DNA of 64,000 nt from Sphingobacterium thalpophilum (GTDB taxonomy: Bacteria > Bacteroidota > Bacteroidia > Sphingobacteriales > Sphingobacteriaceae). The notes beneath the pieces are model-generated. The model saw only the letters and a list, made by a program, of their open reading frames with translations. It had not been told where the DNA came from and did not search any database. Made by a program: the position numbers and the translations under genes. This document shows, one piece after another, positions 1-64,000 of the stretch; positions within the stretch are counted from its first letter, which is position 1, and each line of letters starts with the position of its first letter. Where the stretch lies: the NCBI RefSeq assembly GCF_038396785.1, contig NZ_CP151087.1:4526001-4590000 (forward strand), written 5' to 3'.

Positions 1-1157
1 TGCATACCTAAGCAGATACCAAAGAACGGAATATTATTTTCACGAACATACTGAATAGCATTTAGCTTACCATCCAAGCCGCGTTCACCGAAACCCGGAG
101 CAACCAAAACTCCATCCATACCTTTCAGCTTTTCAGCAACATTTTCTTTTGTAACACTTTCAGCAGCAATATAGCTCACTTTTACTTTACATTCGTTTGT
201 TGCGCCCGCATGGATAAATCCTTCGATAATAGACTTGTAAGCATCTGGAAGCTCAACATATTTTCCGACCAAAGCAATATTAACTTCACTTGTCGGGTTT
301 TTGAGCTTACCTAAAAAGTTTTTCCAGTTTTCTAGATCAGGCTCATTTTTGTTGGAAAGTTTTAGCTTTGTTAATGCTGTTTTATCAAGATTCTCCTTCA
401 ACATCAATAATGGGACATCATAAATCGTCGACGCATCGATAGATTCTACGACGGCGTTGATGTTGACATTACAGAATTGCGCTAATTTTTTACGGATTTC
501 TTGCGATAATTTATGTTCAGTACGACATACTAGAATATCAGGTTGTACACCATATTCCAATAATGTTTTTACGGAATGCTGGGTAGGTTTTGTTTTAAGC
601 TCACCAGCAGCAGCCAAATAAGGGACTAAAGTCAAATGGATAACCAGTGAATTATTGGCTCCTAATTCCCAGCGAAGCTGTCTTACGGCCTCCACAAACG
701 GTAAGGACTCAATATCGCCTACAGTTCCGCCCAATTCAGTGATGATAATGTCATATTTGCCGGACTCACCCAACAGTTGCATTCTGCGTTTTATCTCATC
801 GGTGATATGGGGAATCACTTGAACGGTTTTTCCTAAATATGCACCTTCACGTTCTTGTTGGATAACGTGTTGATAGATGCGGCCTGTCGTGACGTTATTT
901 GCTTGTGAGGTAGGGACATTCAGGAAGCGCTCGTAATGACCTAAGTCAAGGTCTGTTTCAGCGCCATCTTCTGTAACATAACATTCTCCATGTTCATATG
1001 GATTTAATGTTCCTGGATCGATGTTAATGTAAGGGTCGAATTTTTGAATGGTAACTTTATAGCCACGCGCTTGGAGAAGTTTAGCAAGGGAGGCAGCAAT
1101 AATACCTTTCCCCAACGACGAAGTAACGCCGCCCGTAACAAAAATATATTTAGTCAT
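1..1157 (-). CDS. pyrG: CTP synthase, N-terminal part (runs off the window)
   Basis: CTP synthase converts UTP to CTP with ATP and glutamine-derived ammonia, the last step of cytosolic pyrimidine nucleotide synthesis. Read on the minus strand the gene starts at an ATG at 1155-1157 with [13 protein letters not shown], the characteristic start of the family: the synthetase domain opens with this ATP-binding loop. The following residues keep the family pattern (for example the [13 protein letters not shown]-type segment and the TVGDIES motif encoded around 715-1010). About 385 codons are inside the window; the C-terminal glutamine amidotransferase domain lies beyond base 1. Identification is by recognition of conserved segments. 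The gene shows no frame disruption and belongs to the backbone. Confidence 0.96.
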
Positions 1158-1280
1158 AACAATTAAAGGATTTTCAATTTTATGTGGTCAAAATGACCAA
1201 TAATAGTTGCTCTATGTACGGGATACAAAGATAGCAATTTTTATTCAAAATCAGAATTGAAGATGGCTCGATTAATTAAA

Positions 1281-2369
1281 TTAAAAATAGATATTACCTT
1301 GGCTATCTATTGTTGTCTTTAATGTAGGCTGTGCTTTTGACTTGATTTCAATGCGATAGAAATTATTACTGTTTGAAAATACAATCTCATAATTTTTGTG
1401 CTCATTTATAATTTCAGGATATAATTTGCTTAGCTCCTGAATTGACGTTGCATAGCGTTTTTTATCCTTTCTATAGATCTGTTGCAGGTAAAAGATATTC
1501 CAGGTAACTTTTTCGAGTGCGAGGAATTGCTCATCGATAGGTTGATGGTCTGTGTCGTTAACAAATTTTATATGTCCCCATCGCTCAGGGTAATGCATAT
1601 TAACGAGGCCGATTGGAGACCATACCCAGTTCTCTTCAGCGAGCGTCTTACCCGTGTTGTCTTTTCTCTTGCTGTAGGTTGTTTCGGTGTTGTCATAATG
1701 CCACTGAACACGTGAGAAGTTTATCTTCCAGGTTTCATTTGCGTTAATCTGATTTCCTTCGCCAAAGTATTTTAGACTTTTTACAGGTATTTTCATTTCC
1801 ACAGTCCAAAATTCATCCTTGTCTTGAGGATTGTTGATGGACCCAGCATGATAGACTGCACTTTCCATATCTTTTGTGTCCCAATTTAGATTAGCCCTGC
1901 CGCCAAAGCGATAACGTTTAGTCATCAAAAGATCCATTACGGTATTTAATGCGTTTATTTCAATCTCTATATATTCTGGCGATAATAGATTTGGCTTGAG
2001 AAAGATCTCAAAATCATTGTCATGATAGATGATTGTATCTTTTTGTCTTAAATATCCCTTGATATGGGGTTCTTGAAGCTTAGCAAAAATGTAAAGATTT
2101 TCTTTGTCCCAAAGCATCTTGACTTGTGTCTTAAAAGTAGGGGCAGGTTTATTTGATCCCTCAATATCCTTAAAAGAATCTGTCCATATCGCTTTTGACC
2201 AGGAAGCTTCACTGTCCTTTCCGTCAATCGTGATCGCATCTGTTACTGGAAGTACATAATACGTTTGAGGGCGCGACTGTAGCTGAAGAAATTCATTCAG
2301 ATTTCGTTGTGCAAAAATAAAGGTCGGATAGATGATAAAAGTAAGGATAAAAGCTATAGTTCTCATCAA
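1281..2369 (-). CDS. Secreted CBM9-like carbohydrate-binding protein
   Basis: The 362-residue product starts with a signal peptide (basic MMRT, hydrophobic stretch to about residue 20, cleavage after FAQ). Residues 40-270 resemble the family 9 carbohydrate-binding module: ITIDGKDSEASWSKA near the start, VKMLWDKENLYIFAKLQEPHI, YHDNDFEIFLKP, and a long beta-rich stretch ending ERWGHIKF. This domain also occurs in small stand-alone periplasmic or outer-membrane proteins of Bacteroidota, usually with unknown ligand. The last 80 residues form a small separate domain (YATSIQELSKLYPE). Sugar binding is inferred from the fold. It stands alone between pyrG and rplS in the same direction, with no obvious operon partner. 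Confidence 0.8.
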   Translation of the reverse strand: MMRTIAFILTFIIYPTFIFAQRNLNEFLQLQSRPQTYYVLPVTDAITIDGKDSEASWSKAIWTDSFKDIEGSNKPAPTFKTQVKMLWDKENLYIFAKLQEPHIKGYLRQKDTIIYHDNDFEIFLKPNLLSPEYIEIEINALNTVMDLLMTKRYRFGGRANLNWDTKDMESAVYHAGSINNPQDKDEFWTVEMKIPVKSLKYFGEGNQINANETWKINFSRVQWHYDNTETTYSKRKDNTGKTLAEENWVWSPIGLVNMHYPERWGHIKFVNDTDHQPIDEQFLALEKVTWNIFYLQQIYRKDKKRYATSIQELSKLYPEIINEHKNYEIVFSNSNNFYRIEIKSKAQPTLKTTIDSQGNIYF

Positions 2370-2610
2370 GATACAGTTTGATTTTTAGCGGTAGCCAAGT
2401 TGGGATGAAACAATACCAGTTTGTTTTCCGCTATTGTAATCATCTACGATTCTACCTTTCAGATACGGTGCTAAAAGTAAGTAAAATGTTTTAGCGCGGC
2501 AAAAAGAGGGTTGGGATTTTGAAGGACATTATCTAATTGTCCTAAATTTATTACAGAAGGAAGTTGGTTGTGCTGTCTGCGTTTGAGAAGCCAGGGCAAT
2601 ATAGTCAATA

Positions 2611-2646
2611 AAAAAAGGCTTTGAATATATTCAGAGCCTTTTTTTA
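2611..2646 (-). terminator. Rho-independent terminator of rplS
   Basis: On the minus strand a GGCTCTGAA / TTCAAAGCC stem with one G-T type mismatch and a TATA loop is followed by a run of T. It begins about 20 nt after the rplS stop codon. The string is A-rich on the other side too, so it could work in both directions. Confidence 0.8.
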
Positions 2647-2663
2647 TGCTGTAATAGTCGTAA

Positions 2664-3011
2664 TTAGATTCTTTTCGATTTAATACGAGCAGCTTTACCA
2701 GTAAGGCCGCGTAAATAGAATAATTTCGCGCGACGAACTTTACCGTAGCTGTTTACTTCAATTTTTTCAATGTTTGGTGAGTTTACAGGGAAAATACGTT
2801 CAACACCTACACCGTTTGAGATTTTACGAACGGTAAAAGTAGCGTTAGCACCTTCGCTGTTTAATTGAATTACTACACCTTGGTACACCTGTACACGCTC
2901 TTTATTTCCTTCGCGAATTTTATAATGAACGCTGACGGTATCTCCAGCTTTGAAAGCGGGAATTTCATTCTTTACTACCGCTTGTTCTTCTACAAATTTT
3001 ACTAAATCCAT
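2664..3011 (-). CDS. rplS: 50S ribosomal protein L19
   Basis: L19 sits at the interface of the 30S and 50S subunits. The 115-residue protein has the family hallmarks: [33 protein letters not shown] at the N-terminal half, [22 protein letters not shown] in the middle, and the basic tail [20 protein letters not shown]. Length is normal for the family. It is a single gene with its own terminator downstream and a 340-bp leader region upstream that holds no other gene on this strand. Confidence 0.98.
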
Positions 3012-3293
3012 GATTTCGAGTAATTATTAACGATTTATATCCTGTAAAAATCGGAATGCAATATTACGACTTATTTTCTGAATATAAAAATACTTTTTTA
3101 AAAAACTATTGACTGATATTCAAATCGGATGCAAAGATATGAAAATGAAATGGATAATCTAAAGATATTTTGAATATTCCTTTGTAGGCTATATGGAGAG
3201 GGTTTTTAATTACTAAATTCAATAGAATATGTGCTTTGTGTAAAAATATTGTGCAATCAATCAGCTATTTAGTGATTAATTTTCTGCAGGGTG
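3012..3293. other. Intergenic region between rplS and tRNA-Pro
   Basis: No open reading frame of note. It holds the leader of rplS on the minus strand and, at its right end, the promoter of the first tRNA-Pro gene. It is very AT-rich. Confidence 0.6.
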
Positions 3294-3324
3294 TTGACAA
3301 AGTCAAAAAATGATTCGATATTTG
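3294..3324 (+). promoter_or_regulatory. Bacteroidota-type promoter of tRNA-Pro copy 1
   Basis: TTG at 3294-3296, then exactly 20 nt, then GATATTTG at 3317-3324. This matches the Bacteroidota sigma-A consensus TTG-N19/20-TAnnTTTG at all but one position. The tRNA begins about 30 nt downstream. Confidence 0.75.
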
Positions 3325-3353
3325 TGCCACACAAAACAAAGGTGATACCTTTT

Positions 3354-3427
3354 CGGGGTGTAGCGTAGCCCGGTATCGCGCCACATTTGGGATGTGGAGG
3401 TCGTAGGTTCGAATCCTGCCACCCCGA
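3354..3427 (+). tRNA. tRNA-Pro (TGG), copy 1
   Basis: Cloverleaf with a 7-bp acceptor stem CGGGGTG / CACCCCG, D-arm, anticodon stem CCACA / TGTGG around the loop TTTGGGA (anticodon TGG), and T-arm with loop TTCGAAT. The CCA end is not encoded. The 33 nt in front of the tRNA are the same in all three copies in this window. Confidence 0.95.
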
Positions 3428-3430
3428 CTT

Positions 3431-3461
3431 AAAAGCTCTAACGAACGTTAGAGCTTTTTTT
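3431..3461. terminator. Terminator after tRNA-Pro copy 1
   Basis: AAGCTCTAACG / CGTTAGAGCTT hairpin followed by a run of T. It lies between the tRNA and the convergent ABC permease gene, whose stop is 13 nt away, and has A's on its left side, so it may serve both. Confidence 0.85.
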
Positions 3462-3473
3462 GTTTCCTTCCTT

Positions 3474-5849
3474 TTATTCGTCCCGCAAGCTGTTTACAGG
3501 ATTAGCTATGGCTGTTCTGATAGCCTGCCAGCTTACCGTAATTAATGCGATACCTATTGTTACCAGTCCCGCTAGCACAAACATCCACCATTGGATCTCG
3601 ATGCGGTAAGCAAAGTCTTCCAGCCATTTGCTCATGGTTAGCCAGGCGATCGGCGAGGCGATTATCAAAGCAACTAATACGGGTTTTATAAAATCTCTGG
3701 ACAATAATGTAGTAACGCCCGATACCGAAGCGCCAAGCACCTTGCGGATTCCGATCTCTTTGTTTCGTTTGGCGGCCGTAAATGAAGCTAAACCATATAG
3801 ACCTAGGCAAGCGATAAATATGGCTAATCCAGAAAAAAGACTGAGTATGCGTTGTTGCCTAAGGTCCGTTTTATACAGCGTATCAAATTTTTGGTCTAGA
3901 AAACTGTATTCAAACGGATATAATGGAGCTGCTTTCCCAAATGCGGCTTTAATAGTTTTTAACGCTGTGGGAAAATCTTTTGTGTTTAATCTAATAAGGG
4001 CTACTCTCAGGTCAGTAGAAGGGGCAATAACTAATGCATCCATGTTTTCTTTTAGGGATAGGAAGTTAAAATCGTCTACTACCCCAATGATTGTCCGGGG
4101 GGATTGATCGCGGATCGTATTTTTTATCCATTTGCCAATGGCCTGTTCGGGAGTAAATCCAAGCATCGATGCTGCGGTACGATTAACTAATACAGCGCTA
4201 GTGGAGTCGGTCGGGTGTTGTGTTGAAAAGTTTCGGCCTGCTATTAGTTTAAGTTTCAGTGTGCTTACATAGTCAAAATCGGTGAATTCCGTTCTTGATT
4301 TCCACTTCTCAGCATTTTTTCCTTCGATCTCAAATGTGTGACTATCGAAGAAGCCCCCTGGTTCACCGGACATAAAGGAGACGGACGCAATGTCACTGCT
4401 CGCAGATAATTCATTTTTGAATGTACGGAGGTTGTTGTACAGTTCTTCACTGTCTATTGGAATAACCACAGTCTGTTGGTTGTCATACCCGAGCCACAGT
4501 TCTTTTACATATTTCATCTGTTTGGAGATAATCAGTGTACCGATGATAAGTAAAATAGATATGCTGAACTGGAACACAACTAGCGCATGCCGGAACAATG
4601 TACCGCTCTTGCCTAAGCGCAATTTACCTTTTAATGCCTGTATTGGGGAAAAGGTTGAAAGGTATAGGGCTGGGTAACTTCCGGCTAATAGGCCTACTAT
4701 AAAGATAATTGCAATCAAAAAAATATAGATCGGCCAAGAATTCCATGGGACTGTAAGGGTGTATCCCAGTAGTTGATTGTATACAGGCATGAGTAGGTGC
4801 AATAGACACATGGCAAGTATACAGGATATGGTCGTTAATAAAATGGATTCTCCGATAAACTGCCCCATTAATTGGATACGTTGTGCTCCAAGTACCTTTC
4901 TTAGGCCAACTTCTTTCGATCGGTCAACTGCACGTATTGTTGAGAGATTCATGAAATTGATGCAAGCGATAACCAATATAAGTATGGCGATGGAGAGAAA
5001 AATGTAAATAACTTTTTTGTCACCATGTTTTGCGCTGTCAAATGCGCTGTGGGATTCAAGATAGACGTCTCGTAGCGGTGTAAGCGCAAGATCAAAATGA
5101 ATGCCCATATTGGTAGAAACTGCTTTCATATGCCTATTCATGAAATCAGGAAACTGCTTTTCCAATTGCCTAGCATCCTTATGTTCGTCAAGTAAGATGT
5201 AAGTGAATAAATTGTTGTTTTGCCAGGCTTTAAATGGTTCGGTATTGAGATAATTGGATAAGGGGATAATGAGATCAAAATCCAGATGTGAATTGACCGG
5301 AAGATCTTTAGCGATCCCAGTAACGGTTAATTGTTTATTTTTATCAAGCTGCAGTATTTTACCGATAGGATTTTCATTTCCAAAATATTTCTTCGCAGTT
5401 GTTTCCGTGAGCACAACACTTGTTGGATTTTTTAAAACAGTCGTTGGATTCCCTTTGATTAGCGAAAAACTAAATAGTTCAAAGAAATCGTCATCTGCAA
5501 TAAAGAGTTTCTTTTCATTGAATGCAATGTTGCCAACAGAGAATAACCCATTGGCAGGCATTACCCGTACAGCTTTTTTGATATCATCGGGATAATCGGT
5601 TAATAAGGCCGTGGCATAGGGTGCAGATAAATAAGGGGCGCGGTCCTTGGTGTTGTCAAAACCTCGCATCACACGATAGATGTGATCGCCTTGGTTGTGA
5701 AACTTGTCAAAACTAAACTGATTGGCGATAAACAGGAATATCATTGCACAGACCGCGATGCCTATGGTTAAGCCTAGGATATTGATAAAGGAAAAGACCT
5801 TGTTTTTCATGAGGTTTCTCCAGGCGATTTGGAAATAGTTCTTTATCAT
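3474..5849 (-). CDS. FtsX/MacB-type ABC transporter permease
   Basis: The 791-residue membrane protein begins with MIKNYFQIAWRNLMKNKVFSFINILGLTIGI, the typical start of the large Bacteroidota FtsX-like permeases. Its layout is duplicated: a MacB-like periplasmic domain (about residues 50-270), three membrane helices with the RSKEVGLRKVLGA motif near 310, a second periplasmic domain (about 440-650), then three more helices with KRNKEIGIRKVLGA near 690. Such proteins act with a separate ATPase in efflux or mechanotransmission; no ATPase gene is next to it, so the substrate is unknown. Upstream lie a sigma54-like promoter (5948-5965) and two tandem inverted repeats (6017-6055), suggesting control by an NtrC-type activator. 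Length is normal and the frame is intact. Confidence 0.92.
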   Translation of the reverse strand: MIKNYFQIAWRNLMKNKVFSFINILGLTIGIAVCAMIFLFIANQFSFDKFHNQGDHIYRVMRGFDNTKDRAPYLSAPYATALLTDYPDDIKKAVRVMPANGLFSVGNIAFNEKKLFIADDDFFELFSFSLIKGNPTTVLKNPTSVVLTETTAKKYFGNENPIGKILQLDKNKQLTVTGIAKDLPVNSHLDFDLIIPLSNYLNTEPFKAWQNNNLFTYILLDEHKDARQLEKQFPDFMNRHMKAVSTNMGIHFDLALTPLRDVYLESHSAFDSAKHGDKKVIYIFLSIAILILVIACINFMNLSTIRAVDRSKEVGLRKVLGAQRIQLMGQFIGESILLTTISCILAMCLLHLLMPVYNQLLGYTLTVPWNSWPIYIFLIAIIFIVGLLAGSYPALYLSTFSPIQALKGKLRLGKSGTLFRHALVVFQFSISILLIIGTLIISKQMKYVKELWLGYDNQQTVVIPIDSEELYNNLRTFKNELSASSDIASVSFMSGEPGGFFDSHTFEIEGKNAEKWKSRTEFTDFDYVSTLKLKLIAGRNFSTQHPTDSTSAVLVNRTAASMLGFTPEQAIGKWIKNTIRDQSPRTIIGVVDDFNFLSLKENMDALVIAPSTDLRVALIRLNTKDFPTALKTIKAAFGKAAPLYPFEYSFLDQKFDTLYKTDLRQQRILSLFSGLAIFIACLGLYGLASFTAAKRNKEIGIRKVLGASVSGVTTLLSRDFIKPVLVALIIASPIAWLTMSKWLEDFAYRIEIQWWMFVLAGLVTIGIALITVSWQAIRTAIANPVNSLRDE

Positions 5850-5947
5850 ACTTTTAGTTATAAGTGTTTGTTTCGACCTTATTTAGTAATCAATCAGATA
5901 GAAGGTCCGTCTAATTTTTTTGAAAAAACACGTTCAATGCAGGTTAA

Positions 5948-5965
5948 TTCCAAAAAAACTGCCAA
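5948..5965 (-). promoter_or_regulatory. Sigma54-like promoter of the ABC permease
   Basis: Read on the minus strand: TTGGCAG, then a T run, then TTTTGGAA. The GG of the -24 element is followed after 10 nt by GG where sigma54 promoters have GC, so the match is good at -24 and imperfect at -12. It lies about 100 bp before the permease start. Confidence 0.45.
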
Positions 5966-6016
5966 ATGGCTAATATGTTTATAGTCAGTGTTTTATGTAG
6001 TGTTTTTGTTGTGTAA

Positions 6017-6055
6017 GTGTTTGGATTCGAACACTTTGTGTTCATATTCGAACAT
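6017..6055. promoter_or_regulatory. Two tandem operator-like inverted repeats
   Basis: GTGTTTGGATTCGAACAC (6017-6034) and GTGTTCATATTCGAACAT (6038-6055) share the pattern GTGTTC-N6-GAACAC. Their centres are 21 bp apart, two turns of the helix, so two dimers would bind the same face. They sit 50-90 bp upstream of the sigma54-like promoter, the usual place for an enhancer-binding activator. Confidence 0.55.
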
Positions 6056-6225
6056 CCTGAGGTCTGGAAATCAAAAAAAGTTTTATTTACAGGATGGTGC
6101 CTTATGTGGGTAAGGAATATGGAGAATAACATTGGGTTTGATTTTGTAAAGGAGGGTACTACGTCATATGAGAAAACAGTATGTCGCAATGTAACAACTT
6201 ATTAGTTTTATTTTGCGTTTTTCAT

Positions 6226-6256
6226 TTGCAAATAATTTGTAAGAAGCGTATATTTG
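6226..6256 (+). promoter_or_regulatory. Promoter of tRNA-Pro copy 2
   Basis: TTG (6226-6228), 20 nt, TATATTTG (6249-6256), a full match to the Bacteroidota consensus. The spacer sequence differs from that of copies 1 and 3. Confidence 0.8.
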
Positions 6257-6285
6257 TGCCACACAAAACAAAGGTGATACCTTTT

Positions 6286-6359
6286 CGGGGTGTAGCGTAG
6301 CCCGGTATCGCGCCACATTTGGGATGTGGAGGTCGTAGGTTCGAATCCTGCCACCCCGA
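6286..6359 (+). tRNA. tRNA-Pro (TGG), copy 2
   Basis: Identical in sequence to copy 1, including the preceding leader. CCA is not encoded. Confidence 0.95.
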
Positions 6360-6362
6360 CTT

Positions 6363-6393
6363 AAAAGCTCTAACGAAAGTTAGGGCTTTTTTT
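6363..6393 (+). terminator. Terminator after tRNA-Pro copy 2
   Basis: AAGCTCTAAC / GTTAGGGCTT hairpin with a T run. It is a slightly diverged copy of the terminator after copy 1 and reappears next to the tRNA fragments at 46.4 and 48.0 kb. Confidence 0.8.
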
Positions 6394-6496
6394 GTTTCAG
6401 GGCAAGGAGCGAACCTAGGGCCTTTAGGGGACCAAGCAGACTTCTTGGGGGAATATCAAAAATTTCCTAGTTTAGCATCTTTAATACAGATATCCC

Positions 6497-6850
6497 TTGC
6501 AAGACGCCGAACGTAAATTACTATCGCTATTGATGCCCGAAGGGCTTTTAGAATACTTTCAGATTTTAGAAGTCGATCAGGTTGACAATCAACTCCACAT
6601 TTATTTAGACGAGCTTAATATTTCTCCAACAGGCTATGAGAACAGCAAGCTGGAGTCAAAGGGCTTTATGCCTTCTACAGAGATTTCCGACTTTCCCATT
6701 AGAGGTCAGAAAGTTACATTACATATCCGCCGTCGTCGCTGGACAGTCTTAGATACGGGACAGATTATCACAAGAGATTGGAACCTGGTCCGTGAAGGTA
6801 CCCGAATGACAACTGAATTCGGGCTTTTTTTAAAGAAGATATTTGGATAA
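6497..6850 (+). CDS. ISAon1 transposase, N-terminal region protein
   Basis: The 117-residue protein (LLSLLMPEGLLEYFQILEVDQ..., FPIRGQKVTLHIRRRRW, ITRDWNLV) matches the N-terminal-region protein annotated with ISAon1 elements. The start used is a TTG at 6497; an upstream start cannot be excluded. Its last 8 nt overlap the second frame, which lies in +1 relative to it. A basic patch HIRRRRW suggests DNA binding at the element ends. The same arrangement is kept in copy 2. Confidence 0.8.
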   Translation: MQDAERKLLSLLMPEGLLEYFQILEVDQVDNQLHIYLDELNISPTGYENSKLESKGFMPSTEISDFPIRGQKVTLHIRRRRWTVLDTGQIITRDWNLVREGTRMTTEFGLFLKKIFG

Positions 6851-7826
6851 CTATCCTGTAAGTGCCCAATTGGTAGGATTATTCTTCCAGATGGACGGCA
6901 AGCAACTTCAGGATCAATACAAGAACCATCTCAGTGACTTCCATGATTGGGGCCAAAAGCCACATGCAGAGCGATGGACTCTTTTTCCCGGGAATATCTC
7001 CGAACGCTTGAGCATCGATGAGACCAGTTTTAGCAACGGTGAATTATATACCATTGTTAGCAGTAAATCGGCAAAAGGGCGTAAAGGGACGATTTTGGCA
7101 ACTATCAGGGGCACAAAGGCTGAGGATATCATGACTGTTCTTGAGCGAATACCTTTACGTTCAAGGAATAAGGTAAAGGAGGTGACCATGGATATGGCAC
7201 CGAACATGGCTAAGGCAATCCGTAGATGTTTCAGGAATGCCAGGCGTGTGGTCGATCGGTTCCATGTCCAAAAGTTAGCTTACGATGCAGTGCAGGAACT
7301 CCGTATCAGGTATCGTTGGGAAGTATTGGATGCGGAAAGCAAGAAGATAATGGAATCTCGAAAGCGAGGAATCCCATATGAACCCGAGTTGTTACCTAAT
7401 GGAGACACGCTCAAACAGCTACTGGCTAGATCCAGACACCTCTTGTTCAAGCATCCAGGCCGATGGTCCGAAAACCAGAAACACCGAGCTGAACAGTTGT
7501 TCATACGGTTTCCCAAACTAAAGCTCGCTTATGACCTTGGAATTGCCCTGGGTGACATATTCAATAAATGCAGAGACAAAAAGATAGCATTTACCAAGCT
7601 GGGACTGTGGCATAATCAGGTTGAGAATGCGGGCATCGCCTCTTTTGAGAGCGTAGCAAGATCCATTGCGGCACATCATCAATATATCCTACACTACTTC
7701 GACAACAGAAGCACCAATGCTTCAGCAGAATCTTTCAATGCAAAGCTCAAAGCTTTCAGGAGTGTCTTTCGTGGCGTAAGAGACACCACATTCTTCTTAT
7801 ATAGAGTAATGAAACTGTATGCTTAA
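6843..7826 (+). CDS. ISAon1 transposase, DDE domain (ISL3-like)
   Basis: The 327-residue frame holds the catalytic domain of ISL3-type transposases: LSIDETSFSNGELYTIV (first Asp), TMDMAPNMAKAIRRCFRNARRVVDRFHVQKLAYDAV (second Asp region), and FDNRSTNASAESFNAKLKAFRS (final Glu). It opens at a TTG overlapping the stop of the first frame (ATTTGGATAA). The real product may be a fusion made by +1 frameshifting, or a second protein made by coupled re-initiation; the sequence does not decide. No internal damage. Confidence 0.85.
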   Translation: MDNYPVSAQLVGLFFQMDGKQLQDQYKNHLSDFHDWGQKPHAERWTLFPGNISERLSIDETSFSNGELYTIVSSKSAKGRKGTILATIRGTKAEDIMTVLERIPLRSRNKVKEVTMDMAPNMAKAIRRCFRNARRVVDRFHVQKLAYDAVQELRIRYRWEVLDAESKKIMESRKRGIPYEPELLPNGDTLKQLLARSRHLLFKHPGRWSENQKHRAEQLFIRFPKLKLAYDLGIALGDIFNKCRDKKIAFTKLGLWHNQVENAGIASFESVARSIAAHHQYILHYFDNRSTNASAESFNAKLKAFRSVFRGVRDTTFFLYRVMKLYA

Positions 7827-8068
7827 AAACTTTACCCCCCAAACTTTCGGTATGATCCCCTTTAGGATATTATTAAGTTTGATCCGGAGTAGACTTAGTC
7901 AGGGCCAGCCAATCCCACTATTTTAGCTACCTAACCGATAACTTCGCTATTCAGGGCAGTCATGCGGGTTTTTATAATTATTTTGGATCGAAATCGACAT
8001 GTGTTTTAAATGTTTTGTAAATTATTTTACAATAAATCAGCTTGTTAGGTGTTATGTGAAGAATATTT

Positions 8069-8099
8069 TTGAAAAAAACATATTTTTAGTTTACTTTTG
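8069..8099 (+). promoter_or_regulatory. Promoter of tRNA-Pro copy 3
   Basis: TTG (8069-8071), 20 nt, TACTTTTG (8092-8099), a full consensus match with a spacer unrelated to those of copies 1 and 2. Confidence 0.8.
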
Positions 8100-8128
8100 T
8101 GCCACACAAAACAAAGGTGATACCTTTT

Positions 8129-8202
8129 CGGGGTGTAGCGTAGCCCGGTATCGCGCCACATTTGGGATGTGGAGGTCGTAGGTTCGAATCCTGCCACCCC
8201 GA
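8129..8202 (+). tRNA. tRNA-Pro (TGG), copy 3
   Basis: Same 74 nt as copies 1 and 2. Unlike them it is directly followed by CCA, so the 3' end is encoded. It is the last intact copy before the mobile zone. Confidence 0.95.
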
Positions 8203-8225
8203 CCAAGAAGCCTACAAAGGCGGTC

Positions 8226-8260
8226 AAAACCCCTCTAATCGTATGATTAGAGGGGTTTTT
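8226..8260 (+). terminator. Terminator after tRNA-Pro copy 3
   Basis: Strong hairpin AACCCCTCTAATC / GATTAGAGGGGTT followed by T-rich sequence. It is unrelated to the terminator after copies 1 and 2. Confidence 0.85.
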
Positions 8261-8304
8261 CTTTTTTTCTTACCCCAATTTGTTCAAGTAAAACCAAAGA
8301 AAAT

Positions 8305-8322
8305 GAGACCTATTCGGTTACC
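8305..8322 (+). repeat. Candidate left attachment core (attL)
   Basis: GAGACCTATTCGGTTACC occurs here and again, exactly, at 46329-46346. It lies between the tRNA-Pro terminator and the N-terminus of an integrase gene, as expected for an attachment site. A degenerate inverted copy 22 nt further on could be an arm site. Function is inferred from position and repetition. Confidence 0.5.
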
Positions 8323-8514
8323 CATTTTCTATACCTAATTTTGGGTCACCGAAATAGGTTCAAATATCTAAAAATCAGCTTTTTGTGCTTGTTTGTTTTG
8401 ATGCTTTTTGTGGTCGTTTGATACGCGGTTTCTACCTGTTAGTGACCTGTTACATTATCAAATCCAAGCAGATAGCATCAAAACACGGATATGCAACCAT
8501 TAAAGTTAGTTGAT

Positions 8515-8874
8515 ATGAAAACACAAAATTGCACATTCGGGGTTATCTTTTACCTCAAGAAGCAGAAAACAACAGCACAGGGAACAGCACCTATCTATGC
8601 AAGGGTAACGGTGAACGGCAAACGTACGGAAATATCCGTCAAACGTTCGGTAGCTGTTTTGGGATGGGATGCAAAAAAGGGCTTGGCAAAGGGAAGCCGT
8701 GAGGAAACGGCGGAACTTAACCGATTTCTTGCCCGCTTCAAGGCAAAAATCATTGACGCCTACCAAGAACTGGTATTGTCGGGAAATACGGTTGACGGCG
8801 CGGTCATCCGTGAACGGGTAACGGGGTCTGCACAGTCGGGGCGGACACTCGGCAGTCTGGAATTGCAACTTAAA
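8515..8874 (+). pseudogene. Tyrosine integrase, N-terminal fragment
   Basis: From ATG 8515 the frame encodes MKTQNCTFGVIFYLKKQKTT..., APIYARVTVNGKRTEISVKRSV, and an alpha-helical stretch to RERVTGSAQSGRTLGSLELQL. This is the arm-type DNA-binding domain plus the start of the SAM-like core-binding domain of Bacteroidota integrases. The catalytic domain is missing: the frame runs into the left end of an IS3 element. About 120 of the usual 400 or so residues remain. It was probably the integrase of the mobilizable element whose mob genes follow. Confidence 0.8.
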
Positions 8875-8886
8875 AGTGGAGACTTT

Positions 8887-9717
8887 TTATGCTGCTAATT
8901 TCTGTTTTGATCGGTAGAACATTTCCATTTCATTTGGAGTTCTATATCCAATCGCAGAATGTATCCTTTTGGCGTGGTAAAATCCTTCAATGTACCTGAA
9001 CACCTCTAGCTTTGCAATCTCCCTGTTGACAAATTTATGATGGTATATACATTCTGTTTTTAGTGTTTTGAAAAAGCTTTCAGCTACAGCGTTATCCCAG
9101 CAGTTACCTTTACGGCTCATGCTCTGTTTTATATCACTTTTACTTAGCATAAGCTTAAACTCATCACATGCATATTGGATCCCTCTGTCGGAATGAAATA
9201 TCAGCCCCGGTTTTATTCCCCTATTTTTTATAGCCATTGCCAATGCCTTAACCGTGGTATTACCTGCAGTCATGTCATTACTAAATGACCATCCAACAAC
9301 TTTCCGATCAGCCAGATCAATAACCGTAGTAAGGTAAGTCCACCCGGAAGCAGTCTTTATATAGGTAATATCACCAACCCATTTTTGGGATAATGCACCC
9401 GCTGAAAAATCTCTACCGAGGAGATTTTCCGCTACCCCGTACTTATGGCTGGAATCGGTAGTCACTTTATATTTCCTTCGTATCTTGCTCCTTAAATTCA
9501 ATTTCTTCATTAAGCGCGCTACATAGGACCTGGATACCTGCTTGTTCTTTTTCTTCAGTTCCTGGGTAATGCGGGGGCTTCCGTATATCTGATGGCTGTT
9601 CTCATATTCCTGTTTTATCAGAGCAGACAGTTCCGCGGTCCTTTTCTCCCGCATACTTTGTGGTCTGATAAGCCACTTATAAAATCCGCTGCTGCTAACT
9701 TTGATCGTATGGCACAT
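8887..9717 (-). CDS. IS3 transposase OrfB (DDE)
   Basis: Integrase-core transposase: WVGDITYIKTASGWTYLTTVIDLADRKVVGWSF carries the first Asp, FHSDRGIQYACDEFKLML the second, and KGNCWDNAVAESFFKTLKTE the Glu. The N-terminus has the HTH_21 region (LSALIKQEYENSHQIYGSPRITQEL). The frame is open upstream of the first ATG (QGRLRKYEFIREHINTFPVEKMCHTIK), overlapping the end of orfA in -1, so the active protein is most likely an OrfAB fusion made by -1 frameshifting, as is known for IS3 elements. Confidence 0.93.
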   Translation of the reverse strand: MCHTIKVSSSGFYKWLIRPQSMREKRTAELSALIKQEYENSHQIYGSPRITQELKKKNKQVSRSYVARLMKKLNLRSKIRRKYKVTTDSSHKYGVAENLLGRDFSAGALSQKWVGDITYIKTASGWTYLTTVIDLADRKVVGWSFSNDMTAGNTTVKALAMAIKNRGIKPGLIFHSDRGIQYACDEFKLMLSKSDIKQSMSRKGNCWDNAVAESFFKTLKTECIYHHKFVNREIAKLEVFRYIEGFYHAKRIHSAIGYRTPNEMEMFYRSKQKLAA

Positions 9718-9767
9718 CTTTTCAACTGGAAAGGTATTTATATGTTCACGTATGAACTCGTATTTTC

Positions 9768-10049
9768 TCAGTCTCCCTTGGAAAAGATGGCCACCGCCTT
9801 TTTTAAGATAGCGTTCTCTAATTCTGCATCCCGTAATCTCTTCTTTAGTTCCCTGATTTCTTGCTCCTCAGGACTCAATTTGTCGTTTTTAGGCAATACG
9901 GTACCACCATTATATCTGGGATCCATGCGCCATTTACTTAATCTACTGGCATCCATGTCCAGTTCTTTTGCTGCTTCTAATACCGAACCTTTGCTGTAAG
10001 AAAGCTCTACTGCCATTTTCTTAAAGGAATCGTCAAATACTCTTTTCAT
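9768..10049 (-). CDS. IS3 transposase OrfA (HTH)
   Basis: The 93-residue product has the HTH_Tnp_1 fold (FDDSFKKMAVELSYSKGSVLEAAKELDMDASRLSKWRMD) and a C-terminal leucine-zipper-like helix (EIRELKKRLRDAELENAILKKAVAIF). It binds the element ends and forms the N-terminal part of the OrfAB transposase. It ends in SKGD followed by TGA, within the overlap with OrfB. Confidence 0.92.
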   Translation of the reverse strand: MKRVFDDSFKKMAVELSYSKGSVLEAAKELDMDASRLSKWRMDPRYNGGTVLPKNDKLSPEEQEIRELKKRLRDAELENAILKKAVAIFSKGD

Positions 10050-10099
10050 GTGTTAACAAATTTAAATCTATTTCTCAAATCTGTCTCCACTCAAAGGTA

Positions 10100-10214
10100 G
10101 CAACTCCACCTACGTGTGAACGGCACATTGCCATTCAAGAAAATCGGTGGACTGATGTACTACAGGTATGAGGACATCCAAAAGCTGATGGAGGGAGGTG
10201 AAGATGGAGAATAG
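10100..10214 (+). pseudogene. Excisionase-like HTH protein, C-terminal fragment
   Basis: The frame reads ...VNGTLPFKKIGGLMYYRYEDIQKLMEGGEDGE and stops at 10212-10214. GTLPFKKIGGLMYYR-EDI-KL is the usual C-terminal end of the MerR/excisionase-like HTH proteins that accompany integrases in Bacteroidota mobile elements. The N-terminal HTH is missing, cut off at the IS3 right end. Confidence 0.65.
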
Positions 10215-10292
10215 CATCTGCAAAAAGCGGAAACGGGATGAAATGATGGTATCTAGAAACAATGATATAGTTATATATCCAGCTATACCGTT

Positions 10293-10324
10293 AACCACTT
10301 ATCTGCTTAGGCAGATAAGTGGTT
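10293..10324. terminator. Strong 14-bp hairpin (terminator or recombination structure)
   Basis: AACCACTTATCTGC and its perfect complement are separated by TTAG. There is no T run directly after it, so it may be a weak terminator, or a structural element upstream of the transfer origin. Confidence 0.5.
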
Positions 10325-10380
10325 GTTTCTGTCGGAAAGACCACTGGAAAGACACACTATCCGCCGTCAGTTCTTCAAAG

Positions 10381-10466
10381 GTAAACCTTTGTCGCCCTGT
10401 AGGGAGCAAGTTTATTTTTTTGCAATGCAAAAAACCGTTTCCCCACGCTCCGCCGTGTGGGGAACG
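10381..10466. other. Candidate origin of transfer (oriT)
   Basis: Directly upstream of mobC are two further hairpins: TTTTTTGC / GCAAAAAA (about 10414-10434) and CGTTTCCCCAC / GTGGGGAACG (about 10435-10466), next to a segment CTTTGTCGCCCTGTAGGGAG with an internal short inverted repeat. Clustered inverted repeats in front of a mobC-relaxase pair are where oriT lies in mobilizable elements. The nick site cannot be assigned from sequence alone. Confidence 0.45.
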
Positions 10467-10514
10467 GCGGATGCTCCCGATGGTCGCAGTCCGTAAACTT
10501 GGGGAGGTTTGCCA

Positions 10515-10895
10515 ATGAAAAAATTGGCAAAAGAAAAAGGCACGGACGGCAAAAAGCGCACACGTGGAAGACCTAAAAAAGCCATCACCCGAAGCGTTTC
10601 GCTCGTGGTTAGGATGACCCCAACCGAACGTTTGGCGATTGCAGGGAAAGCGAGAAACGCAGGCATGCGGATAAGCGATTGGTTTCGGCAGTCCGCAAAG
10701 GTCTCCGTGATAAAACCGAGGCTGTCAAAAGAAGAAACAGGACACCTGCGCACATTGTCTGGCATGGCAAATAACTTAAACCAGTTGACCAAACTTGCAC
10801 ACAAGGGAGGGCTTGTGTCAATCATGGCGGATCTGCGCAGATTACTGAACGAAGTGGAGCGGTTAATGGAAAGGATTGGTAAGGATGATAGCTAA
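10515..10895 (+). CDS. mobC: MobC-family mobilization protein
   Basis: The 126-residue basic protein starts at ATG 10515. KRTRGRPKKAITRSVSLVVRMTPTERLAIAGKARNAGMRISDWFRQSA is a ribbon-helix-helix-type DNA-binding region, and LSGMANNLNQLTKLAHKGG...LLNEVERLM is the conserved MobC C-terminus. MobC binds oriT and helps the relaxase open the strands. Its last bases overlap the start of the relaxase gene, so the two are translated together. Base composition is clearly more GC-rich than in the polysaccharide cluster to the right, a sign of different origin. Confidence 0.9.
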   Translation: MKKLAKEKGTDGKKRTRGRPKKAITRSVSLVVRMTPTERLAIAGKARNAGMRISDWFRQSAKVSVIKPRLSKEETGHLRTLSGMANNLNQLTKLAHKGGLVSIMADLRRLLNEVERLMERIGKDDS

Positions 10896-11841
10896 GGTTA
10901 TTACGGGCAAGAGTTTTGGCGGTTGCGTTCGTTACCTGTTGGAACGTGAGCAGTCCGCCGTTCTGGATTCGGCAGGTGTTAGGGATTATGACATCAAGGC
11001 GATTATTGCCGACCTCAACGCACAGCGCAAGATGCGCCCACAGCTTGGCAATGCCGTTGGGCATACCGTCCTTAGCTGGAGCAACGAGGACAGGGCAAAG
11101 CTCACCGTGGAGAAGATGGCGGAACACGCAAGGGAATACATGGAAAAGATGGGCATCATGAATACCCAATACGTGACCGTACTGCATTCAGACAAAAAGC
11201 ATCCGCACTTGCATATTGTCTACAACCGAGTGGACAACGATGGAAAGACGATAGGCAATTTCAACCATTGGCACAAGAGCCGAAAGATATGCAGGGAGAT
11301 GACGGAGCGGTACGGTTACCATCTCGGCAAGGGTAAGGCACAGGTAAACAGGCAGGCGTTGCGTGGCAACGACAAACTACGTTATGCCATACACGATGCC
11401 ATTAAATCCGTCATGGCGAAAGCCACCACATGGAAGCAGGTTGAAACGGTGCTTGCAAGGCAGGGCATTGGCATCCATTACAAGTACCGTAGCGGTACAA
11501 ATGAAGTGCAGGGCATTTCCTTTGAAAAGGACGGCGTGAAGTTCAAAGGCTCGGCTATTGATAGAAAATACAGTTTCGCCAGTATGGAGAAACAGTTAAG
11601 TGAAAATCGAGGAACCGAAATATCACAATCGGTGACCGACAACCGTCCGCTCGCTGAACAGATTAGGGAGATATTGCAACAGCCACAGCAGTCGCACACA
11701 TACGAACCGCAGGGATGGGGATTGCTCGATGCACTTCTGGACACTTTCACACCACCCGAACCCGAAAGCATGAGCGATGCGGAAAGGCGCAGGCGGAAAA
11801 GGAAAAAGCAGGAAGCACAGTCAAGAGGGATAAAACGATAA
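10885..11841 (+). CDS. Relaxase / mobilization nuclease
   Basis: Starts at ATG 10885 with MIAKVITGKSFGGCVRYLLE, the usual beginning of Bacteroidota MobB/MobP-like relaxases. HTVLSWSNEDRAKLT and QYVTVLHSDKKHPHLHIVYNRVDNDGKTI hold the metal-binding histidine motif (HPHLH). The C-terminal third is basic and low in complexity (DAERRRRKRKKQEAQSRGIKR). The protein nicks oriT and pilots the strand during transfer. No coupling protein or type IV secretion genes are in the window, so the element would need a helper. The start overlaps mobC by 11 nt. Confidence 0.92.
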   Translation: MIAKVITGKSFGGCVRYLLEREQSAVLDSAGVRDYDIKAIIADLNAQRKMRPQLGNAVGHTVLSWSNEDRAKLTVEKMAEHAREYMEKMGIMNTQYVTVLHSDKKHPHLHIVYNRVDNDGKTIGNFNHWHKSRKICREMTERYGYHLGKGKAQVNRQALRGNDKLRYAIHDAIKSVMAKATTWKQVETVLARQGIGIHYKYRSGTNEVQGISFEKDGVKFKGSAIDRKYSFASMEKQLSENRGTEISQSVTDNRPLAEQIREILQQPQQSHTYEPQGWGLLDALLDTFTPPEPESMSDAERRRRKRKKQEAQSRGIKR

Positions 11842-11853
11842 ACAAAAAAGAAC

Positions 11854-12489
11854 ATGAACGAACAGGATTTACAGACCACTCTAAAAGACTTACAGGAAGT
11901 AATGGTAAGTATGGATGACCGTTTTCAACAAATGGAGAAACATCAATCCGAAACCAAAGACTATTCGGCAGAATTGGCACAAATAAACAAAAAATTGGAA
12001 CATATCATAAAGGATGAAACGCTTGTCGGACTGAAAGCATCCATCCTAAAACATGTCGAGGCAACGGGTCACCTTGTGACGGCAGTGGATGAACAAAAGA
12101 AACTGATAAGTGAAATGCCACAGAAAACAAAGATGACCGTAGAGCATCGCATTACGGGCAGACAGCGACCGTATATTATTACGGGTGCTATCCTGTTACT
12201 TGTGTCGGTGCTTTCTCTTTTCGCCAGCATACAGCTTTGGCGGTCAAACTCGGCTCTGCACGACAGCGACATTAAAATCCGAATGGTGAGGTTGTTTTAT
12301 CCGCAGGTATCATTGGATATAGATTCCATCTATAACAATAATCCCAAACAACTTAAAACTTGGGTGGAGCAGGAGGAAGAAAGGTTACTTGCAATCAGAA
12401 AAGCCGAAGAAAGTGCGAGGCAATCCGAGGAACAGGCGGAACGGGCAAAGCAAGAATTGGAACGGCTGAAAGAGCAAAAAAGAAAGTAG
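11854..12489 (+). CDS. Coiled-coil membrane protein of the mob operon
   Basis: The 211-residue product begins with a coiled coil (about residues 1-60), has one membrane helix (PYIITGAILLLVSVLSLFASIQLW, about 105-130) and ends in a second highly charged coiled coil (EEERLLAIRKAEESARQSEEQAERAKQELERLKEQKRK). It follows the relaxase by 12 nt in the same direction. Proteins of this shape often follow mobC-relaxase pairs in Bacteroidota elements, but their role is not known to me. A membrane anchor for the relaxosome is a reasonable guess only. Confidence 0.7.
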   Translation: MNEQDLQTTLKDLQEVMVSMDDRFQQMEKHQSETKDYSAELAQINKKLEHIIKDETLVGLKASILKHVEATGHLVTAVDEQKKLISEMPQKTKMTVEHRITGRQRPYIITGAILLLVSVLSLFASIQLWRSNSALHDSDIKIRMVRLFYPQVSLDIDSIYNNNPKQLKTWVEQEEERLLAIRKAEESARQSEEQAERAKQELERLKEQKRK

Positions 12490-12503
12490 TCAATAAACCG
12501 TTC

Positions 12504-12534
12504 TTGTTTTGATGGATTGAGGATATTATATTTG
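12504..12534 (+). promoter_or_regulatory. Promoter of the symE-like gene
   Basis: TTG (12504-12506), 20 nt, TATATTTG (12527-12534), a full Bacteroidota consensus. The predicted transcript starts near 12541, giving a structured leader of about 140 nt before the start codon. Confidence 0.7.
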
Positions 12535-12599
12535 TAGTGCGAATACATAAGGAGCAATCCTAAGAAAACTTTAATGTTTAACAATATGCCTGGCAGAGA

Positions 12600-12616
12600 G
12601 CAGGTGCAAGTCCTGC
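12600..12616 (+). ncRNA. Small hairpin in the symE leader
   Basis: GCAGG - TGCAAGT - CCTGC forms a 5-bp stem with a 7-nt loop resembling a T-arm. No complete tRNA can be built around it. It sits upstream of the start-codon stem. Confidence 0.35.
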
Positions 12617-12626
12617 ACATATCAAG

Positions 12627-12701
12627 TCTTCTTGTGTGTTCGCAGCACTGTCAGGCTACTTACTTAAAATCTTCATAAAGTTATGCGAACACACAAGAAG
12701 A
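12627..12701 (+). promoter_or_regulatory. Start-codon-sequestering stem-loop of symE
   Basis: Bases 12627-12644 and 12684-12701 are perfectly complementary (18 bp; arms TCTTCTTGTGTGTTCGCA and its complement). The right arm begins inside the ATG (12683-12685) and covers the first five or so codons. In the RNA this would hide the start of the toxin message. The left arm could also be the pairing site for, or a relic of, an antisense RNA. Confidence 0.7.
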
Positions 12702-12892
12702 AAGTAAGCGAACGACCCGAGGTCAGAAGCTTAAAAATTCAGCCAACCATCAAGTCTAATCGTTGGAGTGAAACCACGGTTCCCGTTATCAGATTAAGAG
12801 GGCTATGGCTCGACAGATTGGGATTTTCTCCCAAAAAACGAGTAACAGTCACAACAATGGACAAATTGCTCATTATTCGATTGGACGAATAA
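12683..12892 (+). CDS. SymE-family type I toxin-like protein
   Basis: The 69-residue protein (VRSLKIQPTIKSNRWSETTVPVIRLRGLWLDRLGFSPKKRVTVTTMDKLLIIRLDE) matches SymE-like proteins: a basic N-terminus, then RLRGLWL-LGF, V-V, and a KLLIIRL end, an AbrB-like beta fold. In E. coli SymE is an SOS-induced protein controlled by the antisense RNA SymR and acts on RNA or the nucleoid. Here the leader can fold over the start codon. It has its own promoter and terminator, and may be cargo or an addiction gene of the mobilizable element. Confidence 0.85.
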   Translation: MRTHKKKVSERPEVRSLKIQPTIKSNRWSETTVPVIRLRGLWLDRLGFSPKKRVTVTTMDKLLIIRLDE

Positions 12893-12897
12893 AAAGT

Positions 12898-12936
12898 AAT
12901 AAAGCCGTCGGTTCAAAACGAATTGACGGCTTTATT
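12898..12936 (+). terminator. Terminator after symE
   Basis: A perfect 12-bp stem AATAAAGCCGTC / GACGGCTTTATT with a 15-nt loop follows the stop codon by 5 nt; the sequence after it is T-rich. Confidence 0.85.
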
Positions 12937-12993
12937 ATTCTTCTAATTCTGCCTTTTACTTCCCATTGGATAGCAGTCTAAGTAAGGCATAAA

Positions 12994-13671
12994 ATGATTA
13001 GATTTGTAAAAGGAATCAATACAGACATTATGAACCTAAATATATCCAATTCACTTATCGAAAGCATTTTTTCTCCCAGTTCTAAAGATTTATATATAGA
13101 TGTGGCGGATGCTTTATTAGAATCAAATATTGATAAGGAAGTCTTAGAAAACATCCCTATAGTAAGCTCTATTTATAATTTATATAAATCGGCCGTTTCA
13201 ATTTCAGACAGGATGTTTCTGAAAAAAATATTAAGTTTTCTTTCAGAGCTAGACAAAATTGAAAAAGAGAAAATTTCTTCATTTTATCAAAAAATCAACA
13301 CGGATGAAAAGTTTAAAAAAAAGGTCGGTGATAAATTGATGTTCATTGTCGACAGATGTGAGGACGATGAGAAATCTAAAATTGTAGCTAAAATTTTTGG
13401 TGCATATATTTGTGAGAAGATTAAATATAGTGACTTTTTAAACTTGGCTAGAGCAATCGAATTCCTTTCTCTTGATGATATTGAACATCTTTTGACAAGT
13501 AAATATTGGGATTTTAGTGGAGACGCAAATCTTGTTAATGCAGGACTTGTGTGGCAAGAGTTGACTTTGGGAGACGAGCGTGAAGATAATTTACAGTTTG
13601 TTATCCATATGCAACTGTCTCAATTGGGAGAAAAGCTAAAGACAATTTTATCCGATAAGAACCCGTATTAA
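12994..13671 (+). CDS. Uncharacterised helical cargo protein
   Basis: The 225-residue protein is mostly helical. It has a central conserved-looking block: ENIPIVSSIYNLYKSAVSISDRMFLKKILSFLSELDKI, then EKFKKKVGDKLMFIVDRCEDDEKSKIVAKIFGAYICEKIKYSDFLNLARAI. Proteins with this SISD-LFLKKI-FL...KVG-KL---DR-DD--K pattern are widespread in bacteria and unnamed. Their presence on a mobile element makes a defence or plasmid-maintenance role thinkable, but nothing in the sequence shows it. No signal peptide and no catalytic motif are seen. Base composition is lower in GC than the mob genes. Confidence 0.6.
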   Translation: MIRFVKGINTDIMNLNISNSLIESIFSPSSKDLYIDVADALLESNIDKEVLENIPIVSSIYNLYKSAVSISDRMFLKKILSFLSELDKIEKEKISSFYQKINTDEKFKKKVGDKLMFIVDRCEDDEKSKIVAKIFGAYICEKIKYSDFLNLARAIEFLSLDDIEHLLTSKYWDFSGDANLVNAGLVWQELTLGDEREDNLQFVIHMQLSQLGEKLKTILSDKNPY

Positions 13672-13770
13672 GTAACAGAAATATATGTGAGCATTGGATG
13701 AAAAACGAAAAAGTAAACCAAGGTAAATGTGTTTCCTGAAAAAACTATTAAATATATGATTAATGTGAAG

Positions 13771-14385
13771 ATGTCAAACAAGTTACTTTTCTTAATATTC
13801 CTTTTTATTATAGCGATAAATAACTCAAAAGCTGACCAAGGAGACCTAGAGAAATTGTATAGAGCGGTTTCCAAAGAATTAAATATCGGTACTTATCAGG
13901 ACTTCAAAGCGAAAATGCAAACTGTCGATGAGAGAAGACGCTTTTATGATAAGGTCGACCAACTAGGGTATGACTTAGGTCCTTATGAAGTTTATGAACA
14001 AAGACTAAAAAGTGTTGGTTCTAATCAATATTCAAAGAGGGATTCTATCAAACTTGCTCGCCAAGCTGTTTATAAGGACATGGTTCAAGAATCAGCGGGT
14101 ATTTCTTATGATAAATTCATTGAAAACTTATCTAAGGATGAAAACGTAAGACGTTCAGTATACCATGATATGGGATTTGCGGAAGAGAATATAAGCTATG
14201 AAAGGTTTCTCAATAAAATGGGGCTTGACTATAAAAGACAATTATGGGAAGACCTAAATAAAAAAGGATTTTACACAAAATCATTTGAAGAATTTGAAAA
14301 TCAATTCTCTACGCCTGATAAAGTCCAAACTCTTTTTAATAAGCTTGTTGATGGGAATAATAAAAGCATAAGCGATTTTTTCTGA
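13771..14385 (+). CDS. Uncharacterised secreted repeat protein
   Basis: The chosen start at 13771 gives MSNKLLFLIFLFIIAINNSKA, a good signal peptide; longer starts at 13729 (GTG) or 13756 only extend the N-terminus. The mature part is built of helical repeats of about 45 residues with the recurring pattern LY/VY - - - - - - IG/IS-YDxFxxKM...RRxxYDxxxxxGYDLGxYExFExxL (for example YQDFKAKM, YDKFIENL, YERFLNKM, FEEFENQF). Similar repeats occur in other Bacteroidota secreted proteins of unknown role. It lies directly left of the IS21 element and may be the last cargo gene of the mob element. Confidence 0.6.
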   Translation: MSNKLLFLIFLFIIAINNSKADQGDLEKLYRAVSKELNIGTYQDFKAKMQTVDERRRFYDKVDQLGYDLGPYEVYEQRLKSVGSNQYSKRDSIKLARQAVYKDMVQESAGISYDKFIENLSKDENVRRSVYHDMGFAEENISYERFLNKMGLDYKRQLWEDLNKKGFYTKSFEEFENQFSTPDKVQTLFNKLVDGNNKSISDFF

Positions 14386-14560
14386 AAAATCTCAATTATG
14401 TTAGTCTTATAAACTTAAGTGGATATTCTGGTAATGTTGACCCCTTTCTGGCAATATTGACCCCCTGATTTTTGGTTTACAGGATTGCCTACAAATGGCC
14501 TGACAATATTACTTCTTTTTTCTTAGACTTTCACCTGTGTTATGGAAAGCTTTCCATAAA

Positions 14561-14598
14561 AAAGGCTATGACAACAATATGGATATGTAAAGTCCATT
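14561..14598 (+). repeat. RIT left terminal inverted repeat
   Basis: 38 bp, perfect complement of 18021-18058; mismatches begin at both the next outer and the next inner base. Confidence 0.9.
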
Positions 14599-14660
14599 GA
14601 AAGGTACATTGATTCACAGAGCATTGCGTTACGGCTTTACATTTGGACTTTACATAATCG

Positions 14661-15713
14661 TTATTTCTTACCCAGCCCTTTCAGCCAAGTTATCAAGTTA
14701 CTGTTATCGATCCATTCTCCGGTAACCTGGTTAGGTGTAAGGCATTCCGATGCCTGTTCTATAGCCTCTCTTTTCTGTTTTGAGTCGGCCCTTGCATATA
14801 TCTCTGTGGTCTGGACCGAGGTATGCCCCAAAAGATCCCTTATCCAAACCAGATTTACACCAGATTGCAACAGGTGGATTGCGCGACTATGCCTTAACTG
14901 ATGGCAACTGGTAACCTCGGGAATAAGATTAGAATCGTATATACGGGCCATATCTGCATATTTCTTTAAGATATAGGTTATACCGGCTCTGGTGAGTTTA
15001 TTCCCCGCGCTATTACAAAAGATCGGTCTTTTTATATCAATCTCGTAGTCAACATTGTACCTTTCCATATACTTCTTGAGTATTACGACGACATGCTCAG
15101 AAAGCGGTACTATTCTCACTTTTCTTCCTTTTCCATATACCTTGATCGAGTATGGCTGATACTGTATTCGCATTGACTCTACCGTCAGGTCAGCCAGTTC
15201 CTGTACCCGACAACCTGTATCATACATCAAAGCAAGGACCGTAAGGTGTCTCAGCCCTTGATAAGATGCACTATCCGGTTGTTCAAGTAGAAGCTTTATT
15301 CCTTCTTTTGTAAAGTATACCGGGGTAGGATGTGCTTTTTTCAGATTTCCAATCTTCAGGACTTTTTGCCACTGATCCAGGTATTCGATGCTATCATACT
15401 GAAGATATGCTACAAAGGAATGTATCGCTGCCAATCTATTATTGCGCGTCGCAATACTGTTTCCCTGCCGCTCAATCAGCCATCGTAGATATTCAACCAC
15501 ATTATCCCTATTAATATCTGACAAAATCGCATTTTCAATCTTTATCTGTTTCTCATCCCTCAAGAAGGAAAAAAAGGAGACAAAACCATCGCGGTACGCG
15601 GATATGGTATTGGGGCTGACGTTTCGCTCGTGCGGAAGATACACACCAAGGAAACCTGTGATATATTTTGCTATGTTATTCGTTGCCATCTTTTTGGGGA
15701 TATATAAATTCAT
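14661..15713 (-). CDS. Tyrosine recombinase, third RIT gene (RitC-like)
   Basis: The 350-residue protein has a SAM-like N-terminal core-binding domain (LGVYLPHERNVSPNTISAYRDGFVSFFSFL) and a complete catalytic domain: Arg in YDTGCRVQELADL, HQLRHSRAIHLL, LGHTSVQTTEIYARAD with the nucleophilic Tyr. In RIT elements the three recombinases are all thought to be needed for movement. Its start overlaps the end of the second gene by 38 nt, so the three are co-translated. Frame is intact. Confidence 0.9.
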   Translation of the reverse strand: MNLYIPKKMATNNIAKYITGFLGVYLPHERNVSPNTISAYRDGFVSFFSFLRDEKQIKIENAILSDINRDNVVEYLRWLIERQGNSIATRNNRLAAIHSFVAYLQYDSIEYLDQWQKVLKIGNLKKAHPTPVYFTKEGIKLLLEQPDSASYQGLRHLTVLALMYDTGCRVQELADLTVESMRIQYQPYSIKVYGKGRKVRIVPLSEHVVVILKKYMERYNVDYEIDIKRPIFCNSAGNKLTRAGITYILKKYADMARIYDSNLIPEVTSCHQLRHSRAIHLLQSGVNLVWIRDLLGHTSVQTTEIYARADSKQKREAIEQASECLTPNQVTGEWIDNSNLITWLKGLGKK

Positions 15714-16731
15714 TGAGGGAAATACACATTTCCAATAGTTCGGGATATTCGTTGCAGGTGAGTCTCACATATTCTTCGGTGGATGTAAGAGACTTGTGTC
15801 CCAGACAAGCAGCCAGTAATGGAAGGGCAGTGTACACATCAAGCCCTTTTCTTATCATTTTTGCAAGAGAATGCGTTGCCATGGTGTGTCTTATATCATG
15901 CACCCGAGGACCAAAGCATTCACCTTTATATGCAATTCCACATTTCGTATATACCTTTTTGAACCAGTTGTATGCGTTGGCGGAAGACACGGCTGTACCA
16001 TTCAATTTAATGAAGAATGGACGTTCGCTATCAGTAACGCCTTTTACGGGGAGCATGCTCCTGTAATGTAAATATTTCAGAAGGGCCTCCTTTAAAGAGC
16101 TGCATATGGGAACCAGGCGTTCTTCTCCATTTTTAGTATTGCCCCAAGTGCCAACCCTTAATACATTCCTGTCGGGATCCACATCCTTGTTTCGCAGCGA
16201 GGTTGCTTCTGTGATTCTTAGGCCTGTACTATATAAAAGTCGAAAAAGACAGGGTAGGGATATAATTGGGTCATCTTTTCGATGGCTTCCTCGCTGAAGC
16301 CCGTCAGATTCCCGGAATATGGCCAGCATCTGCTCTTCAGTGAAGATATAGGGTACAAAACCACGATCGTTCGTACATTTTGGCAAAGGCATGATATATG
16401 ATTTAACCCCGTGCTCATTCATGTATTTCGCCAGTTGGGCCAGACGGGAGCATTTTCCATAGAATGTTCTACTACAATCATTTTCCCTGGACTTTGCCCA
16501 GGCACCTATCAGATCTTTCGTGATAACTGGATTTGATAAACCATATATTATGGTGAACTCGTCAAACTCTTTGTAAGTCCATTTGGTTGATAGCACGGTG
16601 GACCCACAGGATTCTTTGATCCGGATCAGGGCTTTCATATAAGGAGCCAATACTCCCCGATAGTCAAATGGATCAGTCATAGAACCACCCTCCTCTCTGC
16701 GTATAAAAGCAATCGCTGGATTCCGGAACAT
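15676..16731 (-). CDS. Tyrosine recombinase, second RIT gene (RitB-like)
   Basis: The 351-residue protein has catalytic residues in LLYSTGLRITEATSLR (Arg), HDIRHTMATHSL (His-x-x-Arg), LGHKSLTSTEEYVRLT (His and Tyr). Between the two last motifs it carries the longer linker MIRKGLDVYTALPLLAACLGH, which is typical of one branch of the trio. It overlaps the first gene by 59 nt and the third by 38 nt. Confidence 0.9.
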   Translation of the reverse strand: MFRNPAIAFIRREEGGSMTDPFDYRGVLAPYMKALIRIKESCGSTVLSTKWTYKEFDEFTIIYGLSNPVITKDLIGAWAKSRENDCSRTFYGKCSRLAQLAKYMNEHGVKSYIMPLPKCTNDRGFVPYIFTEEQMLAIFRESDGLQRGSHRKDDPIISLPCLFRLLYSTGLRITEATSLRNKDVDPDRNVLRVGTWGNTKNGEERLVPICSSLKEALLKYLHYRSMLPVKGVTDSERPFFIKLNGTAVSSANAYNWFKKVYTKCGIAYKGECFGPRVHDIRHTMATHSLAKMIRKGLDVYTALPLLAACLGHKSLTSTEEYVRLTCNEYPELLEMCISLNEFIYPQKDGNE

Positions 16732-17905
16732 CTAGTACGCATCCCAGCATATGTGACAGGTCTATCCGGACATAGGTTCTTGTTGTATCTGCTTCGGAGT
16801 GACCCAGTGTTTCCGATATAATTGAGATTGGCGTGGATTTGTCCAGCATTCTTTGCGCCAGACTGAATCTCAATGCATGCCCTCCATGATGCCTGTTCCC
16901 GAATTCGATTCCAGAAGACTTAAAAACAATTAAGATGGCTCCATGAACCGCTCCTCCATTAAGTGCCCCATATGGAGGACGACAACTTAAAAACACTTTG
17001 TCTGACATGGATTTTGGGCGTGCATACCGAACATAGTCGATAATGGCATTACCAACTATAGGTAAAAGTGGAAGTGTCAATGGATTTCCGGTCTTATATT
17101 GCACAAGCGTTATTTTATTGGTTTCCCAATTTATGTCGCTAAAACTCAAATTGGCTATATCCGAGACGCGCAGCCCTAGACGGGAGCATAATAATAGCAT
17201 AGCATAGTTGCGTTTTCCAATATTGCTTGAACGGGAAATCGATGTCTCTATCTTCTGTACTTCATCTGGAGCATAGAACGAAGGGGCCTTTACACGCTTG
17301 ATTTTTTTACCAAGTGATTTTAGCATATAGGAATAGTCCTTTGCAATTATATTTTCGCGGAAGAGAAATAATAGAAAGCGGCGCGTAGTATCAATATACT
17401 CCTTCTGTTGATATTCGCGACTCTCAACATACCTCACTATAGCTTCTTCGGTTATTCCCGAACGATTGTCTATTCCCAGTTCGAGTAGATATTCTATAAA
17501 GTTGCTCATTGTTTTTCTGTAACGCTGAAGTGTCTTCTTCTCATTTAAGCCCAGGGATTTCAAGTATTCAAGATACTGAATAGCGGCGGCGCCGATGTCA
17601 CCCCGTAAGGGATGTTGTACCACATGCTGTCTTCTCCCTCCCAGATTGCTATCCAACAAAACATGGGTCAACACTTCAATACTTTTAATAAGGTCGCGAT
17701 GATGGAATGTAACGTTGAAACCATCACGGCACGTCAGCATATATTCGTTGCCGACGTTTTCGTCGTAGTCAACCAAGCCTCTTGAGTGCATATAAACAAG
17801 GATGCCTTTCTTCCACAACCAATTATAGGTGTAGATACGACTGCCTGAATATCTGGCCTCTTTTAAAAGTTGGTTAGTACGTTCAATAAGATTTTGAATT
17901 TCCAT
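16673..17905 (-). CDS. Tyrosine recombinase, first RIT gene (RitA-like)
   Basis: The 410-residue protein has an extra N-terminal region (residues 1-110) before the SAM-like domain (IQYLEYLKSLGLNEKKTLQRYRKTMSNFIEYLLE). Catalytic motifs: LLLCSRLGLRVSDIANLSF (Arg), HHGGHALRFSLAQRML (His-x-x-Arg), LGHSEADTTRTYVRID (His, Tyr). It is the promoter-proximal gene of the trio, starting 116 bp inside the right terminal repeat. Confidence 0.9.
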   Translation of the reverse strand: MEIQNLIERTNQLLKEARYSGSRIYTYNWLWKKGILVYMHSRGLVDYDENVGNEYMLTCRDGFNVTFHHRDLIKSIEVLTHVLLDSNLGGRRQHVVQHPLRGDIGAAAIQYLEYLKSLGLNEKKTLQRYRKTMSNFIEYLLELGIDNRSGITEEAIVRYVESREYQQKEYIDTTRRFLLFLFRENIIAKDYSYMLKSLGKKIKRVKAPSFYAPDEVQKIETSISRSSNIGKRNYAMLLLCSRLGLRVSDIANLSFSDINWETNKITLVQYKTGNPLTLPLLPIVGNAIIDYVRYARPKSMSDKVFLSCRPPYGALNGGAVHGAILIVFKSSGIEFGNRHHGGHALRFSLAQRMLDKSTPISIISETLGHSEADTTRTYVRIDLSHMLGCVLDVPESSDCFYTQRGGWFYD

Positions 17906-18020
17906 AACTTTTACTATTTATGTTGATATATTGTAATATGCAACACTAACGTTATGGAAAGCAATTATGTGTAGTCGTATTAATAATTGGCTATAAATGA
18001 ATTTTGAGAAGAGATCTGAT

Positions 18021-18058
18021 AATGGACTTTACATATCCATATTGTTGTCATAGCCTTT
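18021..18058 (-). repeat. RIT right terminal inverted repeat
   Basis: 38 bp, perfect complement of 14561-14598. It also supplies the accidental new C-terminus and stop codon (YDNNMDM) of the truncated istB frame. Confidence 0.9.
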
Positions 18059-18741
18059 AAGTTCAATCCGATGGGATGTGTGAACTATCCGGTCCAGAAT
18101 AGCATCTGATAAAGTATCATCCCCGATCACAGCATGCCAACTGGCCACAGGTAGTTGGCTTGCAATGATCGTTGAACATTTGGCGTGTCTGTCCTCTATG
18201 ATTTCCATCAGGTCAATTCTTTGCTGTTGGTCGAGGTTTACCAGACCGAAGTCATTATAAGCAGTTCTACCTTGGAAAGTTTCATAAGAAGCTTGTGGAT
18301 CGATCCATCCAACCTGGCCATTTTTGTTCTCAAAAGCAATTTTTGCATACTGAAGTAAGCGACTCTCTTACCTTGGGCACAAGCCCTGAGCCCCAGAGCA
18401 GACGCCATGAAAGATTTTCCGCAGCCTGTTGCACCAACGATAATGATCGGCTCGGCCCTTTCGATATATTGGCCTGTGGCCAAGTCCATCAATTGGATCT
18501 TGTCGATCCCCCTGGATGGATCCATATTGATCTCTTCAAGAGAGGCCTGGTAACGGAAGGCTGCATTCTTCTTTAACCTCTCGAACCGCAGTTCGAAGCG
18601 ACTGTCAGATTCGGCCTGCAGCAACAGGGTAAGTCCTTCTTCCAGAGTTAGTTTTCCGATCTGCCGTGTTTCTTTCATCGCTTTCCATTGACGCTCCATT
18701 CCATGGAAGCGGAGCGTGTTCAATTGTTGTTCTACATTCAT
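18029..18741 (-). pseudogene. istB: IstB-like helper ATPase of IS21-1, frameshifted and truncated
   Basis: IstB is the AAA+ helper of IS21 transposition. The frame reads MNVEQQLNTLRFHGMERQWKAMKE..., Walker A GATGCGKSFMASAL, then KVELLIM and a premature stop near 18238. In another frame the sequence resumes as DFGLVNLDQQQRIDLMEIIEDRHAKCSTIIASQLPV...HRIELKG. The expected LLILDDFGL motif (Walker B) is damaged by a loss of about 4 bases near 18255. The last codons are then replaced by the RIT terminal repeat. Both lesions make it non-functional. Confidence 0.85.
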
Positions 18742-18767
18742 CTGTTTCTAAGTTTTATAGTTCATTT

Positions 18768-20025
18768 TTATGAGTAATAGGATGCTCCCCTGATATTTTC
18801 ATGTTGTGGCAATTGCTTGTTATCCGCCCCCTCTTGCTGTTGCTCCACCATTCCGTTTTCCAATATTCTTTGTAGGAACTTATAGGACAGCATGTCGTTC
18901 CTTAAGGCAATTTCACATGCTTTGAAGAATGTTTCCCCATAGCTACGGTGCAGCCTAAAGAGTCCTTCGCACGTTCTGTAGAGTTGTTCCGGATATCGGT
19001 CGCTTTGTCCAAAGACCCGAACGACCAGTAAGTGAAAGTCCGGATGGATATCCAGAGCGCGCTTGATATAATAATCTGGCGAACGGGTGCCATACTGCTG
19101 GTGCTTGGAAGCAAGGTGTTCGGGATGCGTCGAGTATTTGTTGGCAACAAAACTCCTGCTGTGCAGGGCTACCTGTACGTTCTCAATATAGATGTGGACT
19201 AAACGCTCAGTATAGACCACTAGGGCCTGTTTGCCAATATGGACATAAGGAACGCTATAGGAATGCCTGTCCCTTTTGAGATGTACATGTCCATTGGTTC
19301 CCACTTTGAGGGTCGTATAATATTTCATCGAAAAGCGGTCCCGAGGAAGTGGTCTGAGACTGGACAGCTCGTTGCTGAGAAACCGTTCCTGACGGCAATA
19401 GTTCCTGTCCTGCATTCTGGTCTGGTTCAATCTCTCGATACACTCTCCGATAGCAAGGTTGAGTGAGGGGAGATCAAAAAACTGCCTGTTGCGTAACCGG
19501 GCAAATACCTGGGTATAGATGATCTTCACATGGTTCTCTACGGCACTTTTATCCCGGGGCCTGGCAGGCCTTGCAGGCACTACGACCGTATCATAATGGT
19601 TTGCCAGATCTTCCATGGACCTGTTGATCTCTGGTTCATACCGATCGGTTCGTATGACGGCTGACTTGAGGTTGTCCGGGACAATCGCTCTGGGGACCCC
19701 TCCAAGAAACTGCAGGCAGCAGTCCAGTGCATAGAGAAAATCGGGGGATCGCTGACTGGGAACGGCCATGGCAAAACAATAGTTGGAATATGGCAGGCAC
19801 GCAACAAATATCTCGCATAAAATGATCTCACCAGTCTCATGGTCGATGTAACCCAGCTTCTTGCCGGAGAAATCGATGAAAAGCTTGTCACCGGGTTCGT
19901 GGTCCAGTATCATGCTTCCATCGCGACGTGAGACCAGTAATTGCTTTAGATGGAAACAGAACTGGGCATAGCTATATCCCTGTGGATGAGCTACTAAATA
20001 CTCTTCCCACAAAAGTCTCCGGTTT
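18768..20025 (-). pseudogene. istA: IstA-like transposase of IS21-1, C-terminal part
   Basis: The longest frame gives 414 residues from WEEYLVAHPQGYSYAQFCFHLKQL onward, including the DDE domain (HEPGDKLFIDFSGKKLGYID, VPDNLKSAV, RPRDKSAVENHVK) and the C-terminal region common to IS21. The N-terminal 100 residues are encoded separately at 22632-22927. The break lies at a GGTGTA that is present on both sides: GGTGTAAACCGG here and GGTGTATGCATAATCCGG there, the mark of an insertion with a target duplication of about 7 bp (TACACCT on the plus strand). Confidence 0.88.
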
Positions 20026-20086
20026 ACACCTGTATATTCCGTTGATATGGGTTCTTCGTCAATTTTGGTGAAAGTATGTTAAATAA

Positions 20087-20554
20087 TTACACTTTATAAA
20101 CTAAACCTTTTTTCTTTTCAAACACAATTCCAACCTTTTCGAGCAAGTTATAGACTTGTGCCTTTTGATATGCTAAGCCATATTCTTTATCAATCCATTG
20201 AGCCAAAAGAGGGCCTGTCCACTTTACTGATTGATATCCATGATCCGAGGGTTTTTCGTTTATGACCAAGTTTTTGATTCTTTCGAGTTGTTCGTTTGAT
20301 AAATTGCTCCGTCTACCGCGCCCTTTCTTATCTTTTAATCCTTCAATACCTTCTTTTTCAAATCTATGAACCCAATTTGTTATCTGCTTGAAGCTGATAT
20401 TATGTAGTTCAGACAACCGTCTGCTCGAATAGCCTAATGCAACAAGATATACCATGTATAGCCTTATACCAACGGTATAAGCATCATTTGCATTTAATAA
20501 TTTCTTTATCTCTGTTGCGTCTGATCGCTGAATTTGTAAGACTGATTTTCCCAC
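20087..20554 (-). CDS. HTH accessory protein of the ISL3 element
   Basis: The 155-residue protein starts at GTG 20554. Residues 25-80 form an HTH like the N-terminus of IS630 transposases (YMVYLVALGYSSRRLSELHNISFKQITNWVHRFEKEGIEGLKDKKGRGRR). Residues 85-150 form a second winged-helix-like part (SNEQLERIKNLVINEKPSDHGYQSVKWTGPLLAQWIDKEYGLAYQKAQVYNLLEKVG). There is no DDE catalytic domain. It is transcribed away from the transposase across a 69-bp gap, so it may repress or guide transposition. A passenger of this kind is not part of the classic single-gene ISL3 layout. Confidence 0.8.
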   Translation of the reverse strand: MGKSVLQIQRSDATEIKKLLNANDAYTVGIRLYMVYLVALGYSSRRLSELHNISFKQITNWVHRFEKEGIEGLKDKKGRGRRSNLSNEQLERIKNLVINEKPSDHGYQSVKWTGPLLAQWIDKEYGLAYQKAQVYNLLEKVGIVFEKKKGLVYKV

Positions 20555-20623
20555 TGTAATTTATTTTTTCTAAACAACAAATATATAAATTATTATGTGT
20601 AATTTAATATTATACTTTTAGTT

Positions 20624-22246
20624 ATGATTCCAGAATTTGTACTTCCTCCCAATTTACAGTTAAAAGCTGAAACAACGTACACCTCTCTAGGAGAGCTTTA
20701 TATTAGTACGTACGCTTATCAAAAACACTCAACATGCCCTATTTGTGGCATTACGAGTGATAGGGTTCATAGTAGATATTTCCGAACTCTTTTAGACCTT
20801 CCTGTTTCCGGATATTTAGTAAAAATCAAGCTCAGGGCTAGGAAGTATTTTTGTGATAATTCAGTCTGTCATCGAAAGGTTTTTACTGAACGCTTCGATT
20901 GTGAAATCAGGCCATATTATAGAAGAATGATTCGTTCAAATGAACTTCTTTTTAAAATGGGGCTTGAATTGGGAGGAATTAGAGGTTCAGCAATTAGTCG
21001 CTATGTTGGACTGCCGGTTAGCTCCTCCACTATGTTAAGAGTGATTCAAGGAGTAGATATACAACCTAAGGCTTTGACATCTGGGGTAATTGGCGTAGAT
21101 GATTGGGCATTCAAAAAAGGAAGTACCTACGGAACCGTTATTGTGGATTTAGAACGGAAAGAAGTGATAGATTTACTTCCGGATCGTGAATCGGATACGC
21201 TGGCAGAGTGGCTGAAGAATCATCCAGAAATAAAAGTAGTATCCAGAGATCGCTATGGCCCATATGCTTTGGGTATAAAAACAGGGGCCCCTGATGCCAT
21301 TCAGGTAGCCGACCGCTTTCACCTAATTATGAACTTAGGGGAAGCAGCTAAAAAAGTCTTACAATCAAAAGCAAAAGAATTGAAGGAAATATTTAAGCTT
21401 TATAATGATCCCAAAAGGAAAGAACCTACATTAACGGAAGTTACCGGGCCTGTTGAAGCAAATTTAGAAGTTCTAGCAACGATTTCTACAGCAAACATTG
21501 GTGCACATAAACAATATCTATTCGACAAGGTTAAAGAGCTATATGCCAATGGTATTACGCTGAGACAAATTGCCAGAATTACAAACCTGGATCGAAAAAC
21601 AGTCGCAAGGTATGTATCCGTGGAAAAACTTGAGAAAAGACAGTCCAGAAACTCCACCAACCTGGAATCCTTCATTAATTATCTTTTGAGCGAAGAGAAC
21701 CACGGAAAAACATATAGAGAACTACATAACACTATTGTTCAGATGGGATTCAATGGTAAGTATACCCAGTTTTGCCACAAGATGAATGAAGTTTATAATA
21801 TGCCGGGGCTTAGTAGAATGAAATATAAGCCGCAGGTGGTGGTAGCAAAAACTTGGTCGCCAACCAAATTATCCTTAATGCTCTATAGGGAGTCAAAACA
21901 CCTTAAGGAAGATGATAAAGAATTTTTAGAATTATTATTTGAAAAGCTTCCTCAAATAAAACAACTGGAGCAGTTGATAAAGGACTTTAAACAATTGTTT
22001 CTTATCAAGAAAGACGGAATGTTACAAAAATGGATTCAGGAGGCATCAACATCAGAGTGCGGGCTTAAAAATTTCGCTAAAAACCTTTTAAGGGACTATG
22101 AAGCAGTGAATAATGCAGTAGTAAGAACAGTAAGTAACGGCCAGGTTGAGGGACAAGTGAATCGAATAAAAAATATAAAAAGAAAAATGTACGGAAGGGC
22201 AGGATTTCAGCTATTGAGGAAAATGATACTTGCAAAATCAGCATAA
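20624..22246 (+). CDS. ISL3-family transposase (copy 1)
   Basis: The 540-residue transposase has an N-terminal zinc-finger-like part (CPICGITSDRVHSRYFRTLLDLPV, CDNSVCHRKVFTERF) and the ISL3 DDE domain: IGVDDWAFKKGSTYGTVIVDLERKEVIDLLPDRESDTLAEWL, VVSRDRYGPYALGIKTGAPDAIQVADRFHLIMNLGEA, with the Glu in NGQVEGQVNRIKNIKRKMYGRAGF. An inserted HTH (ITLRQIARITNLDRKTVARYVSV, about 310-340) lies inside the catalytic domain. Intact. Confidence 0.95.
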   Translation: MIPEFVLPPNLQLKAETTYTSLGELYISTYAYQKHSTCPICGITSDRVHSRYFRTLLDLPVSGYLVKIKLRARKYFCDNSVCHRKVFTERFDCEIRPYYRRMIRSNELLFKMGLELGGIRGSAISRYVGLPVSSSTMLRVIQGVDIQPKALTSGVIGVDDWAFKKGSTYGTVIVDLERKEVIDLLPDRESDTLAEWLKNHPEIKVVSRDRYGPYALGIKTGAPDAIQVADRFHLIMNLGEAAKKVLQSKAKELKEIFKLYNDPKRKEPTLTEVTGPVEANLEVLATISTANIGAHKQYLFDKVKELYANGITLRQIARITNLDRKTVARYVSVEKLEKRQSRNSTNLESFINYLLSEENHGKTYRELHNTIVQMGFNGKYTQFCHKMNEVYNMPGLSRMKYKPQVVVAKTWSPTKLSLMLYRESKHLKEDDKEFLELLFEKLPQIKQLEQLIKDFKQLFLIKKDGMLQKWIQEASTSECGLKNFAKNLLRDYEAVNNAVVRTVSNGQVEGQVNRIKNIKRKMYGRAGFQLLRKMILAKSA

Positions 22247-22353
22247 TTCACCAAAATTGACGAAGAACCACTTTGGAGCGGAATGGTGGTGTAGTATGGT
22301 TCGGAATATGCAGGCAATAAAACAAAAAGCACAGACAAGACCACTATCCTACT

Positions 22354-22638
22354 GGGTGCATATGCTCCGGAATCGTTATATTCTCCGTCCCAAAAGCAGG
22401 TGTAGCTGTCAAATCTGGGTGCATTTGCTCTGGAATCAACCCTGAGCCGCATCAAGATCCGAAACATGGGTGCATATGCTCCGGAATCAGGCGAACCATC
22501 GACCGTATCTAACCAAAACCAGAGGTCCAATCAACCGTTTTGGGTGCATATCTGCCGGAATGTCCGGGATAAACCCCTAATTTCAAGCTGGATCAGATCG
22601 CCGATTTTGGGTGCATATGCTCCGGATTATGCATACAC
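22354..22638. repeat. Array of five spaced 20-bp direct repeats
   Basis: Copies of GGGTGCATATGCTCCGGAAT start at 22354, 22417 (TTTGCTCTGG variant), 22468, 22542 (ATCTGCCGG variant) and 22619. Spacing is 63, 51, 74 and 77 bp and the intervening sequences are unrelated. This fits transposase-binding repeats of an IS21-type end and not a CRISPR array. Confidence 0.75.
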
Positions 22639-22927
22639 CTATTCGTGATAGTTCTTTTTCAAAATAAGGAAGCCTTTCTTTTAGATACTCGAAACGCTCG
22701 TCCCGATAGGCGGGGTTCCCCGATCTGAGCATCCGCTCAAGAACTGGATCTTCCAGCTCCAGTATCCTTTCCAGAGATAGATTCAGGTCCGTTACCTTCT
22801 TTAGATAGGACTTTACCGTATTCTTGCTGATGGAAAGATGACGGGCTATTGTTTTAATGGGATAATTCTCCCTGTGCAATCGTATTAACTGTTTGATCTG
22901 ACTCATGGGTCTTGATTTACCGGCCAT
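22632..22927 (-). pseudogene. istA: IstA-like transposase of IS21-1, N-terminal part
   Basis: From ATG 22927: MAGKSRPMSQIKQLIRLHRENYPIKTIARHLSISKNTVKSYLKKVTDLN..., the HTH region of IS21 transposases, followed by ERFEYLKERLPYFEKELSRIGV at the break. The rest of the protein is at 18768-20025. The intact IstA of IS21-2 (514 residues) gives the expected length. Confidence 0.85.
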
Positions 22928-23052
22928 TGGAATATATCGATTAGGTCTAGCCCAAATAAACCAAAAAACAGAAACCCATGAAAAATGAGTGTATAAGGGG
23001 TCAACATCGTCCAGAATAAAATGACCATATCTCGAAAGAGGGGTCAGCTTGC

Positions 23053-24763
23053 GGTTCTTCCGCACTTTTGGTGGTAATACCATCATATTTGTCTTCAATT
23101 AGCGTTCATATTTTAATGAATGCATCAAAACTTGTTTTTTCGGACGATGGTGATAACTTTAGGATTATATCAGTAGATAACCAGCAAGATGTACTGGTAG
23201 TTTATGTGCAGAGTACTACCCGAAGTGCTGTCTGCCCAAACTGCTGCATCACTTCGAAAAGAATCCACAGCTATTACACCCGCAAGATCGCAGACCTTCC
23301 TGTCTTTGGTAAAACTTCCAGAATTATTCTTCGCTCTCGTAAATTTTATTGTCATCAAGACGAATGTCCGTTCAAAATATTCACCGAGAGGTTCGAGAGT
23401 CATTTCAGGCCATATAAACGGAGGACTGAGCGTCTGGAAAGTAAGATCAGACAACTTGGGCTTCTTGCCGGAGGAAGGCCTGCTCAGCGGATTTGTACCA
23501 TATTGTCGATACCCACTAGCGATACGACTATACTACGGTTGATTGAAAAAAGCGATTTTTCACCAGCAAAAGGTGTAACCGCCATTGGCGTAGACGATTG
23601 GGCTTACAAAAAAAGGAAAAGTTACGGTAGTATTTTGGTCAATCTCCACACAGGGAAAGTGATAGATCTATTACCAGACCGTGAACAGGAGACATTGCGT
23701 AAATGGCTACAGGAACGTCCAGAGATTGAAGTAATGAGCCGGGATAGATACAGTAACTATCAAAAAGCAATTACTTTGGGTGCTCCCCAATCTATCCAGG
23801 TCACCGATCGTTGGCACTTGTTGAAAAATTTAAGTGAGGCGGTACAGAAAGTTTTGATTAGGCATTACAGCAAAGCCACAGCTTTGTTGGCCAATAAGCA
23901 GTTGCGGGTTGACGATCAACAAATAGCTGAAAATCAAAGCTCACTATCTGAAAACAGAAGCTCTCCGGATTCAGCTCATGGCGGGATCCGCTTAAAGCGG
24001 TTTGAGCAACTGAAGGAATTACAGAAAAAAGGATATTCCATACGTGCCATGGCACGGCATCTGTGCATGCACAGACAAACCGTCAAAAACTATCTGGACA
24101 TGGAGACCTTGCCCCGGAAATCTCAATGCAAGATTAATCCGCTTGAAAAATTCTTTACGCATATAAAAAAGCGTATGGAGGAAGAGCCGAGCATATTGAT
24201 CACCACATTGTGGCAGGAGCTCAGAACCCAAGGATATAAGGGAGCCTATTCAACTTTCTCAGAAGGCTTGAAATTCTATGGGATCCGAGTGGGCAAAAAA
24301 GCTGGGTTCACTAAAGAATTACCGAATCATGGTGCAGCAACTTTTAAACCATCATCAGCGGCGATATGGTTTCTGTCAGATCAACAAAATCTGTGGGATG
24401 ACCAACGGAATATCATCCGCGAATTATGCAAATCCTCCAAAGAGCTGAATAAGACTTTTATCCTAGTGCAATCCTTCCGTAAAATAATGGCTGAGAAGTC
24501 GGGCGATACAAAATTGAGGGAGTGGATCGAGAAATCAAGCACCTCGGGACTAAAAGAAATAGCATCATTCGCAAAAGGACTGCTCGCCGATTGCCCCGCT
24601 GTTGAAAATGCGCTCACCTTACCATGGAGTAATGGTCCCGTGGAAGGAAACGTGAACCGACTGAAAATGATTAAGAGGCAGATGTATGGTAGAGCGGGGT
24701 TTGACTTATTGAGGAAACGTGTATTATACGCTCCGTCTTGACCACCAAAAGTGGGGAAGAACC
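23053..24763 (+). mobile_element. Second type of ISL3-family element (ISL3-b)
   Basis: The termini GGTTCTTCCGCACTTTTGG and the complement of CCAAAAGTGGGGAAGAACC define 1711 bp. It sits inside the right terminal repeats of IS21-1. AGCTTGC on the left and AGCTTAC on the right look like a target duplication with one later change. Its single gene is a transposase about as long as that of the other ISL3 type but clearly different in sequence. Confidence 0.88.
23116..24741 (+). CDS. ISL3-family transposase (ISL3-b)
   Basis: From ATG 23116, 541 residues: zinc-finger-like N-terminus (CPNCCITSKRIHSYYTRKIADLPV, CHQDECPFKIFTERF), then IGVDDWAYKKRKSYGSILVNLHTGKVIDLLPDREQETLRKWL, VMSRDRYSNYQKAITLGAPQSIQVTDRWHLLKNLSEA, an inserted HTH (YSIRAMARHLCMHRQTVKNYLDM), and the final NGPVEGNVNRLKMIKRQMYGRAGF with the catalytic Glu. 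A longer frame opens upstream at 23068, but the ATG fits the family start better. Intact. Confidence 0.94.
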   Translation: MNASKLVFSDDGDNFRIISVDNQQDVLVVYVQSTTRSAVCPNCCITSKRIHSYYTRKIADLPVFGKTSRIILRSRKFYCHQDECPFKIFTERFESHFRPYKRRTERLESKIRQLGLLAGGRPAQRICTILSIPTSDTTILRLIEKSDFSPAKGVTAIGVDDWAYKKRKSYGSILVNLHTGKVIDLLPDREQETLRKWLQERPEIEVMSRDRYSNYQKAITLGAPQSIQVTDRWHLLKNLSEAVQKVLIRHYSKATALLANKQLRVDDQQIAENQSSLSENRSSPDSAHGGIRLKRFEQLKELQKKGYSIRAMARHLCMHRQTVKNYLDMETLPRKSQCKINPLEKFFTHIKKRMEEEPSILITTLWQELRTQGYKGAYSTFSEGLKFYGIRVGKKAGFTKELPNHGAATFKPSSAAIWFLSDQQNLWDDQRNIIRELCKSSKELNKTFILVQSFRKIMAEKSGDTKLREWIEKSSTSGLKEIASFAKGLLADCPAVENALTLPWSNGPVEGNVNRLKMIKRQMYGRAGFDLLRKRVLYAPS

Positions 24764-24783
24764 AGCTTACTCCAGAATATCCA

Positions 24784-24978
24784 ATTACTGAAGAAGTTGG
24801 GTCCAGGTCCAAATTTCATTTGTTGTGTATTGCGTACAAGCCATTTATATCCTGAGAAGTTTATTATTCTATCTTCAGTTTCGCTCTTTGATATTACTCT
24901 TTTCATAGTACATTGGCTCAATGTGAATAATACTATTGACATAAAAAAAAGGGTTACAATATTCTTCTTCACATGCAT
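24784..24978 (-). pseudogene. GH16-like lipoprotein, N-terminal fragment
   Basis: The minus-strand frame begins MHVKKNIVTLFFMSIVLFTLSQC, a lipoprotein signal peptide with the lipobox Cys, followed by FSGYKWLVRNTQQMKFGPGPNFFSN. GY-W-VRN...GPGPN-FS is the start of the beta-glucanase-like (GH16 / concanavalin A-like) domain found in polysaccharide loci. The frame then enters the right end of IS21-1 and the remaining 200 or so residues are lost; they are not found left of the element. It is the last gene of the minus-strand polysaccharide cluster. Confidence 0.65.
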
Positions 24979-25036
24979 TACATTCTATTAAACAAAAAAT
25001 TCATATAGTTATACCCAGCCCGAAACAAGGCAATAA

Positions 25037-26858
25037 CTAATTACTAAAAAAATTATGATATACTGAATCTGGTAATAGTGCACTGTTAGATATCAATTTT
25101 TGATTCTTCCTTTTAAAAATATCAAATCGCTCTTTAAGCATGGTTGAAGTAGATTTGCTCATATCACTCTCCTCACTAAGATGGTCATTAATTTTAAAAA
25201 GTTGATTATTTGAAATATGATATCCTGCATATACAAAATCTTCTTGTTGAGTTTTACTTTGCATAATTGGGATTCCGTAACCATTAGCAGAGGCACCTAC
25301 ATCTAATCCTTTACCATTCCAGGTTATTTGTAAAGGAGTTTTTAATCCATATTGCGTGCGGTAGTAAGCCATTAACGAGGGGGCTAGATCAAAGTGACTG
25401 ACTATGTTTTTAAACGATTTGCTTGATTTTATTAACGGTGAATATATAATTAGAGGAACGTGGTATCTATCTAGTTTGTTTTGTAATACAATTTCAGGCA
25501 TACTATGATCTCCTGTAATGACAAAAATAGTATTTGAAAAATCTGATCTTTTTTGATAGGTGTCAAAGAAAGTTTTTAACGCGTGGTCTATGTTCATTAC
25601 CGAGGCTAGTTGCTTTTTGTATGAAATAGCCAATTTTGCATTATCTGCACTCAGATTTAGCTCTTTAATTCTAATGTCAACCTGTTTATCAAAATATTCT
25701 TGATCATTAATAAGAAATGGGCTGTGGGTTGACAAAGTTAGTACCGTATTCATATAAGGTTTATTTGCATCTAAGGTTGTCTTGAGCACTTTATCTAATA
25801 CAGCTTGGTCGTCATAACCCCAACTTTCCCCGTTTTGAGCAGGCAATTTTTTATATGGTTCTTCAAAAGATGTCAAATCGATTAAATTATCCACCTTATT
25901 GAACTCCATATATTTTTTCATATTATCAAATGAGGCATCTCCTCCGTAAAAAAATCCTGTTTCAAAACCATTGTGTTTAAATATGTTATTAAGATTAAAG
26001 TGAAGTGGATATTCGTTTTGTTCTAAAAATCCATTCCGTGAGAAAGGAAGAGAACCTAGAATGGATGGTAATACAGAGAAAGTTCTTCCTGAGGTACTTA
26101 GGCAATTCTCCCAGTTAAGAGATTTGTCCCTTAAAGAATGCAGAAATGGTGTAAAATTACCAATGTAACCATTGGGAGAGCTATATGCATTCCCTAGGCC
26201 TTCAATGATTAAAAATACTAAATTGGGTGGGCGATCAGCTTTGTTAAAGTAACTTCCTAGAAAGTCTTTTGTTTCTTCTGATCTCAGAAAGGGATACATC
26301 CCAAAATCGTTTATGTTTTCTTTATTGCTGTCGTTCCATTTATTGGCCCATTCGAAGTGATCATCCATATAATTCTTAAAATTCGTGTTTAAGAAATATC
26401 TCCATTTACTTACTGAGGCGTGCGAATAGAATTCATTTTTATCATCCACATTAAAGGTAAATTTAACGGGTAAAATGACTAATATCAATCCTAAAATAAT
26501 GAGTATAGCTCCTGCATATGCGTTTTTTAATTTGAATCGACTAATAAAAGTTAATGGAGCAGCGGCAAACAATATAATTAAAAGAAGAAATGCTATATTT
26601 TTTAAGTTTAACATTCCACTGCTTTTAATAATGTGTTGAATTTCCTCATAACTGTAAAAGAAAAGGTCAGCGCCTAACAAGTTCTGTGATTCAGTGAAAT
26701 AAAGGAAAAGAACAACTTGAAAAAGTATGAATATTGAAAAGGTAGATATTATAAATATATTTAAGTAATTAAACCCAATATATACTAACAATACATATAC
26801 TAAGCTGCATGCTGCTAGAAACTGTAATATAAAAACCAGATTATCAATAAATAAATTG
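25037..26858 (-). pseudogene. LTA-synthase-like sulfatase half of a glycosyltransferase-sulfatase gene
   Basis: The frame (584 residues from the first usable start at 26791, but open up to the IS1595 end) has several N-terminal membrane helices and then an alkaline-phosphatase-superfamily domain: PPNLVFLIIEGLGNAYSS, TPFLHSLRDKSLNWENCLSTSGRTFSVLPSILGSLP (nucleophile region), STHSPFLI, VITGDHSMPEI (metal ligands), YHVPLIIYSP. Such enzymes move phosphoglycerol or phosphoethanolamine onto surface polymers. Upstream the frame continues without stop (LFIDNLVFILQFLAACSLVYVL...) to 26858, where IS1595 has inserted, and matches the glycosyltransferase frame on the other side. The original gene therefore coded for both parts. 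Confidence 0.85.
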
Positions 26859-27825
26859 ATTGACCTATCCTTTTGCTAAATAATTTAGTTTTCTTATCTT
26901 TAGGTGATTAAATTTAGGTATGGTAGGCAATAAAGAAAAAGAGTTGAGTTTGTTCGATTTTCAGTCGCAATTTAGCAGTGATGCTGATTGTTTAGCTTAT
27001 TTATCGGCTTTGAAATGGCAAGATGGTTACAAATGTAAGAAATGTGGTTACGGGAGTTTTTGCAAGGGAATAAAAGAGCATGACCGTCAGTGCAATCGCT
27101 GCCGTTATTTGGAATCTCCTACAGCAGGCACCCTATTCCATAAGGTTAAGTTTCCTTTAGTTAAAGCCTTTTACGCAGTATACTTCATAAGTACAAACAA
27201 AAAGGGTATTGCCAGTACCGAGCTTGGCAGGAAGTTAGGGATCAAGCAAAAAGTAGCATGGTTATTCAAACGCAAAGAGATGAAAGCGATGGAGAGCAGC
27301 GGTAAATTTCCTTTGCGTGGAGTTGTGGAAGTTGACGAAACATTTGTTGGCGGTCAGGATGAAAATTCCAAAGGACGTAAAAAAGGAAAGAAGAAGCTTG
27401 TGGTGGTTGCTATAGAAAAGAAAGGCAACGGAGTTTCGCGCTTTTACGCCAAGGTGATAGACAAAGCCGATGCGATCAACTTAGGTAGCTTCATGAAGCA
27501 AAACATAGAGCCACAGGCTAAGGTGACCACCGACAAATGGACAGGTTATAAGCCGATATTGAAAGATTTCGAAAATATGGAGCGTGTCAAATCTGGTAAG
27601 AAAGGTGAGAACTTCCCAGAACTACACAGGGTTATCATGACCTTTAAAAGCTGGTTGAGAGGAATGTACCATCACGTTGGAGATCTACAGGAATATATTA
27701 ATGAATATACCTATCGATTCAACAGAAGTTTTATGAAAGGGAATATTTTTGACAACCTAGTATATCGGATGATCTGCCATAAACCAGAACAATATAATAT
27801 GATTATTGCTTAAAGGAATAGGTCA
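26859..27825 (+). mobile_element. IS1595-family insertion sequence
   Basis: Short inverted termini TGACCTAT(T)CC and an exact 8-bp duplication ATAAATTG (26851-26858 and 27826-27833). One transposase gene. The 975 bp added (element plus one duplication) is a multiple of 3, so the reading frames on both sides remain in register. Confidence 0.92.
26920..27813 (+). CDS. IS1595-family transposase
   Basis: The 297-residue protein has the N-terminal zinc-binding domain (KWQDGYKCKKCGYGSFCKGIKEHDRQCNRCRY), then the ISXO2-type DDE domain: VVEVDETFVGGQDENSKGRKKGKKKLVVVAIE, VTTDKWTGYKPI, and the NxE-like end HVGDLQEYINEYTYRFNRS. The start is ATG 26920. Intact. Confidence 0.94.
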   Translation: MVGNKEKELSLFDFQSQFSSDADCLAYLSALKWQDGYKCKKCGYGSFCKGIKEHDRQCNRCRYLESPTAGTLFHKVKFPLVKAFYAVYFISTNKKGIASTELGRKLGIKQKVAWLFKRKEMKAMESSGKFPLRGVVEVDETFVGGQDENSKGRKKGKKKLVVVAIEKKGNGVSRFYAKVIDKADAINLGSFMKQNIEPQAKVTTDKWTGYKPILKDFENMERVKSGKKGENFPELHRVIMTFKSWLRGMYHHVGDLQEYINEYTYRFNRSFMKGNIFDNLVYRMICHKPEQYNMIIA

Positions 27826-29422
27826 ATAAATTGAAATATATAGCAGAATAGATTTGTTCTTGAAATTTTGTATTATACCAGTAAGCTTCCAATCCTACAT
27901 TGGCCATATAAAGAAGCATAAATACAAATGCAATAGGAGTATAATTCCTCAAGGACCAAACAATTGTGGCTTTGATTTTAGACCATGCACTTTCATTTTC
28001 CTGAGATTGTTGGAAGCCTTGTCTAGTCATCTCTCCCCAACTGTGCTGTTTTCGGAAATAGTCTTTTAAACCTGAAACTCCAGCCATTACTACTCTTCCA
28101 TGAAAAAAGAACGGTTCAAGTATGGCCGTACCTATTAATATTAATAAGTCTTTTCTTTTAGTATAAACTTGATGTGACATTAAATCAAGTAGAATCGCAT
28201 AAATTGAATATAATATTCCTGATGCTACTACTAAAATAAATAAGGTAAAAAAGAAAGGCCAATTGATTATTCCCAATATTAGGAATATAATAAAAATGCA
28301 GTATCCTAAAAATTCAACCAAAGGGCCCAGGAACTCAAAAAAGAACCAGTACGGTATACTTACCATACCTAATTTTCCATATTTTGGGTTAAACATAAGT
28401 TTACGATGTTTCCATAGTGTTTCTATAGTTCCTCTCATCCAACGGTTACGCTGTTTTTTCAAAATATCAATGGATTCTGGTACTTCAGTCCAACATAGGG
28501 GGTCAGATATGTTTAGCACTTTATATTTCAAATTCTGCTCCTCCATATATCGTCTCATTCTTACAACGAGTTCCATATCTTCGCCGACTGTCTTAGGATC
28601 ATATCCGCCACATTTTAATACTAAATCTTTATCAAAAGCGCCAAATGCACCTGATATTAAAATTAGTCCTGAAGCACGTGACCAGGCCATCCTTCCCAAT
28701 ACAAATGCGCGTATATATTCTAGAGCTTGGAATCTTCCTAACCATTTTTTTGGTAAATTAACTTCAACCACTTTCCCGTTAACAATTTTACAATTGTTAG
28801 CTAGACGGATTACACCTCCACATGCTATGACCCGCTCGTCAGTTTGGTCCATAAAGGGTTTAGCCAATTTTAACAGTGCATCTTGTTCTAATATACAATC
28901 AACGTCAATGCATACAATATATTTACCTTTTGATACATTAATTCCAACGTTTAGTGCATCAGCTTTTCCACCATTGTGTTTATCAACAACTATAAGTTTT
29001 TTGAATGCAGGATTTTTACTTTTGTATATGCCTTTAATCTCCTTAGTAGGTATAACTTCCACTAAATCAAAGTTTACGAGCTCTAGGTTGTAAGCTTGTA
29101 CTAATTTTTCGATGGAATCATCTTTACTGCCATCATTTACTATTATTATTTCTAAATTGTTGTAATATAGCGAGAGCAATGACCTTACATTATCGACAAT
29201 TGTCATACCTTCATTGTAGGCTGGTGCAATTATGCTAAAAGCAGGTGCATTTGGGTTAGTAGCAATTAGTTTATAGTCTGTATATTGGTTAAGATCTGTA
29301 TATGTCCTGAGTGCTCCAAAGGCATAAATCCCTACCCATGAGTATATCAAAAATATCATTGTAGAGTATATGAGAAATAACCATACTACAATTTCATATA
29401 TAATATGCGAAAAATCAATCAT
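27803..29422 (-). CDS. Family 2 glycosyltransferase (PgaC/YaiP-like), C-terminally cut by IS1595
   Basis: The 539-residue product has an N-terminal membrane helix, a GT2 domain (FSIIAPAYNEGMTIVDNVRSLL, NDGSKDDS, CIDVDCILEQDALL with the DxD, GGYDPKTVGEDMELVVRM, KKQRNRWMRGTIETLW, the QxxRW motif of processive synthases) and several C-terminal membrane helices. It probably polymerises and extrudes a surface polysaccharide. The last codons (LLTYSFKQ) are from IS1595; the native frame continues into the sulfatase. It overlaps the HEAT gene by 4 nt (ATGA). In E. coli, yaiO lies beside yaiP, a GT2 gene; the same pairing occurs here. Confidence 0.92.
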   Translation of the reverse strand: MIDFSHIIYEIVVWLFLIYSTMIFLIYSWVGIYAFGALRTYTDLNQYTDYKLIATNPNAPAFSIIAPAYNEGMTIVDNVRSLLSLYYNNLEIIIVNDGSKDDSIEKLVQAYNLELVNFDLVEVIPTKEIKGIYKSKNPAFKKLIVVDKHNGGKADALNVGINVSKGKYIVCIDVDCILEQDALLKLAKPFMDQTDERVIACGGVIRLANNCKIVNGKVVEVNLPKKWLGRFQALEYIRAFVLGRMAWSRASGLILISGAFGAFDKDLVLKCGGYDPKTVGEDMELVVRMRRYMEEQNLKYKVLNISDPLCWTEVPESIDILKKQRNRWMRGTIETLWKHRKLMFNPKYGKLGMVSIPYWFFFEFLGPLVEFLGYCIFIIFLILGIINWPFFFTLFILVVASGILYSIYAILLDLMSHQVYTKRKDLLILIGTAILEPFFFHGRVVMAGVSGLKDYFRKQHSWGEMTRQGFQQSQENESAWSKIKATIVWSLRNYTPIAFVFMLLYMANVGLEAYWYNTKFQEQIYSAIYFNLLTYSFKQ

Positions 29423-30486
29423 AATTGTTTAGATAAGGCATTTTGCAAAACTTTACGTAGTTTAGGGTCAATGCTGCTATCGTTAGATTTTAGTTGTAAA
29501 TAATCGTATTCTTTATACTTTTTAAGTAGGTTCACTGTTTCTATTTGGATATATATATCATATTCATTTTCTAATATAGTTTTAAGAAAAGAATTATGAT
29601 TTCTATTTCCTGCACGGTCAATAAATTTTAAAATTTCAACTTTTACCAAATCCTCTTGCTGGTTAAAGCAATCAAGCAAAAAACCTAATGTGTCAGTACT
29701 TTCAATAGTTTGAAGCGTTTTAATAGAATTAATTCGAATGTCTACTGATTGGTGGCTAAGTAAACGAGCAACATTATCATGTAATGTGTGAATTCTAAAT
29801 TTTCGTATTAAGGATAGTGCAAAACTTATTACAGATAAATTTAAGCTTTCAAGCCAAAGAGCAATTGAATCATAATCTGGTTCTGATACAGTTTTAATAG
29901 CTTGGTTCAGGCGCATCTGTTGCCATTGAGATAATGGTTTGTCTAAAGTATCTAAAAATTTAAGTCCCTTAAAACCATTAAAACGAACAACACTATATTG
30001 CGCCTCGGAGTACACATATGGATTCTTATGATTTAAATGGTGAGTAATTTTATTTATTGCATCAGGGATATTCATAGCAGTCATTACTTGTATACCTCTT
30101 ACATTTTGATAAATATTATTACTCTGTAATTTGCTCCAAGCTAAATCATCTAAATGAAACATATAAAATATTTCTTTTAATATTTTATGGGCATCTCCAA
30201 CAAATCTTTGATCAGATTCAATTAATACAGAAATAAAAATTTTTTTAAAATTTTTATTTCTTGATAACGCTTTAAATTTTTCATCTGTTTGTATTTCGTT
30301 AATCCCATTAAAAATAGAGTAGCTAATCTTATCTTCAATAATGCGTTTCCATTGCTGTGCATTATGGATAAGCTGAAAATTTTTATACCCGTAGATGAGC
30401 ACTGCTATTATTAGTAATAGTACAAATAGTAGCAACGCAGTCAATGCGAGTGTAAGATTGTGTAGTTGAATTTTAAGAAATATCAT
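29419..30486 (-). CDS. HEAT-repeat membrane protein of the polysaccharide cluster
   Basis: The 355-residue protein has one N-terminal membrane helix (LALTALLLFVLLLIIAVLIYGY) and then helical HEAT-like repeats (DAINKITHHLNHKNPYVYSEAQYSVVRF, DNVARLLSHQSVDIRINSIKTLQTIES, FLLDCFNQQEDLVKVEILKFIDRAG). No catalytic motif. It overlaps the glycosyltransferase start and follows the receiver gene by 1 nt, so it is part of the operon. It may act as a scaffold on the inner face of the membrane, perhaps linking signalling to the synthase; that role is inferred from position. Confidence 0.8.
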   Translation of the reverse strand: MIFLKIQLHNLTLALTALLLFVLLLIIAVLIYGYKNFQLIHNAQQWKRIIEDKISYSIFNGINEIQTDEKFKALSRNKNFKKIFISVLIESDQRFVGDAHKILKEIFYMFHLDDLAWSKLQSNNIYQNVRGIQVMTAMNIPDAINKITHHLNHKNPYVYSEAQYSVVRFNGFKGLKFLDTLDKPLSQWQQMRLNQAIKTVSEPDYDSIALWLESLNLSVISFALSLIRKFRIHTLHDNVARLLSHQSVDIRINSIKTLQTIESTDTLGFLLDCFNQQEDLVKVEILKFIDRAGNRNHNSFLKTILENEYDIYIQIETVNLLKKYKEYDYLQLKSNDSSIDPKLRKVLQNALSKQL

Positions 30487-30487
30487 T

Positions 30488-30847
30488 TTATTTCAAACGT
30501 AGTAATCTCTTTATTCTTAATACGAGCTCATTTGGATTAAATGGTTTTACCATAAAATCAGCTGCACCTAACAAAAAGGCTTCTTCCACAACATCTTCTT
30601 GACCTAAAGAAGATAATACAATTACATTAGTATATAAATTATGCTCCTGAATTGCGGAAAGAATTTCAATTCCAGAGGCAAACGGCATCATAATATCTGT
30701 TACAATTAAATCTGGTTTAGCCTCTAATATTTGATCTATCGCCTCTTTACCATTTCTACATAAAATGACTTCATACCCTTCATTTTTCAATTTATGTTCG
30801 ATAGTTCTTAAAATTAATTCGTCGTCTTCTGCTAATAAAATTTTCAT
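30488..30847 (-). CDS. Single-domain response regulator (receiver only)
   Basis: The 119-residue protein is one REC domain: LLAEDDELILRTIEHKL (acidic pocket), PDLIVTDIMMPFASG with the phosphorylated Asp near 51, VIVLSSLGQEDVVEEAFLLGAADFMVKPFNPNEL with the conserved Ser/Thr and Lys. There is no output domain. It lies between the kinase and the HEAT gene with gaps of 12 and 1 nt, so it probably receives phosphate from a kinase of this cluster and acts by contact, for example with the HEAT protein. Confidence 0.93.
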   Translation of the reverse strand: MKILLAEDDELILRTIEHKLKNEGYEVILCRNGKEAIDQILEAKPDLIVTDIMMPFASGIEILSAIQEHNLYTNVIVLSSLGQEDVVEEAFLLGAADFMVKPFNPNELVLRIKRLLRLK

Positions 30848-30859
30848 TATTTTAATATT

Positions 30860-33307
<2,448 letters not shown>

Positions 33308-33330
33308 TTAGACAATACTTTAGGCGTGTT

Positions 33331-34023
33331 TTAAAATATTCTACTAAAGCCAATACTTAAATCATACTGATTACCTTTCTCTAAAGGTTTATATTCTTGA
33401 TTAAAGTATGTAGCCGATATATTTATCAAGTTTCTTTTTTGGATGGAGAAATTATAGTTAGCGCCTATTTTATACGTTTTTAATTTGAAGGAATCTTCAA
33501 TGAATAAATTGTTTCTATTTTCTTCAGGACTAATTCCGGTACCAACTTGAACACCAAAATAATCGTTGGCACCTTTTAAATAATAGCGTACAGTTCCCGT
33601 ATAAGAGTGTGAAATGTTTTCGCTATCGGGTGAAAGGTAGGTTCTTAGGTTAAACCATAAATTTTGGTAATATTTTCCTATAGATGCTGTATATAGCCAT
33701 ATATTGTTTGAAAAATACAATTGTCGGTATCCTATTTCACCCTCAAAGCTTTGAGGTAAGTTGGCGTATAGGGAAACACCAGTTCTATATTTTGGAAATA
33801 TTCCAACATTTTCAGAATAGCCAGCGCCGAGGTATAAATAGAAAATTTTGTTGATTCTAGGGTAAGCTTCTATTTCAAACTGCAAGCCGTTATCAGCAAA
33901 TTTATTAGCGTAATTTGCCTTAAATAATATTGATCCAAAGGATGTAGCTCTCTTATAGCCAACTCCTAGGATATGCCAGTTGTCCTCAAATTGTTTATCA
34001 AAGTGCGTGAAATCATAGTTAAT
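33331..34023 (-). pseudogene. YaiO-family outer-membrane protein, C-terminal barrel part
   Basis: The frame from the IS21-2 end reads INYDFTHFDKQFEDNWHILGVGYKRATSFGSILFKANYANKFADNGLQFEIEAYPRINKIFYLYLGAGYSENVG... and ends LSIGFSRIF, a final strand with C-terminal Phe typical of outer-membrane barrels. The N-terminal TPR part is at 38813-39368. Removing IS21-2 and one copy of the 7-bp duplication restores a 413-residue protein, the usual size of the Bacteroidota YaiO family. The protein is likely the outer-membrane exit for the polymer made by the cluster. Confidence 0.88.
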
Positions 34024-34064
34024 GTCTATTTCGGAGATGCTGGTTCTTCGTCAATTTTGGTGAA

Positions 34065-35687
34065 TTATGCTGATTTTGCAAGTATCATTTTCCTCAATAG
34101 CTGAAATCCTGCCCTTCCGTACATTTTTCTTTTTATATTTTTTATTCGATTCACTTGTCCCTCAACCTGGCCGTTACTTACTGTTCTTACTACTGCATTA
34201 TTCACTGCTTCATAGTCCCTTAAAAGGTTTTTAGCGAAATTTTTAAGCCCGCACTCTGATGTTGATGCCTCCTGAATCCATTTTTGTAACATTCCGTCTT
34301 TCTTGATAAGAAACAATTGTTTAAAGTCCTTTATCAACTGCTCCAGTTGTTTTATTTGAGGAAGCTTTTCAAATAATAATTCTAAAAATTCTTTATCATC
34401 TTCCTTAAGGTGTTTTGACTCCCTATAGAGCATTAAGGATAATTTGGTTGGCGACCAAGTTTTTGCTACCACCACCTGCGGCTTATATTTCATTCTACTA
34501 AGCCCCGGCATATTATAAACTTCATTCATCTTGTGGCAAAACTGGGTATACTTACCATTGAATCCCATCTGAACAATAGTGTTATGTAGTTCTCTATATG
34601 TTTTTCCGTGGTTCTCTTCGCTCAAAAGATAATTAATGAAGGATTCCAGGTTGGTGGAGTTTCTGGACTGTCTTTTCTCAAGTTTTTCCACGGATACATA
34701 CCTTGCGACTGTTTTTCGATCCAGGTTTGTAATTCTGGCAATTTGTCTCAGCGTAATACCATTGGCATATAGCTCTTTAACCTTGTCGAATAGATATTGT
34801 TTATGTGCACCAATGTTTGCTGTAGAAATCGTTGCTAGAACTTCTAAATTTGCTTCAACAGGCCCGGTAACTTCCGTTAATGTAGGTTCTTTCCTTTTGG
34901 GATCATTATAAAGCTTAAATATTTCCTTCAATTCTTTTGCTTTTGATTGTAAGACTTTTTTAGCTGCTTCCCCTAAGTTCATAATTAGGTGAAAGCGGTC
35001 GGCTACCTGAATGGCATCAGGGGCCCCTGTTTTTATACCCAAAGCATATGGGCCATAGCGATCTCTGGATACTACTTTTATTTCTGGATGATTCTTCAGC
35101 CACTCTGCCAGCGTATCCGATTCACGATCCGGAAGTAAATCTATCACTTCTTTCCGTTCTAAATCCACAATAACGGTTCCGTAGGTACTTCCTTTTTTGA
35201 ATGCCCAATCATCTACGCCAATTACCCCAGATGTCAAAGCCTTAGGTTGTATATCTACTCCTTGAATCACTCTTAACATAGTGGAGGAGCTAACCGGCAG
35301 TCCAACATAGCGACTAATTGCTGAACCTCTAATTCCTCCCAATTCAAGCCCCATTTTAAAAAGAAGTTCATTTGAACGAATCATTCTTCTATAATATGGC
35401 CTGATTTCACAATCGAAGCGTTCAGTAAAAACCTTTCGATGACAGACTGAATTATCACAAAAATACTTCCTAGCCCTGAGCTTGATTTTTACTAAATATC
35501 CGGAAACAGGAAGGTCTAAAAGAGTTCGGAAATATCTACTATGAACCCTATCACTCGTAATGCCACAAATAGGGCATGTTGAGTGTTTTTGATAAGCGTA
35601 CGTACTAATATAAAGCTCTCCTAGAGAGGTGTACGTTGTTTCAGCTTTTAACTGTAAATTGGGAGGAAGTACAAATTCTGGAATCAT
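34065..35687 (-). CDS. ISL3-family transposase (copy 2)
   Basis: Identical in protein sequence to the transposase at 20624-22246: zinc-finger-like N-terminus, VDDWAFKKG and ADRFHLI acidic motifs, inserted HTH, and the EGQVNRIKNIKRKM catalytic Glu segment. Identity of two copies implies recent transposition in this strain. Confidence 0.95.
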   Translation of the reverse strand: MIPEFVLPPNLQLKAETTYTSLGELYISTYAYQKHSTCPICGITSDRVHSRYFRTLLDLPVSGYLVKIKLRARKYFCDNSVCHRKVFTERFDCEIRPYYRRMIRSNELLFKMGLELGGIRGSAISRYVGLPVSSSTMLRVIQGVDIQPKALTSGVIGVDDWAFKKGSTYGTVIVDLERKEVIDLLPDRESDTLAEWLKNHPEIKVVSRDRYGPYALGIKTGAPDAIQVADRFHLIMNLGEAAKKVLQSKAKELKEIFKLYNDPKRKEPTLTEVTGPVEANLEVLATISTANIGAHKQYLFDKVKELYANGITLRQIARITNLDRKTVARYVSVEKLEKRQSRNSTNLESFINYLLSEENHGKTYRELHNTIVQMGFNGKYTQFCHKMNEVYNMPGLSRMKYKPQVVVAKTWSPTKLSLMLYRESKHLKEDDKEFLELLFEKLPQIKQLEQLIKDFKQLFLIKKDGMLQKWIQEASTSECGLKNFAKNLLRDYEAVNNAVVRTVSNGQVEGQVNRIKNIKRKMYGRAGFQLLRKMILAKSA

Positions 35688-35756
35688 AACTAAAAGTATA
35701 ATATTAAATTACACATAATAATTTATATATTTGTTGTTTAGAAAAAATAAATTACA

Positions 35757-36224
35757 GTGGGAAAATCAGTCTTACAAATTCAGCGATCAGACGCAACAGA
35801 GATAAAGAAATTATTAAATGCAAATGATGCTTATACCGTTGGTATAAGGCTATACATGGTATATCTTGTTGCATTAGGCTATTCGAGCAGACGGTTGTCT
35901 GAACTACATAATATCAGCTTCAAGCAGATAACAAATTGGGTTCATAGATTTGAAAAAGAAGGTATTGAAGGATTAAAAGATAAGAAAGGGCGCGGTAGAC
36001 GGAGCAATTTATCAAACGAACAACTCGAAAGAATCAAAAACTTGGTCATAAACGAAAAACCCTCGGATCATGGATATCAATCAGTAAAGTGGACAGGCCC
36101 TCTTTTGGCTCAATGGATTGATAAAGAATATGGCTTAGCATATCAAAAGGCACAAGTCTATAACTTGCTCGAAAAGGTTGGAATTGTGTTTGAAAAGAAA
36201 AAAGGTTTAGTTTATAAAGTGTAA
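35757..36224 (+). CDS. HTH accessory protein of the ISL3 element (copy 2)
   Basis: Identical in protein sequence to 20087-20554, starting at GTG 35757 and transcribed away from the transposase. That the gene is preserved in both copies supports it being part of the element rather than captured host DNA. Confidence 0.8.
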   Translation: MGKSVLQIQRSDATEIKKLLNANDAYTVGIRLYMVYLVALGYSSRRLSELHNISFKQITNWVHRFEKEGIEGLKDKKGRGRRSNLSNEQLERIKNLVINEKPSDHGYQSVKWTGPLLAQWIDKEYGLAYQKAQVYNLLEKVGIVFEKKKGLVYKV

Positions 36225-36351
36225 TTATTTAACATACTTTCACCAAAATTGACGAAGAACCGAGATGCTGGGGCAGGGATTTCGGAGTCATTGGGCCAAT
36301 TATTTCGCTAGTCATTGGGGCACTTTCCGATTACAATAATATACAATTTGA

Positions 36352-37089
36352 TTAAGATTCCAATTTCTTTTTTCTACGATAGGATTCACCTGTCAATTCT
36401 ACTCTATGTGAGGAGAATGTTACCCTGTCAAGTATAGCATCAGCAATCGTACTTTCACCGATTAGTCCATGCCATTTTTCTACGGGGATCTGAGTAGCTA
36501 TTATTAATGAGGCGCTATTATAACGATCTTCTATGATATCCAAAAGTGCTGTCCTTGCGTGCTGATCTATGGAAGTAAGTCCAAAGTCATCGAGTATTAG
36601 TAATTCTGCTCTTTCGATCTTTTTGAGTAACTTATGGTATGTGCCATCCAATCTGGCGATTTTCACCATATCAAAGAACCTGCCTGTATTGAGATAGAGC
36701 GTCTTATACAACATCTGACAGGCTTTAACTCCGATACACTGCGCAAGGAAGCTTTTTCCTGAACCGGCAGAGCCTGTTAATATTATGTTTTCTTTACGGT
36801 TTATAAACCCCAGAGAAAGGAGTCTCTCAAACATATTTCTGTCAAGGTTTCTGGAAGGGTTGTAATCAATGTCAGTGGCAGCAGCTTTTTCCTTGAATGA
36901 AGCCCTGTAGATCAGATTATCAATATTCTTATTCTGTCTAGCTTCCCATTCTGCATCGATAATGGTCGCTAGGAAGTCATCCAGGCTCATTTCACGATAA
37001 AGATTATCACTCAGACTACTTCGATAAAGCTCGGCCATGGTGATCATACGCATCTTGCGCATTTTTTCGATTGTTGTGTTCTCATTCAT
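36352..37089 (-). CDS. istB: IS21-2 helper ATPase IstB
   Basis: The 245-residue AAA+ protein has Walker A (ILTGSAGSGKSFLAQCIG), Walker B (AELLILDDFGLTSID), an ATQIPVEKWHGLIGESTIADAILDR sensor region and the HRVELTGESYRRKK end. It assists IstA in strand transfer and target choice. It follows istA by 23 nt. Intact, in contrast to the istB of IS21-1. Confidence 0.95.
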   Translation of the reverse strand: MNENTTIEKMRKMRMITMAELYRSSLSDNLYREMSLDDFLATIIDAEWEARQNKNIDNLIYRASFKEKAAATDIDYNPSRNLDRNMFERLLSLGFINRKENIILTGSAGSGKSFLAQCIGVKACQMLYKTLYLNTGRFFDMVKIARLDGTYHKLLKKIERAELLILDDFGLTSIDQHARTALLDIIEDRYNSASLIIATQIPVEKWHGLIGESTIADAILDRVTFSSHRVELTGESYRRKKKLES

Positions 37090-37112
37090 ATTATCATTTT
37101 TAATGTTGTTTA

Positions 37113-38657
37113 CTATCTGTAAATCGAGGTGTCCCGTAGATTTTCATGCTCAGGGATATGGAAGGTCTGTTGTACTTCCTCTTCTAGAGTGTCAAGTTTA
37201 TTTTTAAGGATATTGACTATCGTTTGGTAAGATGATTTATGATGGAAAAGACCTCTCTTACAGGCGTTTTCAACGCGGGAAACGCTATGGGTTTTCACAA
37301 GAGCAAGTATTCCCTGTGCCTGTTTATACCCTAGTTCAGGGTAGCTATACTGTGCAATTAGTTGGCGGATATATTGTTGTGCAGATGGTCCAACAGCTTC
37401 GGCCCGCTGTTCAAAGTACATCGGACTCCAGTGGTTATAAACCTGATGTGAAGAAGGCATATGATCTGCGATGGTGGCATAGTTACCCGGTCGAAAGCAC
37501 CGCTGATGCTTTGCTATACGCTGAAAGTTATAAAAGACCTCAACAGTGTCATTGTTATATTGAACTTCTACATGATGGCCAATATAACGGTGAGGTACAC
37601 TATAGTAGTTTCTATCAGCATTGAGATATATATGCGATATCTTCTGCACTTTTGCTCGTCTAAAGTACCGCAAGTTATAGGTTGATAAAGGTAACGGGGT
37701 TAGGTGTTCTTTTTCCATATCAATAAATTGGCTCCTCCTAGTGGAGCCTCCATGTGAGAACAAATAATCATTATATAACACCAACTGTTCTGCTATGGCT
37801 ACATTAAGTTCTTTCAAACTAAAGAAGGTCTGTTTGTCCAGTGGGTAAAAGATACGCTGGTAGACCAATGTTACACTACGTTCTACAAGAGCTTTATCTT
37901 GTGGGTGATATGGGCGGGCAGGATCTACTACACAACTATGAAAGAGTGCAAAGTCGGCAAGTGTTTTATTGATTTCTGGGGCATATTTGGAGCCTTTACT
38001 CACGGCTGATTTAAGATTGTCAGATACAATAGCCTGCGGCACGCCACCAGACCACTGCAAACAGCTATTAAGGCAATCGATAAAATCTTCACGTTTTTGG
38101 CTTGCAACGGCTTTTACAAACGTATATTGACTGCAGGGATAGACGGCAACGAAGATTTCGACAGGGATAACCTCTCCTGTACCTCTATCAACATAGGACA
38201 TCTTTTTGCCTGTAAAGTCTACGAAAAGTTTTTCACCCGCTTTATGATCCAGTTTCCCCGAAGCTTTGATCTTGCCTCTCCACTTTCTGTAATGGGTGGT
38301 AAATTGGGTATAGCGGTAACCATCAGGATATTCAAGTAGGTAATTTTGCCATAACGTCTGCAAGGTGGCCCCAGGGCGCTTAAGCTCTTGCTGTATCTTA
38401 CTGAACTGAGATGACAGGTGTTCATATCGCATCTTTTCGGTTTGGTCATCCTGGGTAAAAAGATCATGAAGATTTGCATCATCCATAGCTAGAAGTTCAG
38501 CATGATCTAATTCTAGTACTTTAAACCGCTTAATATAGCTGTCCACCGTTTTACGGTTGATGTTCATTATCTGGGCAACCTTACGGTTACTAAGTCCTTT
38601 TTTCTTTAGAAGGATAAGTGTTCTGAGTTCCATTTTGTCTTTCCGTTGTCCTGCCAT
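37113..38657 (-). CDS. istA: IS21-2 transposase IstA
   Basis: The 514-residue transposase has an N-terminal HTH (KKKGLSNRKVAQIMNINRKTVDSYIKR), the integrase-type catalytic core (HKAGEKLFVDFTGKKMSYVDRGTGEVI with Asp, VSDNLKSAVSKGSKYAPEIN with Asp, RPYHPQDKALVERSVTLVYQRIF with Glu) and the C-terminal domain that binds the multiple end repeats. Full length and undamaged; this IS21 is probably active. Confidence 0.95.
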   Translation of the reverse strand: MAGQRKDKMELRTLILLKKKGLSNRKVAQIMNINRKTVDSYIKRFKVLELDHAELLAMDDANLHDLFTQDDQTEKMRYEHLSSQFSKIQQELKRPGATLQTLWQNYLLEYPDGYRYTQFTTHYRKWRGKIKASGKLDHKAGEKLFVDFTGKKMSYVDRGTGEVIPVEIFVAVYPCSQYTFVKAVASQKREDFIDCLNSCLQWSGGVPQAIVSDNLKSAVSKGSKYAPEINKTLADFALFHSCVVDPARPYHPQDKALVERSVTLVYQRIFYPLDKQTFFSLKELNVAIAEQLVLYNDYLFSHGGSTRRSQFIDMEKEHLTPLPLSTYNLRYFRRAKVQKISHIYLNADRNYYSVPHRYIGHHVEVQYNNDTVEVFYNFQRIAKHQRCFRPGNYATIADHMPSSHQVYNHWSPMYFEQRAEAVGPSAQQYIRQLIAQYSYPELGYKQAQGILALVKTHSVSRVENACKRGLFHHKSSYQTIVNILKNKLDTLEEEVQQTFHIPEHENLRDTSIYR

Positions 38658-38812
38658 GCTGTGATCATATGATTATACAACAGCAACTTAAGCAGTTTAA
38701 TGGAAAGTGGCCCAACGACCTCCGAATTTAAGAAGATTATTTGGCCCATTGACCTCCGAAATAATTGGCAAATCAAACCGAATCAACTGGCCCATTGACC
38801 TCCGTTATAGAC

Positions 38813-39368
38813 AGTTAATGCTTATTGCATTTTTGGCCGTATAAGATTTTAAATTTTGAGCCAATGAATTCGCATCTGTATTTTTTGGGTTGATCTCTAA
38901 TAGTCGGTTGACAGAGTTTTCCGCTTCCTGATAGTTTTTAATACCGTAATTAAATTTGGAATGGAGTAGCAATATATCCTCCGAGGTTGGATGTTCAATT
39001 AATCCCTCGTTTATTATAGATTGTGCTTTATGATTAATATTATTCCAGTAGAGGAGGTACCCGTAGGCTAAATAGAAATCTTCATCTTTCACTTTTTTGC
39101 TATGCAAATTTTCGAAAACATATGTTGCGGAATCTATTTTATCGCTCCAAGTATAGAGCCTTCCTAAAAAAACATGTTAGTCGGTGTAGTCTGGAGACTG
39201 CTGTATTGCTTGCTTAATCAGTCCAATAGCTTTTGGGTAATCCTTAGAATCGAAGGCAGATGTACGCGCGCGTGAAAATAATTCATCAGAAGATAAATCT
39301 GTTGATTGACCATAGACAGCTATAGTTGCTAGAACGCTTAAAAAAAGCGAAATTATGTAAGGCTTCAT
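38813..39368 (-). pseudogene. YaiO-family outer-membrane protein, N-terminal TPR part
   Basis: Starts at ATG 39368 with the signal peptide MKPYIISLFLSVLATIAVYGQ, then TPR-like helices (ELFSRARTSAFDSKDYPKAIGLIKQAIQQSPDYTD, YEQ-type LYTWSDKIDSATYVFENL, YGYLLYWNNINHKAQSIINEGLIEHPTSEDILLLHSKFNYGIKNYQEAENSVNRLLEINPKNTDA). An in-frame TAA at 39177-39179 interrupts it after residue 63 (DYTD-stop-HVFLGRLY). The frame then runs to the IS21-2 insertion at AISIN. It was therefore inactivated twice. Confidence 0.87.
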
Positions 39369-39471
39369 AGATAAACAAAAAGTCGGGAAATTTATTAATT
39401 TTATAAATATATACAATTATGTATACATATTATATTAACCCTTTAATATAACAATAGTTTCAGTCTGAGAA

Positions 39472-42400
39472 TTACCTGTTTTCTCGGCTCTGATCGGGAT
39501 TATTTATTAGCTTCTGGATAATCTTAATACCTCTGTCTATTTCACTCACGATATTTAATATTTCGTTCCATCGAAACGGTTCTTGGTTTAAAATTTTACT
39601 TTCCAATTCTTTAGTAACTTGAGACAGTTTTGCGAACCCCACATGCGAGGCCGTACCTTTAAGTTTATGAAGTATTGATTTAAGGGATGAGACATCCTTA
39701 AACTCCATTGCTTGGTTTAAAGTGTATTGGATGTTTTCTAATTCTTGAATTACAAGGTCAAGAAAATAGCTTTTGAACTCTGCATCATTGGTGTAGTTAC
39801 TTTCAAGAACCGAAATATCAAAATCTAGATCCGTGTTATCGGTTTGGATACTTTCTTTAGCAAGAGGATTCGGCAGGGCTCCTAAAATTACATTTTTTAA
39901 ATCTTCAAGGCGAATAGGTTTAGCAAGAAATTGAGTCATGCCTGCTTGCAAACATTTTTGTTTTTCGTTCAGTGTATTACCGGCAGTGATTGCAATGATA
40001 GGGGTATGTTTATAATTATGCATTTGTCTTATTCTTTTAGTCGCCTCTATACCATCCATGTTTGGCATTTGCACATCCATTAAAAGAAAATCAAACTGAT
40101 TTTCTTTACAGGAATTGACCGCCTGTTCTCCATCGCTTACTGCGATTATTTCGGCCTTAGGTAATAGACCAGCTAACATGCGGAGATTTAACTGCATATT
40201 CACCGCGTTGTCATCGGCAACCAATATGGAGACCGTAGATTCGGTTTTGCCCAATAAATCATCTGCCCCGATGCTACTATTAGGTAGTGATTTATTTTGT
40301 TCCTTATCTTGATTGTGTTTGTGTAATGATTGGTTTATCGCTAAATATAATTTGTCCGTCTTAATTGGTTTCATCAAGCTAACAATTTCATTATCGTCGC
40401 TTAAGTGTGATAATAATTCTTTCTTTTCGAATGAAGTGTGCAAAATGATTAAGGGTATTTCCATATTCTTACTACCCATAATGTTTTTCATCTTAGCGAT
40501 AGTTTCTACTCCTGAGAGAACAGGCATATGATAATCAACAAGTATAAGTTCGAATTCTTCACCTTGAGCTAATATTTGTAAAGCTTCAACACCATTTTAT
40601 GCTAAGGTTGCATCAATGCCTTTATACTTAAGCATATGCTCCATTATAATCCGATTATTCGTGTTGTCATCTACAACCAAAGCCCGTTTGATAGGGACTT
40701 CGAGATTTCTGGAGTTCGTTATTGCCTTTTCAAACTTAACTTCTAAATCAAAAAAGAAAGTAGCCCCATTTCCTGCCTCACTGAGAAGTTGCAAATTGCT
40801 GTCCATGTATTTTAATAAGTTGTTAGATATGGTCAGACCTAGGCCCGTTCCACCATACCGCTTACTAATAGAGCTATCTTCCTGCGTAAATGCCTGAAAT
40901 ATTTTGTCCTGTTTTTCTTCTGCAATACCTATTCCTGTATCTCTCACCGAGAATCGAAGTTTTATTTTTGATCCCACCTCACTAATTTGTTGAACTTTAA
41001 GTTCGATTTCCCCTTTATCGGTAAACTTAACAGCGTTACTCATTAAGTTTATTAAAACTTGCTTTAAGCGCGAATCATCCACCCAAATATTCAAATCAAG
41101 ATCTTCAGGTACATTAAGTAATAATTCTAAGCCTTTGCTTTGCGCTTGAAACAAGATTACATCTACAACTTGACTACATACCTCGTATAAGTTGCATTTA
41201 TCAATATATAGTTCGAGTTTGCCAGACTCTATTTTGGAGAAATCTAATATATCATTGATAATACTTAACAGACTATTACCCGATTCATTTATATATTTAA
41301 GGTACTGCTGTTGCAGATCATTCAAAGGGGTTTGAAGTAGCAGATCTGAAAAGCCGATTACGCCATTTAGGGGTGTGCGTATTTCGTGACTCATATTTGC
41401 TAAGAATTCAGACTTTGCTTTATTGGCTGCCACTGCGGATTGTTGTGCAGTGATTAATTCTTCGTTTTTCTTTACTTCTTCTGATATATTTTGGACAAAA
41501 ATAATTATACCTCCAATTTCTCCTTCTGTGATATACCAAGGTCGAACCTCCCAATTAAGATGCTTTTCTATTTTATCTTTTCCGATAAACATTACCTCAT
41601 GGGTGTTCTTGTAAGAAATTCCTTTTAAAGCATTTCTATATATTTCTAATCGATACTCTGGAATATCGGTTGATAATTCACCAATATTTCTGTTTTGGAT
41701 TTTAGATTTTGAAAAATTAAATTCCTCTAGCCACTGATTGCTGACGTATAGGTAGTTGAGATTATGGTCAAGCATAGCAACAGCTGCAGGGACATATTCA
41801 ACGAATGTTCGAAGCATGGATTCTTTTCTTTCCATCTCCAGATGCATAGTCTTACTCTCGTGAATGTTTTGTATGATTCCAAATATCCGAGTACACACAC
41901 CATCGGAGAACTCAGGTACACCTTTTACTCGTACCCATTGTCTTTCTTGATTAGGCGGCTGGATCTCTATTTCTAAATCATAGGGTATTCCTTGAGTGAC
42001 GGCAATTTTGAAAGCCTCTTGAAGTATAATAGACGACTGAGGTTGGAAATTAGCAAAAGCTGTTTCTAGATCGAGATCATGAACTTCATGCATTTGCATA
42101 ATTTGTTTGGCTTGTGGAGATAAGTACACTTTATCATTACTAAGGCCAACTTCCCATCCACCGACTTGAGCTACGGCATCGGTTTGCTCTAAAATTTGTT
42201 TAGTGTGTAAAAGATCTAACTCTAATTTTCTTCTGTCGGTCATATCTAAGGCCATACTTCCCACATATGGCCTGCCTTCTATGTCGGTCTCCAATACATT
42301 ATGGTACAGAAAAAAGAGTTTTTCTCCTGATTTTTTTAGTAAGGTCATCATCCCTCTCATTTGTCCATGCTCAATCAGTTGTTTCATATACTGATCATAT

Positions 42401-43455
42401 AGTGGTCTATTTTCTGGAGGTATTAAGTCACTTAATTTAAGGTCCTTTACTTCACTTTCTTGATACCCCAGGAGCTCCCGTCCTTTCTCGTTAACACTTA
42501 AAATATTTCCATCTAAATCATGCATACTCATTAGGCCCAAAGAATTCTCGAAATAATTTCTAAATCGTCTTTCAGAGTCCAGCAATTTCAAGCGTTCTTG
42601 GTTTTCCTTAGTTATGTCACGTCCAATTGCGAAAAATTCATTGTATTTTTCTTCGTACTCAAAGTGCCATTGTATAGTTATTAAACGATTCTTATCAGAA
42701 AGTGAATATGTATAAATAGTTACTTCCTGGCCCGATAATGTGTCTTTGAATGCTTGTTTTAATTCTTTTTGTGTATCGGCTGTGAAAAATGCTAAGAAAG
42801 GTTGGCCAATTATTTGGTTATTTTCCTGACTAAATGTTAGCGAGAATGAATGATTAATTTCTTTTATGTTTAAATCACTATCTATTACACCAATTAAATT
42901 TTGAGTAAGCTTTAATATATCTGTATAATAACCGGACTCCACCTTTAACTTTTTGTAAGTATAAAGTTGGCTTACATTTTTGGCAAGCGCATAAAGGAGG
43001 TCAATTTGGTTTTGGTTAAGTTTTTTAGGGAGAAAATCAAGAACACAAAGAGTGCCTAGGGTAAAACCATCCTCGTCGATAATAGGCACGCCGGCATAAA
43101 ATCTTATATCTGCCTCTTTCACTAAAGGGTTTGATGCTGTCCTTTTATCAAGTAATGTATCTTCGATGACTAGGGCATCTCTGCTCATTAATGTGTATTG
43201 ACAGATTGTTTGTTTTCTTTCTACCGTATCAACCTCCATTCCGATGCAACTTTGGACGCGTTGATTGTCTTTTTCCATGATGCTAACTAAGGCGACGGGG
43301 CACCCAGTGAAGTTAGCAGCTCCTTGCGCAATGACATCAAAGTCGGCATCCTTACTAAGGTTCAGAAGGTTGAATTTCTTTAGATGATCCAATCGATCAT
43401 CTTCGTTTAAAGGTATAGGGTATATGTCCATCTTTTTTATTTTGCAACCATACAA
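39472..43455 (-). pseudogene. Hybrid sensor histidine kinase with one nonsense codon
   Basis: The frame is continuous over about 1327 codons except for a TAA at 40597-40599. Order: GAF (IYPIPLNEDDRLDHLKKFNLLNL...), four PAS domains, HisKA ([26 protein letters not shown]), HATPase (NLMSNAVKFTDKG, DTGIGIAEEKQDKIF, GGTGLGLTISNNLL), a first receiver interrupted by the stop (RALVVDDNTNNRIIMEHMLKYKGIDATLA-stop-NGVEALQIL...LVDYHMPVLSGVET), a second receiver (ILVADDNAVNMQLNLRML, LLMDVQMPNMDGIEATKRI), and an Hpt domain (LHKLKGTASHVG). The stop would leave a kinase without receivers. The first gene of the minus-strand cluster. Confidence 0.9.
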
Positions 43456-43604
43456 TTTAGCTATAATCTTTTAATGTTTCTCATTCTGAACATTTAACTA
43501 ACGAAATCGTTTCATTTTTGATGAAAAGTAATATCATTTATCCATATTCTTGGCTATTAGATTTTGGAGAATATAGAATGGATTTAAAAGAGTGTTATAA
43601 AAAA

Positions 43605-43704
43605 ACGAGTATCCATAGCCTATGGTGTTTTGTGTTAAATCTGTAGCAAGTTAAATTGACTACTTACAAAAACCATAGGCCTATTTTATTTCATGGATAC
43701 TCGT
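43605..43704. repeat. Imperfect 100-bp inverted repeat beside a truncated IS1380
   Basis: ACGAGTATCCAT (43605-43616) is perfectly complementary to ATGGATACTCGT (43693-43704). Next to these are AGCCTATGGTGTTTT and its near complement AAAAACCATAGGCCT. The right arm is the 3' end region of the IS1380 element, so the left arm looks like an inverted second copy of that end. Confidence 0.6.
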
Positions 43705-43722
43705 AATCGCAGAAGGGCCTAA

Positions 43723-44484
43723 TTATCCAGCAGTTTGAAAAAAATCGAAGTTGAACCCGGAATATGCATTAGCTATAAACGAGTTTAGGAGGTAGGTTTT
43801 CAATTTTGGAGAAAATGCCATCCATTGTCTTCTTTTTGTAGGCAATGCTATTTTTAGCACCTTTCTATTTGCATGTTTCGCCGTCCAAGCTCCTAATGCA
43901 AAGCAATAGGATTTAAGTGTACTATGCATAGCTTTGTTATGTTCATTTAATGCAAAATGACGGAATAAACTAATCAGATTGTACGCTATCATAATGAATC
44001 TGAAAGATGCTTCTGTTGCCCAAAAGTTCTGTAAGCAGAAGTTTTCTAATCCAAAATCCTGCTTCAGTTCTTTGATCCTATTTTCACAATCCGCTCTACT
44101 ATTGTAAACATTCCAAATTTGGTCTAATGGCATATCCATATTGGTCACATAGCAACTGTACCTGTAACCGGGCATTTCGTCAAAGAGCTTTCCTCCGCTA
44201 TTGGGACGGTCATCTACCCGTTTTTTCACAATAATATAACGTCGTTCTTTTCCATTAAGATGCCCGAATGTCATTTCTGACAATTCTATTCCTTTACTTA
44301 GCGATATCCAGTTACGCTCTCCCAAAACTTCCGATTTGATATTGGGATACATCCTGACAGCAATCACATAATTTTTAGTTGATTCTTCCAGATAGCTCAA
44401 AATATCCTCGGTATAAAAGCCACTATCTGCTCGCACTAAGCCCACATTCTTACTTGCCAAACAGCGGTCAAATGTTTCTTGCAT
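43723..44484 (-). pseudogene. IS1380-family transposase, C-terminal fragment
   Basis: The 253 residues include the second Asp (VGLVRADSGFYTEDILSYLEE), YSCYVTNMDMPLDQIWNVYNSRADCENRIKELKQDFGLENFCLQNFWATEASFRFIMIAYNLISLFRHF with the YREK-like Glu segment, and the C-terminal end. The N-terminal 150 or more residues are missing, and upstream (44485-44735) nothing matching them is visible. The element is dead. Confidence 0.85.
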
Positions 44485-44735
44485 GAATGCTATACAAGAT
44501 TGTATATGTATTTAGGTGCGCTGATGTTTTTAAACATCGGCTAAAAGCTAAAGTCTGCACAAGATAATAATTTCCTATGCCACTTTGGGCATTATATAAT
44601 TTTATGAGAGTTTCCTGTTCTCTTTTTTGTAGACCATTTGTGTTTGAGGATAAACACTATAAAATAACTGCTACGTAGACATTAGTCATTAAAAGGAAAT
44701 ATGACTATTTTTGGAATAATCTTAAACAGCATTCA

Positions 44736-46052
44736 ATGCCCGAACAGCAGAATATAGAATATAAACAGAATTGGCACGAAGAATATCTTAAGTGGGTTTG
44801 TGGTTTTGCTAATGCACAAGGTGGGGTGATTTACATCGGGAAAGACGATAATGGAAATGTTGTCGGCTTGGAGGATTATAAAAAGTTGATGGATGATATT
44901 CCTAACAAAATCCGAAATGCGATGGGGATAACCGTTGAGGTAAATTTGCACGAGGAAGCAGGGAAACATTTTATTGAAATCGTTACGCACCCTTATTCCG
45001 TGCCTATTTCATTGCGTGGTAGATATTATTACCGTAGCGGAAGCACTAAGCAGGAATTGACTGGCGCATCACTCAATGAGTTTTTGTTGAAGAAATCGGG
45101 CAAAACGTGGGATGATGTGATTGAGCCAAGAGCAACGTTTGATGATATAGATGAAAATACCTTTTCTGCATTCTTGAAAATGTCAGAAGAAAAAGGTCGG
45201 ATGCCCGAAACAATTGGTTTAACCATTCGACAGATACTCGATAAGCTTCTGTTGACTGAAAGCGGACAGTTGAAAAGAGTTGCTATTATTCTGTTTGGGA
45301 AAAACCCTGCAAAGTTTTATCCGAATACGTTTGTGAAAATCGGACGTTTCAGAGAGAACGATATTTTATTTCACGATGTAGCAGAGGGTAATTTGATTAC
45401 ACTTTTGCGAGAAGTTACGAATCAGCTCAATCATAAGTATCTCACACAGAAAATTCATTTTGAGGGTTTGTATCGTATTGAAACAGGCGAATATCCTACA
45501 CCTGCAATCAGAGAAATGTTATTGAACGCTTTGATACACCGTAATTATATGGGTGCAATGACACAAATCCGTGTGTATGACGATAATATTAATGTGTGGA
45601 ATGATGGAACATTGCCGGCAGGTATTAGTTCAGAAGCATTAAAAAGACCGCATCGGTCAAATCCACGAAACCCGATTATTGCAGATGTTTGTTTCAAAGG
45701 AGGTCTGATTGATTCGTGGGGGAGCGGAACGATAAAAATCATTGACACTTGTAAACAGGCTGAACTCCCCGAACCCGAACTTATCGAGCAAGATGGAGGT
45801 TTTTCGGTAACCCTTTTCAAAAATAAGTTGACAGTAGAACAGCTAACGAAACTTGGCTTAAACGAGCGACAGCTAAAAGCCGTTGACTATGTAAAAGAGA
45901 AAGGAAAAATTACGAATAGGGAGTACCAAACTATAAATTCAATTAGTGAGCGGACTGCATCAAGGGAATTGTCTGATTTGGTTGATAAAGAGGTATTGAA
46001 AAGTTCGGAAACAAAAGGCGCAGGTTCATATTTTTATTTATCCAGCGAATAG
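44736..46052 (+). CDS. AlbA_2 / HATPase-like DNA-binding protein (RecG-like family), copy 1
   Basis: The 438-residue protein begins IEYKQNWHEEYLKWVCGFANAQGGVIYIGKDDNGNVVGLEDYKKLMDDIPNKIRN, the AlbA_2 (Schlafen-type) domain. The middle has TPAIREMLLNALIHRNYMG and WNDGTLPAGI, remnants of a GHKL ATPase-like domain, and the end is a winged helix (LGLNERQLKAVDYVKEKGKITNREYQTINSISERTASRELSDLVDKEVL). These proteins are often called RecG-like or putative transcriptional regulators, and they are common on mobile elements. A close relative is at 52420-53739. A role in regulation or defence is inferred. Confidence 0.85.
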   Translation: MPEQQNIEYKQNWHEEYLKWVCGFANAQGGVIYIGKDDNGNVVGLEDYKKLMDDIPNKIRNAMGITVEVNLHEEAGKHFIEIVTHPYSVPISLRGRYYYRSGSTKQELTGASLNEFLLKKSGKTWDDVIEPRATFDDIDENTFSAFLKMSEEKGRMPETIGLTIRQILDKLLLTESGQLKRVAIILFGKNPAKFYPNTFVKIGRFRENDILFHDVAEGNLITLLREVTNQLNHKYLTQKIHFEGLYRIETGEYPTPAIREMLLNALIHRNYMGAMTQIRVYDDNINVWNDGTLPAGISSEALKRPHRSNPRNPIIADVCFKGGLIDSWGSGTIKIIDTCKQAELPEPELIEQDGGFSVTLFKNKLTVEQLTKLGLNERQLKAVDYVKEKGKITNREYQTINSISERTASRELSDLVDKEVLKSSETKGAGSYFYLSSE

Positions 46053-46328
46053 CGCCAAAATAACGCCAATAACGCCATGATAAAGCCAGAATGAAGCCAA
46101 GTCGTTTTCCCCTCGCTCATTTGTGGCCTGCGAAACGCCACCGCTCTTTTGCCCGTGGCAGTTCTCGCTTTGGGCATTTACGGGATTGGTTTGGCGACTA
46201 AATTCTATGAAAAAGGGATTGTTGTTATCGGGGAACTTTCTTATCTTTATGGCAACAAAGTACATTGACTGATTGGAAAAGGTTCTGTCAAGAGAACTCA
46301 AAACCCTACAAAGTAGGGCATATTAAAG

Positions 46329-46346
46329 GAGACCTATTCGGTTACC
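46329..46346 (+). repeat. Candidate right attachment core (attR)
   Basis: Exact copy of the 18 bp at 8305-8322 (GAGACCTATTCGGTTACC). Together they bracket 38 kb that include the mobilization genes. It is followed within 60 bp by a tRNA-Pro 3' fragment. Confidence 0.5.
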
Positions 46347-46405
46347 TGTCTTGATAGTCTACTTGCTAACAATAATATAATCAACGATTTAGGGGAGTGG
46401 TGGAA

Positions 46406-46421
46406 AATCCTGCCACCCCGA
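46406..46421 (+). pseudogene. tRNA-Pro 3' fragment a
   Basis: AATCCTGCCACCCCGA equals the last 16 nt of the tRNA-Pro genes (3' half of T-arm and acceptor). It is followed by the same kind of terminator as tRNA copies 1 and 2 (about 46426-46457). The rest of the tRNA is absent. Confidence 0.8.
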
Positions 46422-46560
46422 CTAGAAAAGCTCTAACGAAGGTTAGGGCTTTTTTTGTTTCAGGGCAGGGTGCGAACGTACGACCTTTAAGGGATCAAGC
46501 TGAATTCTTGGGGGGAATGTCAAAAATTTCTTAGTTTAGCATCCTTAATACAGATATCCC

Positions 46561-46914
46561 TTGCAAGAAGCCGAACGTAAATTACTGTCCCTATTGATGC
46601 CCGAAGGGCTATTGGAATACTTTCAGATTTTAGAAGTCGATCAGGTTGACAATCAGCTCCACATTTATTTAGATGAGCTTAATATTGCTCCGACAGGCTA
46701 TCAGAACAGCAAGTTGGAGTCAAAGGGCTTCATGCCTTCCACTGAGATTTCAGACTTTCCCATTCGAGGCCAGAAAGTTACGCTACATATCCGCCGTCGT
46801 CGCTGGACGGTCCTGGATACCGGAGAGATCATCACAAGAGATTGGAATCTGGTGCGTGAGGGTGCTCGAATGACTACGGAATTCGGGCTTTTTTTAAAGA
46901 AGATATTTGGATAA
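46561..46914 (+). CDS. ISAon1 N-terminal region protein, copy 2
   Basis: 117 residues, differing from copy 1 at only a few positions (for example NIAPTGYQNS against NISPTGYENS). It starts at TTG 46561 and overlaps the next frame by 8 nt in the same +1 relation. Intact. Confidence 0.8.
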   Translation: MQEAERKLLSLLMPEGLLEYFQILEVDQVDNQLHIYLDELNIAPTGYQNSKLESKGFMPSTEISDFPIRGQKVTLHIRRRRWTVLDTGEIITRDWNLVREGARMTTEFGLFLKKIFG

Positions 46915-47890
46915 TCATCCTGTAAGCGCCCAATTGGTAGGTCTGTTCTTCCAAATGGACGGTAAGCAACTACAGGATCAATACAAGAACCATCTCAGTG
47001 ACTTCCAGGACTGGGACCAAAAGCCACACGCAGAGCAATGGACCCTTTTTCCTGATAACATATCGGAACACCTGAGCATCGATGAGACCAGCTTTAGCAA
47101 CGGTGAACTTTACACGATCGTAAGCAGTAAATCAGCAAAGGGCAGGAAGGGAACCATATTGGCTACCATAAGAGGGACAAAGGCGGAAGATATTATTGCT
47201 GTATTAGAGCGCATTCCACTTAAACTAAGGAACAAAGTTAGGGAAGTAACGATGGATATGGCCCCCAATATGGCAAAGGCTATCCGTAGGTGTTTCAGAA
47301 ATGCCAGAAGGGTTATCGATCGGTTTCATGTACAAAAACTTGCTTATGATGCTGTTCAGGAACTCCGTATCAAATACCGATGGGAAGTCTTAGATGCAGA
47401 AAGCAAAAAAATAATGGAATCGCGAAAACGGGGTATCCCATATGACCCCGAGTTGTTGCCTAATGGTGATACGCTCAAACAGCTATTAGCTAGGTCGAGA
47501 CACCTCCTGTTCAAGCATCCAAGTCGATGGTCGGAAAGCCAAAAACGCCGTGCAGAACTGCTGTTCATCAGGTTTCCCAAGCTAAAACAGGCTTATGATC
47601 TTGGAGTTGCCTTAGGTGACATCTTCAATAAATGCAGGGATAAAAAAGTTGCTTTCACAAAGTTAGGACTGTGGCACAACCAGGTTGAGAACGCGGGTAT
47701 TGCTTCATTCGAGAGTGTCGCAAGATCCATTGCAGCACATCATCAATACATTCTCCACTACTTCGACAATAGAAGCACCAATGCATCCGCAGAGTCCTTC
47801 AATGCAAAACTCAAAGCTTTCAGGAGCGTCTTCCGTGGAGTAAGGGATACAACATTCTTCCTGTACAGAGTGATGAAATTGTATGCTTAA
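46907..47890 (+). CDS. ISAon1 DDE transposase, copy 2
   Basis: 327 residues with the motifs LSIDETSFSNGELYTIV, TMDMAPNMAKAIRRCF, VIDRFHVQKLAYDAV and NASAESFNAKLKAF. Substitutions relative to copy 1 are scattered and mostly mild (KLRNKVRE for RSRNKVKE), with no stop or frameshift, so both copies remain potentially functional. Confidence 0.85.
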   Translation: MDNHPVSAQLVGLFFQMDGKQLQDQYKNHLSDFQDWDQKPHAEQWTLFPDNISEHLSIDETSFSNGELYTIVSSKSAKGRKGTILATIRGTKAEDIIAVLERIPLKLRNKVREVTMDMAPNMAKAIRRCFRNARRVIDRFHVQKLAYDAVQELRIKYRWEVLDAESKKIMESRKRGIPYDPELLPNGDTLKQLLARSRHLLFKHPSRWSESQKRRAELLFIRFPKLKQAYDLGVALGDIFNKCRDKKVAFTKLGLWHNQVENAGIASFESVARSIAAHHQYILHYFDNRSTNASAESFNAKLKAFRSVFRGVRDTTFFLYRVMKLYA

Positions 47891-47993
47891 AAATGATTAC
47901 CCCCCAAACTTTCGGTATGATCCCCTTTAAGATATTAGGAGGTTCGATCCGTAGGAGGCTCAGGGTTGTGTTTGGGGAAAGTGGGGCTGAGTC

Positions 47994-48009
47994 AATCCTG
48001 CCACCCCGA
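47994..48009 (+). pseudogene. tRNA-Pro 3' fragment b
   Basis: AATCCTGCCACCCCGA, the same 16 nt as fragment a, again followed by the CTAACGAAAGTTAG terminator. Confidence 0.8.
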
Positions 48010-48140
48010 CTAGAAAAGCTCTAACGAAAGTTAGGGCTTTTTTTGTTTCAGGGTAGGGGCGGACCTGCGACCCTTAAAATGCCAAGAGGTTCCATCCGTA
48101 GGAGACTCAGGGTTTTGTTTGGGGAAAATGGGGCCGAGTC

Positions 48141-48155
48141 AATCTGCCACCCCGA
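48141..48155 (+). pseudogene. tRNA-Pro 3' fragment c
   Basis: AATCTGCCACCCCGA, the same end with one C missing. It is the last trace of tRNA-Pro sequence and marks the right edge of the duplicated zone. Confidence 0.7.
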
Positions 48156-48323
48156 TAAAACCCACTGGTAATCAGTGGATTTTTCTATTTTTGGATATAT
48201 TTCGGACAAATTTCCCTTGTTTTTTAAAGCTTGTAAAGTTAAGAAAAGTGGGATTCATGATACACGTACTTAAATATCCACCAATAGCACACGGTGCTGA
48301 CCTAAACCTTAAACTTATTTTTC

Positions 48324-51296
48324 TCAGTGAAGGGTTTCTTCCAAAAATGCTTTCCAGAGGATAAAACCTCTTTCTGGATCGCTGTAGTCATGAAGGATAC
48401 GATTAAATCTTTCGGGAGTATGGTTTTCTAAGAAAACCTGCCTACCTTTTTCACGAATAATCTGGAGATCTTTATCTATCATCGCAACAGCGTCTTTCAA
48501 GACGGTTTTATTTTTATCTGTGTGCCAGATATAAGTCGCCTCCTCCGTATCTAAGGTTTCAAGGATGATGTGGTATAGGCTGTCTCCCGATAGAAGAAAT
48601 ACAAATGCAAAGGGACTAAGCACGAACCTAATCTTCATAATACTGCTCTGGTGGTGATCGGCTAAAAATTGAACTTGCCGAGAGTGTTTGTATTTTCGTA
48701 ACTTAAGGATTTCAGAAAGTAATTCTTCGGCGTTTTGATATACAGTATCGCCATTCTGTAACTGATCTGAAGTCAAAATATTTTGTTTTTGCAAAGGTAG
48801 CTTGCCTAATAATCCCTTGTTCAGAAACTGGAATTTTACACCTTCTACAATTTCTTTATTTATTCGTTCTATATCATCGGAAGTAGCGATTTGCGCGACC
48901 AGTTTTCCGTACTCAAATTCAGCGTTTAAGTGAACGACGATATTTTTGGATTTCAGTATCTTGATAAAGTAAGGTTTTAATACCTCAAATTCAGGCCTAA
49001 TCTCCAAATTTTCGATTTGAAATTCCAAAATCGTATGCATCTCTTCCACTTTATAAGTGAAAGCTACATGCCCATAATGGAACGATAGGTCTTCAATGGG
49101 AATCTTGGTCATCTTTTCTAAACTGAATAGATGACCAACTTGTGCGTTATAGTCCACTGTTGGTTCATCAAAAAGTGTCGCTTGTTTGGCGATTTTACGG
49201 TAATGGATATTTCGTTTGAGAAACATTTTGCCTAGGTAATCTATCTGTACATCCCGATAGTCATATATAGTTGGATTGATCTCGGATCGCTGCACCCGAC
49301 CGATGTATTGAATCAATTTTCCATGGAAAGCAAAGGGATAGGCCAAAAGTAGTGTGCTGATATGCTGAATATCAGAACCTTCGCCAAAATACTGACCTGT
49401 CGTAATTAGTACTTGAAAATTCCCTTCTGATAATGTTTTCCATTTCGCTTTCTTACTGCTGTCTGAATCATCTCCGCTGAGCGGTATGGTTTCATAATTT
49501 GATTTTAGCAATAGATTGAGCGTCTCAATATGTTCTTTTCTTTCGGTAATTATAACTGCCTTTTTTCCTTGGTTTAGCTCTGCAGATACATCGTCTACTA
49601 TTAATTGGTTTCTTGCTGTATCATGAATTAGAATTTGGGAAAGTGTTTCGAAACTGTCGGTTTTAGAATTATAGGGAACATGGAGTTTGGTATTCCGGAC
49701 GATGATATTTGCCCTTTTGTAATCTTCAATTTCCTCTGGTCGGATTTCCGTAATGATATCACCGAGATAAGTAAAGATCAATTTATCATCATTATATTTC
49801 CGAAAAGGAGTTGCTGTGAGACCGTAGCAATAAACACTGTTTAGTTTTCCGACGGTGGTACGGTAAGATTCCGCCGGAATATGATGGCATTCGTCGATTA
49901 GAATTGTACCAAATTTGTCTTGAATAATTTCGATATATTTAGGGAGACTTTGTATCGTTGCAACGGTTATTTTACCGGTACCCAGTTTTGCTTTTCCTTG
50001 CCCTATAATTCCGATATCTGCTTTTGGTATCCCCAAGAATGATTCTATACGTTCTATCCATTGATCTAGCAGCTGTTTACGATGCACGACAATAAGTGCA
50101 GGTTGTTGTTTGACTGCAATAATCTTCAAGCCAATAACAGTTTTTCCTGTTCCTGGTGGTGCGACAATTACACCGAAATCTTTTTTTTCTACTACCGCTA
50201 CAGCATTGGTTTGATGCTGTCGCAATGCGGCATTAAAAGAGAATTGGATTATCGGGAGTTCACGTCTATTATCAACAAAGTCATGTGGTACCTGTGTTTC
50301 TCTGCAGAATCGCAGCAATTTTCCAATAAATCCTCTTGGGATAAGGATTTCATTTTCCGTTTCTTCAATTAATTTAAAAAATCTTTGCGTTTCGAAGGTA
50401 TTTCTCCCTGACTTTTTCTTGATAATAAAAGCTGAATTAGCAAAATTAAGTTGCTCCTTCAAAAAATTGATGAGTACAAAAGGTATAGCGTGACTATTAA
50501 GACGGATCGTATTGCTTAGGGTAATCTTAAGTTTTTCGTCAATAGCTGGGATATAGCTATCTCCACTAGTAGCCCCAGTATCGTTATATAATTCCTCAAG
50601 TAAATTTAAACTTACTCTTTTTACTTTTTTTAGATATGCGATTTGATCCGGAAATGGATCCATTGTTTTAGGGTCGACAAAGGAACTGTTGCCTTTCTGT
50701 AAAGCCGACAAATATAAGGGCAGTGCAATTAGGTTTCCTAAACCTTTACCCGACAGGTAATCTTGATTTGGAAACAGACGGTCAAAGCTGGAACTCTTAT
50801 CAAATGGCGAGAATGCACCGCACCCTTCCAAGATATGCGTAAATAACTTACGACTTTTGGCTGCTGGATAAGGGATCTCAAAGAAAATCCAGACATGTGC
50901 GCCATTGCCGGAACGGGACCGTTCAAGATAAGCAGGGATATTTTTAGCGGTACATGATTCGAGAAATTTCAAAGCCTGTTGTTGCCAATCGGATTTATCG
51001 AAATCAGCTACTAAAAACCAAGAAGTGTTATCTTGCAACAGTGGGTAAATTCCGATCTGCTGAAGGCCGTTAAGATGTTTCGTAATTTCTATTTCTGACA
51101 ATGGCAGGTAGCTTTTGTGGGCATAGCTTTGAAAAGTACCGCCATTAGCTTTATGTAGTCGATAATGGTATGGGTCATAGCTATAGGCCGGCATGTACCC
51201 GCCTTTACTTCCCTTCTCCCAGCGTAAAGCAAATACGTCTTCGCGACCTCTAAAAAGGTTGAGAAGATAGATTATGTCCTCGTTAGTGAATTCCAC
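48324..51296 (-). CDS. TOTE-type primase-helicase fusion
   Basis: The 990-residue protein joins an archaeo-eukaryotic primase-like domain (about residues 60-240: WFLVADFDKSDWQQQALKFLE with the DxD, ERSRSGNGAHVWIFFEIPYPAAKSRKL, SFDRLFPNQDYLSGKGLGNLIALPLY) to a superfamily 2 helicase (APPGTGKTVIGLKIIA Walker A near 390, ILIDECHH, YGLTATPFRKYNDD, LITTGQYFGEGSDI, QYIGRVQRS). This pairing is known from the predicted TOTE conflict systems. The C-terminal 250 residues are not recognised. It is a single minus-strand gene divergent from abiEi. Frame intact. A defence role is inferred from the family and from the neighbours. Confidence 0.87.
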   Translation of the reverse strand: MEFTNEDIIYLLNLFRGREDVFALRWEKGSKGGYMPAYSYDPYHYRLHKANGGTFQSYAHKSYLPLSEIEITKHLNGLQQIGIYPLLQDNTSWFLVADFDKSDWQQQALKFLESCTAKNIPAYLERSRSGNGAHVWIFFEIPYPAAKSRKLFTHILEGCGAFSPFDKSSSFDRLFPNQDYLSGKGLGNLIALPLYLSALQKGNSSFVDPKTMDPFPDQIAYLKKVKRVSLNLLEELYNDTGATSGDSYIPAIDEKLKITLSNTIRLNSHAIPFVLINFLKEQLNFANSAFIIKKKSGRNTFETQRFFKLIEETENEILIPRGFIGKLLRFCRETQVPHDFVDNRRELPIIQFSFNAALRQHQTNAVAVVEKKDFGVIVAPPGTGKTVIGLKIIAVKQQPALIVVHRKQLLDQWIERIESFLGIPKADIGIIGQGKAKLGTGKITVATIQSLPKYIEIIQDKFGTILIDECHHIPAESYRTTVGKLNSVYCYGLTATPFRKYNDDKLIFTYLGDIITEIRPEEIEDYKRANIIVRNTKLHVPYNSKTDSFETLSQILIHDTARNQLIVDDVSAELNQGKKAVIITERKEHIETLNLLLKSNYETIPLSGDDSDSSKKAKWKTLSEGNFQVLITTGQYFGEGSDIQHISTLLLAYPFAFHGKLIQYIGRVQRSEINPTIYDYRDVQIDYLGKMFLKRNIHYRKIAKQATLFDEPTVDYNAQVGHLFSLEKMTKIPIEDLSFHYGHVAFTYKVEEMHTILEFQIENLEIRPEFEVLKPYFIKILKSKNIVVHLNAEFEYGKLVAQIATSDDIERINKEIVEGVKFQFLNKGLLGKLPLQKQNILTSDQLQNGDTVYQNAEELLSEILKLRKYKHSRQVQFLADHHQSSIMKIRFVLSPFAFVFLLSGDSLYHIILETLDTEEATYIWHTDKNKTVLKDAVAMIDKDLQIIREKGRQVFLENHTPERFNRILHDYSDPERGFILWKAFLEETLH

Positions 51297-51446
51297 TTGT
51301 TTTTATTTTGGTATTAAGATAAGTGAATTAGAATATACATCTTAAAAATATTAATAATCTGGAACACTTTCGTTTATTCAAAGTGACTATTGAGATTTGA
51401 TATCAAGCGTTGTTTTTTGAATAATTGTTACTTATCTTTACCAATC

Positions 51447-51487
51447 GTGTTACGATAAGACCCATTTTTTAGGTCTTATCGTAACAC
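51447..51487. promoter_or_regulatory. Perfect 16-bp inverted repeat before abiEi
   Basis: GTGTTACGATAAGACC (51447-51462) and its exact complement (51472-51487) are separated by 9 nt, ending 10 nt before the abiEi start. AbiEi antitoxins are known to repress their own promoter by binding inverted repeats, so this is a likely operator. A hairpin in the leader RNA is the alternative. Confidence 0.65.
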
Positions 51488-51497
51488 AAAAGGTAAT

Positions 51498-52298
51498 ATG
51501 GCAGACAGCGTTTATATATCAGAACATCTTACGAAGCCCCAACTTGGGTTCTTAAAGTTGCTGGATGACTATGAAGTACAGTTGTTCAAATTCTCCGAAA
51601 TTGAACAGTTGCTAGAACAAAAGTTTGACAACTTAAGTGAAATCCTAGAGAATCTAGTCGACAAGGAACTACTTGTGCGAATGGAAAAAGGTAAATTTTG
51701 CAAACAAGGTTTTCGGGACGAATATGTCATCGGTACTTTCGTCGCTGAAAATAGTGCTGTCGCGTATTGGTCTGCATTAAATTTGCACGGATTGACCGAA
51801 CAATTTTCTAATACCGTTTTTATTCAGACGACTAATCAGAAAAACGACAAGTCAATCTTAGGTACTTCTTATAAATTCGTTAGGATAGCACCTAATAAAA
51901 AAACAGGAATAATAGACAATGGTTACGGTAACCTTCATTATCCGATAACCGATGTAGAGAAAACAATAGTCGATTGCTTTGACCTACCTCAACATTCTGG
52001 TGGCTATGCGGAACTGATTCGAGCAGTTAGTCAAGCGCAAATGCAACCCACTAAATTAGTCGAGTATTGCAAGGCTGTGAATAATATAGCGGTTACCAAA
52101 CGAATTGGCTATTTGGTTGAACTTCTACAAATTACAGGCATGGATCCTTTTATAGATTTTGCCAAGATGCAGGTAAAAAATAAATATAATTTGTTTGATC
52201 CCCAGGGATTGGAAGAAGGTGAATTTGTCGCAGAATGGCGATTGCGATTGAATATCAGCCGGGAGGAATTGTTAGACATATCCAATAAACAATACTAG
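51498..52298 (+). CDS. AbiEi-type antitoxin (type IV TA / abortive infection)
   Basis: The 266-residue protein has an N-terminal winged helix (KLLDDYEVQLFKFSEIEQLLEQKFDNLSEILENLVDKELLVRMEKGKFCK) and the AbiEi core (AVAYWSALNLHGLTEQFSNTVFIQT, RIAPNKKTGIIDNGYGNLHYPITDVEKTIVDCFDLPQHSGGYAELIRAV). In AbiE systems it counters the nucleotidyltransferase AbiEii and represses the operon. Here the partner gene is only a 37-codon stub. A perfect inverted repeat lies just upstream. Confidence 0.85.
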   Translation: MADSVYISEHLTKPQLGFLKLLDDYEVQLFKFSEIEQLLEQKFDNLSEILENLVDKELLVRMEKGKFCKQGFRDEYVIGTFVAENSAVAYWSALNLHGLTEQFSNTVFIQTTNQKNDKSILGTSYKFVRIAPNKKTGIIDNGYGNLHYPITDVEKTIVDCFDLPQHSGGYAELIRAVSQAQMQPTKLVEYCKAVNNIAVTKRIGYLVELLQITGMDPFIDFAKMQVKNKYNLFDPQGLEEGEFVAEWRLRLNISREELLDISNKQY

Positions 52299-52412
52299 AT
52301 GATACTGAAAAAGGAAATAGCAGAAAAAGCTTTGGAAAATGAAGTGTCCAGAAGTACCATCGAAAAGTTACTGAATCAGAAAGAGCTATTGACTAAGGAG
52401 TCAATTTCATAA
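52299..52412 (+). pseudogene. AbiEii toxin, N-terminal stub
   Basis: The frame starts 1 nt after the abiEi stop codon: MILKKEIAEKALENEVSRSTIEKLLNQKELL... and stops after 37 residues. MI-K-EI-E-A-E--V--STIEK is the typical AbiEii start (the family goes on with a DYVL-like helix and the nucleotidyltransferase core). Everything catalytic is missing; the next gene begins 7 nt later. Confidence 0.6.
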
Positions 52413-52419
52413 AGGCATT

Positions 52420-53739
52420 ATGGCAGAATCTCAAAATATTGAATACAAGCAGAGCTGGAGGGATGAATATCTCAAATGGATATGTGGCTTCGCAAATGCA
52501 AATGGTGGTACTATTTTCATTGGTAAGGATGATGGCGGCAAGACTGTTGGTGTAGCTGATGCTAAGAAATTGTTGGAGGATATTCCGAACAAGGTGCGTG
52601 ATGTATTGGGTATTTTGGTTGATGTAAATCTGCATGAGACTGTTGAAGGGGATTTCTTAGAGATTATTGTGGAGCCTTATCCTAATGCTGTAAATTATAA
52701 AGGTCAATATCACTATCGAAGCGGTAGCACAAAACAGGAAATGAAAGGTGCTACGTTGGATAAGTTTTTATTACAAAAGAAAGGTGTTCGTTGGGATGGA
52801 GCTGCTGTTCCTCGAGTATCCGTTGATGATCTAAAGAAAGAAACGTTTGTTTTTTTTCGTCAACGTGGTTTTAAGAATAAGCGTTTGTCTGAAGACAGTT
52901 TGATTGACCGTGACGAGCATTTACTTGAAAACTTGAAGTTGATTGAGAATGGTTATTTGAAACGAGCTGCTATTTTGTTGTTTCATCCTGATCCGGAAAA
53001 GTATATGACGGGAGCTTATGTGAAGATTGGTTATTTTGAAGGGGAAACGGATTTGATATTTCAGGATGAGGTTCATGGGAACTTATTTGAACAGGTTGAA
53101 AGGACCATCGATCTTTTATTTACGAAGTATATCAAAGCGCTAATTAGCTATGATGGGATCCATCGTAATGAAACTTATGAATATCCTAAAGAAGCTGTAC
53201 GTGAGGCTTTATTAAACGCCATCGCTCATAAAGATTATTCGGGATTAACTCCTATTCAGATTCGTGTATACCCTGATAAGCTTATGATCTGGAATGAGGG
53301 ACATCTTCCGGAAAATTGGACCGTGAGTAACTTATTAAAGAGTCATTCTTCGAGGCCCTATAATCCTGATATAGCAAATGCATTTTTTCGTAGTGGCTAT
53401 GTGGAATCCTGGGGCCGTGGCATTAGTAAGATGACAGAGCAGTGTTTGGCTGAAGGATTGCCTGAGCCAAGTTACTTGGTTGAGGGATCAGATTTCTGGG
53501 TTGTATTTAAGAAGGATATTTATAATACGGAGTATCTTGAATCGCTTGGTTTGAATAGCCGACAGGTGAAGGCTGTTTTATTTACAAAGAACAAAGGAAA
53601 GATTACGAATAGTGATTATCAGGAATTGGCAGGTGTTTCTAGAGAAACATCTACTCGAGATATCAAGGAGTTGATTGATAAAAAATTATTTAAATCTAGT
53701 GGAATTAAAGGTGCAGGAGCTTATTATACCTTAAATTGA
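52420..53739 (+). CDS. AlbA_2 / HATPase-like DNA-binding protein, copy 2
   Basis: The 439-residue paralogue of 44736-46052: IEYKQSWRDEYLKWICGFANANGGTIFIGKDDGGKTVGVADAKKLLEDIPNKVRD (AlbA_2), YPKEAVREALLNAIAHKDYSG and WNEGHLPENW (GHKL-like), YVESWGRGISKM, and the winged-helix end LGLNSRQVKAVLFTKNKGKITNSDYQELAGVSRETSTRDIKELIDKKLF. It replaces the abiEii body directly behind abiEi. After its stop the octamer TTGCGTCA recurs three times within 32 bp (53742-53769), an echo of the repeats behind the other copy. Confidence 0.85.
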   Translation: MAESQNIEYKQSWRDEYLKWICGFANANGGTIFIGKDDGGKTVGVADAKKLLEDIPNKVRDVLGILVDVNLHETVEGDFLEIIVEPYPNAVNYKGQYHYRSGSTKQEMKGATLDKFLLQKKGVRWDGAAVPRVSVDDLKKETFVFFRQRGFKNKRLSEDSLIDRDEHLLENLKLIENGYLKRAAILLFHPDPEKYMTGAYVKIGYFEGETDLIFQDEVHGNLFEQVERTIDLLFTKYIKALISYDGIHRNETYEYPKEAVREALLNAIAHKDYSGLTPIQIRVYPDKLMIWNEGHLPENWTVSNLLKSHSSRPYNPDIANAFFRSGYVESWGRGISKMTEQCLAEGLPEPSYLVEGSDFWVVFKKDIYNTEYLESLGLNSRQVKAVLFTKNKGKITNSDYQELAGVSRETSTRDIKELIDKKLFKSSGIKGAGAYYTLN

Positions 53740-53903
53740 ATTGCGTCATGAATTGCGTCAATTGCGTCAAACTGGGGCTTTTGAGAATAGTAAAGTAAAA
53801 GCAATATAGAGAAAATTTTCACTAGTTTGTACCAGCATTACTGTTGAACCCATGGTTTGCCGATAAAACAATAGTGTAATGATTGCACCTAAAACCTCAG
53901 AAA

Positions 53904-54014
53904 ATGTTAGATGTCCGCTACGGCTACGCTTCGCAGTTTAAACAAGAACGCGGAATCAAATCCGGATCTAAAAGATTGGAGAAAAAGACTAAAAGCTTAC
54001 TATCAAAGAGTTAA
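53904..54014 (+). other. Small basic reading frame, probably a gene remnant
   Basis: MLDVRYGYASQFKQERGIKSGSKRLEKKTKSLLSKS, 36 residues, convergent with the DUF1835 gene. The composition suggests the tail of a lost gene. No family recognised. Confidence 0.3.
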
Positions 54015-54847
54015 TCTTTCTTCCTAACATCAAATACTATCTTCGCTCGTTCAGGATCTTCATGTGGATTGGAAATCTCGATCTTGCCCATATCTGCCAA
54101 TTCTTTCAATCGATAAAAGAGAAAAAGATCGCCTACGGAACTATCATAGAATTCATCCCATATATCACAAAGTGTATAGCCAACAATCAATGCCGACCTT
54201 TGAGGTGTCTCGTTGCACCTTTTCAAAAGATATGCATCAAAAAATGTCTCATCGCCAGCTAAATGTTTCCCTGAATCATCAAATAGATTAACTACTGCAT
54301 CATTCGAACGAATATGCGACCAAAGTGATGAATAGGATTGAATATCATCTTCACTTAACTTTTCAAAGTGTTTAGCAGCCTCCACAATATTGTCTTCTCG
54401 CATCACCTGTAAGGAACGGAGATTTAGCTTTTCTCCTTTCTCGTTCCTAAAATTCATATGATGGAAATTGAGTTTATGAATAGGTGTCGAAGATTCTTTC
54501 AAGTGGGAGAGTAAACGTGCTATAATGATCTTTTCGTTGGCATCGTCACCAAGCCATAAGTAAATATGGCGATACCGATCGGAAGAAGAGATTACCTTTT
54601 TCAAAAGCGCTAGATTGTCATCTACAAAATTATTGCTCCCCTCAGACTGGATAGAACCAAAAACGTTAGTCCACCATGCCTTCCTGCTCTCAATAGCTTC
54701 CGCATCGCCCAAATCACATAGAGGTCCGAGACTAAGTGCTTCGGTAAAACCTAAAATTTCACCTTTCTCTACATCGATTAATTTGCTCTGAATGAGTGTA
54801 GCATTTCCGGAGAAACCAAAAGTGATGTGCAGATCCTTTTTAGACAT
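54011..54847 (-). CDS. DUF1835 / DUF3658-type protein
   Basis: The 278-residue protein opens LHITFGFSGNATLIQSKLIDVEKGEILGFTEALSLGPLCDLGD, the DUF1835 start (HI-FG-S-A--L...I-F-D-LS-GP). The centre has RHIYLWLGDDANEKIIIARLLSHL, and the C-terminal half has the DUF3658-like ALIVGYTLCDIWDEFYDSSVGDLFLFYRLKELADMGKI. The biochemical role of the family is not known. It follows the XRE regulator by 6 nt on the same strand, so the two form an operon. Confidence 0.85.
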   Translation of the reverse strand: MSKKDLHITFGFSGNATLIQSKLIDVEKGEILGFTEALSLGPLCDLGDAEAIESRKAWWTNVFGSIQSEGSNNFVDDNLALLKKVISSSDRYRHIYLWLGDDANEKIIIARLLSHLKESSTPIHKLNFHHMNFRNEKGEKLNLRSLQVMREDNIVEAAKHFEKLSEDDIQSYSSLWSHIRSNDAVVNLFDDSGKHLAGDETFFDAYLLKRCNETPQRSALIVGYTLCDIWDEFYDSSVGDLFLFYRLKELADMGKIEISNPHEDPERAKIVFDVRKKD

Positions 54848-54853
54848 GAATAC

Positions 54854-55267
54854 CTACTTATCCTTCAACAACCTCTCCAAATACTCCACCTTAGATTTTT
54901 CGGCTTCCAAAAGGCGCTCGTAAAGCTTTTTGTTTTCCTCGTAAGCTTCGATCAGTTTGTCAGCAGGGTTAAAGGTAAATGTTGGACTGGTGCTATATGC
55001 GCCAGCACCACTATTATCATGGAAATTATTGAAATAGTTGAACACAGCCTCTTCACTAAAATTCTCAATAGCTTCTGGAGTAACACCTAATATTTCGGCT
55101 ACCTGTGCCAATAGATCCGCTTCGATAGCAGTACTTTTCTCGATATTGGATACCGTCTGCTGACTAACACCCAATTCGATCGCTAAAGCTTCCTGTTTCA
55201 TGCCACGCAGTTCACGGATGCGGCTGATTTTTCTTCCAATATGGTTTGTCGTGTTGGTTGTACTCAT
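54854..55267 (-). CDS. XRE-family helix-turn-helix regulator
   Basis: The 137-residue protein carries an HTH_3 domain (ISRIRELRGMKQEALAIELGVSQQTVSNIEKSTAIEADLLAQVAEILGVTPEAIENF) and ends in a coiled coil (DKLIEAYEENKKLYERLLEAEKSKVEYLERLLKDK), the form common in Bacteroidota. It is divergent from the four-gene operon at 55435-59615 and co-transcribed with DUF1835, so it could control either. Confidence 0.93.
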   Translation of the reverse strand: MSTTNTTNHIGRKISRIRELRGMKQEALAIELGVSQQTVSNIEKSTAIEADLLAQVAEILGVTPEAIENFSEEAVFNYFNNFHDNSGAGAYSTSPTFTFNPADKLIEAYEENKKLYERLLEAEKSKVEYLERLLKDK

Positions 55268-55434
55268 ATTCCAAAGTTAACAAATATTCAGCGTTCAAGA
55301 TACGAAATATCTTCAGATGGTACAAAACAAGAATCTGTGGTACGATACAAACGAGAAATGGTTTTATACAAGCTGTTTTGGTTCGGTACGTGGACGGCAC
55401 TATGTTCATTTGTGTAAACCAAAATAAATTTGAT

Positions 55435-55905
55435 ATGAAGAAGAAAAGGAAGCACAGAGTTGTAACCGTGGACATGTATCACAAGTATGCTGAAATCGAT
55501 GAAATGTATTCCAGTAAAGTCAGAGAGATAAAATTGGATATCCCATCAAATCTCAGAATGTTGTGTGCCATACTGGATGTCAAGGTCGAGAAACTGTTAA
55601 ACGATTTTATGTGGATGTTAAGTTATTCCCATCATAATTCAGCTACACCTAAACAACGAAAAATAGCAAATAAGTTCTTTATCAACTGCAAGTATGGCCA
55701 GCCTCTGTATGCTAAAAATCAGGTCAAGCAGATGTTTGATGAATTAAAGGCTGAACGAGAAATTTATGAAACCATAGACGGGATGGATCACGAGGATAAG
55801 AAGCTATTTTGGAAAAATAATCATATGTATAAGCAGCACTGGTTTAAACGCTGGTTTGAAAAGAATAGACACACGGGTGATATTTCTGTACTTCAAGAAT
55901 ACTAA
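55435..55905 (+). CDS. Uncharacterised basic protein, first gene of the HEPN operon
   Basis: The frame is open from 55246, but the best start is ATG 55435 (MKKKRKHRVVTVDMYHKYAEIDEMYSSKVREIKLDIPSNLRMLCAILDVKVEKLL). The 156 residues are basic and helical, with a Trp/Phe-rich end (HMYKQHWFKRWFEKNRHTGDISVLQEY). The segment SNLRMLCAILDVKVEKLLNDFM resembles a small DNA-binding helix pair, but no family is recognised. The next gene starts 10 nt later. Confidence 0.6.
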   Translation: MKKKRKHRVVTVDMYHKYAEIDEMYSSKVREIKLDIPSNLRMLCAILDVKVEKLLNDFMWMLSYSHHNSATPKQRKIANKFFINCKYGQPLYAKNQVKQMFDELKAEREIYETIDGMDHEDKKLFWKNNHMYKQHWFKRWFEKNRHTGDISVLQEY

Positions 55906-55915
55906 CTAAAAAATC

Positions 55916-56566
55916 ATGAATGATTTTAACGCCTTAATTATACAAACCCGTTGTAAGGTTATACTTGCACATGGCGAACAACCATCTTTCTCTATCAACG
56001 AAAGCGGAGAAAAGGCGAATTGGGTAAATACAGCTATCCTCAACGATCAATTAGTCGTATACACAAAGCCTGAATATTACGGTTACCTGCTGCTACATGA
56101 TTATTATCCGCAGATAACAATTACCTATAAAACATTGACAGGATTGCAGATGCTGGATAGGTGTTTTGTAGAGTCTGATGGAACGCTCAAATTACAGAAG
56201 TTAGGCATGATCGTCAGAGAAGGGTGCATAAATATATCTGTAGATGCTTTTTTAATCGACTGTACCGTGATAAAAAATGGGTATGCAAAAATCTCCGGCG
56301 AAACAATCATCTCGTATGTTTTGGTGCATCAAATAAGTGTCTATGATGGATCAGAACTGGAAGCTTCGGGAGGAAATGTGCATGCCCACGACGCGGCCAA
56401 CGTGTCGATATGGTTTGAAGATGAGCTTGAATTTGGACTGTACGGACAAAGCAGTATGGAGTACAGGGGTAATCCGAGAATGAAAATATTGCAGTTAGAT
56501 GAAGGCTGTGCATTAAGACAAATCAATGTCGGTGATAAAATAAAAATTAAAAATTGTCGGTTATGA
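55916..56566 (+). CDS. Cytosolic beta-helix-like protein (DUF2807-like)
   Basis: The 216 residues form short beta segments with regular spacing (FNALIIQTRCKVILAHGEQPSFSINESG, NTAILNDQLVVYTK, ISVYDGSELEASGGNVHAHDAANVSIWFEDELEFGLYGQSSMEYRGNP). The beginning follows the DUF2807 / adhesin-head pattern (F-xI-V-xxxV-L-xGxxxSxxI). Unlike most of that family it has no signal peptide, so it probably stays in the cytosol. Overlaps the next gene by 4 nt (ATGA). Confidence 0.5.
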   Translation: MNDFNALIIQTRCKVILAHGEQPSFSINESGEKANWVNTAILNDQLVVYTKPEYYGYLLLHDYYPQITITYKTLTGLQMLDRCFVESDGTLKLQKLGMIVREGCINISVDAFLIDCTVIKNGYAKISGETIISYVLVHQISVYDGSELEASGGNVHAHDAANVSIWFEDELEFGLYGQSSMEYRGNPRMKILQLDEGCALRQINVGDKIKIKNCRL

Positions 56567-57843
56567 ATAATGCTTATATAAAAAATCCGGAAGATGAGTG
56601 GGACATTCGATGGTATCTAATTGAAGGAGGAATACTTGAATCCATTCAATATGGCACTTATGAATCTTTCAAGAAAAAGCTATGGGACATCCTTGTTATT
56701 CTCACATCTCAAAACAATACAGAAGAAACAAAAAAAGAATATATAATTGATCGTTTAGATAACATCGTCTTAATGGTTAAGGGATGTCATTATTTTTTGC
56801 ATCATAAAAAGCGATTAAAGTATGAAGAGGATTGGATAGATATCCAATGGCTACCAAATCCTTATCGCTGTTTAGAAAAATATCGACCTCGCGAAGACGA
56901 AAAGCTCAATCATCATGTAGCGCATTTCGATTATAATTTCACTCAGCTAACACGAGAAGAGATTCAAAATTTTGTGATCGCATTTGAGAATTTTTTCTCC
57001 GAAATGGATCTGTCTTCTTGGCTGAACTTATTAGATGATTGGAAAAGATGTATAAATGAGAAGGAATCCATCTTCGAAAGTTGTGGCGAATACGCATCTT
57101 TAAAAACTTACGAACAACTCTTAAAACTACGTGAAGCTTGTTATGTCGCTTACCACTGGGCAGCGATTAGTTATCCACCACCAAACAAACACTTAATAGT
57201 TGATTATTTAGGATCGGATTATATAAATGGCTATCAAAGTGCAAACCCTTTCGAAATGACTGGTGAGGTTTTCTATGAACAAAGTTACACGAACATTAGA
57301 CAAAGTATTTTGTATTTATATCCCACATGTTCTTGTGAAAGAGGTGCCATAGTATTGACTTCTCGTGACCTGCGATATGTTTTAAGGTGGTTGCTCCAAG
57401 CCGGATGGATGTTTTTACAAACAGATTATTTTCCTGAAAACTGGCTTGACCCTGACAAAATAGACTTTTTGCGCTGTCCTATTCCAGAAGCCGATATAGC
57501 AACTTGGAAGCCGAAGAGCTTAAGTAAGAAAGGACAAAAAAATATTCCAAAGACTTTGTCGAAATTATTTTATGGCGTTGATGTACGTGACGAAATATAC
57601 AGGGTTGAATGTAGGATGATGACTTACCTAGAGGATAAATATTCCGAAAAATATACAGATTTGAACAAAGAGCAAATTATCACAAGAGAACGGCTACTGA
57701 AAGTTTTGGATGTGCTAACCCTCATCGTTTTGGATCTGCGAAAACGTAGAACCAAGAAGGAAGGTATATGCAATCCGCCAATATTCGATCATGACAAGCA
57801 GACAGAATTACTAAAAGTTGAAAATGAAACCGAAACTTTATAA
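56563..57843 (+). CDS. Uncharacterised 426-residue helical protein
   Basis: The best start is ATG 56563, overlapping the stop of the previous gene (a TTG at 56554 would add three residues). The protein is helical and rich in aromatic residues: DWIDIQWLPNPYRCLEKYRPREDEKLNHH, FENFFSEMDLSSWLNLLDDWKRC, YLYPTCSCERGAIVLTSRDLRYVLRWLLQAGWMF, ERLLKVLDVLTLIVLDLRKRR. No known domain is recognised. It lies 3 nt before the nucleotidyltransferase-HEPN gene, so the two are surely co-translated. Confidence 0.6.
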   Translation: MNNAYIKNPEDEWDIRWYLIEGGILESIQYGTYESFKKKLWDILVILTSQNNTEETKKEYIIDRLDNIVLMVKGCHYFLHHKKRLKYEEDWIDIQWLPNPYRCLEKYRPREDEKLNHHVAHFDYNFTQLTREEIQNFVIAFENFFSEMDLSSWLNLLDDWKRCINEKESIFESCGEYASLKTYEQLLKLREACYVAYHWAAISYPPPNKHLIVDYLGSDYINGYQSANPFEMTGEVFYEQSYTNIRQSILYLYPTCSCERGAIVLTSRDLRYVLRWLLQAGWMFLQTDYFPENWLDPDKIDFLRCPIPEADIATWKPKSLSKKGQKNIPKTLSKLFYGVDVRDEIYRVECRMMTYLEDKYSEKYTDLNKEQIITRERLLKVLDVLTLIVLDLRKRRTKKEGICNPPIFDHDKQTELLKVENETETL

Positions 57844-57846
57844 GTT

Positions 57847-59615
57847 ATGAGAATTACAAATAAAAATGATCAGACTGATTTAAATAGCATCATTCTGATT
57901 CTAGCGAGCAAATACAATATCGATCGGATATTCCTGAACACTTACTATGCGGTTGATGTTCCTTTCTACGAGTTGGTTATTCTATTATCTAACAAGGAGC
58001 ATAAATCTGTCGGCGAACTAGATCCACAGATTAGAATGTCCTTAAAGGATTTCCCGAAGTTTCATCATGTCACTTTGATAGCGTTTCAGGTAAAAAGTAA
58101 GCTTATTGATGGGAACTTATATTTACATATGACCTGTCACCCAGACAAACTTATTTATCAAAATCCATCGTCAAGATTCGAGCTATACCCTGAAGGGCAT
58201 TCCATCGAAAATACGCTGGAGTCGGTAAACGAATTATTTGCGCGTGAAAATCATAAAATTAATGAGTTTAAAGAAGGATACTATTATTTCAAGGAACGAG
58301 ATTCGCTGTCGCATGCAGGATTTATGCTGCATCAGGTATTTGAGCTGAGGTATAGATGCATGGAGATTATGGTCATGGGAAAAGAACGCGCAACGCACTC
58401 TATCAGGTCTCACCATCGTTATCTGGTTAGAATGGCACCGTCACTAGCCACTATATTTAAAGAAGGCAAATCAGAAGATGAAATTATGCTCCAATTTTTA
58501 GAGGGGGTATATCGGGCGACACGCTATGAAGATAATTTTTACGTGGATCTTAATATTCTACTGAAGCTGGAAGAACGGATGGAAAACTTTATGCAGATCA
58601 CAGACACGATGTTTGAGGATTCCGTGACGAATTTTAAAAACTACTCTTTTGAGGTCGATAATCCGAAAGAGAAATTAGAAGATAGTGTCGAAAGTCAAGA
58701 AAAGTCGCTACGAAGCATTTCTAATGACGATACTATGATGCCAGAATATGATATCTACAAAAGCACTGCTGATAAGAAGTTGGAATTGATTATTACTCGT
58801 TTGAAGAATACAATTGACATACAAGGTATCTATCTATTTGGTCAGCGAACTAGATCATTTGTCATCAATGGTATTAATAAACCTTCAAATACTGACATTT
58901 ATGATTACTACTTCGATTTGTTAATTGTTAGCGAAAGTGATATTCGTGCGACAATAGGTAATATTCAAGCATCGATAAATAAAGAATTGGAAGTTTCCGT
59001 TTTATTACTTTCTTTCACTCGAGATCAAATACAAAAACAGTTGGACAAAAATAATCCATTCTTTCATCGGTCTTTGCAATATGTGGATCCGCTTCATGGT
59101 ACTGAGATCAATTTATTGAAGTGGAAATTTCATGAACACAATGGAAAGCGTACTCAAGACGAAATGAAAGAGGCGAAGCAAAATGGTACCAAAGAGAAAA
59201 TAACGCGAGTGGCTTCTACAATGGAGGTAAAGCGATAGATCAATCCGAAGAGGTTGAAATTAAAGTGCTTCTTTATAATCAAGCTATTGAACAAGCATGT
59301 TTGGGTCTACTGGAATATTTTTATGACTATACGCCATACCAATACAATCTAAAACATTTGTTCAGTCTGTGTGCTAGTTTATGGCAATTTCCAAACGATA
59401 TCTTTCCTCGTAATACCGAAGAAGAAAAATCGCTATTCGATGAATTTGCGCAAACTGTAAAAGATACGCGATATCAGGGTTGGTCCATGGTCGGTTGGGA
59501 TGAAGCTTATCGTTACGACGAACGATGTGAGCGGTTTCTTAAAGAATGTATAAAGCTTGTTCGAAGTCTTTTGTTTCTCGCTTTCTTTCTGTTTTTTAAC
59601 ATTATATCCTTGTAA
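57847..59615 (+). pseudogene. Tandem nucleotidyltransferase-HEPN protein, frameshifted
   Basis: The first frame (463 residues to 59238) has a degenerate nucleotidyltransferase-like part (residues 10-120), a HEPN part (FKERDSLSHAGFMLHQVFELRYRCMEIMVMG, VYRATRYEDNFYV), then a second nucleotidyltransferase-like part (IQGIYLFGQRTRSFVIN...YDYYFDLLIVSE). At about 59171-59182 the similarity passes into another frame: AKWYQRENNASGFYNGGKAIDQSEEVEIKVLLYNQAIEQACLGLLEYFYDYTPYQYNLKHLFSLCASLWQF, a second HEPN domain, ending at 59615. So it was one NTase-HEPN-NTase-HEPN protein. Neither NTase part keeps the GSxxRG...DxD motif. A sequencing error would also explain the shift. Confidence 0.7.
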
Positions 59616-59678
59616 ACCCGCTGTTAAACAGTTAAATTGCTTGAAATTATTGTCAATTAGAATATAAACATAAATAAT

Positions 59679-60659
59679 ATGAACAGAAAAGCGGCATTTC
59701 TTTTAGGAATTTTGGCCTCTTGTGCATTACCGCAAGTAACCTTTGCTAAACATTCAATCGGAGAATCTAGTCATTATCAACAAGACGTAGAAGGCAAAGA
59801 GCTTATTGGTCGATGGGACATCGAAGTTGATATTAATGGTACCCCGGCACCATCCTGGTTGGAGGTAAAATTGTCGGGCTATAGAACTTTAGTCGGTCAT
59901 TATGTGAGTACTTCCGGAAGTGCTCGACCAGTTTCGCAGGTGTTTTATGAGAAAGGAAAGTTTAGATTTGCTATCCCACCTCAATGGGAAGGCGGAAAGA
60001 TGAATCTAAGTGTTGAAGGAGAGGTTGTAAACGGTGTGTTGCAAGGGACAATAACAGAGCCTGATGGGAAAACATATCGCTTTAAAGGTGTTCGTGCTCC
60101 GGAGTTGAAGCGAACAGCTGCGGTAAAATGGGGTAAGCCTATTCAGTTGTTCAATGGCAAGGATCTGACCGGATGGAAAGCAACTGGTAAAACGAATCAG
60201 TGGGTGGTAAAAAACGGAATTTTGACTAGCCCGCAATCTGGTTCTAATTTGGTCTCTGAGCAAAAATTTGAAGATTTTAAATTACATGTTGAATTTAAAA
60301 TTCCGGCAGGAAGTAATAGTGGTGTCTACTTAAGAGGCCGTTATGAGGTTCAGATCGAAGATAGTCCTAAAGACGCACATCCCAATGCCGTACTTTTTGC
60401 GGGGGTATATGGTTTCTTAGCTGCAAATGAAATGGTCAATAAAGGAGCTGGAGAATGGCAGACCTATGATATTACATTGGTGGGACGTCTAGTGACGGTT
60501 GTGGCAAACGGAAAGACTGTTATCAGTAACCAAGAAATCCCTGGTATAACGGGTGGTGCTTTGGATAGTAAAGAGGCAGAGCCAGGGCCAATTTATTTCC
60601 AAGGGGATCATGGTCCCGTGGAATTCCGAAAAGTGATTATTACTCCAGCTATTAAATAG
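59679..60659 (+). CDS. Secreted DUF1080 protein (3-keto-disaccharide hydrolase type)
   Basis: The 326-residue protein has a signal peptide (MNRKAAFLLGILASCALPQVTFA), a beta domain (LIGRWDIEVDINGTPAPSWLEVKLSGY, about 40-140), and a DUF1080 jelly-roll domain (QLFNGKDLTGWKATGKTNQWVVKNGILTS, FEDFKLHVEFKIPAGSNSGVYLRGRYEVQIED, WQTYDITLVGRLVTVVANGKTV, PIYFQGDHGPVEFRKVII). DUF1080 proteins include 3-keto-glucoside hydrolases, and the layout is typical of Bacteroidota. Probably periplasmic. A terminator follows at 60673. Backbone gene. Confidence 0.92.
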   Translation: MNRKAAFLLGILASCALPQVTFAKHSIGESSHYQQDVEGKELIGRWDIEVDINGTPAPSWLEVKLSGYRTLVGHYVSTSGSARPVSQVFYEKGKFRFAIPPQWEGGKMNLSVEGEVVNGVLQGTITEPDGKTYRFKGVRAPELKRTAAVKWGKPIQLFNGKDLTGWKATGKTNQWVVKNGILTSPQSGSNLVSEQKFEDFKLHVEFKIPAGSNSGVYLRGRYEVQIEDSPKDAHPNAVLFAGVYGFLAANEMVNKGAGEWQTYDITLVGRLVTVVANGKTVISNQEIPGITGGALDSKEAEPGPIYFQGDHGPVEFRKVIITPAIK

Positions 60660-60672
60660 CATAACATGATAC

Positions 60673-60700
60673 AAAGGCTATCTGAAAAGGTAGCCTTTTT
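60673..60700 (+). terminator. Terminator of the DUF1080 gene
   Basis: AAAGGCTA / TAGCCTTT hairpin and T run, 13 nt after the stop; it also abuts the convergent Smr gene. Confidence 0.8.
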
Positions 60701-60992
60701 AAATCCCTATGACAACGACTACAATATCTTCATTCTGGTAGGAGGTATAATAGCGCTCAATGGAGCCATGAGCCTTGTATTCTTGCAACTCTTCAAAAAC
60801 CATTTTTTTTAACATTCCTTTTCCTTTGCCATGAATAAACTTTATTTCGTTCATTTCCCAATAAATAGCTGCATCTAGATTAGATCGCATAAAATCAATG
60901 GACTCTTGTAAGAGTTCCTCTGGCGAATAATCTTCCCAATCTTCAAGGAAAGTATCGGTATGTAAGTCTACGATAGCTGGTGGTCTGCGCAT
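60699..60992 (-). CDS. Smr-domain protein
   Basis: 97 residues: IVDLHTDTFLEDWEDYSPEELLQESIDFMRSNLDAAIYWEMNEIKFIHGKGKGMLKKMVFEELQEY. DLH...FIHGKGKG-LK--V---L is the Smr motif of MutS2 C-termini and stand-alone Smr proteins, associated with nuclease activity on structured nucleic acids or stalled ribosomes. Here it is a stand-alone or short version with no MutS part. Confidence 0.85.
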   Translation of the reverse strand: MRRPPAIVDLHTDTFLEDWEDYSPEELLQESIDFMRSNLDAAIYWEMNEIKFIHGKGKGMLKKMVFEELQEYKAHGSIERYYTSYQNEDIVVVVIGI

Positions 60993-61037
60993 TTTTCCAT
61001 ATTTTACAATGCTGCAAAAGTATAATAAAACGGCGAC

Positions 61038-61457
61038 TTAATAGGTTAAGTCACCAACGAAATCAATCGCTTGAGCAAATTTTTCATACCATTTTTTGAT
61101 AATAGCTGCAATTTCATACTCTTCCTCATCGGCATGGTTGAGCATGAGTAACTCGATCGATTGGAGTAGCTGTTTGAGATCTAGAAAATAACCGTCAAAA
61201 TCCCGGAACGCAGACACAGTGTCCCGAATAAGCAGCATGGCATCATGTCGAAGTGTAATCATATCATGACGTGAAGATATTCGGTCCAGCAACCATTCCT
61301 TCTGGAAATTGGAATCAATATGTCTGTTGCAAGCCTGATTAAAAAGCAATTCAAATTCTACAATTTGATGTTTCAGATCATATATAGTTTTTTGGAGCTC
61401 TTCAAAAGTACTGATGATCTTTTCTTGGGTCTCCATGTTTTTTGATATAATTGCCAT
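61038..61457 (-). CDS. Uncharacterised helical protein
   Basis: The 139-residue protein (METQEKIISTFEELQKTIYDLKHQIVEFELLFNQACNRHIDSNFQKEWLLDRISSRHDMITLRHDAMLLIRDTVSAFRDFDGYFLDLKQLLQSIELLMLNHADEEEYEI...) is predicted to be all helix with a coiled-coil N-terminus. No family is recognised. No signal peptide. It lies 45 nt upstream of the Smr gene on the same strand. Confidence 0.6.
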   Translation of the reverse strand: MAIISKNMETQEKIISTFEELQKTIYDLKHQIVEFELLFNQACNRHIDSNFQKEWLLDRISSRHDMITLRHDAMLLIRDTVSAFRDFDGYFLDLKQLLQSIELLMLNHADEEEYEIAAIIKKWYEKFAQAIDFVGDLTY

Positions 61458-61702
61458 GATATTTTACTTAAAAATGTATGAACTTGGTTTTTAGTTATTT
61501 AAATAAAAGCATGTAAGGTATATACAAATAGATAAGCCGAATGTTTTACCTGTCTAAAATTCGGTTATGACTTTTGAATACAAAAGAAAAGATGGAAACT
61601 AAAATGGACCTGAGTTTTTTCTATTTTTGGTTCAGGTTCAAATGGTCGATTTTTTTTTGAAACCTATTTAATTAATATTATTTCATTTTAAGTATATTTA
61701 AT

Positions 61703-62719
61703 ATGCTGTATTGGAGTCAATACAGTATGAATGTATTAACAATGGTAGCATCTGGTTTTGTTGATTTCTTTAAGAAGAAGGGATTTTATATGCTTCTTTT
61801 ACTGCTAATAACCAGCTTACCCATGTGCCATGGCCAATACAGGCTTAAAGATTCTACAAAATTTATAAATGATCAGTTGCCTAGGTATCTCGGAAGAATG
61901 GGGAAGATTAAGTCTAGAAATTATCCCCTCTGTGGTCGTGAAGCAATCTTGCGGATATTACTGAAAGACTATTTCGTGAATAGATTGGTGTCAGGAGAGG
62001 ATAGTTTGGATAGGGAACGTTATCCTGCTTTATGGAATCCGCTTTCGGTACAAACATTTAAAATGCTAAATACGCGTGATATGTTTAGTTACTGTATGCT
62101 TGCACCTGAGTTTGAGATGCAAAATTGTGGTTCCTTGGGGCGGTTGAAAGGCCAACACATATTCGGAGTCTTTTATCGAAGGAACATACCGCTGGAATAT
62201 TGGAGCAATAGACAGTTGGTTGCTTTGCATGTAAATAGAGATTCCGTTGTACAATATGTGAAGCAGATGTGGCCTACACTCGATTTCATTGGTGAGAACA
62301 CTAAAGATTTAGTGGTTGAATTGATGATGTGGGAGTTGATACCAAAGGTGTTGGATAAGTTGGTTTTGACTCCAGCGGACAATGATCTGTATGCTCTATT
62401 GGTACAAATAATGATGCGCCTGAAATTCAAACCTTTTGAAGATTCGGCTATTTATGAGCAATTGTATGGTCCGGCGTCTTATATAGGAAGTCAAATTGAA
62501 AGCAATACAGAAAATCGGAATGACATCGTGAAACTTGCGCGGGAATGTTTTGAAACGCTAAATGCATCGCCTGGCTTCCAATTACCAGCTTATATCAAAC
62601 GAGAGCGTTTCTTAGATCCACCTTCTTCAAAGGATCTGCAAGATCAGGGAAGCACTCCGAAAGGACCGGATTGGAAGTGGAAAAAAGTCGATGTACCTCG
62701 TTATAAGCTAAAGCTGTAG
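61703..62719 (+). CDS. Uncharacterised secreted protein
   Basis: 338 residues from the first start. MVASGFVDFFKKKGFYMLLLLLITSLPMCHGQ (start at 61742) or MLLLLLITSLPMCHG (61790) would be the more usual signal peptides. The mature part (YRLKDSTKFINDQLPRYLGRMGKIKSRNYPLCGREAILRILLKDYFVNRLVSGED...) has no recognised domain. It stands alone, preceded by 245 bp of AT-rich DNA without other features. Confidence 0.6.
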   Translation: MLYWSQYSMNVLTMVASGFVDFFKKKGFYMLLLLLITSLPMCHGQYRLKDSTKFINDQLPRYLGRMGKIKSRNYPLCGREAILRILLKDYFVNRLVSGEDSLDRERYPALWNPLSVQTFKMLNTRDMFSYCMLAPEFEMQNCGSLGRLKGQHIFGVFYRRNIPLEYWSNRQLVALHVNRDSVVQYVKQMWPTLDFIGENTKDLVVELMMWELIPKVLDKLVLTPADNDLYALLVQIMMRLKFKPFEDSAIYEQLYGPASYIGSQIESNTENRNDIVKLARECFETLNASPGFQLPAYIKRERFLDPPSSKDLQDQGSTPKGPDWKWKKVDVPRYKLKL

Positions 62720-62878
62720 ATCTTCGTCTGCGAGCAAAATTTCCAACGCTGGCAAAATATCTTTTACCTATAGTATTTTCTAACGCTTGTACTGTTTTGA
62801 CCAGAGGGAGGGCAGTAGGTTATTTGCTTTTTTTTTACGTTATTCGCGTAAACAAAAAATAGCTTAAAATATAATAGA

Positions 62879-63625
62879 ATGAAGGAAAAGGCAATTGGAA
62901 ATTACCAATTAGAAATCTGTTCAAATTCCGTAGCATCAGCAATTGAAGCCGAACAAGGTGGAGCGACCCGAGTCGAGTTTTGTCAAAATTTGGAAAATGG
63001 CGGGACTACACCGTCATTTGGTCAGTTGAAGTTGGTGCGAGGATTGGTGAATATTGGTATTCATGTGCTTATCAGGCCGCGTGGAGGTGATTTTCTTTAT
63101 ACAGAGACCGAGATTTTGGAAATGATTGAAGATATTGAAGTATGTAAGCAGTTGGGGATGGATGGCGTTGTGATCGGTATGCTGAATGCAGATGGTACGG
63201 TTGATAAAGTCAATACCCAACGGTTGGTTGAAGCTGCACGCCCCATGCACGTTACGTTCCATCGCGCCTTTGATCGCGTAGAAGATCCTTTTCAGGCATT
63301 AGAAGATGTCATCGAACTGGGGATAGATCGTATTTTGACATCTGGTCTGCAAAATTCTGCTTTAGCTGGAGCTCCACTACTCAAACAGTTGGTTCAACAA
63401 GCAAATGGCCGTATTGTGATTATGCCGGGGGCGGGGGTCGACGCGTCCAATATTATTCACATTTTAAAAGAAACGGGTGCAGTTGCGATACACAGTTCGG
63501 CGAAAGAGTTACATGTATCAGAGATGAGTTTTAAGCAGACACAGGTTAATGGAATGGATGAAGCACAGTGGATGAGCTCAAAAGAAAAAGTCCACCAAAT
63601 GGTGGACCTATTAAAAAGCCTTTAA
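62879..63625 (+). CDS. cutC: CutC-family copper homeostasis protein
   Basis: The 248-residue protein is a TIM barrel with the family signatures YQLEICSNSVASAIEAEQGGATRVEFCQNLENGGTTPSFG, VLIRPRGGDFLYTETEILEMIEDIEVCKQLGMDGVVIGMLNADGTVD, VTFHRAFDRVEDPFQALEDVIELGIDRILTSGL, and IVIMPGAGVDASNI. Length is normal. CutC was linked to copper tolerance in E. coli, but the true reaction is unsettled. Single gene with no visible operator. Confidence 0.95.
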   Translation: MKEKAIGNYQLEICSNSVASAIEAEQGGATRVEFCQNLENGGTTPSFGQLKLVRGLVNIGIHVLIRPRGGDFLYTETEILEMIEDIEVCKQLGMDGVVIGMLNADGTVDKVNTQRLVEAARPMHVTFHRAFDRVEDPFQALEDVIELGIDRILTSGLQNSALAGAPLLKQLVQQANGRIVIMPGAGVDASNIIHILKETGAVAIHSSAKELHVSEMSFKQTQVNGMDEAQWMSSKEKVHQMVDLLKSL

Positions 63626-63644
63626 AGTTATACTTTAAAGGCTA
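63618..63644 (-). terminator. Terminator of the small basic protein gene
   Basis: Perfect 11-bp stem AGCCTTTAAAG / CTTTAAAGGCT with TTATA loop, T run on the minus strand. It overlaps the end of cutC, so it probably stops both convergent transcripts. Confidence 0.8.
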
Positions 63645-63659
63645 TTAAATTCTTCTTAC

Positions 63660-63839
63660 TTATTTAGCTTCTGAAACTAATTGATTTAAGATAGCATCGT
63701 TTTTAACGATTTGGTTGCTAGCTTTCATTTTTGATCTAGAACCTAACTCTACGTTAGTTCCTAATTTCAAAAACTGAACTTCAACACGTGAAACAGTTTT
63801 ATTTCTTCTATCTTTTCTTTTTAAACGTGTAACTCCCAT
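63660..63839 (-). CDS. Small basic conserved protein
   Basis: 59 residues from ATG 63839 (MGVTRLKRKDRRNKTVSRVEVQFLKLGTNVELGSRSKMKASNQIVKNDAILNQLVSEAK). The frame stays open upstream across the tRNA, but that part is not protein-like. Its basic character suggests RNA or ribosome association; no family is recognised. It lies directly downstream of tRNA-Cys and may share its transcript. Confidence 0.7.
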   Translation of the reverse strand: MGVTRLKRKDRRNKTVSRVEVQFLKLGTNVELGSRSKMKASNQIVKNDAILNQLVSEAK

Positions 63840-63872
63840 TTTGATAATATTTTTATTGTTTAAAATAAAACG

Positions 63873-63943
63873 AGGTCGGAAGCGGATTCGAACCGCTGTA
63901 GGAGGTTTTGCAGACCTCAGCCTAGCCACTCGGCCATCCGACC
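63873..63943 (-). tRNA. tRNA-Cys (GCA)
   Basis: Acceptor stem GGTCGGA / TCCGACC, D-arm, anticodon stem GAGGT / ACCTC around the loop CTGCAAA (anticodon GCA), T-loop TTCGAAT, discriminator T as expected for tRNA-Cys. CCA is not encoded. Confidence 0.96.
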
Positions 63944-64000
63944 CTATTTTTTTCCTTTTGAAGGTCTGCAAAAATAAAACTTATAATTGGAATTAAAAAA

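Follow-up and report, generated by a model that had tools for sequence, protein, structure and literature searches.

IS21 elements in the complete genome of Sphingobacterium thalpophilum probably serve as a target for other mobile elements that recognise IS21 by sequence, with RIT and ISL3 elements both inserting site-specifically. The window, the whole stretch of 64,000 nucleotides that was analysed, lies in a single 5.75-Mb contig, which carries an entire nest of such elements inside one IS21 copy, here called IS21-B (table). The RIT uses the same istB codon repeatedly and ISL3 insertions recur at the same positions, in both orientations, and the pile-up is therefore attributed to site-specific targeting. 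The observations that carry this are the reuse of identical sites, the occurrence of both orientations, the empty and filled versions of the ISL3 sites, and the symmetry of the RIT junction, all of which can be read in the sequence.

IS21-B is a decayed member of the IS21 family. Its istA and istB carry IS21 family domains, and it has TG..CA ends with multiple terminal repeats, in agreement with the ends at 14420 and 24783 that had been proposed in an earlier, sequence-only reading of this DNA. Three insertions break it: a RIT in istB, an IS21-type remnant in istA, and ISL3-b in the right end repeats. Removal of the inserts in silico leaves 2517 bp and yields IstA as one reading frame, whereas an intact IstB was not recovered from IS21-B in this way, owing to the frameshift in the 5' part of istB; the excision check thus succeeded for IstA and ended, for IstB, in the very outcome that the sequence-only reading had named as speaking against it. 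The same reading had claimed that the order of events could be reconstructed. This has to be given up, since only the chain from interrupted gene to IS21, IS21 remnant and ISL3-a is ordered; the other two insertions, RIT and ISL3-b, are siblings of the remnant, and because all three lie side by side their relative order in IS21-B is not readable.

No target duplication of 4–8 bp is present at IS21-B, where the flanks read CTTAAG and ATTACT, and the remainder of the interrupted gene does not lie on the left side of the element. Together, the lack of the gene's remainder and of an IS21 duplication makes a subsequent deletion or rearrangement likely, and the missing duplication is consistent with such an event. 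On the right, positions 24783–26473 of the window are 88.7% identical to genome G129, with the similarity ending at the IS21 end, and the G129 counterpart of the truncated gene is an intact and syntenic frame. Truncation of a gene by IS21 is thereby borne out, but its description as GH16-like is weak: Pfam gave zero matches for the fragment or for the intact G129 homologue, and an NCBIfam beta-glucanase match is below the cutoff (E 2.6e-5).

Table. Features of the IS21-B nest and of a second ISL3-a copy in the window
Feature	Positions	Strand	Basis or remark
IS21-B	14420–24783	-	ends TGGATATTCTGG (14420) and CCAGAATATCCA (24783), multiple terminal repeats
Overlap CACAGG (istB strand) at distal RIT junction	14534–14539	-	followed by istB 3' end (GESLRKKK)
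20-bp palindrome TTATGGAAAGCTTTCCATAA, centre of predicted RIT circle junction	14540–14559		junction comparison
Left 38-bp RIT inverted repeat	14561–14598	+	repeat search
RIT tyrosine recombinase, 350 aa	14661–15713	-	PF00589, E 6.3e-30
RIT tyrosine recombinase, 351 aa, overlaps both neighbours	15676–16731	-	PF00589, E 4.4e-20
RIT tyrosine recombinase, 410 aa	16673–17905	-	PF00589, E 1.5e-21
Right 38-bp RIT inverted repeat, in frame as new IstB tail GYDNNMDM-stop	18021–18058	-	repeat and frame
istB (AAA+ ATPase), 5' part	18059–18741	-	frameshifted near 18250
istA (transposase), 3' part	18768–20024	-	domain match and alignment
TACACC, first copy of 6-bp target duplication of remnant	20025–20030		flank comparison
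IS21-type remnant inside istA, ends and terminal repeat array (22350–22630)	20031–22633		repeats
ISL3-a, 2220 bp, inverted repeats GGTTCTTCGTCAATTTTGGTGAA	20050–22269	+	repeats
155-aa HTH protein carried by ISL3-a	20087–20554	-	domain search
ISL3-a transposase, 540 aa, internal IstA-like HTH pair (residues 305–390)	20624–22246	+	domain search
istA, 5' part	22634–22925	-	in-silico restoration
TACACC, second copy of duplication	22634–22639		flank comparison
ISL3-b (23053–24763) with AGCTTGC / AGCTTAC duplication, in IS21 end repeats	23046–24770		flanks
ISL3-b transposase, 557 aa, internal IstA-like HTH pair (residues 316–399)	23068–24741	+	domain search
Interrupted gene, first 65 codons	24784–24978	-	intact 247-aa homologue in genome G129
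Second ISL3-a copy, 8-bp duplication AGCATCTC	34042–36261	-	in end repeat of another IS21 (istB at 36358–37062)

RIT, IS21 and ISL3 are known families, and to our knowledge no target rule has been described for RITs, which have been known since about 2009. A RIT (recombinase in trio) has three adjacent, overlapping tyrosine recombinase genes, spans about 3.5 kb, and ends in inverted repeats that a palindrome overlaps (PMC3414803). The element in istB has all of these features and genes homologous to those of other trios, with a core of 3498 bp (14561–18058) bounded by perfect 38-bp inverted repeats, and it sits between the codons HRIEL(K)G and GESLRKKK, as had been claimed. Its two overlap copies are not identical (AAAGG and ACAGG), so that the recombined overlap was heterologous. 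GInt elements likewise accept mismatches in the overlap (PMC5385486).

The genome contains five RIT copies with 0–1 mismatch over 3498 bp, and all five occupy the same istB codon (HRIELKG / GES), three in one orientation relative to istB and two in the other. The presence of identical elements in several copies is an indirect hint of excision or transposition activity. The palindrome TTATGGAAAGCTTTCCATAA is always istB-distal, whichever way the RIT is oriented. The RIT-bearing IS21s are of three kinds, about 69% alike where comparable: IS21-A with three copies, IS21-B in the window, and a fragment (L050). Four further IS21s, of type C with the motif LTGESYR, are without a RIT. No empty ELKGES[LM]R site exists in this genome; across the order, 42 of 300 genomes carry such empty sites. 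A second RIT lineage is found in istA of L048, an IS21-A copy; a RIT of genome G278 occupies the same position in istA and matches it at 99.8% identity over 3500 bp.

The repeated use of one codon might instead go back to a single RIT insertion in an ancestral IS21, spread by IS21 transposition and gene conversion, with the two orientations generated by inversion between the 38-bp repeats. The IS21-A copies L049 and L051 have IS21-type 5-bp duplications (AAAGT and TCGAT) and an ISL3-b insertion in common, and L048, L049 and L051 have flanks of mosaic appearance, all of which fits this explanation. Outside the RIT, however, L049 and L051 differ at 23 of 4287 positions, compared with 1 of 3498 within it (p = 1.4e-5). 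The RITs are less diverged than their hosts and would therefore have arrived after the hosts diverged, although gene conversion is possible; this comparison favours later, separate arrivals, which homogenisation of the RIT copies by gene conversion could mimic. Furthermore, the hosts differ by up to about 31% yet the RITs are identical, the fragment L050 and IS21-B are different IS21s, and the same site is used by RITs of other families of bacteria: those of Chryseobacterium JUb7, Arenibacter hampyeongensis and genome G153 are 75–80% identical, occupy the same istB codon, and again differ in orientation. A single ancestral insertion is thus improbable, and we favour repeated integration at the codon. 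Some of the variation in orientation may nonetheless come from inversion at these repeats of 38 bp.

Phylogenetically, the istB RITs (the window element and its relatives) form one fully supported clade together with one Parabacteroides RIT of unmapped target, and two RITs in a DUF932 gene fall in another clade with two RITs of unmapped target. More distant RITs lie in IS21 istA, in an IS66 transposase gene, in a RadC/JAB gene (at HNHPSG) and, twice, in the DUF932 gene, and on plasmids the genes interrupted by RITs are those of a strawberry-notch helicase and of a group II intron reverse transcriptase. Within each of these other lineages a single site is used, in istA, IS66, radC, DUF932 or the plasmid helicase gene; in the strawberry-notch lineage, RITs have entered that site either way round, and the palindrome keeps to the same side. 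The palindrome is 3' of the target gene in the Bacteroidota targets, but its side is fixed per lineage only, and a general rule placing it 3' was rejected, since in the strawberry-notch lineage and in R. albus it lies on the 5' side. Arrangements equivalent to those of the nest, found in independent genomes, also bear on the assembly. Several near-identical repeats lie close together and could have been joined wrongly, but the flanks differ from copy to copy, intact target duplications are present at several of the copies, and the genome is one contig, which makes misassembly an exceedingly improbable origin of the nest.

The sensor-II motif GESYR (GESxR) follows immediately on the istB site. 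By alignment, Arg237 of IS5376 IstB is the arginine of GESYR, with a one-residue offset in the chain numbering (PMC11208146), and the RIT site in istA lies five codons upstream of the position that corresponds in the alignment to the catalytic E233 of IS5376 IstA (PMC10122671); both residues thus have counterparts in the IS21s studied here. With the RIT in place, IstB has a short terminal tail that comes from the RIT repeat, and its sensor-II arginine is lost, probably along with its function. The possibility that the RIT leaves IstB functional was rejected, because the insertion takes away the sensor-II arginine motif (PMC11208146).

A circle junction was predicted by joining the element ends through the shared overlap. 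The predicted junction consists of inverted repeat, 20–22-bp palindrome and inverted repeat, and reads CCTTTATTATGGAAAGCTTTCCATAATAAAGG for the window element. It is a near-palindrome of 90–98 bp, with a self-complementarity of 0.80–1.00 over 45 pairs in 13 RITs, and two equivalent crossover cores flank its centre. The palindromic character follows partly from the inverted repeats themselves. We infer that the RIT integrates at the one conserved istB codon before GESxR by means of its three tyrosine recombinases, from a circular intermediate that would carry this nearly perfect palindromic junction. Because either of the equivalent cores may recombine with the target, the element could enter in either orientation with the central palindrome on the same side of the target. 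Each RIT lineage would have a codon target of its own, in many cases within a gene that belongs to a different mobile element. The symmetrical junction may also explain the pairing of three recombinases with a palindrome, and with a predicted istB attachment site, natural empty and filled versions of it, and an explicit circle junction, RIT integration becomes directly testable.

Single RIT insertions have been reported before in radC, IS66 tnpA and a Tn6049-type transposase gene (PMC2864759, PMC3414803). A 2023 survey lists RIT target specificity as not tested and states that RIT movement has not been reproduced in the laboratory (PMC10214605). In a literature search that covered sources other than the main RIT paper (Ricker 2013), we found no RIT targets in istB or istA, no specificity of a lineage for one codon, no use of one site in both orientations, and no symmetrical RIT circle junction. 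GInt and SE elements are similar in having several tyrosine recombinases, site-specific integration and a heterologous overlap of about 6 nt, but differ in having a fourth essential gene and cargo; a palindromic attachment junction does not feature in the passages covered (PMC5385486, PMC10214605).

The remnant in istA has IS21-like ends, and no istA or istB of its own was found. That it holds an ISL3 element, as stated in the sequence-only reading, is correct, and a 6-bp duplication (TACACC) is present at its two edges. Likewise, AGCTTGC and AGCTTAC bracket ISL3-b in the right terminal repeats and make up a duplication of 7 bp in which one position differs. The transposases of ISL3-a and ISL3-b both hit the ISL3 model NF033550 (E 2.7e-95 for ISL3-a and 2.8e-103 for ISL3-b), and GG..CC inverted repeats with 7–8-bp duplications are found for ISL3-b and two ISL3-a copies. 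ISL3-a occupies the same place in two IS21-C ends (L056 and L058) in opposite orientations, with 8-bp duplications, and two other IS21-C copies (L055 and L057) have this site empty. ISL3-b is placed likewise in IS21-A (7-bp duplication) and IS21-B (6 of 7 bp). The insertion point of both is about 12 bp from the IS21 tip, and we propose that the two elements would generally insert at this distance within IS21 terminal repeats, producing duplications of 7–8 bp. Relatives in the order have perfect duplications at IS21-type ends (L164, L173, L185 and L186). An IS21-like terminus is present in 24 of 57 flanks, compared with 0 of 34 for a 330-aa ISL3 family of this genome that is abundant and unrelated, and at 0.8% of random positions. 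No report of ISL3 insertion in IS21 ends was found in the literature search.

These data bear on whether the nest is a random pile-up, tolerated since IS21 copies are dispensable. IS insertions free of cost to the cell and the many IS copies present would accommodate such a view, but the chance of five of five RITs landing even in any istB is about 2e-15, identical ISL3 sites are used repeatedly and in both orientations, and the 330-aa family lacks the IS21 association, so that randomness is scarcely credible. The nesting and most junctions described in the sequence-only reading therefore stand, but its picture of an accidental pile-up with a readable order does not, given the RIT five times at one istB codon and ISL3-a and ISL3-b repeatedly in IS21 end repeats.

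In both ISL3 transposases, the N-terminal part of the IS21 transposase model is matched inside the DDE domain. When compared with solved structures, the ISL3-b segment has its sole matches in IS5376 IstA residues 6–99 (E 2.4e-8), and the ISL3-a segment has the same structures as best match. This region is the HTH-1/HTH-2 pair that binds the IS21 end repeats (PMC10122671), and it is tempting to regard it as a device by which ISL3 might target IS21. A special adaptation of IS21-targeting ISL3 was nevertheless rejected, since the pair is common to other long ISL3 members: it is present in 8 of 8 long ISL3 transposases sampled outside the order, in other phyla, and so may serve the element's own tips. 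A structure model of the ISL3-b transposase, built from two sequences, was poor (mean pLDDT 38).

At about ten loci, among them that of ISL3-a at 20050, the element is flanked left and right by IS21-like tips and lacks an ISL3-type duplication; such loci make up about half of the informative ISL3 loci. In one of them (L170), a 6-bp duplication, TTTAGG, lies outside the double tips. Double tips also surround long ISL3 elements in Runella, Priestia, Klebsiella, E. coli and Microvirga, where most of the elements have tips of 19–21 bp with TG..CA at either side. For E. coli, an IS21-like tip is where the repeated unit starts; the tips therefore travel with the element there, and a tip beside an ISL3 is by itself no proof of targeting. 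The assumption that every such tip marks a targeted insertion was rejected after this boundary test. In two E. coli copies compared, the core has opposite orientations relative to the two tips. Double tips may have arisen when ISL3 copies at the two ends of a single IS21 recombined, or may belong to the element proper. Viral contigs searched for ISL3 relatives yielded none. For ISL3 only, an alternative is that the outer ends of the long elements resemble IS21 tips and are bound by their own HTH pair, with insertion in IS21 ends as a by-product. The HTH pair in other phyla, the tips on both sides of most of the elements sampled there and the E. coli boundary accord with this; in the present genome, however, the GG..CC ends make 7–8-bp duplications in genuine IS21 ends, of which empty versions exist. 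We consider it nearly an even proposition, and as views it and IS21-end targeting overlap.

A wider and more tentative reading, to which we would assign somewhat less than an even chance, is that RITs are homing parasites, each lineage dedicated to one conserved and often catalytic codon in a gene of other mobile DNA and integrating by means of a fully symmetrical site, and that long ISL3 elements independently find IS21 ends by their IstA-like module, giving rise to IS21-tip/ISL3 chimaeras that spread across phyla. The nest and its counterparts also present one family of mobile elements as being curbed by others that strike at its conserved motifs. The IS21s described here share istA and istB, terminal repeats, TG..CA ends and 5–6-bp duplications with the IS5376 model (PMC10122671, PMC11208146), but are mostly broken by parasites and serve as target. 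ISL3-a and ISL3-b have the DDE_Tnp_ISL3 domain, zinc ribbon, GG..CC ends and 7–8-bp duplications of their family, and differ in that they insert in IS21 terminal repeats. Targeting of another transposon's ends by an IS has a precedent in IS4321, of the IS1111 group, which inserts in the ends of Tn21. IS4321 similarly occupies a fixed place in another element's terminal repeat, but differs in transposase family and in the mode of recognition.

The three copies of IS21-A, an IS21 kind of the Sphingobacterium thalpophilum genome in which every copy carries a RIT (the element with three tyrosine recombinase genes) in istB, are mosaic. Copy L048 has different partners on its two flanks: next to one end of the RIT it is identical to L051, and next to the opposite end to L049, which suggests that the copies recombined with one another via the RIT. 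L048 (genome 132000–151000) is also host to two RITs, since a second, distinct lineage lies in its istA (L048 positions ~5613–9113), and each of the two occupies its own lineage-specific codon.

Two draft contigs, L101 of Parabacteroides distasonis and L129 (G056:C39), each consist of 3498 bases that make up one RIT and nothing else, as expected from assembly collapse of a multicopy repeat.

The HTH protein carried by the ISL3 element within the IS21-type remnant, ISL3-a, is conserved at 75–83% in several relatives (L173, L175, L177, L179, and L053), and was not detected in the other tested ISL3 loci (L164, L174, L180, L183–L185, and L191).

Protein carried by ISL3-a
Feature	Window position	Length
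Divergent HTH_32 protein	20087–20554	155 aa

At locus L170, an ISL3 has IS21-like tips on both sides and a 6-bp duplication of IS21 size (TTTAGG) outside them, as if ISL3 and tips had moved as a single IS21-type unit. Between the Escherichia coli ISEc38-type copies L237 and L241, the ISL3 core is reversed relative to its two differing 21-bp tips. The 330-aa ISL3-like transposase, with near-identical full-length copies in about 44 places of the S. thalpophilum genome, represents a recent burst with no relation to IS21 ends.
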